This document shows, piece by piece, positions 1-64,000 of a DNA stretch of 64,000 nucleotides; position 1 is the first letter of the stretch, and each line of letters opens with the position of its first letter. A program made the position numbers and the translations under genes. The notes under the pieces were generated by a model. It made no database searches and was not told where the DNA came from. It worked only from the letters and a program-made list of their open reading frames with translations. This stretch comes from Owenia fusiformis (Eukaryota; Annelida; Polychaeta; Sabellida; Oweniidae): positions 21,030,931-21,094,930 of the forward strand of contig CAIIXF020000003.1 of assembly GCA_903813345.2 (NCBI GenBank), written 5' to 3'.

Positions 1-68
1 CTCAGTTGGAATCGAACCCACAACCTCCCGATTTCATGCCGAATGCTTTTACCTATTGCGGAATAGCG
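1..68 (-). repeat. tRNA-derived SINE-like fragment
   Basis: Read on the minus strand, this stretch has a tRNA-like 3' half: a D-arm-like AGGTAAAAGC, an anticodon-arm-like region, and then GGTTCGATTCC, which matches the RNA polymerase III B-box consensus GGTTCGANTCC. The anticodon stem does not pair well and the acceptor stem is not convincing, so I read it as a SINE head or tRNA relic, not a working tRNA gene. The window edge cuts off the context. Confidence 0.35.
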
Positions 69-3000
69 ACGAATACTGTCTAGGCGGTAGTCAGGTTCAC
101 CCATCTTCCTCATAATCCATTACTTTCTTTAATTTTTCATGCTGTGTGGGAACAACAAGTTACTGTGGGAATTGCACCCTTGATCTAACTATGAGTAGGC
201 CTACGTGTATTTTTGTTTGTTTGTTTGTTGTTTGTAGCAATGAGGCAATTGGTTAAAAGTTAGGTAAGTGCAGTAGGCTTCAATGATATATGGATGCCAT
301 ACCCCATCATGAGATGCGTAATTACAATCATTTGTAAACTAGATACAGTACACACAAGAAAAGAGATCTTTCGATTGATCTTGCTTCATGTTATCTTAGA
401 TATGGATGACGATTTTATTACATACAAATAAAACACAGCGAGGATCCGTACATAAAACGTATTGAAGAATGACCAAATGCATGCGTCTGACGTCACTCCT
501 TTATGTGTAGACAATGTACATGTGTAGCAAAGGGAATTCGAAGATGTAGCCAAGAGAGAGCAACCAGCCATAGTTCATTGTCCATAATTACTTCTTCATA
601 GTTCTCTTCCGATAAAACAGAAAGTTCACCTCTATGGTAAAAAGAATTAGGTACGATGGGAGGTTAACCCATATGAGTACATTATAATGTTGTGCAAACC
701 CTCTAAATAAAAAAACTAAAGATTAATGTATATGTTTCTGTTTTCTTTGATGGAATGGCAATTTCTGATAACAACTGGCAAATGCAATGATGGCTAAGAT
801 CCGGGTTTAGTTATAAAATTTAGAAATCTTGTTCTTCAATTTTACACTATTATAACACCAAAGTGGTTTTCCATTCCCTTCCTCGGGCTGAATTATAGTT
901 AAATACCTCATTAATACAAATGCCAAGGCACTTCAACCCCTCTCTTGTCATATCAAATTCCTTGGCCAAGTTGTGTTGTATACTTTTGACACACCAATGA
1001 CATTTCAACCGGCTCCAGTGGTGGAATCACAATTCGTTCCAAGTGTCGCCATACTTACTGTGCAGTCAAGAAGAACTGCCGCTTTATCTGGGGCTACAAT
1101 AGCCATACAAGAGAATTGATCACGGATAGACCTTCGATGCTGTAAATTAATGAGGTTATCATATTGAACAAGACTTGGGGGCTAAAGACATTTCCAGTTT
1201 ATATCTGTGTCTTCAAAACTGTCTGTCGATAAATTTCTGGATCAGAAATGATGATGTACTATCACAGAATCCTATCTTGTCACAACTAATAGCTTCACTT
1301 ATCTCGGAATATATCTCAAATCAAACCTAATGAAACCCTTTATTCAAATTATTAGCTCAATTTGATTTCTATATTAAGAAGCTATAACGTCAAACCAATA
1401 CTTGGGTATTTCTCGTTTCATGCACTAGATTTGAAAGGGCTTATATACATAGCGTTGCCAATTCCTTCAATCAATCATCTCTCGAAGATAAAATTGAAGA
1501 ACAGTTACAAGCTTGACGATTTTCCTTTGGGATCACATCCGGGAATAAATTCCTTTTATTTATCTATTTTATCTCTATCTTCGTGTTTCTTGTCATTATT
1601 GTCGTCTCATATCTGAATCTTCAATCTCGGTTGTAAATGAAGCAAATCTGGTTAAATTTGTATTTTGACTGGACTGCCAGTTGTTCGAAATGCCAGTTTC
1701 TGTAATAAAAAGTGCGCGTAAACGTGTAACATTATGAGTCCAAGATATAATTGCGACAACAAAATCATGGTATAGTTGTAACGTATGACAATGGGCTTTA
1801 ATCTTTAATAATCCACTTGGAAACTATTGTGATTTTTCAGTTTTCCCGATGTTGTGAATGTTATATCTAGCACCATCAACACAGGTGCTGCCATCTCCTT
1901 GTCAATTCATAGAGCAAATGGTCAATTGATTAAAACAAATACAGGAAACGGTACTATACGGTATACGGTTTTTGGAGTTTCATACATTGTACAATGTGTT
2001 AATTTAAGTTATAGCGTGAAATATAGCGTATGAAAAATGAAAATACACAATTCTACCTTGTAGACTATTGTCGTAACAAACTCTTTTCTCAGCATATATT
2101 TGTCACATTCACTTATTCAGTAAATGTCACTATCACGGGTATGAGATAATTAACTATTGAGCAACTTCAATAAACAATTATTTTCAAAACCCATTTATTG
2201 AAAAATAACTCATTTGAGATGTAAACTTTTTTCAAATGCTTTTCCCACTGAATAATGTTTTTTGACGAGATACATACGTTTCACATTACTGTCGGGGGGC
2301 ATATTTCAAACGCCCGAAATAAAAATCGACCGCAATAAATTCTTAAATATCAACATTTAGTGCCACTTTCGTTTTATAAATGAAACAAGCAGCGTCTTTA
2401 GGGATTTCTACCATAATCAATTCAATCGACCGGCAAAAATAAAAAATATGTCATATTTTGACAAATGTGTCGTAGATATTGAATTTCTCTTAATTAATTG
2501 ATCTCAACACAGCTCTTGTGATTTCCCAGGTCGTTTCAAAATGCGGGATGACATACACTGTTCGAATTTCTTAATAGTGAGATATTTCATAAGTACGTGG
2601 AGTACATAAAAACGAGTTGGCGTGCTATAAGAAAGGGTGAAACTATTAATCCAAGAATTATGTATCGTTCATAAAGGCTCGCTGCAGAAATTATGGCCGG
2701 TTTAAAAGAGAATATTGCCCGCTGTCAAATATAGTCCTAAGTTAAAGTGATTCTACCTGGTCAGAAAATGTGCATGCCCGTATATGAGGAAACTTGGACG
2801 ATAAATACGAATGTGCTACTCCTACGCGGTTTGGAGAGGACAAATTCTGCCGTGTTGCTCATACAGTAACAGTATGACCTGATACGGCGTTAAAGTAAAA
2901 AATATACAGACGGACTAAAGTATGCAGCATGACAATATATTCTTGGGGGTAGTTTTTTTCCTTTGCATGATGGCCCTATGATGCTTTGAGGGACAGTTTC

Positions 3001-5354
3001 TCTTTTGCACGATTGTCCTTGAATTAAGTGTATCTTCTTTATTGGCCTTTAGTCATTTATACAATTACATCTATCTTCCTTATTATTCTATACGCATTAA
3101 GGCAGTGTCATATAGATCATTCAGAAGGGGTTGATCCATGGGAGACCATAATTCATATCATGACGACATGTATAGTGATTATTCGCTCTGCCATTCCATT
3201 TCTTGGTGGATGATATGTCATATCATACAGTGTAGCTATTGCTTTTGGGTGTCTAGACTTTCAAAAACTCTAAACTATGGAAAAGAAAATGAAAGTGGAT
3301 AATTTATTTGTTATACTCGGGTTGGGACCGTGGGTGGAAATTATAAATAAACACAAAGTAATGATAAAATCTCTATTCTATGGAATCAGCAGTGTCCTAT
3401 CCTTACTTTTACTCAGCTGAGCTGCTGACTATACAACATCGGACCCAACTCGATAACATTTACAAAGGTAAGTTGAAAAGGGTATTATAAATATAACTGG
3501 TTAAAACAAAGTATGGAACTTGAACACGAAATCAAATAATCGACCAACTTAATTATTAGGATTTTAGGGATGTTGGTCTCAGTAAATGAGAAATGCGAAA
3601 TGAATGGAATGCCAATATGTAAATGACCATGCCACATCTTCACATGCTAGGTCAAAATGTCATTTATCAAATCAGAAGTCAATATCATATAGCTAAACGG
3701 TATCATGTACACTAGTTATTAATGCATCCCCGAGACCAGCTTCATATTTTCTATGCAGGATATTTATTAGAGGCCTTCGTGCAAATGGGAAAAACATTAT
3801 CATTGATAAACGATCCTTAAAGTGTAGGACGTCTGCGCCTTTTTCAGTAACTTCGTATTGAGTCTGCATAGGAATGCATGATTGAGTCTGCGATTGCGTG
3901 TTGTGGTTTATTTTGTCCTATATTAAGCACAACATTTAAGTTAAAATAAATTGTTCGAAATTCCTCCATATGTTTTAATTCAATGTTATGCTATGGTTCT
4001 TTCCCAAAAGCAACCGAACGGCCATGCTCTTTAAGTTTCCCATCTACACATCAATGTTCATAAGGAAAAATAATAAGGATAAATAGAATGTTTTTAAATA
4101 CAAAAGGAAGGTAATATATGCATCATTAGAGCATCATGCAAAATGAATTACTCTTTCTGATGGGAATTCCAGGTTCAATCGGCTGAACCATTATTCATTT
4201 ACATGAGTAATAGACGTGGATCGTTCTAGCACTTGACGTATGGTTACCGTTCCGAACAATCGCCTTTATCATTCAAACTGTAATCCATCAAATTATATTG
4301 TCATTACACAATGGAGTTATGATGGGAAGTTTGAAATTGGACAACTAAACAGATGAATAAATCACTGGTAATCCTTAATATGGGCTTAGCGGAAAAATTA
4401 CTAATCAACGAAATCTCTGAAAATATATTGACCATCAACATGTCAATTCTCTAAGTAATCGCTTTCTAAATGGTGTATAATCAATCTTGTCTATAGCGAC
4501 CGCTCAGTTAAAGATGTCTTTGAAGGGTTATATCGACCTATTTGCTTAATTGTACTGAATTCCCAAGACGAAATAAAACAGAAACTCTAGATCTTTTTAT
4601 TTTAACCGTAATATGATTCATTGGAACACTTTTATTCCAAGTGTCATTCTTTTATGTTACCCGGAGAAGGCAACTCAGTACTTTGTATGATTTAATATTA
4701 ATGAAATTAACAGTTATTAACCTCAGGCTGAATTTTTAACACTGAGCCTTTGATATGCAACTCAAAAACAAAACATAAGACAGATAAATATATCAATGAT
4801 AAAATACCTCCTGAGTAATGCAATGAAGCCATTCGTTATCATGTAGGACTAGTTGAGATGACTTTGTATGAAGCGCCGAACTGTGAAAGACAAATAGTAG
4901 CAAATTCCTCATTTATGAAGGAATAGCGAGGCATAAAACAGTAGCAAAGCACACTTATAAATATCACAATGAGGTAGATTGAATTCATCATTCTGAAGTA
5001 TCGTTCATGTTCTGCTGTTAACAGAAATCACGATCGGTAATATCTGATCAAGAAATGTGCGTCTTTTTGCCTTTCAAGTTGGGATCGGTAATTGGCGTTC
5101 TCCCTCACTATTAACCAGTGATTGGAACTATCTTCAATAAACTGACATGATATCTCAATAAGTTTGTTTCATTCCACTTGGCTTCAAAGAAACGATTTAG
5201 AGAGGCTCGATCAGTGGAGAAGGCAAAGGGTAATTTAGCGACAGTACGTGCATGTATCCGTGTTGTATCTCATGTCTTCCGATATAATTTCCCTCATCAA
5301 GGTGACACACGGTAGAGTAATTAAATCAAGAAAAAAAACTAATATCGAATGTAT
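69..5354. other. intergenic, no gene recognised
   Basis: About 5.3 kb of AT-rich sequence in which I see no exon with supported splice sites, no recognisable protein motif and no clear repeat structure. The few short ORFs (for example near 386-571, 1362-1616 and 3028-3213) have no family resemblance and AT-rich codon use typical of chance ORFs. Confidence 0.5.
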
Positions 5355-5502
5355 GTTATGCCTCGGTCACATTTGCTCCGATTTATCGGCCGGCGCCCGG
5401 CCGATTGAGTATCCTGTTCACAAATGTATTCAGTTTCGGACAGAATACTCAATCGACCGGGCGCCGGCCGATGATCGAATCGCAGCAGACCCATGCATAA
5501 CC
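5355..5502. mobile_element. GC-rich palindromic MITE, copy 1
   Basis: A 148-bp inverted-repeat element. The left arm begins GTTATGCCTCGGTCACATTT and runs into CGGCCGGCGCCCGGCCGATT. The right arm mirrors it as GACCGGGCGCCGGCCGAT and ends in GCATAAC. Related elements sit at 22213-22363 and 9835-10072, and the core also lies inside each 1284-bp tandem unit. The very GC-rich core stands out sharply from the AT-rich surroundings. No coding capacity is seen, so it should be non-autonomous. Confidence 0.7.
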
Positions 5503-6595
5503 CAAACAAATGTGTGTAACTAAGTCATCCAACATGGTTTTAAAGCTATATTTTGCATCGTGTTCAATGTTTCCTCAAAATGCAAGTCTCATGATTTACC
5601 CAGGGGGTGAATTTTTCCCCAGCCTGTGGGTTCAGTTAATAACGAAGGTTATCTTTCTGACAGTGTGGTTCGTTCCGGACCTTGCTGGTTTGTTGATCTT
5701 TCAGAAAAAGGGTTGTTATATGCCGGGTGTTTGTTTGATATAGAACACAGTGTAGAAAGGGGTGTCCAAAGCGAATGGGAGTTGGCACGAGGCCGATTGA
5801 AACCCCCCCTCTGACCATGCCCATGCATCTAGAGTTGTAAATGTGGACAATATCTTTAAAATGGCTCCAAAGGTAAAAGTATTTGGACTATGTCTTTCAA
5901 AATGGCCATTAAGACGTGACCATTAAGACTAACCAATGGCACCTAGTAGAAATAAATGAACATTGAATAAGGTTTAAAGGTGCCAAATATTAGTTCAAAT
6001 CCATGCTGGATGACTGTGTTGTTCACATTTGTTTGACTTACATTTTTTGGCTCACCCTGTATACCATAATTATTACTAAAATGGAATAACCAATAATTAT
6101 AACACTGATGTCAATAACATCATTGCAAGTATTTCACTAGTATTTGCATAGTCGCGTGATAAAAAATGTTTAACTGATCTAAATGGAAAATCGACCATTA
6201 CTTGTCATGAACATGAATCACATGTTCTGCCAAGATGTGAATTCAATCCTTACAGTAGTTGCCGCAGACATGAAATTCTGTATTTAAGATGTTACTGTAT
6301 GTCACTTGATATTTATTTTCCTAGGTTGACATAACCGTTCCAAGATCATTAATCAACCACAGAGTACTTTCCATTTGGCAAACCATTTGCCAAAATAAAT
6401 AATATGTTTTTATTAGGTGATATCAATCGTCGGTAAAACTGAAAGTAATTATCCACCGGGTGACGATGAGCAAGCGAAACTTGGAACCACAATAGCAAAG
6501 GTTTAAAGAAAGTCCAAAAACTATAATTTGCTACACCTTATGCCTAGGTCTCATAGCGACCGGGCGCCGGCCGATGAGTAGTCATCGGCCGATTT

Positions 6596-6856
6596 CTAAA
6601 TCGACCGGGCGCCGGTGACTGTTCCACATAGCCGAAAACGAAATACTGAACGATAGACAGGACTTGGCCTATCCTCAAAGAAATTGGCAATTTTTTCTTC
6701 TATTTCTAGTGGAGTACCCTCTTCCCTAGACACATCTAAATCTTCATCATCCACCAGCTCACTAGCATTGTTATTGTCTTTTTCCACCTGTCTTCCCAAG
6801 GCCTTCCTCATATATGGCCCATTGGCCTTATCCCCTCTATCCTTAGCCTTTGGCAT
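6596..6856 (-). other. ORF in tandem unit 1, possible captured exon
   Basis: From the ATG at 6856 there are 86 codons, starting MPKAKDRGDKANGPYMRKAL. A pyrimidine-rich tract and AG lie just upstream (CTCAATTTCAG), so this could be a captured exon. The middle is strongly acidic (ELVDDEDLD) and is followed by EIEEKIANFFEDRP, which loosely resembles the start of a MADF/Myb-SANT-like DNA-binding domain. Past FEDRP it runs into the GC-rich palindrome and loses protein-like character. No promoter or downstream exon is seen. It may be a transposase or host-gene fragment, or chance. Confidence 0.25.
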
Positions 6857-7879
6857 ATTAACTGAAATTGAGACAGTGAACTTTCGTATTAAAATTGTGA
6901 CCCTTGGAAATACTGTACTCACAAAAAACATTCAGAAGATTTTTTAAATAAATGATTTGTAATGGTATATGCATGAGTGAATATACGCATAAAAATGTTG
7001 TTATATGCCGGGTGTTTGTTTGATATAGAACACAGTGTAGAAAGGGGTGTCCAAAGCGAATGGGAGTTGGCACGAGGCCGATTGAAACCCCCCTCTGACC
7101 ATGCCCATGCATCTAGAGTTGTAAATGTGGACAATATCTTTAAAATGGCTCCAAAGGTAAAAGTATTTGGACTATGTCTTTCAAAATGGCCATTAAGACG
7201 TGACCATTAAGACTAACCAATGGCACCTAGTAGAAATAAATGAACATTGAATAAGGTTTAAAGGTGCCAAATATTAGTTCAAATCCATGCTGGATGACTG
7301 TGTTGTTCACATTTGTTTGACTTACATTTTTTGGCTCACCCTGTATACCATAATTATTACTAAAATGGAATAACCAATAATTATAACACTGATGTCAATA
7401 ACATCATTGCAAGTATTTCACCAGTATTTGCATAGTCGCGTGATAAAAAATGTTTAACTGATCTAAATGGAAAATCGACCATTACTTGTCATGAACATGA
7501 ATCACATGTTCTGCCAAGATGTGAATTCAATCCTTACAGTAGTTGCCGCAGACATGAAATTCTGTATTTAAGATGTTACTGTATGTCACTTGATATTTTT
7601 TTTTCTAGGTTGACATAACCGTTCCAAGATCATTAATCAACCACAGAGTACTTTCCATTTGGCAAACCATTTGCCAAAATAAATAATATGTTTTTATTAG
7701 GTGATATCAATCGTCGGTAAAACTGAAAGTAATTATCCACCGGGTGACGATGAGCAAGCGAAACTTGGAACCACAATAGCAAAGGTTTAAAGAAAGTCCA
7801 AAAACTATAATTTGCTACACCTTATGCCTAGGTCTCATAGCGACCGGGCGCCGGCCGATGAGTAGTCATCGGCCGATTT

Positions 7880-8140
7880 CTAAATTGACCGGGCGCCGGT
7901 GACTGTTCCACATAGCCGAAAACGAAATACTGAACGATAGACAGGACTTGGCCTATCCTCAAAGAAATTGGCAATTTTTTCTTCTATTTCTAGTGGAGTA
8001 CCCTCTTCCCTAGACACATCTAAATCTTCATCATCCACCAGCTCACTAGCATTGTTATTGTCTTTTTCCACCTGTCTTCCCAAGGCCTTCCTCATATATG
8101 GCCCATTGGCCTTATCCCCTCTATCCTTAGCCTTTGGCAT
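7880..8140 (-). other. ORF in tandem unit 2, possible captured exon
   Basis: Second copy of the 86-codon ORF. It appears identical at the protein level to copy 1 and has the same acceptor-like CTCAATTTCAG upstream. One nucleotide differs near 7886, in the stop-proximal palindrome. Confidence 0.25.
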
Positions 8141-9163
8141 ATTAACTGAAATTGAGACAGTGAACTTTCGTATTAAAATTGTGACCCTTGGAAATACTGT
8201 ACTCACAAAAAACATTCAGAAGATTTTTTAAATAAATGATTTGTAATGGTATATGCATGAGTGAATATACGCATAAAAATGTTGTTATATGCCGGGTGTT
8301 TGTTTGATATAGAACACAGTGTAGAAAGGGGTGTCCAAAGCGAATGGGAGTTGGCACGAGGCCGATTGAAACCCCCCTCTGACCATGCCCATGCATCTAG
8401 AGTTGTAAATGTGGACAATATCTTTAAAATGGCTCCAAAGGTAAAAGTATTTGGACTATGTCTTTCAAAATGGCCATTAAGACGTGACCATTAAGACTAA
8501 CCAATGGCACCTAGTAGAAATAAATGAACATTGAATAAGGTTTAAAGGTGCCAAATATTAGTTCAAATCCATGCTGGATGACTGTGTTGTTCACATTTGT
8601 TTGACTTACATTTTTTGGCTCACCCTGTATACCATAATTATTACTAAAATGGAATAACCAATAATTATAACACTGATGTCAATAACATCATTGCAAGTAT
8701 TTCACTAGTATTTGCATAGTCGCGTGATAAAAAATGTTTAACTGATCTAAATGGAAAATCGACCATTACTTGTCATGAACATGAATCACCTGTTCTGCCA
8801 AGATGTGAATTCAATCCTTACAGTAGTTGCCGCAGACATGAAATTCTGTATTTAAGATGTTACTGTATGTCACTTGATATTTATTTTCCTAGGTTGACAT
8901 AACCGTTCCAAGATCATTAATCAACCACAGAGTACTTTCCATTTGGCAAACCATTTGCCAAAATAAATAATATGTTTTTATTAGGTGATATCAATCGTCG
9001 GTAAAACTGAAAGTAATTATCCACCGGGTGACGATGAGCAAGCGAAACTTGGAACCACAATAGCAAAGGTTTAAAGAAAGTCCAAAAACTATAATTTGCT
9101 ACACCTTATGCCTAGGTCTCATAGCGACCGGGCGCCGGCCGATGAGTAGTCATCGGCCGATTT

Positions 9164-9424
9164 CTAAATCGACCGGGCGCCGGTGACTGTTCCACATAGC
9201 CGAAAACGAAATACTGAACGATAGACAGGACTTGGCCTATCCTCAAAGAAATTGGCAATTTTTTCTTCTATTTCTAGTGGAGTACCCTCTTCCCTAAACA
9301 CATCTAAATCTTCATCATCCACCAGCTCACTAGCATTGTTATTGTCTTTTTCCACCTGTCTTCCCAAGGCCTTCCTCATATATGGCCCATTGGCCTTATC
9401 CCCTCTATCCTTAGCCTTTGGCAT
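9164..9424 (-). other. ORF in tandem unit 3, possible captured exon
   Basis: Third copy of the 86-codon ORF. One missense change is visible: Ser to Phe in the acidic stretch (DLDVS becomes DLDVF, from a G/A difference near 9297). The open frame is kept in all three copies, but the copies are too young for this to prove selection. Confidence 0.25.
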
Positions 9425-9834
9425 ATTAACTGAAATTGAGACAGTGAACTTTCGTATTAAAATTGTGACCCTTGGAAATACTGTACTCACAAAAAACATT
9501 CAGAAGATTTTTAAAATAAATGATTTGTAATGGTATATGCATGAGTGAATATACGCATAAAAATGTATCACTCTATTCAATGTGTATGACAGACATACAC
9601 GATTAATGTCAATATAAGAACGACTAGATCATCCCACCCGCCCAGCCATTCAAATGTGTGTCATTGTTTTACAGTAAGCCTAATCGTTCCATTTATGTTT
9701 TATAAAAAATCTCTGACAGTGAGTAGTAATTATAATTCCTTACCTCATTATTTCTAAAACCTTTATATCACTTTATAAGTAATCATTATTAAGATTTATC
9801 AACAAATCAGCACGCAAAATCCAAAGATGACCGT

Positions 9835-10072
9835 GCGATGCCACCGGGCGCCGTAAGATAATCGTACGATGACCGGACGGGACACGGCCGGGTAGGTACC
9901 GATGAGTTTGGTTGAGAAAAAATCGCCAAGACATCGGCAACTTTTATCTCCGCGATAAAACTCTGCCGGGCGCCCGTACGATGCTCGGGCTCGCCGGCCG
10001 ATTTTGAACAAAATATACTCATCGGCCGGGCGCCGTAGTGAAAATCGGAGCCTATGTGACCAAGGCATAACA
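9835..10072. mobile_element. degenerate GC-rich palindromic MITE
   Basis: This region carries several GGGCGCC and CGGCCG blocks and ends with CATCGGCCGGGCGCCGTAG, then CCTATGTGACCAAGGCATAAC, the mirrored end of the family described at 5355-5502. The left boundary is unclear and the interior is rearranged. It is GC-rich and non-coding. Confidence 0.5.
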
Positions 10073-10463
10073 AGTTGGTTTTCAATGTGAAAGGGATGTT
10101 TGGTTGATAACAATACGACCGTGATATACCAGTTTTCTAATCGAAACAGAACTTGAAATTCTAACGGCACAATTTATTTGTCACGCTTCCAATAATCAAA
10201 TTGGAAATCAAGTACATTTGAATTAAATCGAGATTAACAATACTTTTACTCTATACAGTAGACTGACCGACAAATCGCCATATGTGGACCAGGTTGAGAC
10301 GCCTGGGATTAACTTAAGTCCTGCAATGGATCAGAATAAACGCTATCGTAAATCACAAATTACTACTTGGAAATCCCTATATCCTTTTGAACCGATATAA
10401 GTCATCGGAATTATGTCTGTACTCAGGATGATTGAAAACTGAATCCTCGTCGACACGTTTTCA

Positions 10464-10528
10464 ACATCTCATCTTTAAAATGGCTTGGTATCGCTACATC
10501 TCATCTTTAAAATGGCTTGGTATCGCTA
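10464..10528. repeat. 32-bp tandem duplication
   Basis: Two head-to-tail copies of a unit containing CTCATCTTTAAAATGGCTTG followed by GTATCGCTA. No other function is visible. Confidence 0.8.
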
Positions 10529-10904
10529 AATAAAGAATTCGGTGACACCAGCAATTTGAGATCGTAATAAACCCGCTTCGAGTCATATCTAGTGCAATAA
10601 AAATTATGGTTGTGAATAAAACACGTTTAGAAACTACCTGATAGAGCCTTATAGATATGATGAGAACTTAATGATAGAACTAAATATCGAATCGAAACAG
10701 AAGATACAATTTTTGTCTTGAATGATCAAAAGAAAATGATGGTTTTTAAATGCCGAATCATATCTATAGGGAGTGACGAAATTGCATGCAACATGTATCT
10801 ACAAATTTATTCCTTACAATCTCAAATACAATTTCTCCCAAAAGGTTTACTATATAATTATCAATTGGTGAGGTTTGTTATTGAGGATTGGGCCAAAATT
10901 CCGT

Positions 10905-11145
10905 TTTCCGTTTACGTAACTTACAGAGTAGGTGGAGTATTAAATCGACGATTCTGTGGTCTTCTGAACTATTTGTTCGCAAACATGTACATTTTCTTAG
11001 ACATATGATACTGACACATGCCGTGGGAATTTTGCCTACAACGCGTGGAATAAGGAAAAAAGAAAAACTGTACCTTCGAGGTTCCGACATTTTGTAACCG
11101 AAACGCTTCGTTTGGGTAACCAGCGTAATCGAGTGGATCACTAGT
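10905..11145. repeat. single arm of the 15657-16179 fold-back element
   Basis: About 240 bp matching one arm of the fold-back element in gene 1 intron 1. It shares TTAAATCGACGATTCTG, the GCAAACATGTACATT block, the TTCCGACATTTTGT block, and an end at CAGCGTAATCGAGTGGATCA. Short ORFs on both strands here are shadows of the repeat. Confidence 0.7.
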
Positions 11146-12035
11146 GCTTGTTACACCAATGATCGTGTGGATGCTATCAAAAACGATACTCAATTACAAG
11201 TGATCATGAAGGCTACTTCATTTACTATATCTTTAGAAAATGGAATAACGACTGGAACAATACTTTGCTTTCATTTGTTCTCCAACCTTTTTATTGAATA
11301 TTTATGAAATACGAGACAATTGCAATGTATTAGAGACTACATTCATATTTACCATCGATCTCGTAATGAATTACATAAATATTATTTAGCGTTTTCAATA
11401 TACAATTGTTGTATTTGATTAATGGCGTATCTCATATTCAAGCAAGATGTAACGTATTCCCATTGTTTCTTAAAAGGATTAAATCAATTTATACTGAATT
11501 AATTCATGCCATTATAAACGTTACAATAACCTATAACAAATTAAGATACACGATTAAATTAAAGGTAATGTAAGTTGAATTGAAGAACGATAGAATGCGT
11601 TATGCGATTACCACTGATAGTTATGTCTTGAATATAAGAACAGCTGTTGAACATTTTACATTGGAATAGAGCAATATATTTTCTACCATACGAATGTTTG
11701 ATCGATTTCCTTTATAAACGTTTATCAAGTCGATTAAGGTTGGCATTTCTCAAATAAAATAAATACAAAAAGTTCATAGATAATATTTATTTATTAAATG
11801 AGATTTATGACGTGTCATCAATCGCCAATTTTTGGTTTTTGCAAGGGAAACGAACTAAACATCATCAAATGTGACTTTTTATATTGTGGATAATTTATAT
11901 GACTCACTCACGTGGATACTCGCAATATTTTTCCATTGGTTTCAGAAACAGTCATTCTTTCCGAATGGAATCTCAATATCCACACAAAGAACACATATAG
12001 CATCGAATTCTATATTGATCGCATTCGAGGGAATA

Positions 12036-12043
12036 TATATAAG
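12036..12043 (+). promoter_or_regulatory. candidate TATA box of gene 1
   Basis: TATATAAG lies about 180 bp upstream of the gene 1 start codon. It would place transcription start near 12065-12075 and leave a 5' UTR of about 150 bases. This is based only on motif and position. Confidence 0.35.
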
Positions 12044-12220
12044 TGGCTGGCTATCCTCAGGATCTTTAGATCTACGGCTCAATCGGAGATAAAGGAAGTC
12101 GATCTACGAGACAAGAAGGATGTTTCTCATTAAAGAGAATAGATAGATTCACCTATATCATTAATGGCGAAAGCATAACAGACGCATTAATACACCTGGA
12201 TTAAAACAACATCTTCAAGC

Positions 12221-12456
12221 ATGGATATGTACGTGACTTGGATTAAATATACATTTTGTATATTGATGATATATTTGTCAATTGCAGAAAGTTTTTTAAT
12301 AGAGAATATATGGCCACCGGGACATCTTGGCAAGTATGGCTATCACAAAGCCCCGCCGCATACAATCGCAAAGGAGGATGGACGACCAAGATTACAGATT
12401 AATTCTAATATGATAAAAAAGGCGAAGGAAGATGTAAACAAGATATTACCAGGAAA
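12221..12456 (+). CDS. gene 1 exon 1 (signal peptide)
   Basis: The start codon at 12221 is chosen because it gives an immediate signal peptide; cleavage is likely near residues 22-25 (SIAES). The exon ends PGK with donor GTAAGTAT at 12457, leaving phase 2. The mature N-terminus is Pro/Gly/His-rich and then basic, with a Lys-rich stretch and no cysteine. Confidence 0.75.
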
Positions 12457-15400
12457 GTAAGTATCCAGTTTAAAGAGGTAATCAAATAGAAAGCTCTTCG
12501 TTATAGGCTAAATTTAAAAAGGCATTTCGGTTACTTCATTTTTATTTGACGAATAAGATCATTATAAAATCAATCGTACATTGGAAATCTTCAAGAATAC
12601 CTTTCGTACAAAGGTAAGTTCTGAACTAACGACGAAGTTATCTTAAAATTATGCATTTTAGGATACTTAAAGAAAGAAATCCTAATTGAGAATCTTGTTT
12701 CGAAAATCAATCTTTATTATAGATCAATCATTTGTTAATCTTCCGCGATCGGAACGTTGGAATGAGGTGGTTCAAAATGATCTTCATTTCCTTACTTGAC
12801 CCTCTGTGTTATACATTCGATGCATTGATATCTTGGTGCTTTTTACTTCTGTTCATGTCACAATTTTAGAGATGATTGTCATGAATGGGCAATTTTTTTT
12901 ATGAATATATGTTGTGACAAGGAATGTTTTGTTTTGTGCCTTTCGTGAACCTCGCAGATGGCATTTAGATTGGATATTGTTTACAACTTGTTGAGTTCAT
13001 AAATTATCTGCTGTGTAGTGCAATCAGTGAAAGAGCTTCTAGGTATGATATACAAAACAGCGTATAAACCAAATAAATAGCACTGCAGTTGCATTGAAAT
13101 TGTTTAAAACAACTTGATATTTTTAAATGATACCGCAGCAGTGTCGCATAAGCTTCTTAATATACAACTGGGGCTATAATTGTTTTTACAACAGACTTTA
13201 ATACATAGCCATGGTCTTAGGAAGTTGCCAAATTTTTCGAGCAAAATGTTACACTCTAATATTAAGAGAAAGAATAGTGTGATAACCCAATTTATAAAAC
13301 TGAGAGAGCAATTGTCAATTTAATCGAAGTATTTACGAGAGCTCTCGTGGCACTACAAAATACAACCCCGGGAATACAACTAGCCTATGAGTGGGACATT
13401 TAAGTGGTTAGTGGATAAATGGGCAGAGCTCTTAAAATATGGATCGGGTTTGCACCATTCTCGTGACTTCCGGTTCCATAAGCCAGATTTCTAGTGGAAT
13501 TTTCACTGGATTATCTTGTTTCTTACTCAGATTGAGTAACATGATCAATCATGGAGTAACTTTAATACATCTACAACAAGCATTTGTTTGAGTAAAGTCA
13601 TTTTTATAGGGGTCACAATTCTAGGATAAATGACAAGCTTCTTAACTGGCTATCCCAAGTGATGTAATCGTGACTTCTTATCACGATATCGCAATTAGGA
13701 GCTTGGGCAGTTTGAACAGCGCCTTTGCTTTTCTTATGGACTCCATACTTAGTCCTCTTTTGCCTACACCTGGCTTTGAGTGTCATGGATCATAGGTCCA
13801 GTCATATTGCATACAAGTATCAATTTGTCTAAAATGAAATTGTGTTTGTTATCTGAGACTGAATGTCTTCACTTTGGCGTTACGTCGTCATTAAAATGTG
13901 TGTGTAGATTTATGAGGGCATGCCACAAAGAAGTATTACATCTTTTGCCGGTATATAAAGGTGTCCACTGGACTTGTGAATTCTCCATTGATCCATCGAG
14001 TTAAGAGACATAGTCTACCTTTGTAGAAAGCTAAGAAAATTCTCTTCGACACTTGTTTCACAAATTGTGTTAATAATCATTCCAATTGTTGCCTAGTAGC
14101 TTTAATTGGGTTTTTTCCCTAACAGTGCGTCATTTCTTCTGCGTTAATGGTACCACGCATAACGGAGTATTCTAAACCTGCTTGAATTAGCTAAATACAT
14201 GCAGATCTAAAATTTCAATACTTTAACCCTATAAAGTCAAATCTAAAAAATGGTACCGAGATTTTATTCCACAGTTGGAAAGGGCCTCTGTTTTTGCGTC
14301 TGGCGTTTTTGATATGTTTGTCTTTTGGATCAATACTTTTGACTTTGTACCATGCAAAATATGTTTTCTAGAACTTAGAACCACGGTCCATTTTTAGGAA
14401 TAGAGAAATAAGGTGTATCTAATCTTCAATCTAAGGTTAGATTTGAATCCTGGGATTTTTTGGATGATTTTTTAAAAATAAAAAATCTTCAATTTGAAGC
14501 AGGTTGAAAAATGCATATTGGCCAATTTATCAAAGAATTCAAAATGGCCGCCTTTTAATGTAGCCAACATGCCCTGAGCCTTATCAGATATTGGTACTTG
14601 TCTGCATTTGTATCTGTAAAGATTTGAATTTAACGGTATTCCTGGAATTTTGATGATTATAATAATTGATTAATGTGGCAACCGCCCACATATCCGCACG
14701 CCCTCGTGCCCGAACGCCAACGACAATACAGCACTTTTTTGCAATCAAAAGATATGTCGGAAAACTTCCAATAGAGTTTGTTCACGTTGATATGCGGTAA
14801 GCAGCTGTCCCGTTGTATAGCAAAAACAGGTACCCAGCGTTGTAATTATTGTAGTACCGCTTGGTGTTTCTACAAATACCATTGTTTTGTTTAATAAAAT
14901 TTGTTCGCAAGTAAGGAAGCAAATATTGATGAAACACTCAAGTACCACCTGAGGGTAAAGGCGTTCATGGAATAGCGTTATAAAATGCTGGAAATCGATG
15001 TTAATAGGATTATTATATTTATTTTACGTATTTGTTTGGAGATAAATAATAAATTGTTTAAATTATAAGTATAAAGTAGAAATAAATAGGCTATATAATA
15101 TTCACATGAGAAATGACTTGAAGACGATGGACTGCACTTTGTAAAATACAGGATAATTCTTTGGAATTTCCTTGTTTCTGTTTCATTTATACAATAGGCT
15201 ATTTAATTAGCCTACAGTCTCTGGTTAAATAGCTATAGAATGAGAGCGGCAACTTAAGACAAAAGCAGTCCCTCCTCTCCCCTCGCGCACTCTATTAGCT
15301 CGATAAGTACACAGAGTATCTCTCTTTATCACATCTTTAACTATTGATTAACGAATCAATGTATTCTGTACAAGAGATTTATCAATTATTAAGGAGAGTA

Positions 15401-18400
15401 GGTATAATCATCTTTAGCAGAACAACATCAAATGAGAGCTTCAAAGTGAGTTAAACAATTACAAATCAAAATACGGTTCTTATTGCACATATTTGCATTT
15501 TGCCAATTATATAATCATAAATGTTGTTCAACCTTTAGGTGTCTACATCTACAATCGAATAGTTATATGAATTATGGACGATTGATACGTTTAATCCAAT
15601 ACAATTAGTAGTCCAGTTCGGACAAAGTACGAACCAGCCTTGAAATGTCTTAATACCACTGGTGATCCACTCGATTACGCTGGTTACCGAAACGGTTCGT
15701 TTTGGTAACAAAATGTCGGATCGTCGAAGGCACGATTTTTCTTTTTTCCTTAATTCACACGTTGTTGGCAGGATGCCCTCGACATTTTTATCACAAACGT
15801 GTATCAGTATCATATGATTAAGAAAATGTACACATTTGCGAACAAATAGTTCAGAAGACAGCGGAATCGTCGATTTAATTCCTCACTTAAGTTACCGAAA
15901 CGGTATTTCGAAAAACAGTTAAGATCTGCACTTTTAACTCTTACCGTTTATGTAACTTAAGTGAGGAATTAAATCGACGATTCTGCTGTCTTCTGAGCTA
16001 TTTTTCGCAAACATGTACATTGTATAAAACATATGATACTGATACACGTTTGTGAGAAAAAATGTTATGGTTATTCTGCCTACAACGAGCGAAATAAGCA
16101 AAAAAGAAAAATCGTACCTTCGACGTTCCGACATTTTGTTACCAAAACGAACCCAGCGTAATCGAGTGGATCACCAGTGAATACGCGCATATGTACTTTA
16201 AATAATCCTAGGTTTAGACACATAAGCTCAGGAATAAATTTTCACTTGATCATGCTGAATGAATCGAATGTTTTCTATTAGAATACCAAATAAACCCGAA
16301 GAGGGATGATATTAATTGTTCGAGAGAAACAACAAAGAACCTTCAGTATAACCGTAATTTGATTAGAATAGGCAAAATCAAATTAGATTTGATTGAACAA
16401 CTAATGACTGCACTTCTAGGTGTTTACCATAACGGTCAACATCCATAGGGAAGAAATGGAGAATAAATTGGAAACCGAAGATGTTGTCACGCAATAAACC
16501 ACTTGGCTCGTATTAACGAATCACGCATACAAGTTAATCAAATCACCATTACCGAGAATAAGAAAGCTCAATGGGTTACATAAGCCAATAGGTTAAAAAA
16601 TTGACTGATTTATTGTGGAATAATTGAATTGAAATTGAAAAAATGGGGTTACACACAAAGAAACCGAGTGCAACGTGAACTTTTCTTTTTCATATACTTT
16701 CAAGTGCGATATTCATCACCGGGTGCCATGTTTAATTTGTGGATAATATGTTCTACCTATGTCTCATATCGACACTAAATAGGTGCAACCTTGAAATAGC
16801 CTCTTACGAGTAATCTTAATGAAATACATCCGATTCAGTTGGGAATTCGATTGATCTAGACTCAGTATTACATCCTCGGTATTTCAGATACAATGTACGT
16901 TTTTTCCCTTTTTAAATCATTTAGCTCATGATAAGTCATAGAATATTATAGCTACGATAATAAAGGTATCATCTATTTTAAAGGTCACCCTTGCCTTCTC
17001 CAAGAAATAAATATAAAGCTTAAGTGAATTTTTCTCGACTAATCGGAAGCAAGAATGTAGAACTTAGCATTGTTGATTGATATTTTTGGTAAGTTTCGGG
17101 CCTTATATTATAGGCATCCTCATTGTGTTGGAAGCTAGACTATAATCTACGTTTTAAAAAAAACTCTGGTTATCGTAATAATGACACAAGGAACTGTTAT
17201 ATGAGAATTTAAGATACATTCTCATCAATAAGACTGTTAGTCGGCTTTTTGGATTTTGTGTTGAAACCTGTTTGTCAGAATTTACATCTACAAAACAATT
17301 TTTGAAAATTTGAAAACTATAGAATGCAGATATAAATTGAGTTAATAACCAATCGATCTTATTTTGATTTCCTCCCAAAAACGTATTAATTCCTCGTTAC
17401 GTCATGTCGAAAATTGATGGCAAGTTTGAACAACTTTTGAAAATTGGCATTCCTATGACAAAAAAAATATATCCATATCCACTTTTGGAGGAGAGGGTAT
17501 TGAAGCAATGTTAACCCTTTATCAAACCTTCCATGGAAGTATCAACTGCATCGCCAGAGCAGGCTTATATATTATATCCTGGGTATTTTTGTGACTTACG
17601 CTAATGTGGACGTCGAAATGTCTTCTTAATTGAACAGTTTGATGATGTTGTAATGGATTTAAGACAGATAACGACAGACTTAAATAACAAAAGTCACATA
17701 ACATTGACGTATACGATCCAATGTCCAAATGACACGCTTTGAAATTGTGAAAGCCAGAGACCAAATTGCCAATTAGCTTTACATTGGTTCATCCTGATTT
17801 ATTACGAAACGAGAGTGCTTCTGCAACACTGATTTGATTCGTAATGTCAATTTAACGTTTCCCACATTAACAGAACGATGGGGATTGTCTTATTTGGATG
17901 GCATTAGACAAAATTGATGAGCTAGAAATCAGCTAATGGAATCGGACAAAATAACGCTAAGACGTTGCAATATTTGAACAAGCGCATAATCGTATCAACT
18001 CAAGACGATAAATTCTGATTTTGCATATCTGTTGCATCTTAGTTCCGCTCATTATATATGCATTTGTTATTAGGTATTGCGTATCCAACGGAGAGATGTA
18101 TTCATTGAGCCCACCTTTAATAACTCTATGGAGTAATTACGAATGTTCATTTTCTGAATACCATATATAAATGGTGTAATATTATGTCGTCTAGGAATGA
18201 CAAAATATGTTACCACCGGCACATCTTTTGTTTTAACAGCCAATCTTTCTTTTTTCTCATGGACGAGAATAATCAGCGCTTGAAGAGAGAATGTCGCTTG
18301 ATTTAGCACCTTCAGGCCAAGCGAGAAAATTAAATTTCCGGGGAGCACTGTATCCTTGATGGCAAACCGATAGTTTGGGAAGCGTTCAATGTTAGTGCGA

Positions 18401-21400
18401 GTTTTATGTCCATTACTAGAAGTTTAAAAGTAATGTGTTATATCCCTGTGGACCCCGATTATATGGATGTTGAACTGCAGTAGAACATTGTTTAGGGCAT
18501 CTTAGGTACATAGTGAGTTCCATTTGGCTCATTGGGACGAACTTTATTATCAACTACGGAAATTAAGCTAATTTGTTCCCAATTCTGGAACCTAGTAGTT
18601 CTGTCGAGCGTATGTTGTATACCCACGTCTCGGGCCAGGCACTAAAAGCTTTAATTCCCAAGATGTAGTTCTAGATGACAGGGTTAATTTGCTTCATGTA
18701 TATAAACCATAACACATTTGTTTCAAGAGGGTGATCAGTCATCCGACCTTTAATCACATTGAATTTTTTCGAGGCATATACCTGTAGAAAACACGTCGAG
18801 ATTTCTTTTTATACAATTAAAGTGTATTTAATTAAATTTGTATACATACACTTTAATTTAATTTAATTGATTTATTGCGCGATTTGAGTGCCCACTTTAA
18901 TTTTATACACTTTAATTTAATTTGTAATTTATTGCATAATTTAAGTGCCCAATTTAATTTTATACAATTTAATTTAATTTGTAATTTATTGCATAATTTG
19001 AGTGCCCAATTTAATTTCATACACTTTAATTTAATTTGTAATTTATTGCATACTTTTAGTTCTCAATTGTTAACAGCATAAGATGAAAGACTGTAAGTGG
19101 AAATCAACGTCTCCCGGCAAGAGGTTGGGGCAATCACGAAGAAATTGGGACCTATTTCTGACATTTTGGCCCCCAAATCTGAAAATATAGGCTCAATTCC
19201 TTAAAAATAGGCAAACCAAATAAAATAATGCATGCCCAGTAATGCTAATTTGTTACCTAAATTGCCAGATTTTGGACACTAAATTTTTGGGCCCACCAAG
19301 GAGAAGGGCAGACACCAGATAAGCAACTTATAGTATTTACTAAAGTACCAAAAATTAATATCAAATCAAATGAAGACTCCTCAAGAGATCTGTTACTTGT
19401 ATGCGTAATTATTCCTCGTTGTTTCTTGCAGGTCATCACAAGATGAAGCTCATCCAACTCAATCAGCACACGAATCAACGACCACTAAAATAAAACAGCA
19501 GATCAAGGGCACGGTTGTGAAATCACCAAATGACGTCATTACAAAATCCCCCTTTAAGAAGCTTGTCAATATTGACATTAACAATGATACGGCTGATAGC
19601 CCAAATAGCCAACATGTCAAGCTTCAATATCTGTACTATGACTTGGATAGAGTGAATATCTCAAACGATAAAAATTTACCGGATGACGGTGTTAATTCAG
19701 TGGCCACTTTAAGCAAATGTGACCTCCACGTGTTCAAGCATTGTGGTACTGATGTTATGGCAACCCTCACATCGGGCAACATCTGTATCTCTCTAAAGGT
19801 AATATATTCCGTCATAAATTATGCATGAAAGAAAATAATTAAGTCAACCAAATCCCAAGTGCCAAACTACAAGATCAGAACTATTCCTAGAGGTAGGCTA
19901 TATCGACCGCCGAGAAAAATCAGACTCTATTGAAAGATGGTGGGAGAAAAGGTGTCAAAAGTGTTTCTTCTCTTTGTAGGTTTCATCATGGTTTGGGAGA
20001 GTAATGATTCATTTTCTTTGTAAAGTAACGCCGGGAGTAACGCTCTCTTCAAATTGCTTTGCATACTTTTTGTTTTGTAATACCTTTCGATAGTTTTCCA
20101 TTTTGGCACTTGTGTTTTCTTTTATTCGCCAAATGTTTTAAATCTATTAAGAAATACTTAAAACCAAATGTAGATGAACCCCTATTTTAATGATCAAGCT
20201 TCTCAAAAATGATTTTTTAACTTTTTGACTAAGTCGATCATTTAAAAAAGTAATACAGGGTGTCCGGAAAGTAAAGATACAAATACTCTAATTCTAAGAG
20301 ATTTAGTTTTTTTGTAATGAAATCGCTACAGATTGTAGAGGAACTACATTACAATACATCTTCCAACGTTTATAACATATAGTCTAAATTTGTTAAAGCT
20401 ACGGTTGTCATGGTAACGGTGGTGAGGGGTATGCGGAGCAGTTCCAGGATATCGCTAAATTGTGATAAGTTGCTAAAATATAACCATTTGAAATAGTGTT
20501 TATTATTGTATTTCTTATCAGTTTTTTGTTTTGTTCAATATTGTATTATTGCTGTCATAGTATTCTCTTTAGTATAACGGTATCATTGATACATATCAGA
20601 ACTATATAATGTCACAAGTATAATCAAAGAAAAAGAGTATATAAGTGCTTAGAAAAGGGGTCCCTGGATTAATAGAAAAGTCAATAGTGCACCTCCACAG
20701 TCAGTGCTCCAATGCACAAACCAAAGAAAACAAATCTTACAGTTGAATGTCTGGACATTAACCTTTTTGTACAATGGCCCATATTTCCCTGATAATGTCC
20801 CGTTGGACTTCTACATTAATGAATATGTTAGAGCAATATTTGTGAGAAGTTCAACATAAAAATGAGACTCGGCTGAAACCCAATGTTATCTGCAATCTTA
20901 GAGACTGACAGCAAAGGTTTTGTCAGATCTTTTAATCTCCGGTCAAAATGCACCCAGAATGTTTAGATAAAGGTGGAAAATACAAAATACTGGATAACAG
21001 TAGTACTGTCAAATTATTAAATAATGTTACAGTACTAATCCTTTTGCTGTTGTGCTACATAATTTGATGCATAATAGCAAGTGTCAAGATGATATGAACA
21101 GGAGAAAAGAATTACAAAACATAATTGTGACACTGCTCCACATACCCGTGACTCCTGTTACCATAACAACCATAACTTTTTTATTTTGAAACAATTTGTC
21201 ATGACAGTTGCAGGATAAATTGTTACAATATCATTCTACAATCTGTAGCAATTTCATCTCACAACAGGTAAATCTAATGAAATTAGAGCATTTGTATCTT
21301 TACTTTCCGGACACCCTGTATGTACTATCGCCTATACCGTCCGTCATGTACACATTGTTAGAAACAATAAGGAAATTAGTATATTTTCCCCAAATATTCA

Positions 21401-23273
21401 AAACAATATCTTCTCAAACAATCAACATACAAAAACATTTCCAACTAAATTGATCAGCGCTTGTTTTCAAATCTGCTGACAGAATACTCACCCCCCCCCC
21501 CCCCATTAAAATGCCATTATTTTTATGACACTATTGTGAGAAAAATAGTCGTCCAAATAGTGAGATAATACATAGAAACATCATATTGATTTAATACAAT
21601 CGATGCTTATAAGTAAGGATATCAAGAAATATTGGTTATTATCGGCTTTATATCTGTCAACAGATCATAGTTCATGTATCATAAAAACCAAATCAAGAAA
21701 GGGCATTAATATTTGACATGAAATCTCAACATAAATGGCGCTAACTGACAGCTGATGTGATAACATTCTAGATAATAAAAGGTTTTATTTTCAGGCTTTC
21801 ACCACGTGTGTTAATATGCAGGGAACGAGCTGTCATAGAAATTCTGTGTTGAGAGCAAGACAAATGATGCCCAAAATAGACACATTTTTCTCAGAGGAAG
21901 GAACATGTGAGGGACACCCATCGGATGAATATACTGCGAAAAGTACGGGTATATACCTTTATTCTTTATTATGTCTCTTGCATCAGGTTTAATCGGTACT
22001 AACCAAGATGGTGAGAATTTTGAATTCTCGATTTAGGCCCGATTTCAACTTTTTAGCCTTTTGAGATCTGAACTCTTAACAATGGAAAGGAGTGCAATTT
22101 TTACCAAAATATCCAATCCAATATTCTGACGGCCATATCTTACATTTTGGTACATTGAGCACTGAAACTCGCTACAGCAAACATAGAAATGTCATGAGAA
22201 ACCGACTTTTATAAACTTTGCCACCTGATGCCTTGGTCATATTTGCTCCGATTTTCACTACGGCGCCCGGCCGATTGAGTATTTTGTTCCAAACAATACA
22301 ATTTTGAACAAAACACTCAATCGGCCGGGCGCCGGCCGACGAATCGGAGCAAATTTGTCCCAAGCTTAAACTCTTAAATTACACCTGATTTGGGTCAAAA
22401 CTCGATATTTGAGGCTAAGTTTGAGCCGTTTTGATTTACGTCGATCTCACTGTTGTCATTGGTTGTTTTGTCATTTACTGGATTCTGATTGACTTTTCGA
22501 AATTTTCAAAAATGAACCTAATTTAATAATGGTGGCATATTTTAGCTTATTATTGAAATAACCAAACTGTGCCAAAAATGAAAGATTAGTCTGCATTTGG
22601 TTCAAAAGTCAATGCGATATCTGACCTGGGAGTCGGGCGGCTAGTACAGTACAATAAATAGCTGGCTCATTATCGCATTAATGCACTGATCCAGCAATCA
22701 TTAACACTAATGGATGATCTGTAATATCATTTGGGATTTTAATGCTACCTTATCATGGCTATATCAGAGTAAATAATGCCAGATCAAAAAGACCTGGCAC
22801 AAAGGACTGTTTGGAAAAAATATGCCAGAATAGATAGTGTTCCCTCGCCGGATATTAAAGCTCCCATAATTCTATCGATTGCCATGCCTATCGGAAAAAA
22901 TACAATCACTGAACAATACCGTACTTGAAAGAGAATAAAGAGAATTTTAAATGTAATGCATCATTTCTTAGAGTAATATTAATTTATCTATTAGTGAGTT
23001 GTCTGGAATTTGTTGTTTGTCGTTAACTTAATTAATTGATGAATTTCTATTTCAGGAATGTCTAAATGTGGATCGGGCGTTCATCTATGCGTGAAAAGAT
23101 TCATAAAGCACGTAAAGGGTTCTGGGAGCTACTGCCTTCCCATATTACATCTGAGAAAATGTACAAGGCGACATCTATCACACTGTGAGGAATCAGATAA
23201 ACAACTGATCAAACTGGGAGTTGAAACATTTTACAAAACATACAAGCATTTCACTCCGGGTCAAACATGTTAA
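12221..23273 (+). CDS. predicted secreted protein with two six-cysteine modules
   Basis: Four exons: 12221-12456, 19432-19798, 21795-21948 and 23056-23273. All splice sites are GT-AG and the phases join cleanly to give 324 residues. Residues 1-24 form a signal peptide (charged start, hydrophobic core FCILMIYLSIA). Residues 80-170 are hydrophilic and Ser/Thr/Asn-rich, with sequons NDT and NIS. Twelve cysteines follow, in two modules: C175, C183, C197, C206, C214, C239 and C257, C264, C279, C288, C296, C324. Spacing is nearly the same in both, and the last cysteine is the C-terminal residue. Module 1 is split between exons 2 and 3; module 2 is a single exon. I do not recognise the family. The pattern recalls helical cysteine-rich extracellular domains such as nematode DUF19/T20D4.11-like proteins, but that is only a guess. 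The role is unknown. Confidence 0.75.
12457..15656 (+). other. gene 1 intron 1, first part
   Basis: Intron 1 as a whole is 12457-19431. This part is AT-rich with no supported exon. A diverged piece related to the 59452-60095 repeat is visible near 14440-14520 (CAATTTGAAGCAGGTTGAAA). A minus-strand ORF near 14745-14948 has no recognisable motif. Confidence 0.5.
15657..16179. mobile_element. 523-bp fold-back DNA transposon
   Basis: A near-palindrome with two arms of about 235 bp, meeting near 15890-15955. Its ends are CACTGGTGATCCACTCGATT and the mirror image ending GGATCACCAGTG. It is flanked by a perfect 5-bp target-site duplication AATAC (15652-15656 and 16180-16184), which marks it as a genuine insertion. 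It has no coding capacity, so a source transposase must act in trans. A single arm is present at 10905-11145. It lies inside gene 1 intron 1. Confidence 0.88.
16180..18834 (+). other. gene 1 intron 1, middle part
   Basis: AT-rich intronic sequence. I see no exon, RNA gene or clear repeat here. Short minus-strand ORFs (for example 17522-17764 and 18070-18348) lack motifs and supporting splice sites. Confidence 0.45.
18835..19066. repeat. 57-bp minisatellite
   Basis: About 3.6 copies of a 57-bp unit; the GTGCCC block recurs at 18888, 18945 and 19002. The rest of the unit is built from TTTAATTTAATTTGTAATTTATTGCATAAT. Because 57 is a multiple of three, one frame stays open through the repeats, producing a false ORF at 18875-19081. 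Confidence 0.88.
19432..19798 (+). CDS. gene 1 exon 2 (linker and first three cysteines)
   Basis: The acceptor is TTTCTTGCAG and the donor is GTAATATATT, ending in phase 0. It encodes the polar linker (residues 80-174) and then KCDLHVFKHC and GNICISLK, which hold C175, C183 and C197. Sequons NDT and NIS suggest N-glycosylation. Confidence 0.72.
20256..21318. mobile_element. 1063-bp mariner-type element
   Basis: The ends are CAGGGTGTCCGGAAAGTAAA and its mirror TTTACTTTCCGGACACCCTG, flanked by TA target duplications (20254-20255 and 21319-21320). The terminal inverted repeats are imperfect and extend about 200 bp, including GGGGTATGCGGAGCAG against CTGCTCCACATACCC. The interior near 20740-20960 matches, in opposite orientation, the interior of the 60684-61685 copy and looks like transposase relic without an open frame. 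It lies in gene 1 intron 2. Confidence 0.85.
21795..21948 (+). CDS. gene 1 exon 3 (completes module 1)
   Basis: The acceptor is TTTATTTTCAG and the donor is GTATATACC, phase 1. It encodes AFTTCVNMQGTSC and EEGTCEG, contributing C206, C214 and C239 of the first six-cysteine module, with a basic amphipathic stretch (RARQMMPKIDTFF) between. Confidence 0.72.
22213..22363. mobile_element. GC-rich palindromic MITE, copy 2
   Basis: The left arm CTTGGTCATATTTGCTCCGA leads to CGGCGCCCGGCCGATTGAGT. The right arm is the mirror (ACTCAATCGGCCGGGCGCCG), then ATCGGAGCAAATTTGTCCCA. The loop holds an inner pairing of TTTTGTTC with GAACAAAA. It belongs to the same family as 5355-5502 and lies in gene 1 intron 3. 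Confidence 0.8.
23056..23273 (+). CDS. gene 1 exon 4 (module 2 and stop)
   Basis: The acceptor is CTATTTCAG. It encodes GMSKCGSGVHLCVKRF, then YCLPILHLRKC and HLSHCEESD, and ends GQTC plus stop TAA. This one exon holds the whole second module (C257, C264, C279, C288, C296, C324) and is rich in Lys, Arg and His. Confidence 0.75.
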
Positions 23274-23351
23274 ACCATTGTTTAAGGGTACATGTAGCTG
23301 AACATAACAATGGATTATCCCGTAATTTGTTATATTTTGTAACGACTAACG

Positions 23352-23504
23352 ACAAGGGTGTAAAGCAGACCCCGATGATACCATCTTGCTCGGTGGTTTC
23401 ATGGCTATGTCGCGGGGCTTTATGTATTAGCGAGCTCGGCGGTTGGTTCAGCTAAGCGGGGATCCTCAAAAGCTCACGGTATCATCGTGTCTGCTTTACC
23501 CCTG
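23352..23504. mobile_element. short MITE with GGGTGTAAAGCAGAC ends
   Basis: About 150 bp bounded by inverted repeats: AAGGGTGTAAAGCAGACCCC and GATGATACC on the left, GGTATCATCGTGTCTGCTTT and ACCCCT on the right. It sits just downstream of the gene 1 stop codon, possibly within its 3' UTR or just past it. Confidence 0.7.
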
Positions 23505-23657
23505 GTATATTCGCTCGCTGATATTCATTGTCACCATGAATTCAATTTTCAAACAGTGACAAATACGACATACAATGTACAGTGGAAAACTTACTACTAA
23601 TACTGGCATTTAACACAAGGAGGATTGGCTCCCGGAGTGCAACATCGATAATCGGTA

Positions 23658-25156
23658 TACTTGGGTCAGTCAAAAAGTTCTGTTTATTTATCTCTAACTT
23701 TGTCATTTTGAGGAATTATTTCTTGATATTTGGTACATCTATAGAACATACATTTGTGCAAATATTGACTAAACATTTTATCTCAACTATCATTGGTTAC
23801 TGAATAACGGTTGCTATGGTAACAGAAGGGCGATGTACTCGGTTCAACCCAATTTTATTGATTTTCATACACTGTTATATTACATGAAATATACTTTAAA
23901 CTGTCTCAATATTTAAAAACTCCTTTCTAACTAAGTCCCCGATGTCATATCTAAGTTTAATTTAGTTATTTAGCCTTCAAAATAGTCGCCTCCTGCAGCA
24001 ATGACCTTTCGGTGCCTTTCTACCCAATCTCTGAAGACCCCTTTGAAACCGCCAGCCGACAATTCATTTTAACGTTTGCGCACCGCTGCCCGCAGAGCCT
24101 CATCGGAATCAAACCGGATCCCCCGAAGACCCCTCTTTAGATTGCTGAAGAGGTAAAAGTCACATGGAGATGTGTCTGGGGAGTATGGTGCTTGTGGAAT
24201 CCTGCTCCATTGGAGGTCTTCTAAGGCAGTCTTGGTAACATTACTTGTATGGGGACGAGCTTCTTTGTGGCATTCACATTCATCAAGAAACTGCCTCGAG
24301 ACATCAATTCTTTCTTGCCTCTGTTCTTGAGTGAGGAATCTTGGAACCCATTTTGAGGCTACGTAACGCTTTTTCAATACTTTAGTGATGATCGTATGAC
24401 AAGAGCCATGAGAAATATTCAGAATAGAACTAGTCTCATCCAGTGAAATGTGCTTATCTTGCTCAATCAACTCTTGTATTTTCTCAGCATTGTCCTCATT
24501 CACAGAACTTTCGGGCCGGCCAGTCCGTGCTGAATCAGACAGTTTATCCCTTTTCCAGACAAGAAGTCATTGAACCATCTACAGACATTATTATATCTTG
24601 GAGCATCCTGTCCAAAGCACCTTTAACAAGTGAATATGTCTCTTGCAGTCTTTTCCTGTTTTCTACCATACACTGTATCAAGTTTCTTTGCTTCCACTTT
24701 AACAAATTGCTAGGCGAATCAATATTTGACATGACTTTTTCTCAAAATCCCTTTTTCACTTTTTCATCTTTTCATCCTGAAAATCATTTGTGTCAGCTGA
24801 AAACTGTCACAATTGAATATATCCTTGACTGTGATTTCATCAAGACAATGGAATTGGAATCAAAACCTGTCAATTTGCAAAATCTGATATTTTAACATGA
24901 AAAACTGTTCAATGATTTGATGCCAAATGAAATTAATGTGACATTATTAAAAATATGACGTTTTTAGCTGAACCGTGTACCCGTAATTCTGTTACCATAG
25001 CAACCATAATTCAATAACCAATCATAGTTGAGATACAATATTTAGCCATTAGTTGCACAAATATATGTTCTATATATGTACCAAATATCAAGAAGTAAAT
25101 CCTCAAAATGACAAAGTTAGAGATAAATAAACAGAACTTTTTGACTGACCCAAGTA
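23658..25156 (-). mobile_element. defective mariner/Tc1-family transposon
   Basis: This 1499-bp element has long inverted repeats of about 170 bp, starting TACTTGGGTCAGTCAAAAAG, and TA target duplications at 23656-23657 and 25157-25158. It carries a decayed transposase on the minus strand. It is inserted inside another MITE (23617-25385). The transposase is internally deleted and frameshifted, so the element cannot move itself. Confidence 0.9.
24069..24790 (-). pseudogene. mariner transposase pseudogene
   Basis: The 24503-24069 frame shows a helix-turn-helix segment (LDETSSILNISHGSCHTIIT), then WVPRFLTQEQRQER, and after an abrupt join EARPHT and PYSPDTSPCDFYLFSNL, hallmarks of mariner/SETMAR-like transposases. 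Roughly 100 residues that normally lie between the WVPR block and the ARPH block are missing; these contain the first catalytic Asp, and the residue before ARPH is Glu instead of the usual Asn of DNARPH. Upstream, 24504-24790 holds a frameshifted N-terminal part (RTGRPESSVNE is still readable). It is non-functional. Confidence 0.85.
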
Positions 25157-25385
25157 TATTGGCATGTCGTGATACAAAATTCGAATTCAAACAGCCGCCA
25201 TTTTGTTCACTTCAACATTTGAATCGTGGATTTTGGTCTTATTTCCTAACGAAAAATTCCCAAATATTGGGTCTAATCTATTTATTTTGAATTTATAGTC
25301 GCTTATACTTTCACAAAATAACGACATTTCGACGTTTTCATTGTTGGAAAATATCGAGTTTCGATCCTGGGAGCCAATCCTCCTT

Positions 25386-26359
25386 GCCTAAAATAAGGTT
25401 TCATCTACATAAGTGCAGTAATAATGTTCAAACAAATGATGAATGGCACATTACATAGTACTATATAGAAAAGTGTTGCTTTCAACATCATACAAGTCAT
25501 GTACAGTGCAAGTATATGAAAAGTAAATCGTATAACCTGCAGCTGATAGCAATGTTTGCGTTTTAGACTGATGCTGTATCATGTTCTATTGCTAAAACCC
25601 ATAACCCATATTCTGTTGAAAATGTTGGTTCATTTTGTCAAACACGTTAGTGCACTGGCATGTAGCGATTATAGCGGTCCTGTCTTGGCTTATTGAATTG
25701 TTACGAAGTTACGTATGCGGTGCGGAAGTTAGAGAGCAAATGACCATCATTTCAATGTAATAGTTTATGCAGGAAAATTGAGATTAGGCCATTGGAGTAT
25801 TTGTTTCATGCATTTGTAAAACATTACCCACTCATAGGTCATACTTATCGTTAAACCAATAACTCAAATATATGCCCTTGTACACCGATCACCTGTTGAA
25901 ATTAATACAGGCCGATTTCAACAAATGTAAAGGGCGATATATTTAAAATCGTATTCAAGCATGATCACGCCCCACTTCTTTTGTTTTCTTTACAACTAAG
26001 CTATGACTGCAGTCTATTCAGTGTTGCGTATCGAACCTTGTTTATTATAAAAATAGTGCAACAACAAGCAGAATTCACACATTTACCTTATACTTATTCT
26101 CAACTGAAGACATTGAATTTATCTCTTAGGTTTTACATTATAAATATCTTAACATGCAGAATACGAAAATAGAGGCTTAGGCCCAACTTTGTATGAATTT
26201 TATGAGAATAATCTGATTTTAGAGAAATGAAAAGAAAAATGTCCACACCCTACACAAAATATTTATGGTTCCCCGGGAATACGTATGTGCTGCTTGTATA
26301 TTAGAATCGTATTCCAGTTACAGAAAGAAGTACATATCATGCTAAACTATATACAACAG
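25386..26359. other. intergenic, nothing recognised
   Basis: AT-rich sequence between the mariner-bearing MITE and the palindrome cluster. No gene, RNA or repeat is recognised. Confidence 0.45.
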
Positions 26360-26500
26360 TTATGCACTTGGAGGTTTTGGATACAGGGAATATCCCGAGG
26401 GATATATAATTCATCTTCCCTTGGTCCCTTCGGTCCCTCGGGAAGATATATTGTATATCCCTCGGGATATTCCCTGTATCCAAAACCTCCAATTGCATAA
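26360..26500. repeat. long hairpin (palindromic MITE)
   Basis: Arms of about 60 bp: the left has GAGGTTTTGGATACAGGGAA and TATCCCGAGGGATATA, the right TATATCCCTCGGGATA and TTCCCTGTATCCAAAACCTC. The loop lies near 26420-26440. A diverged sister hairpin lies at 28924-29062. Confidence 0.85.
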
Positions 26501-26847
26501 CCCCTATATATTGGCCAAGGGATAATCCCAATATCCTGAACCGCGACTATAGGATAATATGTTTATCCCATACCAATCTTGGTCATCTGGTTCACATTGT
26601 TAAATCGTGGAAACATTTTAGAATATTCATGTCCAGTTTTGTTTTCTTGGCCGTGGGCGGATTTTCATGTTCTCTCAAATATTCCCATATTTATTTTCTC
26701 GAATTTTTTATTGATTAAGTGGATGCTCTTTCCCCTTTTTTAACTATCAAACAGACCCTGATTGTCTGTGTTTTCTCCATTGCCGTTTACAGTCATTCCG
26801 CGAACGTTACAAATTATGAACAAACATGCAAGCGGCGATTATGACGT

Positions 26848-26876
26848 AGCGGGCAGATATACTATATCTGCCCGCT
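26848..26876. repeat. perfect 14-bp palindrome
   Basis: AGCGGGCAGATATA, a single C, then TATATCTGCCCGCT: a perfect inverted repeat with a one-base centre. Confidence 0.9.
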
Positions 26877-27045
26877 TGGAGCGGGGCGTAAAGCTTTATC
26901 CCATGGTTGCAAGGAGGATATAGATCGAATATCACATGATGATATATTTGATATGTGGATCAAGATATCATATTTTAGCAAACAATTTACAAACCATCGA
27001 ATATCTCTTTTAAACTATCGAATATCACATCTTAAATAGAGGATA

Positions 27046-27179
27046 TCCTATGATTTATGAGTGATATGATTTTTATCCACGAATGGATATGATATCTGCA
27101 CGAGTGAGCGTAGCGAGAGAGTGCAGATATCAACATCCATAAGTGGATTAAAATCATATCACGAGTAAATCATAGGATG
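27046..27179. repeat. hairpin around GTGAGCGTAGCGAGAG
   Basis: The arms pair TCCTATGATTTATGAGTGATA with TATCACGAGTAAATCATAGGA, and ATATCTGCAC with GTGCAGATAT. The loop is GAGTGAGCGTAGCGAGAGA. A related hairpin lies at 28339-28473. Confidence 0.8.
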
Positions 27180-27259
27180 TTCTTTATATTCCATAGTTAA
27201 AGTCATCATCAGAATCGTCGGGAATTAAGTGATTTAAAACGAATTTTCCAAACGATAAG

Positions 27260-28100
27260 GGAACATGGGGCAAAGCGGCCCAAAAAATTTAATTTTAAGT
27301 TGTTCTGTACGGGGTATTCTCGTATCTGTCAATCATCGCGCACTTTGATGTTCCACTTTATTAATGGTTTGTGGTTTACATTTTTCGAGTGTTTTATACT
27401 TTCCTAGGACTATCTTCTGTGATTTTTTAATGGTCAAAGATATTGTCGAGAGTGGGGCAAAACGGCCCATGGGTGGGGCAAAACGGCCCACCCTCTGTTA
27501 CATGGGTTTTGAAACCAAAATTAATCAATTACAAGACTCGTCCACAAACATCTTATCTCAAACGTTCAAACCTTTGACAGATAAAGTATTCTTAACCCCT
27601 ACCATAATTCTAGTCATTCGATATGTGTCGGAAGGAAATAAGGCACAAGCCAGATGTTAAAATTGTTACATTTGAAAACCAATTGTTCTTGCACAATAAG
27701 ATTTTTGTATGTTATAACATGTGTGGGCCGTTTTGCCCCAAAGACATGTGAATTTTCAAATAGACGTCATTTTAATTTGCCTAATATTTGAAGCTCGAAA
27801 TTTTTACAAATAAAGAATAAATGTGCACACTCTATGTAAAATGTTAAATCAAAACGATATTCTATTGTTGCCGGATTTTTTAGAGATTCTCGTGAGAGGG
27901 GTAATTTCCAAAAAAGAGGGTGAAAAGTAGAATTACCTCTTACGTAAAGCGAGACGCTGATTGGTTAAAAATGGACGGTCGAGAAGGTGGCAGATATTTC
28001 AAAATTCGATTTTGTGACTTTTGAAGAACCATCTTTTTATAGTTCAAAAGATATTTCGATGGGCCACTTTGCCCCAGAGGGCCGTTTTGCCCCATGTTCC
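27260..28100. mobile_element. 841-bp element with GGAACATGGGGCAAA ends
   Basis: The 22-bp terminal inverted repeats start GGAACATGGGGCAAAGCGGC and end with the mirrored GCCGTTTTGCCCCATGTTCC, differing at one position. The motif GGGGCAAAACGGCCC recurs inside in both orientations near 27454, 27475, 27724 and 28061-28095. I could not identify a target-site duplication or a transposase. It is likely a non-autonomous DNA transposon. Confidence 0.75.
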
Positions 28101-28338
28101 TACTGCGATATTGACACTTAGCCTCGTTTTGAGTCTGAAGTAGCAAAAATCCATAAACCATGGCATACGGCGCCGGATGTCATGGCTAAAAGCCCCCCCC
28201 CCCCTAAAACACCGTATGCTATGGTTAAGTGAAAATTTGCCAAAAATATCATATTTTACCACTGATTTCAAAAATACCGTTTTTATTTTGACATGTTATC
28301 CTATGGATATCATGCTAACTATGGAAAAATATAGGAAT

Positions 28339-28473
28339 ATCCTATGGCTCTGAAAAAATATCACTTATATCCATGAGTGGATATTGATATCTTCGCCAGT
28401 GAGCGCAGCGAATGAGTGAAGATACTGATATCCATGAGTGGATATAAGTGATATTTTTGAAAAAACATAGGAT
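28339..28473. repeat. hairpin around GTGAGCGCAGCGAATG
   Basis: The arms pair AATATCACTTATATCCATGA with its mirror TCATGGATATAAGTGATATT-type sequence. The loop is TTCGCCAGTGAGCGCAGCGA. It shares its design with 27046-27179. Confidence 0.75.
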
Positions 28474-28923
28474 TGTCCGTTTATCCCATTGGGAATTATT
28501 ATCCAGCGAACATTGAATAGTCAGATAAATTGCAATGGAAATTCCATTTGGTCTGACATTTTGATTGCGATAATTCAACGAACGTCATATACGTGACGTA
28601 ACAGAGTGGTTTGTATTTAATGCGAACGCCGTAAAAACAAGATCCCAAAAAATAAAAATATATAATAAATATATAAACAATCGTTTTGCTGAATTAATAA
28701 AAAAATTGAAAAAATCAAAACCATCGAATATCACTTTTGAAACCATCGAATATCACTTTTGAAACCATCGAATATCACCTTTCAAAAAGTGACATTCGAT
28801 GGTTTCAAAAGTGATATTCGATGAGTTGGGAATTGTTTGCTAAAATATGATCTTCATCCACATATCAATTATATCTTCACGTGATATTCGATCTATATCC
28901 TTGTAACCATGGGATAAATAAGG

Positions 28924-29062
28924 GTTATGTACTGGGGGGTTTTGGATATGGGGTTTTTCCAGAGGGAGATATGCATATCTACCTGAGGGACCGTAGGGAC
29001 AGAAAGTAGATGTGCATATCTCACGAGGGATGAACCCAATATCCAAACCGACCGTACATAAC
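28924..29062. repeat. imperfect hairpin, sister of 26360-26500
   Basis: The left arm GTTATGTACTGGGGGGTTTT and GGATATGGG pairs with the right arm CCCAATATCCAAACCGACCG and TACATAAC. GATATGCATATCTAC pairs with GTAGATGTGCATATC across the loop. Confidence 0.75.
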
Positions 29063-29145
29063 TGCTTTATCCTATACCAAGTAGAGTTTTCAGTAGTACA
29101 AGGTGTAAAAAATAAACAAATCATTCATATGCAAAGTCATTTTAT

Positions 29146-29340
29146 TAGACTCCAGATTGAAAATCTGGAGTCTATTGCTTTTGCCAGTTTTCTTATTAGA
29201 CTCCAGATTGAAAATCTGGAGTCTATTGTTTTTGCCTGTTTTCTTTATTAGACTCCAGATGTCAATCTGGAGTCTATTGTTTTTGCCAGTATTCTTATTA
29301 GACTCCAGATGTCAATCTGGAGTCTATTGTTTTTGCCAGT
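29146..29340. repeat. four tandem 51-bp palindromic units
   Basis: Units start at 29146, 29197, 29249 and 29299. Each opens with a palindrome: TAGACTCCAGAT, a short centre (TGAAA or GTCA), then ATCTGGAGTCTA; then TTGTTTTTGCCAGTTTTCTT-like spacer. Two units have one centre and two the other. They abut the long repeat array, and one more copy opens the unit at 34666. Confidence 0.92.
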
Positions 29341-30788
29341 ATTCTTCTTCTTCTTATTATTTTTCTTTAAGAGTTTTTTCAATAACTATAAGGTATCCAG
29401 TAAAGATCATAATACAGTGTATTTAGGTTCAGTATCTAGTTGGTGGGAAATTGGGTCAAATTTTTATCTAGGTCAAAGGTCAAGAACTAGGTCAAATCCA
29501 GTACTTTGTCACTTTTTTCGATTTTCTCAGTCGTCCTTCAATATTTTCGATCCGGGTTTTTTTCATTGTGTTCCTCATAAAAAAGTAGTATAAAGAAACA
29601 CGATTTAGATTTTTGATATCTCGAACCGATTTTGAGATATCAGTGTCCGAAGACGAGGTCCAAAAAAAAATTCTCCGAATCAAATGTCCAGGATATTAGT
29701 CTTATAGGAAATTTTCTCAGGATTCCGAATCTGAAAATTAAATTTGAATTCGACTTCCGGTTCAGAAGTTATGGCGTTTTAAAAGCTCAAAAATCGCTAA
29801 ATTTGGTGCCCATGTTAAGTCAATGGGAAAAAATATTTTTTTGAAGTGAAAAATACGAAATATAGACTGAGTTCAGCTTAATATAATGATAGCTTTTAAA
29901 AAAATGGGACCTCAAAAGCCATCTAGCTTCAAAATTTGGACCCCAAAATGCCTAGGTCAAAATCTAGGTCAAATTCGAGGTTTTTCCTTATTTTTGCGAT
30001 TCTGACACTACAGATTATTTATATTCTTCGAAATTTTGTATACATGTAGACAAGAGTGTGCTAATAGTGTTAGCCTTTTGCCGTCAGGAAGTATTTTGCC
30101 CCACTTTTGAGATATGGTGTCCAAAAAGTAGGTTAAAATAAAAAATTCTCCAAATTTAACGTTTGAGTTATGAAGTAAGTATAGAATTTTCTCAGGAATC
30201 CGAATATACAAACCAAATTTCGATCCGACTTCCGGTTCAGAAGTTATGGCGTGTCCGAAAAGTAGGTCAAAATAAAAATTTGCCAAATTTAACGTATGAG
30301 TTATGAATTAGGGGTAGAATTTTGTCAGGAATCCGAATCTGCAAATCAAATTTCGATTTGACTCCTGGTTCGGAAGTTATGGCGTTTTGAAATTTCGGAA
30401 AATCGATCTGATGGTATCCTGATAGAAAGTCAAGAGTAGAGAACAAAATATTGAAAAATTCATCCATCCTTCCTATCTGATCTTACCCTATCCTATCCTA
30501 TCCTTCCTATCTATCCTTCCTTCGTATCATTTCCTTCCTATCCTTCCTATCCTTCCTATCCTCTCCTATCGTATCCTTTCTTCCTATTCTGTTCTATCCT
30601 ATCCTTCTTTCTTATTCTATCCTATCGTTCCTTCCTATTCTATCCTATCCTACCTTCCTATTTTATCCATCCATCTTTTTCTGGATGACTCAGCTTATTT
30701 TGGATGACTCGGCTTATTCTGGATGACTCGTCTAAAAAAAGTCTAGATCTGGAGTCTGAAATTGAACTTCGTTCAATTTCCAAAGTCT
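29341..30788. mobile_element. HINE/Helitron-like repeat, unit A
   Basis: The first long unit of the array. It has a DR1-like AGGTCAAAGGTCA at 29470, then internal subrepeats of about 135 bp containing ACTTCCGGTTC, a TATCCTTCC microsatellite (30470-30665), a GGATGACTCAGCTTA minisatellite (30677-30730), and a 3' stem-loop GAAATTGAAC-TTC-GTTCAATTTC followed by CAAAGTCTAG. A hairpin just inside a CTRR terminus is the signature of Helitron 3' ends. No Rep/helicase is encoded. Confidence 0.65.
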
Positions 30789-32229
30789 AGTTATTCTTCT
30801 TCTTATTATTATTCTGTAGCCATTTTTTCAATAACTATAAGGTATCCAGTAAAGACCATTATACAGTTAATTTAGGTTCAGTATCTAGTTGGTGGGAAAT
30901 TGGGTCAAATTTTTATCTAGGTCAAAGGTCAAGAACTAGGTCAAATCCAGTACTTTGTCACTTTTTCCCATTATCTCGGTCGTCCTTCAATATTTTTGAT
31001 CTGTTTTTTTTCATTGTGTTCCTCATAAAAAAGTAGAAAAACGCAATACGATTTAGATTTTTGATATCTCGAACCGATTTCGAGATATCAGTGTCCGAAA
31101 ACGAGGTCCAAAAAAAAGTTGTCTGAATCAAATGTCCAGGATATTAGATTTATGGGAAATTTTTTCAGGATTCTGAATCTGAAAACGAAATCTGGATCAG
31201 ACTTCCGGTTCTGAAGTTCTGGCGTTTTAAAAGCTCAAAAATCGCTAAATTTGGAGCCCATGTTAAGCCAATGGGAAAAAAGATTTTATTGAAGTGAAAA
31301 ATACGAAATATAGACTGAGTTCAGCTAAATATAATGAAAGCTTTTAAAAGAATGGGACCTCAAAAGCCATCTAGCTTTAAAATTTGGACACCAAAATGCC
31401 TAGGTCAAAATCTAGGTCAAATTTAAAGTTTTTCCTTATTTTTGCGATTCTGACACTACAGATTAATTATATTCTTCAAAATTTTGTATACATGTAGCCA
31501 AGAGTGTGCTAATAGTGTTAACCTTTTGCCGTCAGCAAGTATTTTGACCCACTTTTGAGATATGGTGTCCGAAAAGTAGGTTAAAATAAAAAGTTCTCCA
31601 AATTTAACGTATGAGTTATGAATTAGGGGTAGAATTTTGTCAGAAATCGGAATCTGCAAACCAAATTTCGATTCGACTTCCGGTTCTGAAGTTATGGCGT
31701 GTCCAAAAAGTAGGTCAAAATAAAAATTCGCCAAATTTAACGTATGAGTTGTGAATTAGGGGTAGAATTTTGTCAGGAATCCCAATCCTTAAATCAAATT
31801 TAGATCCGACTTCCGGTTCGGAAGTTATGTCGTTTTGAGATTTCGGAAAAATCGATCTGATGGTATCCTGATAGAAAGTCAAGAGTAGAGAAGAAAATAT
31901 TGAAAAATTCATCCATCCTTCCTATCTGATCCTATCCTATCCTATCCTTCCTATCTATCCTTCCTTCGTATCCTTTCCTTCCTATCCTTCCTATCCTCTC
32001 CCTATCATATCCTTTCTTCCTATTCTGTTCTACCCTATCCTTCTTTCTTATTCTTTCCTATCATTCCTTCCCATTCTATCCTATCCTACCTTCCTATTTT
32101 ATCCATCCATCTTATTCTGGATGACTCAGCTTATTCTGGATGATTCAGCTTATTTTAGATGACTGGGCTTAAAAAAGTCTAGATCTGGAGTCTGAAATTG
32201 AACTTCGTTCAATTTCCAAAGTCTAGTTA
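30789..32229. mobile_element. HINE/Helitron-like repeat, unit B
   Basis: It follows unit A directly with the same order of parts: DR1-like site at 30919, about 135-bp subrepeats, TATCCTTCC microsatellite (31915-32095), GGATGACTCAGCTTA repeats and the 3' stem-loop with terminal CAAAGTCTAG. It is the closest copy to unit A and lacks the 5' TAGACTCC palindrome. Confidence 0.65.
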
Positions 32230-33944
32230 TTATTATTATTCCTCCTCACCAAATTTCTCGTCAACTATAACAGCTTACTTAATCCAACTTACATGGTTAA
32301 CTAAGGACTGTATCCGGCTTTCTGGGAAATTAGGTCAGATTTTTATCTAGGTCAAAGGTCAAAAACTAGGTCACAATCGTGGTTTTTAACTATTTTACAA
32401 GTTTTCTCAGTCGTCCTTCGGTATTTTCGCTCCGGGTTCTTTTCATCATGTTCCTTAGAAAAAAGCTAATTCCATAAGGCAAATCGTTTTTTGATTACTC
32501 TTACCGATTTTGAGATATGGCGTCCGAAAAGTAGGTCAGAACAGCAAGTTCTCCAAATTCAACATATGAATAATTAAATAAGTGTAGAATTTTCTCAGGA
32601 ATCTGAATCTGCAAACCAAATTTCGATCAGACTTCCGGTTCGGAAGTTATGGCGTTTTGAAAGCTCAAAAATAGCTAAATTTGTGCCCCATGTTAAGTCA
32701 ATGGGAAAAAAGATTTTTTTGAAGTGTAATAAACGAGATATAGACTGAGTACAGATTAATATAATGATAGCCCTTTAAAGAAGGGGACCTACAAAGCCAA
32801 CTAGCTTCAAAATCTGGACAGCAAAATGCCTAGGTCAAAATCTAGGTCAAATTCATAGTTTTTCCTTATTTTTGTGATTCTGACACTACATTTCAATAAT
32901 TTGCTTCTAAATTTTGTATACAGGTAGCAAAGAGTGTGCTAATAGTGTCAGCCTTTTGCCGTCAGAAAGTTTTTTGACCCACTTTTGAGATATGGTGTCC
33001 GAAAAGTAGGTCAAAATAAAAAAGTCTCCAAATTCAACGTATGAGTTATGAATTAAGGGAAGAATTTTCTCAGGAATGTGAATCTGCAAACTAAATTTCG
33101 ATCCGACCTCCGGTTCCGAAGTTATGGCGTGTCCAAAAAGTAGGTCAAAATAAAAAGTTTTCAAATTTAACGTATGAGTTATGAATTAGGGGTAGAATTT
33201 TGTCAGGAATCCGAATCTGCAAACCAAATTTCGATCCTACTTTCGGTTCGAAAGTTATGGCGTTTTGAAAGTTCAAAAATCGCTAAATTTGGTGCCCCAT
33301 GTTATGTCAATGAGAAAAAGGATTTTTTTGAAGTGTAAAATACCAGATATAGACTGAGTACAGCTTAATATTCTGAAAGACTATAAAAGGAGGGGACCTC
33401 GAAGGCTATCTAGCTTTAAAATTTGGACGCAAAAATGCCTAGGTCAAAATCTAGGTCAAATTCATAGTTTTTCCTTATTTTTGCGATTCTGACATTACAC
33501 TTTAAGGATTTGCTTCAAAATTTTGTATACAGGTAGCAAAGAGTGTGCTTATAGTGTTAGCCTTTGCCGTCAGAAAGTTTTTTGACCCACTTTTGAGATA
33601 TGGTGTCCGAAATATAGGTCAAAATAAAAAATTCTCCAAATTTAATGTATGAGTTATGAATTAAGGGTAGAATTTTCTCAGGAATCAGAATCTTTAAATC
33701 AAATTTCGATCTCACTTCTGGTTAGATAGTTATAGCGGTTTGAAGTCTCGAAAAGTCGATATGATGATATCCCCATGTTAAGCTAATAGAGTCGAAGATA
33801 GCCTTCTTAAAAGTTGTCTAAATGTCTATATTCTAGCTGTCTCAGCTTATTCTGAATGACTCAGCTTACAAGTTCTGGATGACTCAGCTTAAAAAAAGTT
33901 TTAAATCTGGAGTCTTGAATTGAACTTGTTCAATTTACATGTCT
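32230..33944. mobile_element. HINE/Helitron-like repeat, unit C
   Basis: Longer than A and B because the subrepeat block is repeated again. It has a DR1-like site at 32349, no TATCCTTCC tract, a short GATGACTCAGCTTA run (33838-33895) and a shortened 3' stem-loop. Confidence 0.6.
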
Positions 33945-34665
33945 AGTGATTTTTGCTTTCGTATGTGCAAAAAGCAAAAATCCTCCTCACACACGTTCTC
34001 ACCAACGAGAGATATTTGGATAAATCTACTCATACACGTTGTTAGGGGGCTAGGCGTAGTTGCTCGGAAATTAGGTCAAATCCTTATCTGGGTCAAAGGT
34101 CGAAATCTAGGTCGAAATCTGCATTTCCGCTATTTCGGCCTCTCGAGCCTCCTTAAGAAGTCAGAATCGGAGGAAAACTAGCTGGTCGGAAAGACAGTTT
34201 TCCGAGCATTAAAAAAACAGTGAACCAAATTGAAATCCGACCATTAGTTATCGAGATATACGCGTTTGAAGTTCGCGTACGGGCCACCGTTGCCGTATAT
34301 CTAGACGACACCTGGTATACACTTGGTATACGTATCTCTGCGAACAACAGACATTTGAAAGAAAATAGGCCCGAACGATGACTAGAGCATTTCTAAAACA
34401 ACGATTCCCTTCGTCAAACTAACGATTGCGGAATGTAGAACGACACGTACGCTGCTCGAATCTACGTCGAAAGCTCTATATAAACGTCTGGAAGGCCTAT
34501 TTTTTGAAGGACTATTTTTTGACCTCGACGGATCCGCGAAGCACGAGCCAGGCATTCTCCCCAACTACCTCCCTAGATTCCCCGACCTTTAATCGACCAT
34601 TATAGGCCCTCAGAGCGTCCGTAGAGCCATTTCCCTCTATACGCGTATGGGCAAATCCTATTATT
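33945..34665. mobile_element. diverged array unit D
   Basis: The first part keeps the family plan (AAATTAGGTCAAATCCTTATC, then GGGTCAAAGGTCG, a decayed DR1). From about 34150 the sequence becomes less AT-rich and no longer resembles the other units. No gene is recognised there; the minus-strand ORFs at 34153-34347 and 34382-34564 have no motif. Confidence 0.45.
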
Positions 34666-35833
34666 AGACTCCAGATTGAAAATCTGGAGTCTATTGTTTT
34701 TGCCTGTTTTCTTATTATTCATTCTTTCTTTCTTCCTCCTAACAGATTTTCTCTCCAACTATAACATCTTACTTAATCCAACCTACATGGTTGACTAGGG
34801 AATGTATCTGGCTTTCTGGGAAATTAGGTCAAATTTTTATCTAGGTCATAGGTCAAGAACTAGGTCAAATCTTGGATTTTCACTAATTCACCACTTTTCT
34901 CAGTCGTCTTTCAATATTTTGGCTCCGGGTTTTTTTCATCATGTTCCTTGGAAAAAACGCTAATTCCGAAAGGCAAATCGTTTTTTGATTACTCTTACTG
35001 ATTTTGAGATATTGCGTCCGAAAAGTAGGTCAGAACAAAACGTTCTCCAAATTCAACATGTGAGTTATGAAATAAGTGTAGAATGATCTCAGGAATCCGA
35101 ATCTGCAAACCAAATTTAGATCAGACTTCCGGTTCGGAAGTTATGGCGTTTTGAAAGCTCAAAAATCGCTAAATTTGGTGCCTATGTTAAGTCAATGGGA
35201 AAAAAGACTTTTTCGAAGTGTAAAATACAAGATATAGACTGAGTATAGCTTAACATAATGAATGCTTATAAAAGAAGGGGACCTCAAAAGCTACATAGCT
35301 TCAAAATTTGGACACCAAAATGCCTAGGTCAAAATCTAGGTCAAATTCATAGTTTTTCCTTATTTTTGCGATTCTGACATTACACTTCAATGATTTGCTT
35401 CGAAATTTTGCATACAGGTAGCAAAGAGTGTGCTTATAGTGTTAGCCTTCTGCCGTCAGAAAGTATTTTGACCCACTTTTGAGATATGGTGTCTGAAAAG
35501 TAGGTCAAAATAAAAAATTCTCCAGATTTAACGTATGAGTTATGAATTAAGGGTAGAACTTTCTCAGTAATCAGAATCTTTAAACCAAATTTCGATCCAA
35601 CTTCTGATTAGATAGTTATAGCGGTTTGAAGTCTCGAAAAGTCGATATTATGATATCCCCATGTTAAGTCAATGGAGACGAAGATAACCTACTAAAGAGT
35701 TGTCTAAATGTATATATTCTAGATGACTCAGTTTATTCTGAATGGCTCAGCTTACAGTATTTTGGATGACTCAGCTTAAAAAAAAGTATGAAATCTGGAG
35801 TCTTAAATTGAACTTGTTCAATTTACATGTCTA
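34666..35833. mobile_element. HINE/Helitron-like repeat, unit E
   Basis: Opens with the TAGACTCCAGAT/ATCTGGAGTCTA palindrome. It has AGGTCATAGGTCA at 34843, the ACTTCCGGTTCGGAAGT palindrome near 35125, GATGACTCAG repeats (35722-35778), and the 3' stem-loop ending in ATGTCTAG. Together with the 5' palindrome this looks like the most complete unit. Confidence 0.65.
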
Positions 35834-36968
35834 GTTATTCTTTCTTTCCGAACACCTTTTCTCAGCAACTAGAAGAGCTTACTTAAATCTACTTACAGGG
35901 TCAGTAAGGAGATGAGACCTAGTTTCTGGGAAATTAGGTCAAATTTTTATCTAGGTCAAAGGTCAAAATCTAGGTCAAATTCATAGTTTTTCTTATTTTT
36001 ACGATTCTGACACTACACTTTAATAATTTGCTTCAAAATTTTGTATGCAGGTAGCAAAGAGTGTGCTAATAGTGTTAGCCTTTTGCCGTCAGAAAGAATT
36101 TTGACCCACTTTTGAGATATGGTGTCCGAAATGTAGGTCAAAACAAGAAATTCTCCAAATTTAACGTGAGTTATGAATCCGAATCTGCAAACCAAAATTC
36201 AATCCGACTTTCGGTTCGGAAGTTATGGCGTTTTGAAAGCTCAAAAATCGCTTAATTTTGTGCCCCATGTTATGTCAATGAGAAAAAAGTTTTTTTTGAA
36301 GTGTAAAATACCAGATATAGACTGAGTATAGCTTAACATTCTGAAAGCCTATAAAAGAAGGGGACCTCGAAAGCTATCTAGCTTTAAAATGTGGACACCA
36401 AAATGCCTAGGTCAAAATCTAGGTCAAATTCATAGTTTTTCCTAATTTTTGCGATTCTGACATTACACTTTAATAATTTGCTTCAAAATTTTGTATACAG
36501 GTAGCAAAGAGTGTGCTAATAGTGTTAGCCTTTTGCCGTCAGAAAGTATTTTGACCCCCTTTTGAGATATGATGTCCGAAAAATAGGTCAAAAAAAAATT
36601 CTCCAAATTTAACGTATGAGCTATGAATTAAGGGTAGAATTTTCTCAGGAATCCAAATCTGCAAACCAAATTTCAATCCGACTTCCGGTCAAAAAGTCCT
36701 ACTTACCTACCTACTTACCTACTCGGCTACCTACTTAGCTACCTACTCAGCTACCTACTCAGCTACTTACTCAGCTACCTACTCAGCTACCTACTCAGCT
36801 ACTTACTAAGCTACCTGCTCAGCTGCTTACTCAGCTACCTACTCAGCTACTTACTCAATTACTTAATCATCTACTTACTCAGCTTCCTACTCAGTTACTT
36901 ACTCAGCTCTTTACTCAAGTAAATCAATCTGGAGTCTTAAATTGAACTTTGTTCAATTTACAAATCTA
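35834..36968. mobile_element. HINE/Helitron-like repeat, unit F
   Basis: Last unit of the array. It has a DR1-like AGGTCAAAGGTCA at 35953, subrepeats, and then a different minisatellite, CAGCTACCTACTCAGCTACT-type (about 36700-36920), in place of the TATCC tract. It ends with the stem-loop around TTGAACTTTGTTCAATTT and a terminal CTAG. The same slot is thus filled by different tandem repeats in different copies. Confidence 0.62.
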
Positions 36969-39874
36969 GTTACATTACATTTTTTTGGAAGCGGGAAGAT
37001 ACGCCCCGAAGCGGGAAGATATGCACCGAAGCGGGAGATATGACGGGAGATATGGAGGTTCTTATATGGAAACCTCAAAATCAGGATACGGGATATATCT
37101 TACCAACTTATCTCCCTAAAACCCTACTTGGCATAGGATAAATCAAGATAATTTCTACTCGCATCTAGTCTATTCCACATATTTGGGAAAAGTGTACAGG
37201 AAAATCTCCATGTTCAATTGATGTATGATCAATATATACGAATCGAATGTATTCTCGTGTGCATTACAATATCCACATTGAAACATTTTTGGCCTGCAAT
37301 GGACGTATAATAAATTAGAATATGAGGCCGTGTTATCATTCTAATGTAAAGTCATGGTATTTACTGTGGTATTGGGTTGCAAGCTAATATCAGATTCAAT
37401 GCAAATTAATCATCTAATATCAGATGCGCGATCAGTCCAATAATCTAATTTCAGGTCATCAGTTCGATATCTAGCACTTGTTCTAACGACACGGTATTAC
37501 TAGGCTATCATATTATAAATACACACACATATAAAACAATCAAACTGGTACACGATATAAGCACGACTGCTCTTTCAATTGAGTATAAATGTTGATAAAC
37601 TCACCCGGAAGCCAAGACATACACGTTTAGACGATGCTATTTTCAGTTCAGTGTAAGAGTAAATGACCGGATATCGAGGCTTTTTCGTGTAAAGTTTTAA
37701 CCAAGCATCTAAAATCGGGTTATATTGCGTGTAGAATTTATCGATATCAGGGCCGCTACATGCCAGTGTTAGTGCGTTGTGTAAACAAAAATTGTGTATA
37801 CTACTTAAAGCATTCGGGTACAACATACCATTTGCGGGTATAGATGGCAGCATGTGGTAGGGCTAGATATACAATTGGAAAAATTCATAAAAGTCGCTTA
37901 ATTTCTTAATTGAATATTTCCAAATGAATTAATGTTCAATGTCATACATCAAGGTGTTCTGTTGACGTGTGAATTGTGATTTAACCTTGAAATTGTGATC
38001 CTAAAAGAAAATTGTGTTAACAAAGATCTAACCTTACCTTTTTCAAAAAAGTTTAAAATCTTTCGAAATTGAATAAAATGAAATAACTGTGCAAATCAAA
38101 GTTCCATAAGTATGAAATAATGTAAAAATTATTCAATTATGTTATAAAACGTAAATCCTTTGTGGTAAAATATGTAATTTCTTAAAATCCCAATACAAAT
38201 GGGACATCGGTGAGATTTCAAAGCTATAGCAAATGGTGAATTATACACACTGTACATGGAGACAAATATGTAAATATATACATGTATAAGATAAGATTGG
38301 ATGAATCCTGTACATATGTTTGACATGAAATGTAACGGTTTCGACCACACAGAAATCAGTTTAGAATTTGTATATAATATCAGGTTAAAGATAGAATGGT
38401 GATGGACGACGGTCTCGGAAAAGAAATGTTTTCAAAGGACTGCACTGTATAATGCATGCACGTAATTACACAAAATCATTTACAAAAACTAAACATGATA
38501 TTTGTATTGAAAATGATTAAATAAAACCATGATCTACAGTGATGTAATTTACAAAATTATATATTTTAATATGTTGAATCACGGATCCAGATACACATGT
38601 TACATTACATGTTACATGTTACATGGCCAAGCTATATTGCTGCTTGGTGGCTCTTCTGAAAGTGTAATTGTGTACAATTATAAATCTAACTTCAATACTG
38701 TAGGTGCGAGTAGAAATAATCTTGATTTACGTCATTAAATATTCAAATTTCAGTCCAACTAATGTCATATTTGAAATCTACGTGTAAAAGTACTTCTAGA
38801 AATATGGTTTCCAAAATTGTTTATCAACTTTGAAAATTAAATTTCTTTTGAAAATGTGACTTCTAGTTCGGGTTGATTCCCATAGATCCCATGTTACAAA
38901 ATCACAAAAAGTGAAATATCTTTTCTTGTATTGGACAGATAACATTTTCCTTTTCTGGACATATTTTAATTTTCATAACTATTAAGTACATGAGGGTTAT
39001 ATGAAAATTGAACCACTAGAACAGATGTTATTTAAGTTTAAAGGAACTTTCTACTATACCCGCCATGCTATCTGACCCGAACGAGCCACCTGGTGGTGAA
39101 ATTGGTAACTTCCTACTCGCATCTATAATATTCTAAGGTGCCCAGATATTCAATTTCGAATGTCAAATCACATTTTAAAATACTCAATAATTCTGTATTC
39201 AGAGAGAGATTTTAAACTAGTCATTATTTTTGATGTCACATCAGTTTGGTTGTCACATAAATATGTTAGCAGAGGAGTGCACCCTTGTGCCCTTGAAATT
39301 GTGAAATCGATGCGCTAATCAATTTCACTTAATCTTGGCCAAGATCAAAAGAACCATTTATCTGTTGTAAAATATAAAATGGCTTTACTTTGTTCTGACT
39401 GACTGAAATGATATTCATAGAATACGTGGCTTTGTGTGAAAACTTTTTCATGCAGCCAATTTCACTAATTATTTATTTTAAATACCAATTTAAAAAAATA
39501 AGTTTATCTACCCTGATCCTGAGTGACGTCACGTTTTGAATACGTTGGATCATTGGCTGAACGGTTATCTTATTTATTAACAAAAAAGCGAGTATTTCGT
39601 ATTTTTATATGAGACATTTTCAATATCTTCTTCCTCATCGATGTGGCAGAGGTGAAACTGCCATCTTTCTTTGCCTCGGGAATGCACAATTAGCAAAATA
39701 TTCTGCGTACTATTATTGATTTCAGCCCTTTATTCGAACATATGAGGGTGAATATGACGCTATTTTTCCTTGAGTTTGCATATAAGCCATACAAAGATAA
39801 AGATGTCAGCCTTGTCAGGATATTATATCATTGCGGAATCATGCTAGTTAAAATACGCATTCAATTCGTACTTT
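36969..39874. other. intergenic, no gene recognised
   Basis: The first 150 bp have GAAGCGGGAAGATA repeats and a piece related to the 26360/28924 hairpin family. The rest is AT-rich. A minus-strand ORF at 37575-37853 ends at a donor-like CGG|GTGAGT and might be an exon, but I find no family resemblance and no partner exons. Confidence 0.45.
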
Positions 39875-40231
39875 CCTATTACACTGGTACTCACCTAGTT
39901 ACGCTGATGATACGTCAACGTAACAAGATGGAAGAACAATGTGACATGTGACAATATTCATGAAGATCGTCAACGTAACAAAAGCGAGGGCTTAATATGT
40001 GAATTGCGTATTCGTTAATATACCAAACATAGAACCGCCTGCATATTCTCAAACTAGACTATGTTCCTTCACTTTGAGCAAAATTATTGTCCACAACTTG
40101 ACTTATAAGTGGTGTAGAATCGAGAAATAAAAATATCTTACCGAAAACGAAGCCCAGAAGTTCTTCCATCTTGTTAGGCTGACGTATGACGTACCGTCAG
40201 CGTAACTAAGTAAGTACCAGGGTAATAGAGG
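39875..40231. mobile_element. MITE with about 60-bp inverted ends
   Basis: The left end (CCTATTACACTGGTACTCAC, then TAGTTACGCTGATGATACGT and AACAAGATGGAAGA) mirrors the right end (TCTTCCATCTTGTTAGGCTG through ACTAAGTAAGTACCAGGGTA). It lies about 250 bp past the carboxypeptidase stop codon. Non-coding. Confidence 0.75.
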
Positions 40232-40387
40232 GCAATTTTTCAGGAAAATGGATTTTGAAGATGTATTTTTTTTTAAATATGACTTTTTATAGAAATTACC
40301 AACACAGTTTTCAATTTCAACCTTCTGGAAGATTCTGTCAGCTATCTAAGATCAGCGACATTATAAATAGCCTGAGATTTTTATATT

Positions 40388-40393
40388 TTTATT
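40388..40393 (-). terminator. candidate polyadenylation signal of gene 2
   Basis: AATAAA on the minus strand, about 82 bases after the stop codon at 40475 and before the 39875-40231 MITE. Its position is reasonable for a short 3' UTR. Motif-only evidence. Confidence 0.45.
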
Positions 40394-40474
40394 CTTGTTT
40401 CAAGTCTACAGAACATCGAATCAGCCGGAATACCAGACTGTACGTGATATGTAAAATTGTTCCACCAATATCTT

Positions 40475-40608
40475 CTACATGATAGCTTGGGCCATACGGA
40501 CTATACCAGCATATGTTTCTTCGCAGGCAGGGGTAATCTGGCTAACTGGTAGAACGAAACCCCAGTAGCCCGTGTCTCGCAATTCTAATGTATATGAGTA
40601 CTTGATAC
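40475..40608 (-). CDS. gene 2 exon 12 (catalytic Glu and stop)
   Basis: Encodes [20 protein letters not shown], then [20 protein letters not shown] and AIM, ending in TAG. E387 is the general base (CPA E270). Acceptor ACATTTTTAG. It ends at the normal family C-terminus. Confidence 0.95.
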
Positions 40609-43600
40609 CTAAAAATGTATCAAACAAAAGTTTTTAATTTGATTAAAATCAAGAGGTAAAAGCTTTAAATATAATTTGAAACATTATAATAATATCGCTT
40701 TCTAAAATGTTGGAGTCGATAAGCAAAGATGTGGGTTATTTCGAATTCGAAACTATATTTACCAGCGACAGCCTTTGCCCAATCGTCACTAGCTCCAGCT
40801 GCAGCGTCTGGAAGACGAATAAGTCAAAATATTTAGAACATGCAAAGGCTCTAATGATCACTCAAATTAGATATTTATTGAGACGTTCACGAAAACGAAC
40901 TATTCAAGATGGCCGAAACAGGAAGTACGTACACGTGTTTTTACGATATTTTGTCCATCAAGGTTTATGTCTTCCGTTTCAATTTTGTTATTAACATCTA
41001 TCATTTATAATCACTTTGGTAATAGGAAAAGAAACATATTGAAATAGTTATTTTAGCCTTCTGAAAATATCATAGAAAATATACATTTTTTATTTCACAG
41101 ATACATCACTAATATACTAATATTCTAATTCCCAAAGAAAATGAGCTTTAACATTTTGAATTCTTTAAAAATTGACAAAATATTTTTAAGTTTTAAGGAA
41201 TGCGCTTTTCCTTATTTTGGCTGCCATTTTTGTCTGAGGCAATTTTTCTGAAATATATGATTTGTGCAATTTTCAGAAATTTTAGATTTGCGGTTTTCAC
41301 TTACTTTTCCATCTTCATTCGACAATGCGCTATAAAACTTAAGTTTCTATTTTACACACACATCTATTTAATACAAGAAATGGCTTGTTAGGGAGTTTCA
41401 ATATTTCAATTTCAATATACTGCAACTTACATAATACACGTGTGGAGGATCCAACAGTAAAACTTCGTCCGTTTACTCCTCTTATACCAGCAGCTCCCTC
41501 GTTTCCAACATATTCCTAAAGCATGAAATGAGATTAGTATTTGTGTAGTGTCCAAATCCTACTTTCCAACCTAATTTGTAACCATTGATTCAACTTCGTG
41601 TAATAGATACTTAAGGGATCCAGTCGTCAGTGACATTATCAGTGTCCCTCTTTGTAAAGTTTAAAAGGATGGTTTATGATACTATTTTAAGGAATTTATA
41701 AAATGTGGAATGTGGGGGTACTCACTGCTGCCCATGCCACTGCATACATTTCATAAGGAAAGATATGAATAGTCTTGCTTCAAGACCCTGGACCTCCCCC
41801 CCCCCCCCTATCTACTATACCCTTGTGTTGTGTTGGAGAAGTAGATAAGGGGGCCCACACTCCACAGAAAGACTAAGATATGAAGAAAAACAATACTCCG
41901 ATTGAGGAACTTACCAAATCATTGTAATCTGATGGAAGATCCTCTGTATAACCCCAAGGTGTGAGAATATATTGACCATAGGCGTGGATTGATATATACA
42001 TGTTTAGACTACTAGATTTGCTCAACATGAAATCCTTCATAGCTGTAGTCTCGGGCTCAGAGAAGGCTATTGACCCAGCATATGTATCTGAACATGGATT
42101 GGAACTGGCACCCGTCACTACAAAGTAAAACAATGGCCCGTCGTGAGAGCTAAAAGGATGGGCCTAAGTATAGATTCATAAACTTAAGGGATGATTTTGT
42201 GACTTCCTTTTGGCATTTATACTTAAGATCGTGTACTACATCATCACGTATCGCATACACGGATACACCTATAATGGTCATTTCCTTTTAAAACACCGTT
42301 AAAGTGCTTTAAAATGCAATAAGAGACACGTACATGTAGGTTGGTGCAGCCGATTTCAGAGGGTTTATATAAGTTGTTAGATAACTGATGACGAAAACAA
42401 ATACAAAGCTCATTTCAATTATAGCCTGATATGAAGTCGAGGTAAATAATTTGTAAAGAAACATGTTACAGGAAAGCACAATGGAATACGTACACATCCA
42501 CTTGTAGTCCCAGTTGCGGTTAGGATCTGCCCCGAAGCATGAGGAGCCAGAGTTTCGACTGCGAGTTTTTCTCCATAGCCTATCCTGTGAGAAAATATCA
42601 GTCGTTTAATGTGCAAACAAGCAATTCATAAGCAATAAATGTACACCGTGAATGAAACACTTTTACTGGGATACTTTTATCAAAAGTAGCGGTCAATAGT
42701 ACATAGAAGCGGTCAACAGTACAATCATATTGTTGACCGCCCATCAACCAATCAGAATTGAGTATTTTCGGTCAACAGTACTTTCAAAGTCTACAGTATC
42801 GGTATACAATTTTGCCAGTTGACCTCAAATGAGGTCTACAATTGTATACTGTACATGTATGTTGTACTATAGGCAATGTTATATCCTACGAGTGATCAGT
42901 TTTAGGATGAAAAGATGATTGTATTACTCTAAATTAGTCCTATGAGAAAAACTAATAGTATTTAAATCTTTGTTATGTTTTCTATGGAAAAAATTATTTC
43001 AATCGAATATAAAATAATAGTTAAAAGCCTGAAGCCAGTTGAATTCATTTGTAAACACTACTTACATAAACGTAGGAATATTCGTAACCATCTGGATTGG
43101 AACTTGGAAGAATGTACCAGTCAAAAGCATCTACCAGAGACCTAACAGTGCTATCACTGTTGTAGCTGTTGACAAGCTGGAAAGAGATGATATTACACAT
43201 TTACCAGCTCGCTACTACATTCACAAGCTAGCGCTGGAAGAGAAATATTATACAATTACCAGAGCTCAAAAGTTGCTATAACTATAGCGTCATAACTGCT
43301 TCATTATTCGTTTGTAATGAATTCCCTTATTGGAATATTTGTGTAAAATTTACAAATAAAATATCTAAATTACAAATACATGTCTTATGTATCAAATAGA
43401 CAAATGGGTCCTAAAATCGGGTGCATTTTATGTTTGTAAGGACTAGAAATATTATTTATAACTAAAAATCAATTTTTATTCGCCAACTACAGCTTATAAT
43501 CCTTAAATTTTAAAAAGTTGCCTGTTATTTTATCGAAGAAATGTATTTTTACGAATAATAATCTTGCATGTTATCCATGAATGATTGTAGAAAGCAGACA

Positions 43601-46600
43601 TAATCGTACATTAGCGAATAATAAAATGTGAGTTTACGGATACAAATGTGAGTTAACGAATAAAAACTGCAAGTCTCGAGACATATGTATGTATGTCACG
43701 TTTTAAGTGTGTGTAGGGTATGGCCGGGGGTGATAACTTTTACCATGTCTTGATCACGTCTCATTGAGAATGATCACGTGATCTTAATGAACCAATGAAA
43801 AGCGATTCAAACATGACCGTGCTCTATTCGAATTTCTCAACCAATCAGAATGCAGCATAGCCAATATAGAACGTTCTCTAATTATCCATAGATGCACGAC
43901 CATGCTCTATTCAATCTGCAATTTGCATTGTTTTTAGTGACGTCACATCTCAGCTGCACATCTGGGGCTCTGTCCGGGGATAGCTGTTCTTTTTTACTCC
44001 CTCCGTAACTACTGTAACTATTAACTATGGCTGACTTCAAGCAAGGGCGTTACAATACCCGGGAATTTATCGGTTCGTGCAGTACTTGTTTGTGATAGCG
44101 CCCTATGTAGGTCACTGTGCTTAATAGCCTACAGTAATACGGGGTAGGATATTGGGAATTCGGTCAGTTTCCATCCGTCGATTACGCTATGAATTGAAGC
44201 AAGTGTGACCACTTCATCCACTTAAACAATTTGATAATTGATTAAATCTTTAAACAAAATCGATAAACACGTTATACACTTCTTATCTCCTTAGAAATTA
44301 GCATGTATTAATGGATTGTGTTTTCGAACAAGGCTCGACCCAGACCAATAGGGAAATCCTTATGCTAATTAGTATGACGTCATATTTTCCTGGGGAATCC
44401 TAGATTTCAAAGCATCAGTCTGTTCAGCTGGTGATTCGGCATTAACGTGAAAACTACGCGAAAATCGTGCTTTTCTACAGAATATAGTCCCGCCTCGAAA
44501 AATCATGTAAAATGACACCTGTGCATAAATTGATATTAAATATTGATAATCGTAATGGTTTTGGCTGATATTTAAAGAAACGTTTGGAGATATCGGGATG
44601 TAACTATATTTCACAAATAAGAAGCTAAATAAGGTATGGTGGGTGAGAAAGAAGACCTCAAAGAGAAAAGTTTTGAAACTGGGTTTCGATAATTTGGAAA
44701 ATTGGGGTCGTATACATGTTTTGGGCATTTTTTTCTGAGATTAGTTATTTTTGTGATTTTAGTAGAAAAAGCACCCCACTTTACTCGCGGACGTGATTTA
44801 AACGTTTTATTGCCCATTCTTATATATTTCTTGAGTTATCAGCCATTAAGTCAGCAGTAATTGATTTTCAGAAAAAATGTTAATTCTCAGGGATCGATTT
44901 TGACATGGTCCCCTGCAGTTGTAAACACTCAATCTCGGATGAAACCCGTAGTTAGCCCAAGGGCGTTACAATACCCGGGAATTTATCGGTTCGTCCAGTA
45001 CTTGTTTGTGATAGCGCCCTCTGTAGGTCACTGTGCTTATAGCCTACAGTAATACGGGGTAGGATATCGGGAATTCGGTCAGTTTCTATCCGTCGATTTC
45101 GCTATGAATTGAAGCAAGTGTGACCACTTTATCCACTTAAACAATTTGATAATTGATTAAATCTTTAAACAAAATCGATAAACACGTTATACACTTCCTA
45201 TCTCCTTAGAAATTAGCATGTATTTATGGATTGTGTTTTCGAACAAGGCTCGACCCACCCCAATAGGGAAATCCTTATGCTAATTAGTATGACGTCATAT
45301 TTTCCTGGGGAATCCTAGATTTCAAGGCCTCAGTCTGTTATTGTGTCAAATGTAAACGCTCTTGGGACGCTCTTTTGCAGACAGAAAATTGACAGATTAG
45401 CTTTTAACTTTCAGCTTTGATGTTTAAATATTCTGTATTTCTACCGGACTTCTTGCTGAATATCATATAATGTTATAACTTGATTTGGATCATTGCCTGA
45501 TTGATCATTCTGAAATTTTGATTGTGATTCATGATTGATTGGCAAGAAAAATAATTCCTATTGTTTTCCAGCGAAGTCAAAATGTTACAGCATGAGTTAT
45601 AATGTCGAGTTTGCATCATGTTAAATTCTGCTAGTGATTAGAAGTCCATGCACAAGCATACACATAAGAGACAAACACACCCAGGCTCCAGGCCGTGGAT
45701 GGAAATATAAAACTATTTAAGGCACAAACTGGTATTAATAGACCGATATGTAGTGTCTGCCATGTATTGAAGGTAAACCAATCTGTATTATTAATGTTTC
45801 TTCTATCAATACATGGGTTGTGCAATAGAAAAGCAATGGCACAATCAAAAATGTGCATATCAATCGTGAATATCTCTCGGTTCAAAGCTTATTTCCAACA
45901 GAATCGTGTCAAAATATGTGTCTGAGTAACAGTTATACATTATAAGATCGCAAACTCTTACTAATTATCAGCCGAATGGCTCATTTTCAACGAAATGTCC
46001 TTAAGACAACAGCCCTGGGTCGCGCCTGAGACCAAAAACTACTTCAAATAGCCCTCCCCTAATTATATTGGATAATCACATTTATGCGTGCGCGCGCAGC
46101 TCATCCAATGAACGAAACGCCACTTCCCGCTGAAATCACCGGGTATTGATCTTTCCCTTGGTTAGCCGATACAAAATAACCAATAGATGATAAAATTGAT
46201 GTGTAGTCCCCAATCCCCGCATTAAGTTTTTGTTGGGAATTGATTTTTTCACGTCGAAAAAAATATGTGATCAGAAAATCAGCAAGATGACAAAAAAAAT
46301 ATGAGGGAACATTAGTTCAGAATGTTTTGGGCAAATTTTTTTCTTAGAGATCTGTGGTTAAAAATCTATTGCAAAATAAAATGTAGTCTAAAATACACAT
46401 GATGTGTAAATATAAAAATATCTGGATAAATACTTTTGTCAGGAGACTTGTATCAATTACGGTTCAGTCATCTTGTCGTGTCAAAATTACCCAAAATGGT
46501 GAAGCCCTGGGTTTTGAAGAGGGTCGTCTTTCGACTCGAAGTTTTCAGTATTTTTAGCCTTTTAGCAACTAATTCTTGAATTCAACGTATGCATATGATC

Positions 46601-49600
46601 TAAATACGTAGAAGTCAGCCGTACTGTGCATCAATTCGAAGTTCTTATACCAATTTGAAGCCATCATCTGGAGCGGTTTCTACTCTTGAATCCGCCAAAT
46701 TGCTGAAATGCCAAAGGACCTTCTTAGGTCACGTGACCTGTTTTTTAAATTTTGCATTTCAGCCACAAAACAACAACATCGGTCATTCATAAATTGTTTG
46801 TGGGTGGGTTTTAGCACCAACTTGGCATTACTATACTGAAGATCAAGAGAGAATGTCAAACAAAACAATAATCGCTAACTGTTTCATCATTTTTTAGTTG
46901 ATTTCAAGGGGTCTTTCTCTTTCGTTCGTAATTTTAAAGTATCGATGGCGCTGAAAACAAATTGAACTGGCTCAGCCTATTTGTACAGATTTAGAGTAGA
47001 TTCATGGATATTTAGATCAATCGATCATGTTTACTGGATTCAGAGATTCCAGGGGATTACGATGGAATTCACGGCTTTTAAGTAAGTGTAGTATTTCTGT
47101 TAGAAAACGTAGTTTAAAAACACATAATTTGAAATATGATGGTGTAATTTTTGATTTTTGAAATTCTTTTAAGTTCAGGAGGCAATCATCAAATTTCAGT
47201 GTATTTTATTGCACATAGGATTCTAGAAATTTAATCAAATATTGATGTGATAATAAATATTGTATATTTGATGTAAATAGCATCATGTCTTGGAGTTCAG
47301 CTCACTGTCAGACCCATGTCGTTTCAAAATTAGGGACCGTATTTTGGGTCATATTGCGCATGCGCAAAACTATTTATATATAGCTATTTCTTCTTGCATT
47401 TCCAGAACTCCCTGATTCTGCCTCTGATTCATTGTGCCTACTGCCTACCAGTTTTACTTTGTGGGTTTCAATGTCATCCTCCCTCTCTGTGCGGTAATGC
47501 CTCGGTCATATTTGTGACTTCCCAAGACTAAATTTGCTTGCTATGTGAGTATAGGTGTAACCTTACATGTGTTATGCAAATTCAAGAAATTAATGCTGAA
47601 CAGTAACAGTGTTTGTTTGTTTGCGACAAAGTCAAGGTAGTTCCATATCAAAAAGTTTGGAATATTTCTGGACCTCAGTCCTGAGTGTTGAGCGAACATT
47701 AATTAATTATATTATGGTCACATAAGCTCTCGGGGTAGTTAGACTATGATCAGAAATACACCAAACAGGAAATGAAAAACCATGTGGATTTTAGAGTTTT
47801 TTGAAGTAAAATAACAGGCAAGATTTCTATTGGTTGAGGAAATTCTGTAAATACGACAAATGCAGAAGGCAACGGGAGATTTTCACAGGTTGTTATCACC
47901 CAAATCGCCTGTTGTTTTTAGGGACTTTTCAACTTTTCCATTGTTAAATTCATGATTTTTCCATTAATTTTGCCTGTTGTTTTCATTTATAATTTTTTCA
48001 GAATACCATTTTTATTTACTCAGTGATATTGATATCACTGGGTTGTTATCACCCAAATCGCCTGTTGTTTTAAGGGACTTTTCAACTTTTCCATTGTTAA
48101 ATTCATGATTTTTCCATTAGTTTTGCCTGTTGTTTTCATTTATAATTTTTTCAGAATATCATTTTTATCTACTCAGTGATATTGATATCTGGTTTGCTTC
48201 GCTCTCTCATGTAGATCACCTCGTAGATAAAAATGATATTCTTCAAAATCAAAGAATATCCTGAATAACATGATTTACAAAATAATAAAAATAATTTATA
48301 CAACTTTTTCAGGAAATTGTGTCAAATGTAAACACTCTTTTGCAGACAGAAAATTGACAGATTAGCTTTTAACTTTCAGCTTTGATGTTTAAATATTCTG
48401 TATTTCTACCGGACTTCTTGCTGAATATCATATAATGTTATAACTTGATTTGGACCATTGCCTGATTGATCATTCTGAAATTTTGATTGTGATTCATGAT
48501 TGATTGGCAAGAAAAATAATTCCTATTGTTTTCCAGCGAAGTCAAAATGTTACAGCATGAGTTATAATGTCGAGTTTGCATCATGTTAAATTCTGCTAGT
48601 GATTAGAAGTCCATGCACAAGCATACATATAAGGCCCATAAGAGACAAACACACCCAGGCTCCAGGCCGTGGATGGAAATATAAAACTATTTAAGGCATA
48701 AACTGGTATTTAATAGACCGATATGTAGTGTCTGCCATGTATTGAAGGTAAACCAATCTGCATTATTAATGTTACTTCTATCAATACATGGATTGTGCAA
48801 TGGAAAAGCAATGGCACAATCAAAAATGTGCATATCAATCGTGAATATCTCTCGGTTCAAAGCTTATTTCCAACAGAATCGTGTCAAAATATGTGTCTGA
48901 GTAACAGTTATACATTATAAGATCGCAAACTCTTACCAATTATCAGCCGAATGGCTCATTTTCAACGAAATGTCCTTAAGACAACAGCCCTGGGTCGCGC
49001 CTGAGACCAAAAACTATTTCAAATAGCCCTCCCCTAAATAATATTGGATAATCACATTTATGCGTGCGTGTGCAGGTCATCCACTGAACGAAACGCCACT
49101 TCCCGCTAAAATCACCGGGTATTGATTTTTCCCTTGCTTCAAGTTTGCAGTCGGTGAACTAGTCTTATTTTTTTGTACGGGGAGTAAAATAGAACAGCCC
49201 AAACAAATTCTAAAATTTTTCCGGCCGACTTCAGAATCTTGACTGCATGCGTATTCTTCCTTCATGCCCGTTCCACAGACACAGTTTTTACTAATTTTTA
49301 TGTTTGAATCGGAATAAATAATGATAGGCCATTCAATATGGTGAAATTCAGCACTCGTTGGACAGAATGTTAGTACAAATGCACTCACCTTCGGTTCGTG
49401 CTTTGTACAACATTCTGTCCAACTCGTGCTGAATCATTATTTATTCCTTAAATATATAAGTGCAATTTACGAATACAAATGACAATATTTACGAACATTA
49501 ATGTGAACTTTTACGAAAACATATTACCTTGTGACGAAAATAAATTCGACAATTAAAAAATGAAATGCCAATGATAGAACTTATCTATTGATAAAGTTGA

Positions 49601-52600
49601 CATTCAGTTCGTAGATGTTAAACTAATATATATGCAGAAGCAAGGATAAAGGTACAACATGAACTCTTTATTTGTACATATACATACAATATGGTTATGC
49701 AATGTGTCACTTACAAATGCTTCAAAGGACTTTTGAGCCCCCTCTTTCGTCAGATTTCTCAGAAAATTCTGGTAAAATCACCAAGGTTACACAGGACTAT
49801 ATTCTAATAGTAAAGTGAATTAGTCACAATGGTATAAAACAATGCTATACTTGAGAAAATGCACGGGGAAGAATCAATCCTTATCGACACAGGTAGGTGG
49901 ACAGCTAGACATTTATATCAATGTATAATGTGTTTTATATGTCTCTGGCTTACAGTACCTTAAACCTGACTCTTTTAGTGGTTATATTATTAAGGAAGCA
50001 ATTAATTCAACGCAAGAGACTTCTCTGCAACTCGTCTAGCTTGTAATCTGAGAGTATTACATTCATGGTAGTGTTTTTGAGATTTGTAATTACTACTAAA
50101 TGTACGGTATCCAATTTATACAAGTTAGAACTAAGTAACTTAAATGTATAGTGTGTCATTTCTAAAGATCAATTAGATAATTCTATACTACTTTTAACAA
50201 GTAAAGGCACTATCTGTATACGCTTTCATATTGTCTATTATGCAATTATCTTCATTGGTTGACTGCTTCATTTCCCTGCTCTTCATGCTTCATTTTCAAG
50301 AACAATTTGATTTTGGAAAATACATGTACAGGAAACTAATCAAGAATATCGCATTCAGGATGTTCTCAAGTTACAAAACATTATTAAACGGGATAATTGT
50401 TATTTGTGAAATAGATATTTTGAAATTGGAATATCAATATCAGACTGCTATATTATACATTTTTTCTGAGAAACCTATTGGGAATGGTACATAAGTGCTT
50501 TTCTGAAAATTGCAATGTTAGAAATGTGGTAGAAAAAAGTATATCAGACTTTTGGTATCAGACTTGTTCTTATATTTTGAGGCATGACTAAACTTAGAAA
50601 ATTGTTCTGTCAAATATCATCATGTCACATGATTTGCCGTCACATCTCTGGTGTGCGTTGACCTTTCTAATCCAATAACACGTAAATATATTAAATATTC
50701 TCAGGTCCATAAATTTGAATGAAACAATATGGCAGCGTTTTTGAACTGCCCGCGGTGCAAGTCAATTGCTTCATAGTTTGCTTTAAAGTTTTCCCCCTGT
50801 GTATCACGAGAAATAACTTGGTGGTGATATAAGAAGATCATTAACAAACTCGTATATTGAGGCATGGGCTTTCAACAAGCCCATGATTGAGGGTACCATA
50901 TAAAAATTTCAAATATGGAGTCTAAAACTGACTTTTGGGAACGTGGAAGTCATTATTGACACCCTGTATATTTACTTGAACCTGAAACTCGAGCCACAAG
51001 AACCTAAAGCCCAAACAAATGAACTTGAATTTATTCTATTGGTTCTTATTTTGCTCTTACCTTGTCGATGAGATAAAGGGAGGCGGCTGGCGAGATCCAC
51101 TCTCTCGCATGTATACCAGCGTCAACCCAAATCGCCTTGGAGTTACTAGAAGAACTCTTTCCGATCTTAAAAAGAGTTCAGAGCAAAAGTCATGGATGGA
51201 ATACATTTGTATCATGGAAGTGATTTAGCTGGAAAAGTCATTATTAGCATTCTGAATTGAAAACAAAATGGACATGTCAATCTTGGTAAAATTAATTTTA
51301 CTTTATCAAGGATTATAAAATTCATTACAAGGAAAAATGGGCGTATTTGTATAACGTTCCAGGGGTTCGAAATCCAGTTTTGCCGAATTGCGAAGGAAAT
51401 CTTAGTCTACCTGAATTTTGTCGGAAATTAAGAAAATAGGATGGTCAAAACCTGTATTGCTCATATCCCTATATTTAACGCTGCCTCTGGTCAATGAGAC
51501 GGGTCTGAAGAGTATTATATTCAACAATAGGTACCTTGATAACTTTCAGTGTCCTGCCATTAGTACTTGTGCCGATATTTTCAATGCTGCACCTGCTTCC
51601 ACAGCTTGATGCAGTACTGTCCAACCAATCGTTGATCTGAAGGTATACAAAGCATATCATTACAAAAATTGTCGTGTTTGAGTTCTTTTGTTTGTGTCAT
51701 TAATTTTATTCTTGTGAATCGGATTCAGTCGCTTATCTTTAGACCTGTACTCACATCGTCGTGTCTGTTATATTGCGTAAGACTAAATGCATAAGATGTA
51801 GCTTCGGTAGACTCATATGAGGAATCAATCATACTGGAAATAGAGATAAAATGGTAATTATATGGTAAGAATGAAGCTGATGTTGCAGCCACGGGGTATG
51901 ATGGAATATGAGTCAGAAATACATGCACCTCGACCTCTATTGCGTGTTGTATCATAATCGTAGATTATTGTTCTGTTATTGTGTTATATATAACCCTTGA
52001 ATGATATTGTACATGATATGGTATGATAAAGTATGTTTTTCTTGGGTCACTGAGTATGCATATGTCATTGGTGGCAGTGTTGAAATATAAAATATTGATC
52101 TACCGCCGGTTGGTGGAGCTGTAAAGTATTTTTGCTTCATGTGCTTGGGACAAGTTGTTAAAATACAAATTTCAGTTTACCTCTGTAGATCGTGTATTAC
52201 GATGGAGTATGGGATAGCATGTTGCTTGAAAAAGCGCTCGACATTGCCTCGAGCCCTTGGTGAAACGCTGAGGGTTACCTCTTGCCCAGGGGTCTTGGGT
52301 CGTCTCCATACGTCAACCTATGAAACATTGATCCAGTATACTCGTACCTATGTTCAATTACGTCGTAGTGGGGCGATGTTCTATTACAGGGTGACACAAA
52401 AATGCCACCCACTTATTTTGGAATAACTTTCTTTATATAGGCATCTTCATGATTTTTTGTGTGTAGATAGAATGTTCAGTGGAAGAAAGATTGACATGAT
52501 TGCATAGCATCAACAATTTTGAGATCTAGAGATAGCACATTTCCATCCGTCTGTGCTCTCGGTGAAATCGTCAATACATTTTCAAAATACAATTTTCTGA

Positions 52601-55600
52601 AATTTCTAGATTTCTAGTCATAGCCATTTCTGGATTGCGTCCACATATTGAATATCATCAATATCGTCATATCTACCCATTACTCGAAATGATTTTGTCA
52701 AAGATTAATACTGACTCGCTTATTGGGTCAATGTTAAAGAAGACAAATTTATACTTTTGAGTGATTTTGTCTCAGAGCAATAATGTCTCGTCTCAGGGGA
52801 AATGGGATATCTCTTAAATTCCAAGTTGTTGATGCTAGTATGATACAAGCATACCAATCTTTCTTCTACTGAACACTCTAACTACACTTGAAAATCATGA
52901 AGATTCCTTCATTATTGAGAAAGATATTCCAAAATAAGTGGGTGGCATTTTTGGTGTCACCTTGTATTTGCGCACGAGATCGACATACTTGCCTACAATT
53001 CTAGAAATTAATTTGTGAGACTACTCAGACATTCTATTTCAAACACCACAAACAACTGATCAAAGCAATGTGTCAAATCGTAAATGAAATTAATGTCATG
53101 AAATAATCTGGAAAATGCTTCAAATGGTTGTCGCTCTAAAATGTCGAAAAAGAACCATTTGCAATTAGCCTTGGGCATATGTCTAAATCATGTGGACTAA
53201 CCGGATCCTAGCTAGTATATTTTGTCAATGATACCGCCGAGTACAATATCAAAAGGTCTTATGAGTACAGTGGTATTTTTATAATATCTAGTTGCTCACC
53301 CCCAAGTGTTCCAAAACCTCAAGTCTGTTGATGAGCTCTGCCTGGTCACGTGTGCCTGGTAAAGCCTTGTAAATCTTGTGACTGGAATCATAATTTATAA
53401 ATATAATACTACTAGGACTTACTATCTATACTTATAACTTCGAAGACTTAATCAAATGTGCGATATTACGAAATTGTTTATTCTTCAATTGGAATCTGTT
53501 CATTTTTCTGGTTTAGTTCAAAAATATAATATAATATCGGAGTTTTTATAACTAAACCTGTGGAAATGAACCTTCAGTAAATTGCCTCCTGCAGTCTGAT
53601 TTTGCCTCGCCTATTTATTTTGCTTCACTTACGACAGATTTTAGATTCTGGTTACACCCCTCAATGAATGCCAATGCATTACTTAAAGAAAAAGCACTCA
53701 TAGAGATGACAAAATAATTTCGACTTTGAGACAGGGAAGATGCAAACAACCCACCCACTTGTTTTTTCTGAAATGTTGTCCTGATTTTCAACCCCTTCCA
53801 CCCCTGCTTTTTTGTTGCATCAATATGTTGCTTTTTGACACACAAGTAAGAATACGTAATTCCTTCAGGGGTTTTAAAAGTATTCATTATGGGTGACCAA
53901 AATTAGCTGAAAGCAATTGATCGCATAAGTTTTCCCTATGGGAAAATAACATGGAAAATATTGCTTTCCACTTTATCGAAGAGGAATCACTTATTCCTTT
54001 TAAGGGGTTATCTGTGTCTTAAAACGCAACATATTGATGCAATGTAAATTGAAAAAGCAGGGGTAGAAGGGGTTGAAATTCAGGACAACATTTCAGAAAA
54101 ACATGTGGGCAGGTTGTTTGCATCTTCCCTGTCTCAAAGTCGATATTATTTTATCATCTCTATAAGTGTTTTTCCTGGAGATAATGCATTGGCCTAACAT
54201 ATGCACCTGTTTAAAACCTCAGAAAATAGCAGAAATATATGACTGTCCGAAATATGTTGCGATACTTACCCTCCTCCTTTGAATGGCAATGTATCATATA
54301 AAACATGAAAAAAGCATACCAATGCAACAAACATATTAGCACTAATATAACGTATTCAGATGAAAATCAAGAGCTACATAATATGAAACTCGCAATTAAC
54401 GATATAAAATACAATCTAATGATTCCACGATGGAGGAATGCCAGCAATTGCAATGAGTAAAATGTTGATCTTAAATTAGCTACATCTTGGTTTTGTTCCA
54501 CCCAGCGTCCGATGTCAGTTTCTAGGAGAATATCAATAGAAATCACTTAAAGACTTCAATATCAACTTGTAACGCTGGGCGATAGAGATTAATAGCCCCC
54601 ACGATTGCTTGATTATTATGTTGATACGGCAATGTAACATAGTGGATATTCGATGACACATAAGTCAAAGCAATTTATGCTTAGAATTATTTTTCATGAA
54701 ACTGGTGCATTTTTGTATTCACGAAATTCACATTTTTGTATTTAAAGTACCGTCGATCGTGTTTTCTAGAATTTCTGATTAGCAGTGGATATTGACGAAA
54801 AACGAGGGACTTTTAATACACCTTGTGTAATAGTGGTGGGTACCGTATAAAGGTTTAGTCCTTGGGTATACCCATCAAAAGTGTCAAAAATCTTCACTAC
54901 CAATTGTCTGGATGTCGGCTATGTTTCACTCTATAAATTCAGTATAAATTATATCGCAAGAATTCGTAATAATTATAAGTAAAAATATTTTTTTAGAAAA
55001 GTAGTATAGTAAGAGTTTGCCTTTGCATCTCAAAAAGTACTTTGTTAATAAACGCAATCGACAGTACTAGGCTATGGTAGTGACGGTAAATTTGGTTTAA
55101 GGATTTAAGCACTGAACTCAACTTGCATTGTGGACTAAATATCTTTCCTCAGAGGTGTTGTTTCAAACTTTGCACAAGATTCGCATAATCGAGTGTTGGG
55201 TTCAGGTTTAGTTAATGATACAACGTCCGAGTGGAATGAATCAGCCATAATCGATTACGTTTTGGGCTTAAATTTTTTTCACACATTGCAAGATACGAAA
55301 TTACCAAAAGGAGATATTTTCCGCGGAGGCATGCTCTGACACATAATCACTCAAAATGTAAATTAGAAAATCTGTCTTTTTAAAATTTACCCAATACGCG
55401 AGTCAGTTCATCAAATCTGACAAAATTATTCAAGAAAAATGGCAGATAAGACATATCAATGATAATTTATGTGAAAGCAATTCAGAAATGAGTCAAATAA
55501 TGGTTAAGACAGAAAGCTTTCTCCAAATCGAGACCTTTCTTTTATTGAATCGGTCTACTGCACGCCTACGGCTGCTTCGGACAATATTGATATTTTTACA

Positions 55601-57715
55601 TCTTGTAAATTTAAATGTCCTCTTTTGAATATCCATAATTTAATTTGGGTGATATTTCTGTATTTTTATAAAAATAATTATTAGCTCGGGAGCCTGTACT
55701 CCAAACCGAGACTTGTCCTTTCAGAAAATTGTATTTTTGAACATTTTTGACGATGTCACCGAAAGCATTGGACGGAAAACGTGGGATAATAAATCGCAAA
55801 GTTGTCGATGTTCTTCATTTGAACACTCTATCTACACGCAAAAAATCTCGAAGAATCCTTCATTATTGAGAAAGATATTCCAAAATTAGAGGGTGGCATT
55901 TTTGTGTCACCCTGTATGTGTGAATTCAGGATAATGACATGCATATCAGTTTAGTACAATATCATAGAAAATAACATTCTTCACCCTGCGATATTCCATA
56001 AGCAAAATATGTATCATGGCCTATTTCTTGGTGATTAGTGGTTTGGGACATCATTTATCCCGATGAAAATGTACTATAAGTATATCCTTATATATTGCAT
56101 GAAATCTCAAATTTCTTAACTAATCTTTATTTCTGCATCATAGAATAGAGAAACTAGGGTAATTTAGATCAACTTCGTATCATTTTTCAAACATATTATT
56201 TCATAGAAATATTAATTACGATATGTATATATACCACAGATTTTTAATTCAAAGATACATTAACGTATTAAATTACGATGTAGGTTGTATCAAGTAAAAT
56301 TGAGGTAACTTAGGTTTAATAATGAAATTCTCACTTTTCACAATTCATAAAACATAATTTACTCTTATCTAATCACAACTGAGGACAGTACCATATTCAA
56401 GTTTTCTTAGATTTGGTAAAGGATAAATAATGAGCCTCGGGTATTATGTGAAATAATAACCAAGGGCCGAAAGGCCCACGGTTATTATATTCTAATAAAA
56501 CCCATGACGAATTTTCTTTCTAACTTAAACTCCACATTGACTCTTTTGAAAATTAAATGGTCCATGATACATTTTGGAAAATTTGATTTCTCTAGTATTG
56601 CCTATTCAACTGAAGGTATTGCAAATTGATATATTTAATTAAGTGGGTTAGTAATGGGCAATAGTGAGTTCAGCTTTAGTGCACTGCATGTGACAGTTCA
56701 GGTGCAAACATTGACCAACATCGTCTTTTGTGCCAAACTGGTTTTGGATAGAATCCCAAGTGTGCATTCTTTAAACACAGTAGAAAAATAATGCACTCCT
56801 CTTTGTTACAGCTGTATATTCTTTAAATAAACTACAATTCATTCTATTGTGTCGCAAGGGTTTGAGAACTTTGAATACTCTGAACTACTCGTGTAAGATT
56901 TTCAGAGCACAACCAGAACGTTTACCTTACTTCCATTTACTTTGAATTTCAAACTTATGGGTATATAGTGCCGACCCTATTAATTAATGTTAGACAATTT
57001 TAGTAAACAAATAAATATAAAACGTATTTAGTACATATAGACACAATATCCAGGCAAATTTTCTAAATCGACAATATGATCACGAATGATTTTATCTAAG
57101 ATTTCTAAATATGAAATAATTTGCGATTGCGTTTTATCAATGCTTCCATTTTCCACGAAATAATTTCAAGATCAATCTGCAAACGCTTGAAGTGGACTTG
57201 CTTTAAAATCTTTTTCAAAAATCGAAATTTTGTCCTGATGTGCTGTTACTCATTAAATATTGTTTTAGTTATCTAAACAAAATTCCAATTATCATTGAAA
57301 CAATTTTTATGTAATGACAAAGAACATTCGGATGAATAATGAATGAGCAATATTTCCAAACTTTACATGAGCCTTGAACAGTTTGCGCCAACTCAAATAC
57401 ACTATAGATCTTGTTTTGTGTTTTTCAAATACAATTTTACTACATATGTCACCAGTATCAGTCACTAGACCAGTTCTTTAGTTAATTAGCCTGTCTAGCC
57501 CTGGTTGGATGTCCTGGTGTAATGGGATTTTGCATTTTTACAAAATACAGAACTACCACTGCGTTATTAATTTTAAAAATCTATATAATATATTCGTATA
57601 ACAGAAAAGAATATACATACCCACGGTACGACTTTTTTACTGGTGGTTTCTCCGGGGCAGAAGCCACCAGAGTAAATCCTATAGCCAATATCAGGATATG
57701 ACAAAGCAGCCCCAT
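40475..57715 (-). CDS. M14A metallocarboxypeptidase, carboxypeptidase B-like, secreted zymogen
   Basis: Twelve coding exons (57715-57621, 53381-53300, 52317-52181, 51833-51755, 51636-51535, 51165-51061, 43176-43066, 42584-42494, 42117-41915, 41515-41431, 40807-40763, 40608-40475). All are GT-AG and all phases join to give 422 residues, close to the usual 415-420. Layout: signal peptide 1-20; activation propeptide about 21-115; catalytic domain about 116-422. Zinc ligands are H184 and E187 (HAREW) and H312 (SIHAYGQ). Other key residues are R186, R242, N259-R260 (DPNRNWD), Y364 and the general base E387 (ELRDTG), matching bovine CPA 71, 127, 144-145, 248 and 270 by spacing. C253-C276 matches the conserved disulfide. 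D371 sits at position 255, where Asp marks CPB enzymes that remove C-terminal Lys/Arg. Probably an extracellular digestive or processing peptidase. Confidence 0.95.
40763..40807 (-). CDS. gene 2 exon 11 (45-bp microexon, specificity residue)
   Basis: Only 45 bases, encoding (Y)[14 protein letters not shown](G). It supplies half of the Y364 codon and D371, the equivalent of CPB Asp255. The acceptor ATTCGTCTTCCAG and donor GTAAATATAG keep the frame with both neighbours. Confidence 0.92.
41431..41515 (-). CDS. gene 2 exon 10
   Basis: Encodes [20 protein letters not shown] and VGSSTRVL, the stretch before the mobile catalytic Tyr. Y364 (CPA Y248) is split across the donor (T|AC). Acceptor TGCTTTAG, donor GTAAGTTGCA. 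Confidence 0.9.
41915..42117 (-). CDS. gene 2 exon 9 (third zinc ligand)
   Basis: Longest coding exon, at 203 bases. It has [19 protein letters not shown], then [18 protein letters not shown] with zinc ligand H312 (CPA H196). CPA S197 is replaced by Ala. Donor GTAAGTTCC. Confidence 0.95.
42494..42584 (-). CDS. gene 2 exon 8 (substrate-binding Arg residues)
   Basis: Encodes [20 protein letters not shown] and [10 protein letters not shown]. It has R242 (CPA R127, stabilises the oxyanion) and N259-R260 (CPA N144-R145, bind the C-terminal carboxylate). C253 pairs with C276 of the next exon. Confidence 0.95.
43066..43176 (-). CDS. gene 2 exon 7
   Basis: Encodes residues 201-237, including [19 protein letters not shown], the conserved NPDG block of M14A enzymes. 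The acceptor is CTCTTTCCAG and the donor GTAAGTAGTG. Confidence 0.94.
44042..45339. repeat. 383-bp direct repeats flanking 533 bp
   Basis: The copies at 44042-44424 and 44958-45339 both start CAAGGGCGTTACAATACCCG and end CATCAGTCTGTT or CCTCAGTCTGTT, with about 97 % visible identity. The layout resembles a terminal-repeat retrotransposon in miniature, but the repeats lack TG...CA ends and I see no target duplication, primer-binding site or polypurine tract, so a segmental duplication is equally possible. Inside gene 2 intron 6. Confidence 0.6.
45341..46160. repeat. 820-bp direct duplication, copy 1
   Basis: From TTGTGTCAAATGTAAACGCT to TTTCCCTTG. Copy 2 is at 48317-49136, same orientation, about 2.2 kb away. 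Differences are small (a short indel after TGTAAACGCT, a few substitutions). No ORF of note is shared. Copy 1 abuts the 383-bp repeat. Confidence 0.85.
47888..48193. repeat. 153-bp tandem duplication
   Basis: Two head-to-tail copies starting GGTTGTTATCACCCAAATCG (47888 and 48041) and ending near CAGTGATATTGATATC. They lie between the two 820-bp copies. Confidence 0.88.
48317..49136. repeat. 820-bp direct duplication, copy 2
   Basis: Second copy of the segment at 45341-46160, starting TTGTGTCAAATGTAAACACT. It has a small insertion (TAAGGCCCA) near 48630 relative to copy 1. It is not flanked by the 383-bp repeat. Confidence 0.85.
49311..49447. repeat. hairpin element in intron 6
   Basis: The left arm has CAGCACTCGTTGGACAGAAT and GTTAGTACAAA; the right arm has TTTGTACAACATTCTGTCCA and ACTCGTGCTG, with outer GGAATAAATAATGAT pairing with ATCATTATTTATTCC. 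About 20 extra bases interrupt the left arm. Confidence 0.8.
51061..51165 (-). CDS. gene 2 exon 6 (zinc motif HAREW)
   Basis: Encodes [20 protein letters not shown], the M14 signature with zinc ligands H184 and E187 and substrate-binding R186. It ends LYLIDK at donor GTAAGAGCA. The next intron is 7.9 kb, the longest in the gene. Confidence 0.96.
51535..51636 (-). CDS. gene 2 exon 5
   Basis: Encodes [20 protein letters not shown] and [14 protein letters not shown], matching the start of the mature fold (EI..WLD, then IG.S.EGR.I.VLK). Two nearby cysteines (C143 and C147) may form an extra small disulfide loop. Confidence 0.9.
51755..51833 (-). CDS. gene 2 exon 4 (propeptide-enzyme junction)
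   Basis: Encodes residues 106-131, [20 protein letters not shown] and QYNRHDD. By alignment the mature enzyme should start near residue 116. No Lys or Arg lies between 105 and 128, unlike trypsin-activated vertebrate enzymes. The acceptor is CTATTTCCAG and the donor GTGAGTACAG. Confidence 0.87.
52181..52317 (-). CDS. gene 2 exon 3 (propeptide core)
   Basis: Encodes [20 protein letters not shown] and on through [20 protein letters not shown], matching the propeptide consensus (DFW..P..G..V.V.VP, then F....GI.Y.V.I.D.Q). The acceptor is GTTTCATAG and the donor GTAAACTGAA, phase 2. Confidence 0.9.
52387..52964. mobile_element. 578-bp mariner-type MITE
   Basis: Ends CAGGGTGACACAAAAATGCC and GGCATTTTTGGTGTCACCTTG are inverted repeats with TA target duplications at 52385-52386 and 52965-52966. 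The arms extend about 150 bp. Inserted in gene 2 intron 2, only 70 bp upstream of exon 3. A solo end of the same family is at 55808-55914. Confidence 0.88.
53300..53381 (-). CDS. gene 2 exon 2 (propeptide, first part)
   Basis: Encodes [20 protein letters not shown] and then EVLEHLG, the first strand and helix of the activation domain (family pattern KVFRV.P....Q...L). The acceptor is ATGATTCCAG and the donor GTGAGCAACT. Confidence 0.88.
53670..54193. mobile_element. 524-bp fold-back element in intron 1
   Basis: Arms of about 175-180 bp: 53670-53844 (GCCAATGCATTACTTAAAGA, then GACTTTGAGACAGGGAAGAT, then CCCTGCTTTTTTGTTGCATC) is mirrored at 54012-54193. A unique centre of about 165 bp lies between. 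No coding capacity and no firm target duplication. Confidence 0.85.
55808..55914. mobile_element. solo end of the CAGGGTGACAC MITE family
   Basis: Matches the right arm of 52387-52964, from GAACACTCTATCTACAC through CTTCATTATTGAGAAAGATA to GGTGGCATTTTTGTGTCACC and CTG, followed by TA. The left arm is missing. Confidence 0.75.
56451..56489. repeat. short perfect stem-loop GGGCC-GAAA-GGCCC
   Basis: ATAATAACCAAGGGCC, loop GAAA, GGCCCACGGTTATTAT. The stem is nearly perfect with one two-base mismatch. It lies in gene 2 intron 1 near 56440, next to sequence (GGATAAATAATGAGCCTCGG) that has a counterpart at 62856-62880. Confidence 0.75.
57621..57715 (-). CDS. gene 2 exon 1 (signal peptide)
   Basis: ATG at 57715 opens [20 protein letters not shown], a classic signal peptide with likely cleavage after ASA (residue 20). 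The exon ends SYRG with donor GTATGTATAT, phase 2. A TATTAAAG lies about 25-35 bases upstream but is not a firm promoter call. Confidence 0.88.
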
Positions 57716-58201
57716 GACTGTAAACTAACTCTCTTATCCTTTAATAGACACCACACTGAATACGTTGCCGTAAACTTTTACAATCTTATCAGATAGACGG
57801 TTATCTTGAGAAGCAACGTGCTTGTGCGATTTCAACAATTAATTAAAGAGTACGATTAACTGCGTCATATATCCCACCATACCAACATTAATTAATGATC
57901 GCAACATCCCCAGAAATTCACTTCATTTCCCAACAAGATTGCTCTACGAGTCCATCGACTCATATGTATGTTTTTCATTAATAAAGGTGATGAAAAACTG
58001 TACTACACGTATATAACGAAAAATATTCAACATTTTTATTTCAGAACTCCTTTGAATATCTATGTGTGCCCTTTGAATCGAAACCTAATACGGGACATAA
58101 TTTTTTTAAATTTTCATCAAGAGAGAGATCGTGACGATGAAAAGCTAACAGCATCTGCTCCAGTGCTGTCTCTAGCAACAATCCCCTTCAGTCGTTAAGT
58201 C

Positions 58202-58324
58202 AACTCCAGAAGTATCTTAGCTAATCAGTGGAAACTGGATAACTTATTAGCTACTACTAGTGTAAAATTTTCTATAATTGCTCTATCTGAGACCTGGCTT
58301 AATGCATCAAATGTTTTTTTATAG
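58202..58324 (+). pseudogene. LINE endonuclease fragment
   Basis: About 40 codons read NSRSILANQWKLDNLLATTS, then VKFSIIALSETWLNASN before a stop. The pattern NARS(L/I)..N...L...L......F.II.LSETWL is the start of the APE-type endonuclease of non-LTR retrotransposons (CR1/Jockey-like). No reverse transcriptase follows, so this is a short relic. Confidence 0.7.
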
Positions 58325-58450
58325 TGTATATTATATCAAAATTAAATTATTGAAGTTATCGGGACTTGAACGCATGTCAATTTAGGAAAACTCAGAAGCC
58401 AGTCTTTTAACATTGAAACATTTGAACAAGATTGAAGGAACGTTCATGGC

Positions 58451-58760
58451 AAGGAGGATTGGCTCCCAGAATCGAAGTCGATATTTTCCAACAATGAGAA
58501 CGCCGAAATGTCGTTATTTTCTGAAATTATAACCGATTATAAATTCAATATAAACAGTCCAAAAGATTCGAACCAATATCTCGATCATTTCTTGTGAGTT
58601 TTGGAAATTTTCGTTTGAAAATAAGACCAAAATTCACGATTTAAATGTTGAAGTGAGCCTGAAGTGAGCAAAATGGCGGCTGTTGGGATACAATTTTGTT
58701 GCACGACATCTCCAGATACATGCAGTATGAGATGTTGCACTCTGGGAGCCAATCCTCCTT
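58451..58760. mobile_element. 310-bp MITE with AAGGAGGATTGGCTCCCAG ends
   Basis: Uninterrupted relative of the MITE at 23617-25385. Terminal inverted repeats AAGGAGGATTGGCTCCCAGA and TCTGGGAGCCAATCCTCCTT are perfect over 20 bases. The interior has an imperfect duplication around GTGAGCCTGAAGTGAGC. No target duplication is recognised. Confidence 0.88.
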
Positions 58761-59451
58761 TTGGTTCATGATTTACCCAGCATAGTGTAGTCAACTCAAC
58801 ACAAGATATGATATAATTAGTATGATAGGGGTCTGTGTCAGGATAAGTTCATTTTGAATAAAGGTCATTTAATTGACAAAATATCACCGCCTACTGGAAA
58901 AGAATAACGAAATGAATGTAGCTATAGATGCCGATTGTGAATGCCAATCACAAAATGGCGGGTATACCAATATGTCGCCTGGTGGTGACACAAAATATGA
59001 ACAAATAAAAGTCGCCATTTTGACTATATTGATTCTGATGGTGGGAAAAAATGCAAGAGACAAATTATACTCGTATCCCATTATGGTTGTGTCATTTTAG
59101 AATTTTCTATAATCTTATCATCCATTCTATAGAATATTAAGACACAACATGTAAAGACCTTCTGAATTTGTTGGTGGAATGCAAACTGTGGAAATGTGGA
59201 TTAGCATCTTTGAAGCATGTATAGTTATTACAAAAAAAATAATGCTTTAATCACGAGACGTTAAAAGCAGAATCGGATCGATAAGCGGTGCAAGCAATAT
59301 GGCCATGCAAATGACGTACAATATCTCAAAAAAGATCCGCAATATGTCATAAATTGGTAAGGGATTCAAAGTGCAACAAGGCATAAACATACTAAAATAT
59401 GTCATCACCTAGTTGGTCACAAATTTATAGAAAGAAAGATTTGTTCTTCTG
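58761..59451. other. intergenic, nothing recognised
   Basis: No gene or repeat recognised. Overlapping ORFs at 58873-59100 (+) and 58884-59081 (-) are in opposing frames with no motif. Confidence 0.4.
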
Positions 59452-60095
59452 AGAACTTTTTAATTTTGAAAAAAATGGTCAATTTAAGGCAGGTTGAAAA
59501 AACTTTTTAATTCCGTTTTTAACCTTGAGAAGGTCATTGAAGGTTAAGTCTGAAATCTAGAAATCAGATTTGAATTTCTGAGAACTTGTAGATGATTTTG
59601 AAAAGAAGTTGGTCAATTTGAAGCAAGTTGAAAAAATACCTTTTTACCTTGAGAAGGTCATTGAAAGTCAAATCTCAGATCTTAAGTCAGATTTGAACTT
59701 CAGAGAACTTGTAAATGATTTTGAAAAAAGAATTTGATCAATTTGAAGCAAGTTGAAAAAATACCTTTTTAAACCTTGATAAGGTCATAAATGGTCAAAT
59801 CTCAAATCTAAAGTCAGATTTGAACTTCTGATAAAATGAAGTCAGTCGAAACAGTTTTTGTTAAGTTATTGAAAGGATGTGTTACAGACGCCAACCACCG
59901 GACCTTGAAATTTTACTTCTTCATACCTCAGTAGGTATTTGTGATTAGTTGCTTAAATCTGGATAAAAAAATCAATTTGAAAAATCAGCTCTTTTTATCT
60001 TTCGAATGTCATCAAAGGTCAACCAAAGTCAAATCTCAAATCAGATTTTAACTCTTGGGCACTTGTAGATGATTTTGAAAAAATATCAATTTGAG
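59452..60095. repeat. diverged tandem repeat, about 125-134 bp unit
   Basis: The motif GGTCAATTTGAAGCAAGTTG recurs at 59477, 59611 and 59736, followed each time by CCTTGAGAAGGTCATTGAA and CAGATTTGAACTTCTGAGAA. A partial copy lies near 60000-60095. A single diverged copy is near 14440-14520. Confidence 0.8.
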
Positions 60096-60224
60096 GATGA
60101 AAATAACTTCAATGTGCTGCTATGGTAACATATATTGGCAGAAATATGTAGGTACTCATAACATGTTTATATATGTTGAGAGTAAGTATTTGAAGTCAGT
60201 CTAGCTAGTTGTAACAATTTGTTA

Positions 60225-60285
60225 CAGACGCCGAACACCAAGCGTCGAACGCCGACACCAATCACCGAACAGCGTCCACATAAAA
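60225..60285. repeat. short degenerate GCCGAACACC repeat
   Basis: GACGCCGAACACCAAGCGTC, GAACGCCGACACCAATCACC and GAACAGCGTCC are related 10-14-bp units. TTACAGACGCCAACCACCGG near 59882 is a relative. Confidence 0.6.
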
Positions 60286-60513
60286 ACGTTGGAGACTATA
60301 TCAATGTCACTGTTTTTGATGGTGACAGAAAATATGGTTTTTCGTCATATATCTTAACTATCGGATATCTTTCGGTATCAGGTAGAATTTACTCTACTGT
60401 AGAGTGAACGATTCAAAGGCATTGCGGAAATTAAAAGACTATGGATAGAATTTTTAAACTGCCAAAACAGTTTCTGAGACTTATTTCAAATAGTCCAAGA
60501 GAGACACCTTCTA

Positions 60514-60531
60514 CCCCCCCCCCCCCCCCCT
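60514..60531. repeat. poly-C run
   Basis: About 18 C residues. Similar runs occur near 21491, 28193 and 41799. Length is prone to assembly error. Confidence 0.9.
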
Positions 60532-60683
60532 TTAAAAAGTATAAGCTTCTTGATGTATTTGAGGTAAATGATGCGTCTTAAAGTATTTGAAGTAATTAAA
60601 TGATTGATGATAAATTATAATTGTCGTATCGTATGTATGTAATATTACTGCTGAATAAAATTAAAGTTCACCTTTAAACCATT

Positions 60684-61685
60684 TGGGTGTCCGGAAAGTA
60701 AAGATACAAATGCTCTCATTTTAAGAGATTTACATGTTATGAGATGAAATTGCTCCAGAATGTAGAATGACATTATAGCAATATATCCTGCAACGGTCAT
60801 GGCTTTTAGTTTTAAAATGAAAAAGTTATGGTCGTTATGGTAACGGGAGTCAAGGGTATGTGGAGCAACGTCACATATGTGTTTTACAAATCTCTTTCCT
60901 GCTCATAGCATCTTGGCATTCTTCCATTTATTTCTATATTACATCAAATTATGTACTACAACAGCATAAGGACTAGTACTGTAACATTATTTGATCTCTT
61001 AATATAACTACTATCATTGAATATTCAATATTTTCCCCATTATCTAAACATTTTTGGTGCATCTTGACCGCCGATTCAAAGACTTGACAAAATCATTGCT
61101 GTCCGTCTCTCAAATTGCTTATAGCATTGACTTCCAGCTGAGACTCATTTTGTATGTCGAACTTCTTACAAATATTGCTTTCAGATGGTCATTAGGTAGA
61201 AGTCAAAAAAGGCTCTATCAGGTGAATATGGGGCATTGCATAGGAAGGTTTAATGTCAAGACAATCCATTGTAAGAATTGTTTTCTTTGCTTTGAGAATG
61301 GGTGTATTATGGAGATGCAATATTGACTTTCCAACTAAATCCAGAGGCTCTAAACACTTGTATGATATTTCTTTGATTATACTGGTTAGTGAAATAAAAT
61401 AGTTCTGATATGTAACAATGACATCATTATATAAAAGAAAAACTATGGCAGTAATAATACAAACAACAAACAAAATTTAGCAAAACATTGATAGAAAATA
61501 CGACAAAAAAACGCTGTTTCAGATGATTGTATTTTAGCAATTTTTGACATTTTAGCAATGTTCTGGAACTGCTCCGCATACCCCTCACAGCCGTAACCAT
61601 AACAACCGTAACTTGATCACGCTAAGACTATATGTGATGAAAATTGGTAGATATATTGTAATAATCTTGCTCTACAATCTGTAGC
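60684..61685. mobile_element. mariner-type element, second copy, truncated
   Basis: Relative of 20256-21318 in the opposite orientation. The left end is GGGTGTCCGGAAAGTAAAGA (first bases lost); the right arm stops at TCTACAATCTGTAGC, so its terminus is missing. It has GGGTATGTGGAGCA on the left and GCTCCGCATACCC on the right. The interior near 61050-61330 is a decayed transposase remnant. Confidence 0.8.
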
Positions 61686-62888
61686 ACCCTCGACAGTGAT
61701 AGATTGACTGATTCACCAATTACAAAACATACATTGACACTGGTCAGCATCAGAAGTAACAGCCGTTACATTTTCTTTCAAAATGGCATCTTCGTATGAT
61801 AAGTATCTATATTTTTTAGTTTCCTTCGAATTAGACACCAATTTAACTATTTTGGCATGAATTCTAGATTAGTATTTGTATTTGACCATATTGAGCTTGT
61901 ATGAAATCAAAATTCAATCTGATCCAAGACAAGAGGTTTTATTCGTCAACCACTCTCTGTCATTTTGACGAAGGTAACCGTCCTTACATTCTACTGATAC
62001 CAGCGAAGTTTGTTCATGTACTTTGAGTAACATGAGACACGAAATCAACGTTTTGATGAGGATCTGATCTACACGTGCATGCACAATTGTACACCGAAAT
62101 AGAAACGTTTAGAAGATGAGACTTTGATTGAACACTCAACTCTAAAAAGCCAATTTGTTACTTGAGGAGAAAGTGTCCACCAATATTGTGTTTCAACACT
62201 CTTGAAATATCAAGGCATTGAAATTGAGAGTATAAATGCACATAATAGGGAGAACGAAAATATTTAAGCGATGTATTTGTATGGGCGATTGGTCATTCGT
62301 ATAGGTTGGCGTTTCGATTTATATGCAAGCTTAAACTCCCTAATATCAGGAAGAGGTGATACTTCTACTGAAGCTTGAATCGGCTCACCAAAAATTATAA
62401 AATGGCACAAATTGTTAACTATACTTTTACTCTCCAATCACTTTGTTTCTAAAAAGCTATATAATATGTGAAATACTGTTTTTTTCGAAGATTCTTTTAA
62501 AGCGGGAAGTGACAATTTTCCAGCACACATGTCATCTAGTTCTTAATCAAAGCAGTTTGGAATTTTAACAATATATCTTCATTTTCATAGACAATTAATT
62601 TTGGTTTACTTTTTCAATACAGTGTGTAATTTTGAAGACACGTTGTCTGATATTAACACACAGTAAGCTTGACAGATTGTGGGTGGCAAATACAGATAGT
62701 GATATCGAATGGAGATTAGATAACAAATCATGCAAGATAGTACTGAAGATATGGAAGTCAATGACTGGATATGTGTAATGTAATGTACTGAGAAAATCAT
62801 AACATTCAAGGTTTCCCACGTGGTTGGTCAAGTATTAATCAACAATTATGTAAAGGATAAACAATCAGCCTTGGGTCTAATGTGAAAT
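61686..62888. other. intergenic, nothing recognised
   Basis: AT-rich sequence with no supported exon, RNA gene or repeat. Confidence 0.45.
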
Positions 62889-63160
62889 ATTTTTCCTCGT
62901 TATAAGGGTATATACGCTGATATGGCTTATTTTGAAAACTCAATCAATTAACTCATAAAGTCCTTCCGATCATTTCAAATGTGACCCAAGGATAAGTGGG
63001 GTTTATAACAAAATGAAAACGAGGTCTTAATTGTTTTTCCTCGTTATAAGGGTATATACGCTGATGACTTATTTTGAAAACTCAATCAATTTAGCTTTTT
63101 CCTCGTTATAAGGGTATATACGCTGATGACTTATTTTGAAAACTCAATCAATTAGCTTTT
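62889..63160. repeat. three copies of a roughly 63-bp unit
   Basis: TTTTCCTCGTTATAAGGGTA, TATACGCTGAT and TTATTTTGAAAACTCAATCA occur together near 62889, 63034 and 63097. The last two are in tandem; about 80 bp separate the first from the second. Confidence 0.88.
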
Positions 63161-64000
63161 AACCTTTTTTTGCCTTAGTACAAATAGCGGTGCTAACATT
63201 AAGATGATAAAATGTTACCATCTGTGCTGGTTAGTTATTACAAATTGTATCAAAAGTGACAACAATTGCCAAGCGCCAACCACAAAAAGTGTGGCTCTAA
63301 CAATATGTCTCCATTGTTTGGAAGTGACATAATTATAGCTGGGACTTTCAGTCACCTTCTCCAAACTTTATAAAAATGTACCATGTGATATATAAGGCCA
63401 ATTTTCTATTTAAAAACTAACAACATATTTAAGTTCAGTAATTTTTCTAACCTTAATTTATTTAGTTGACTTAAATGGGATATGAAGTTGACAACTTCAG
63501 CTATACACGTCAAGGTATTTTGGTAATGTCTTAGACATTTAGATACTTCATCTAGCATGCAGTTCACACATGTAAATCAGATTCAAAACGTTTCCCAAAT
63601 AAATATCCACTGTCAATTCACCATTAGTCAAACGATTTAACATTTAGCACGTTTAACATTAATGCATTAAGATCTCTTAAGAAAAACATTTAGCTCAAAT
63701 GATTGAATTATATAAACATTATAAACCAAAATGCCTTCAGTTCTATTTCTTAAGAAACAGGAATAACAAGTCCAATGATTTCCCCAGCATTAAACCCACC
63801 TAAAAATCCATTTGCACGCACTTGAAAATGAGAAAAATCATGAAAAAGAGGCATACATGTATTTTGACCAATTTTGGTCTGAATGGTGAAATGAGAATTT
63901 TGCACCCACTTGAGAAAAATCCTGTGGAGAATTCTGGAGCCTCTTTCATATTTGATATGTGCAACTCTAGCTGTTTTTAAATTGGTCAGACAATAAGATT
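63161..64000. other. window end, nothing recognised
   Basis: AT-rich, no gene or repeat recognised up to the window edge. Confidence 0.45.

Follow-up and report, generated by a model that had tools for sequence, protein, structure and literature searches.

Within the window, which is the whole 64,000-nucleotide stretch of Owenia fusiformis DNA analysed, the four exons claimed in a preliminary description of this sequence were recovered and join in frame to give 324 codons followed by TAA (324 amino acids). All three introns are GT-AG, and the exon lengths give intron phases of 2, 0 and 1 in order. The exons are listed below in window positions, with M1 and M2 denoting module 1 and module 2 of the window gene.

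12221..12456, + strand: exon 1, with the ATG, a hydrophobic leader spanning residues 1 to about 24, and then linker; phase-2 donor
19432..19798, + strand: exon 2, with linker carrying sequons, then Cys 1-3 of M1 (first Cys codon at 19718); phase-0 donor lying four residues beyond Cys 3
21795..21948, + strand: exon 3, with Cys 4-6 of M1 (final Cys codon ending at 21908) and the inter-module linker; donor in phase 1
23056..23273, + strand: exon 4, with the complete M2 (its first Cys codon at 23067, its sixth ending at 23270) and the stop codon TAA

On the sequence evidence the window gene is real and, as predicted from the DNA, probably working: none of the four exons contains a stop and all 12 module cysteines are kept. 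Exon 2 alone is striking by length, since frames as long were open at 4/7449 positions sampled elsewhere in the window (one given frame), compared with 82/7468, 366/7479 and 115/7470 for exons 1, 3 and 4, respectively. Independent support for the junctions of exon 2 with exon 3 and of exon 3 with exon 4 comes from the sister genes described below, whose introns agree in phase, those at the exon 2/3 junction falling at the identical base relative to the third cysteine. Exon 1, joined over a 7-kb intron on the basis of signals and phase, is a weak point of the model, and so is the exon 3 donor, with 0.46 bits where the other two donors reach 5.29 and 3.95. A scan of 9001-19420 for an ATG with a hydrophobic leader and a phase-2 donor gave exon 1, with two nested ATGs, as the sole candidate over the thresholds; the scan is not a sensitive one, because the leader exon of one sister gene (C7) escaped it. 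Part of the cysteine frame, searched as a DNA pattern, was uninformative, with three matches in the window, none of them in the exons of the gene, and as many in 16/100 shuffles. The four exons are presumably spliced together in life.

The predicted protein and its two cysteine modules

A hydropathy peak of 2.62 at residues 12-21 bears out the signal peptide proposed earlier and makes secretion of the protein probable. Two N-glycosylation sequons (residues 130 and 154) lie in the exon 2 linker. Of the 13 cysteines, 12 belong to the two modules and the 13th lies within the leader; the last cysteine is followed by the stop codon, with no hydrophobic stretch after it. The cysteine gaps are exactly those described before (7,13,8,7,24 in M1 and 6,14,8,7,27 in M2), and M1 is indeed divided by an intron between exons 2 and 3, with M2 contained in the single exon 4. 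Three disulfides per module, as had been suggested, are likely by analogy with RGM N-domains, which consist of three helices with three disulfides (PMC7354924), and the pairing would follow that analogy.

The further proposal of a tandem duplication was upheld in part. The two modules are of one kind and share the inner x8 and x7 gaps, whereas a duplication is not shown by the sequence of the window gene beyond the spacing, because the likeness of M1 to M2 is no better than that of shuffles with the cysteines fixed in place and the other residues shuffled, as in the module comparisons below (63/200 as good by hhalign and 387/3000 in a Cys-registered test). Among the sister genes the set of first modules and the set of second modules are alike (0/120 shuffles as good); the twin-module duplication is common to three of those genes and hence not private to the window gene.

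Database and genome searches with the whole protein returned little. No Pfam or NCBIfam profile matched it over cut-off, and a weak match of exon 2 to the PB1 domain (E 0.0099, below cut-off) was taken as chance. A PDB sequence search gave nothing meaningful for the protein or its modules. In the 498-Mb genome the protein found only itself and one match of 26% identity at E 9.8, which lies in a family of tandem six-Cys repeats considered in the last section. The genome matches L027, L028 and L031 were ruled out as relatives, being without the six-Cys frame when read. The genome itself gave three matches over cut-off to Pfam Eryth_link_C, the annelid erythrocruorin linker, in keeping with an annelid; PF14830, used to probe a mollusc origin, matched nothing there and nothing in the controls either, so that its silence carries no weight.

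Sister genes with twin modules

The sister genes were reached through the RGM_N profile (Pfam PF06535, curated cut-off 24.2 bits), independently of the window gene. A search of the 498-Mb genome with this profile gave nine matches at E <= 10, among them a six-Cys module on C12 (E 1.66, gaps 7,14,8,7,24) and a relative of that module at C5:19.05 Mb (E 2.79), both below cut-off. With the C12 module as query, modules on C5, C7 and C6 were found, and the C7 module as query returned the same four. The RGM_N search also gave one match on C7 that exceeded the cut-off and contained two stops; it was left out of use. The four sister genes are located as follows.

C12, 36.458-36.462 Mb: sister gene
C5, 19.050-19.057 Mb: sister gene
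C7, 14.804-14.807 Mb: sister gene
C6, 13.694-13.704 Mb: sister gene

The modules found in these searches proved to be second modules, and the first modules were discovered later, from conserved exons in the DNA upstream of all four. On C12, C5 and C7 one exon carries Cys 1-3 of the first module and another carries Cys 4-6; on C6 the first-module exon is shortened and its first two cysteines are missing. The genes on C12, C5 and C7 resemble the window gene in having two six-Cys modules and the same intron phases. The intron in the first module lies at Cys3+4, phase 0, in 3/3 sisters with a readable first module (C12, C5 and C7), and at the same base in the window gene. A phase-1 intron precedes the single-exon second module in these three genes and in the window gene, although in the sisters a few more codons separate it from the first cysteine. 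In the sisters, as in the window gene, a stop follows soon after the final cysteine.

An EF-hand-like exon was found upstream of the modules in all four sisters. In the two sisters assembled with that exon, the Pfam EF-hand_7 pair scored 1.5e-8 on C12, over cut-off, and 4.2e-6 on C7, just under it; in the same two the exon starts in phase 2, like exon 2 of the window gene. The leader exons of C6 and C7 are 81% identical and end in phase-2 donors, as does the leader exon of the window gene. Order and phase suggest that the EF-hand exon forms part of the same sister gene. The intron pattern of the twin-module family, with phase 2 upstream, phase 0 at Cys3+4 and phase 1 before the second module, is found in the window gene, which differs from the sisters in having a linker with no recognisable EF-hand in place of the EF-hand exon and in lacking an intron between that linker and M1. 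Pfam found no EF-hand in exon 2, and a decayed EF-hand there was ruled out, since 58/120 shuffles equalled it.

The likeness of the window modules to the sister family extends beyond the cysteine frame. A sister HMM was built from seven sister modules, excluding the C6 first module with its two missing cysteines; it scored M1 at 27.2 bits (0/2000 shuffles as good) and M2, more weakly, at 13.3 bits (9/2000). Against the set of sister second modules, hhalign gave 0/100 for M1, 1/100 for M2 and 0/200 for the two as a pair, and a further comparison of M2 with this set gave 1/120. The Cys-registered pairwise test against the four sister second modules gave 30 to 61/3000 for M1 and 0 to 32/3000 for M2. 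Against the sister first modules M1 was weak (6/120) and M2 was at chance level (85/120). The joint twin region outscored all shuffles in its comparison with the sisters (0/120), at an hhalign probability of 6% and with its best alignment to the second module of the sisters, not the first.

Comparison with the RGM N-domain

The preliminary description knew no named family with this spacing, a view that has to be revised: the frame C3-x8-C4-x7-C5 is that of RGM_N, and two of the three assembled sisters pass the RGM_N cut-off. Because x8 and x7 were preconditions of the spacing scan, the rows it gave do not count as independent proof of these gaps. The genome's own RGM, on C10, matches RGM_N at E 3.9e-13 and RGM_C at 2.9e-28 in the same frame; its N-domain has cysteine gaps of 4,25,8,7,21 and, like M2, occupies a single exon behind a phase-1 intron. 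The window modules share with RGM_N six cysteines and the inner frame, and differ from it in standing in tandem, in scoring below the cut-off and in their C1-C2 gaps, which are 7 and 6 long where RGM_N has 4. Unlike RGM, the window protein is without an RGM_C domain (none in Pfam at E <= 10).

Profile searches with each module separately, proposed earlier as a check, gave a mixed outcome, both window modules falling below the RGM_N cut-off while the sister HMM matches M1 and, more weakly, M2. RGM_N met the whole window protein at E 0.52 and M1 alone at E 0.088 (13.5 bits, below 24.2), with no match to M2 alone. The assembled sisters scored 2.9e-8 (34.3 bits) on C12 and 6.8e-7 (29.9 bits) on C5, both over cut-off, and 0.018 (15.7 bits) on C7, under it. 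In each of these the best RGM_N stretch was the first module, which had not been used in finding the sisters. Taken singly, the sister second modules were all below cut-off (C12 0.0013, C5 0.00094, no match for C7 and C6). None of ten Cys-fixed shuffles, five of M1 and five of the C12 module, matched RGM_N.

In the reverse direction the sister HMM scored RGMB at 22.0 bits (0/2000 shuffles as good), RGMA at 17.8 bits (3/2000) and, weakly, the genome's own RGM at 10.6 bits (36/2000), values that are partly selected because the sisters were first chosen by the likeness of their second modules to RGM_N. No column shuffle out of 200 did as well as the set of sister second modules against RGM. In the Cys-registered test the C12 module gave 0/3000 against RGMA, 2/3000 against RGMB and 129/3000 against the own RGM, and the C7 module gave 238 to 602/3000 against RGM. 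Compared directly with RGM, M1 was at best suggestive (16/100 by hhalign; 44, 79 and 97/3000 in the Cys-registered test), M2 was no better than shuffles (94/200; 671 to 2173/3000) and the M1 and M2 pair gave 8/200. A part-length hemojuvelin row belonged to the RGM set in the hhalign comparisons and was left out of the Cys-registered and seven-module HMM tests.

Structure prediction of M2 from its single sequence gave three helices (H4-23, H27-41 and H46-64) with pLDDT 73.1 and pTM 0.58, the five models ranging in pLDDT from 73.1 down to 37.7. Foldseek of this model against the PDB found no good match (best E 2.6). In a VIA alignment among 41 chains the top place was taken by RAMP2 with a Z of 7.5, a value that the tool itself describes as common among helical bundles and that lies below a telling level. 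The RAMP ectodomain resembles the M2 model as a helical bundle of similar length; in contrast to RAMP, no hydrophobic stretch follows the last cysteine of the window protein, and no sequence match between the two was found. Three of 35 VIA rows were RGMB N-domains (Z 6.0, 5.6 and 5.4), the best with an rmsd of 2.9 over 62 aligned of 70, and they stood among unrelated bundles such as MIT and 14-3-3 with Z of about 4 to 6. The predicted fold of M2 agrees with the architecture of the RGM N-domain and does not decide the matter, because the RGMB match is tied with unrelated bundles.

Family placement, rival readings and possible function

The window gene is not of a wholly new family but a divergent relative of the known RGM_N domain. 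Its product is quite probably, judging from the sequence comparisons, a divergent protein of two tandem RGM-N-like modules and the fifth member of a small family with the genes on C12, C5, C7 and C6, an assessment that covers the family placement and the protein layout only. The contrary reading, that the six-Cys module is a lineage-specific helical cysteine domain of independent origin, with no more than a spacing in common with RGM_N, and that the window gene has no kinship with RGM, is considered unlikely. It draws on the position of M1 and M2 under the RGM_N cut-off, on their shuffle-like (M2) or just suggestive (M1) scores directly against RGM, on the absence from both of the residues with which RGM grips BMPs, and on the possibility that small helical bundles with the same cysteine frame could converge. 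Set against it, two sisters with the same intron sites exceed the RGM_N cut-off, and do so best in the module that played no part in finding them; the HMM of sister modules picks out RGMB and RGMA by more than the cysteine frame, and as a set the second modules outscore 200/200 column shuffles against RGM.

A different kinship would place the window modules with the tandem six-Cys repeats at C5:38.43-38.46 Mb, which are mucin-like with Thr-rich linkers, have gaps of 7,21,8,7,22 and were first met as the 26% match at E 9.8. Two modules (T1 and T2) out of 31 matches to this family were used, and the intron site was read in L022-L024. M1 resembles the T profile (0/100 Cys-fixed shuffles as good) and T1 (2/3000), and M2 resembles T2 (1/3000); yet M2 against the T profile is at chance (50/100), the pair gives 10/200 and M1 against T2 gives 1978/3000. 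Moreover, T1 and T2 score weakly with the sister HMM (7.9 and 4.8 bits; 82/2000 and 301/2000), and a PDB sequence search with the C5 repeat module gave nothing meaningful. A sharing of the M1 intron was ruled out, as the repeats have theirs at Cys3+1 in phase 2 and the window gene at Cys3+4 in phase 0. Membership in the repeat family is accordingly judged distinctly unlikely. An erroneous gene model, or a decaying copy in place of a working gene, is highly improbable. The weak exon 3 donor, the missing EF-hand and the want of a close relative in the whole-protein genome search would fit such a view, which has against it the stop-free exons, the complete set of module cysteines and the intron sites shared with the sisters.

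Given an RGM-N-like protein, BMP binding is the function that has to be weighed. It is the N-domain of RGM that binds BMPs, and RGM depends on it both in enhancing BMP2 and in inhibiting GDF5 signalling; two N-domains bind the fingers of each GDF5 dimer, and RGMB grips GDF5 by Gly101, Leu103 and His106, in the linker of helices 2-3 and at the start of helix 3 (PMC7354924). With two modules in one chain behind a leader, the window protein might be pictured as a soluble BMP/GDF binder working like RGM, with two heads per dimeric ligand, a reading regarded as very unlikely. Counted from Cys 5, the genome's own RGM has G,I,H at the equivalent positions, whereas M1 reads R,S,R and M2 reads E,D,L, so that the Gly, Leu and His of the BMP face are gone from both; they are kept in 0/7 sister modules, and RGMB changed at these positions is impaired in its effects on BMP2 and GDF5 (PMC7354924). 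RGM-like BMP binding by the window protein thus seems unlikely, because the gripping residues are not kept in M1 and M2.

For the RGM-N-like twin-module protein a mechanism with a changed binding face is tentatively proposed by analogy, as a possibility that falls short of probable. The product itself is probably secreted, with a long linker between the leader and the two tandem modules, each of which most likely folds into a bundle of three helices fastened by three disulfides. In soluble form it may use the two bundles as rigid heads that bind a partner outside the cell, much as the RGM N-domain binds BMPs, and binding might occur through a changed face, which is proposed because the residues of RGM that grip BMP are not kept.

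A wider scenario, which we hold to be rather unlikely, is that the RGM N-type bundle is an older free-standing module, present in a soluble twin-head family, some members with EF-hands and all without the RGM C-domain, in which the window gene gave up the BMP face in favour of a new ligand and RGM is one fusion product. In the literature around RGM N-domains none was described outside RGM among the matches listed (titles and the starts of abstracts), which is no proof of absence. If the occurrence of such modules apart from RGM holds for other animals, it would give a handle on the origin of the RGM head and on its other possible partners. The present comparison indicates that shared intron sites and sister genes can place a protein that lies below every profile cut-off tried, and it finds, within a single genome, RGM-N-like modules that stand apart from RGM as tandem pairs, in some genes accompanied by EF-hands and in the window gene not.

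A Thr/Pro-rich repeat array on contig C5

A tandem run of exons at C5:38434559-38458971 (loci L005-L018 and L020-L025) encodes six-cysteine modules, with a cysteine spacing of 7,21,8,7,22, which are joined by Thr/Pro-rich linkers. When the genome was searched with one of these modules, 31 matches were found at E <= 10, 29 of which fall within the array, and 13 matches showed 97-100% identity. One copy of this repeat type was located off the array, at C1:60299608 (L019). No Pfam domain scored above cut-off in the three reading frames that were scanned, and the array looks like a mucin-like repeat protein.

Possible irregular copies on contigs C6 and C7

The C6 sister of the two-module gene (L052, C6:13694380-13700300) may be a shortened or decaying copy, as its first-module exon lacks Cys 1 and Cys 2. 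The genome profile search also recovered another match to RGM_N, the N-terminal domain of repulsive guidance molecule, at C7:37614816 (L033; 25.3 bits, above cut-off). Its frame contains two stops, and the match perhaps runs across exon edges or represents a broken copy.

Other features of the window

Downstream, the two-module gene (12221-23273) is adjoined by what we take, from inspection by eye, to be a mariner-like transposase remnant (24072-24566, minus strand), for which Pfam gave only a weak HTH match. Further features are:

41876-42605, minus strand: M14 zinc carboxypeptidase exons (Pfam 1.8e-19 and 1.4e-9)
6596-9499, minus strand: 1284-bp tandem repeat, three copies
30117-33263: three 133-bp tandem pairs, spaced about 1.44 kb

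Each 1284-bp copy carries a 111-aa reading frame, near-identical across the three, and an ATCCT-rich run lies behind the first two of the 133-bp pairs.
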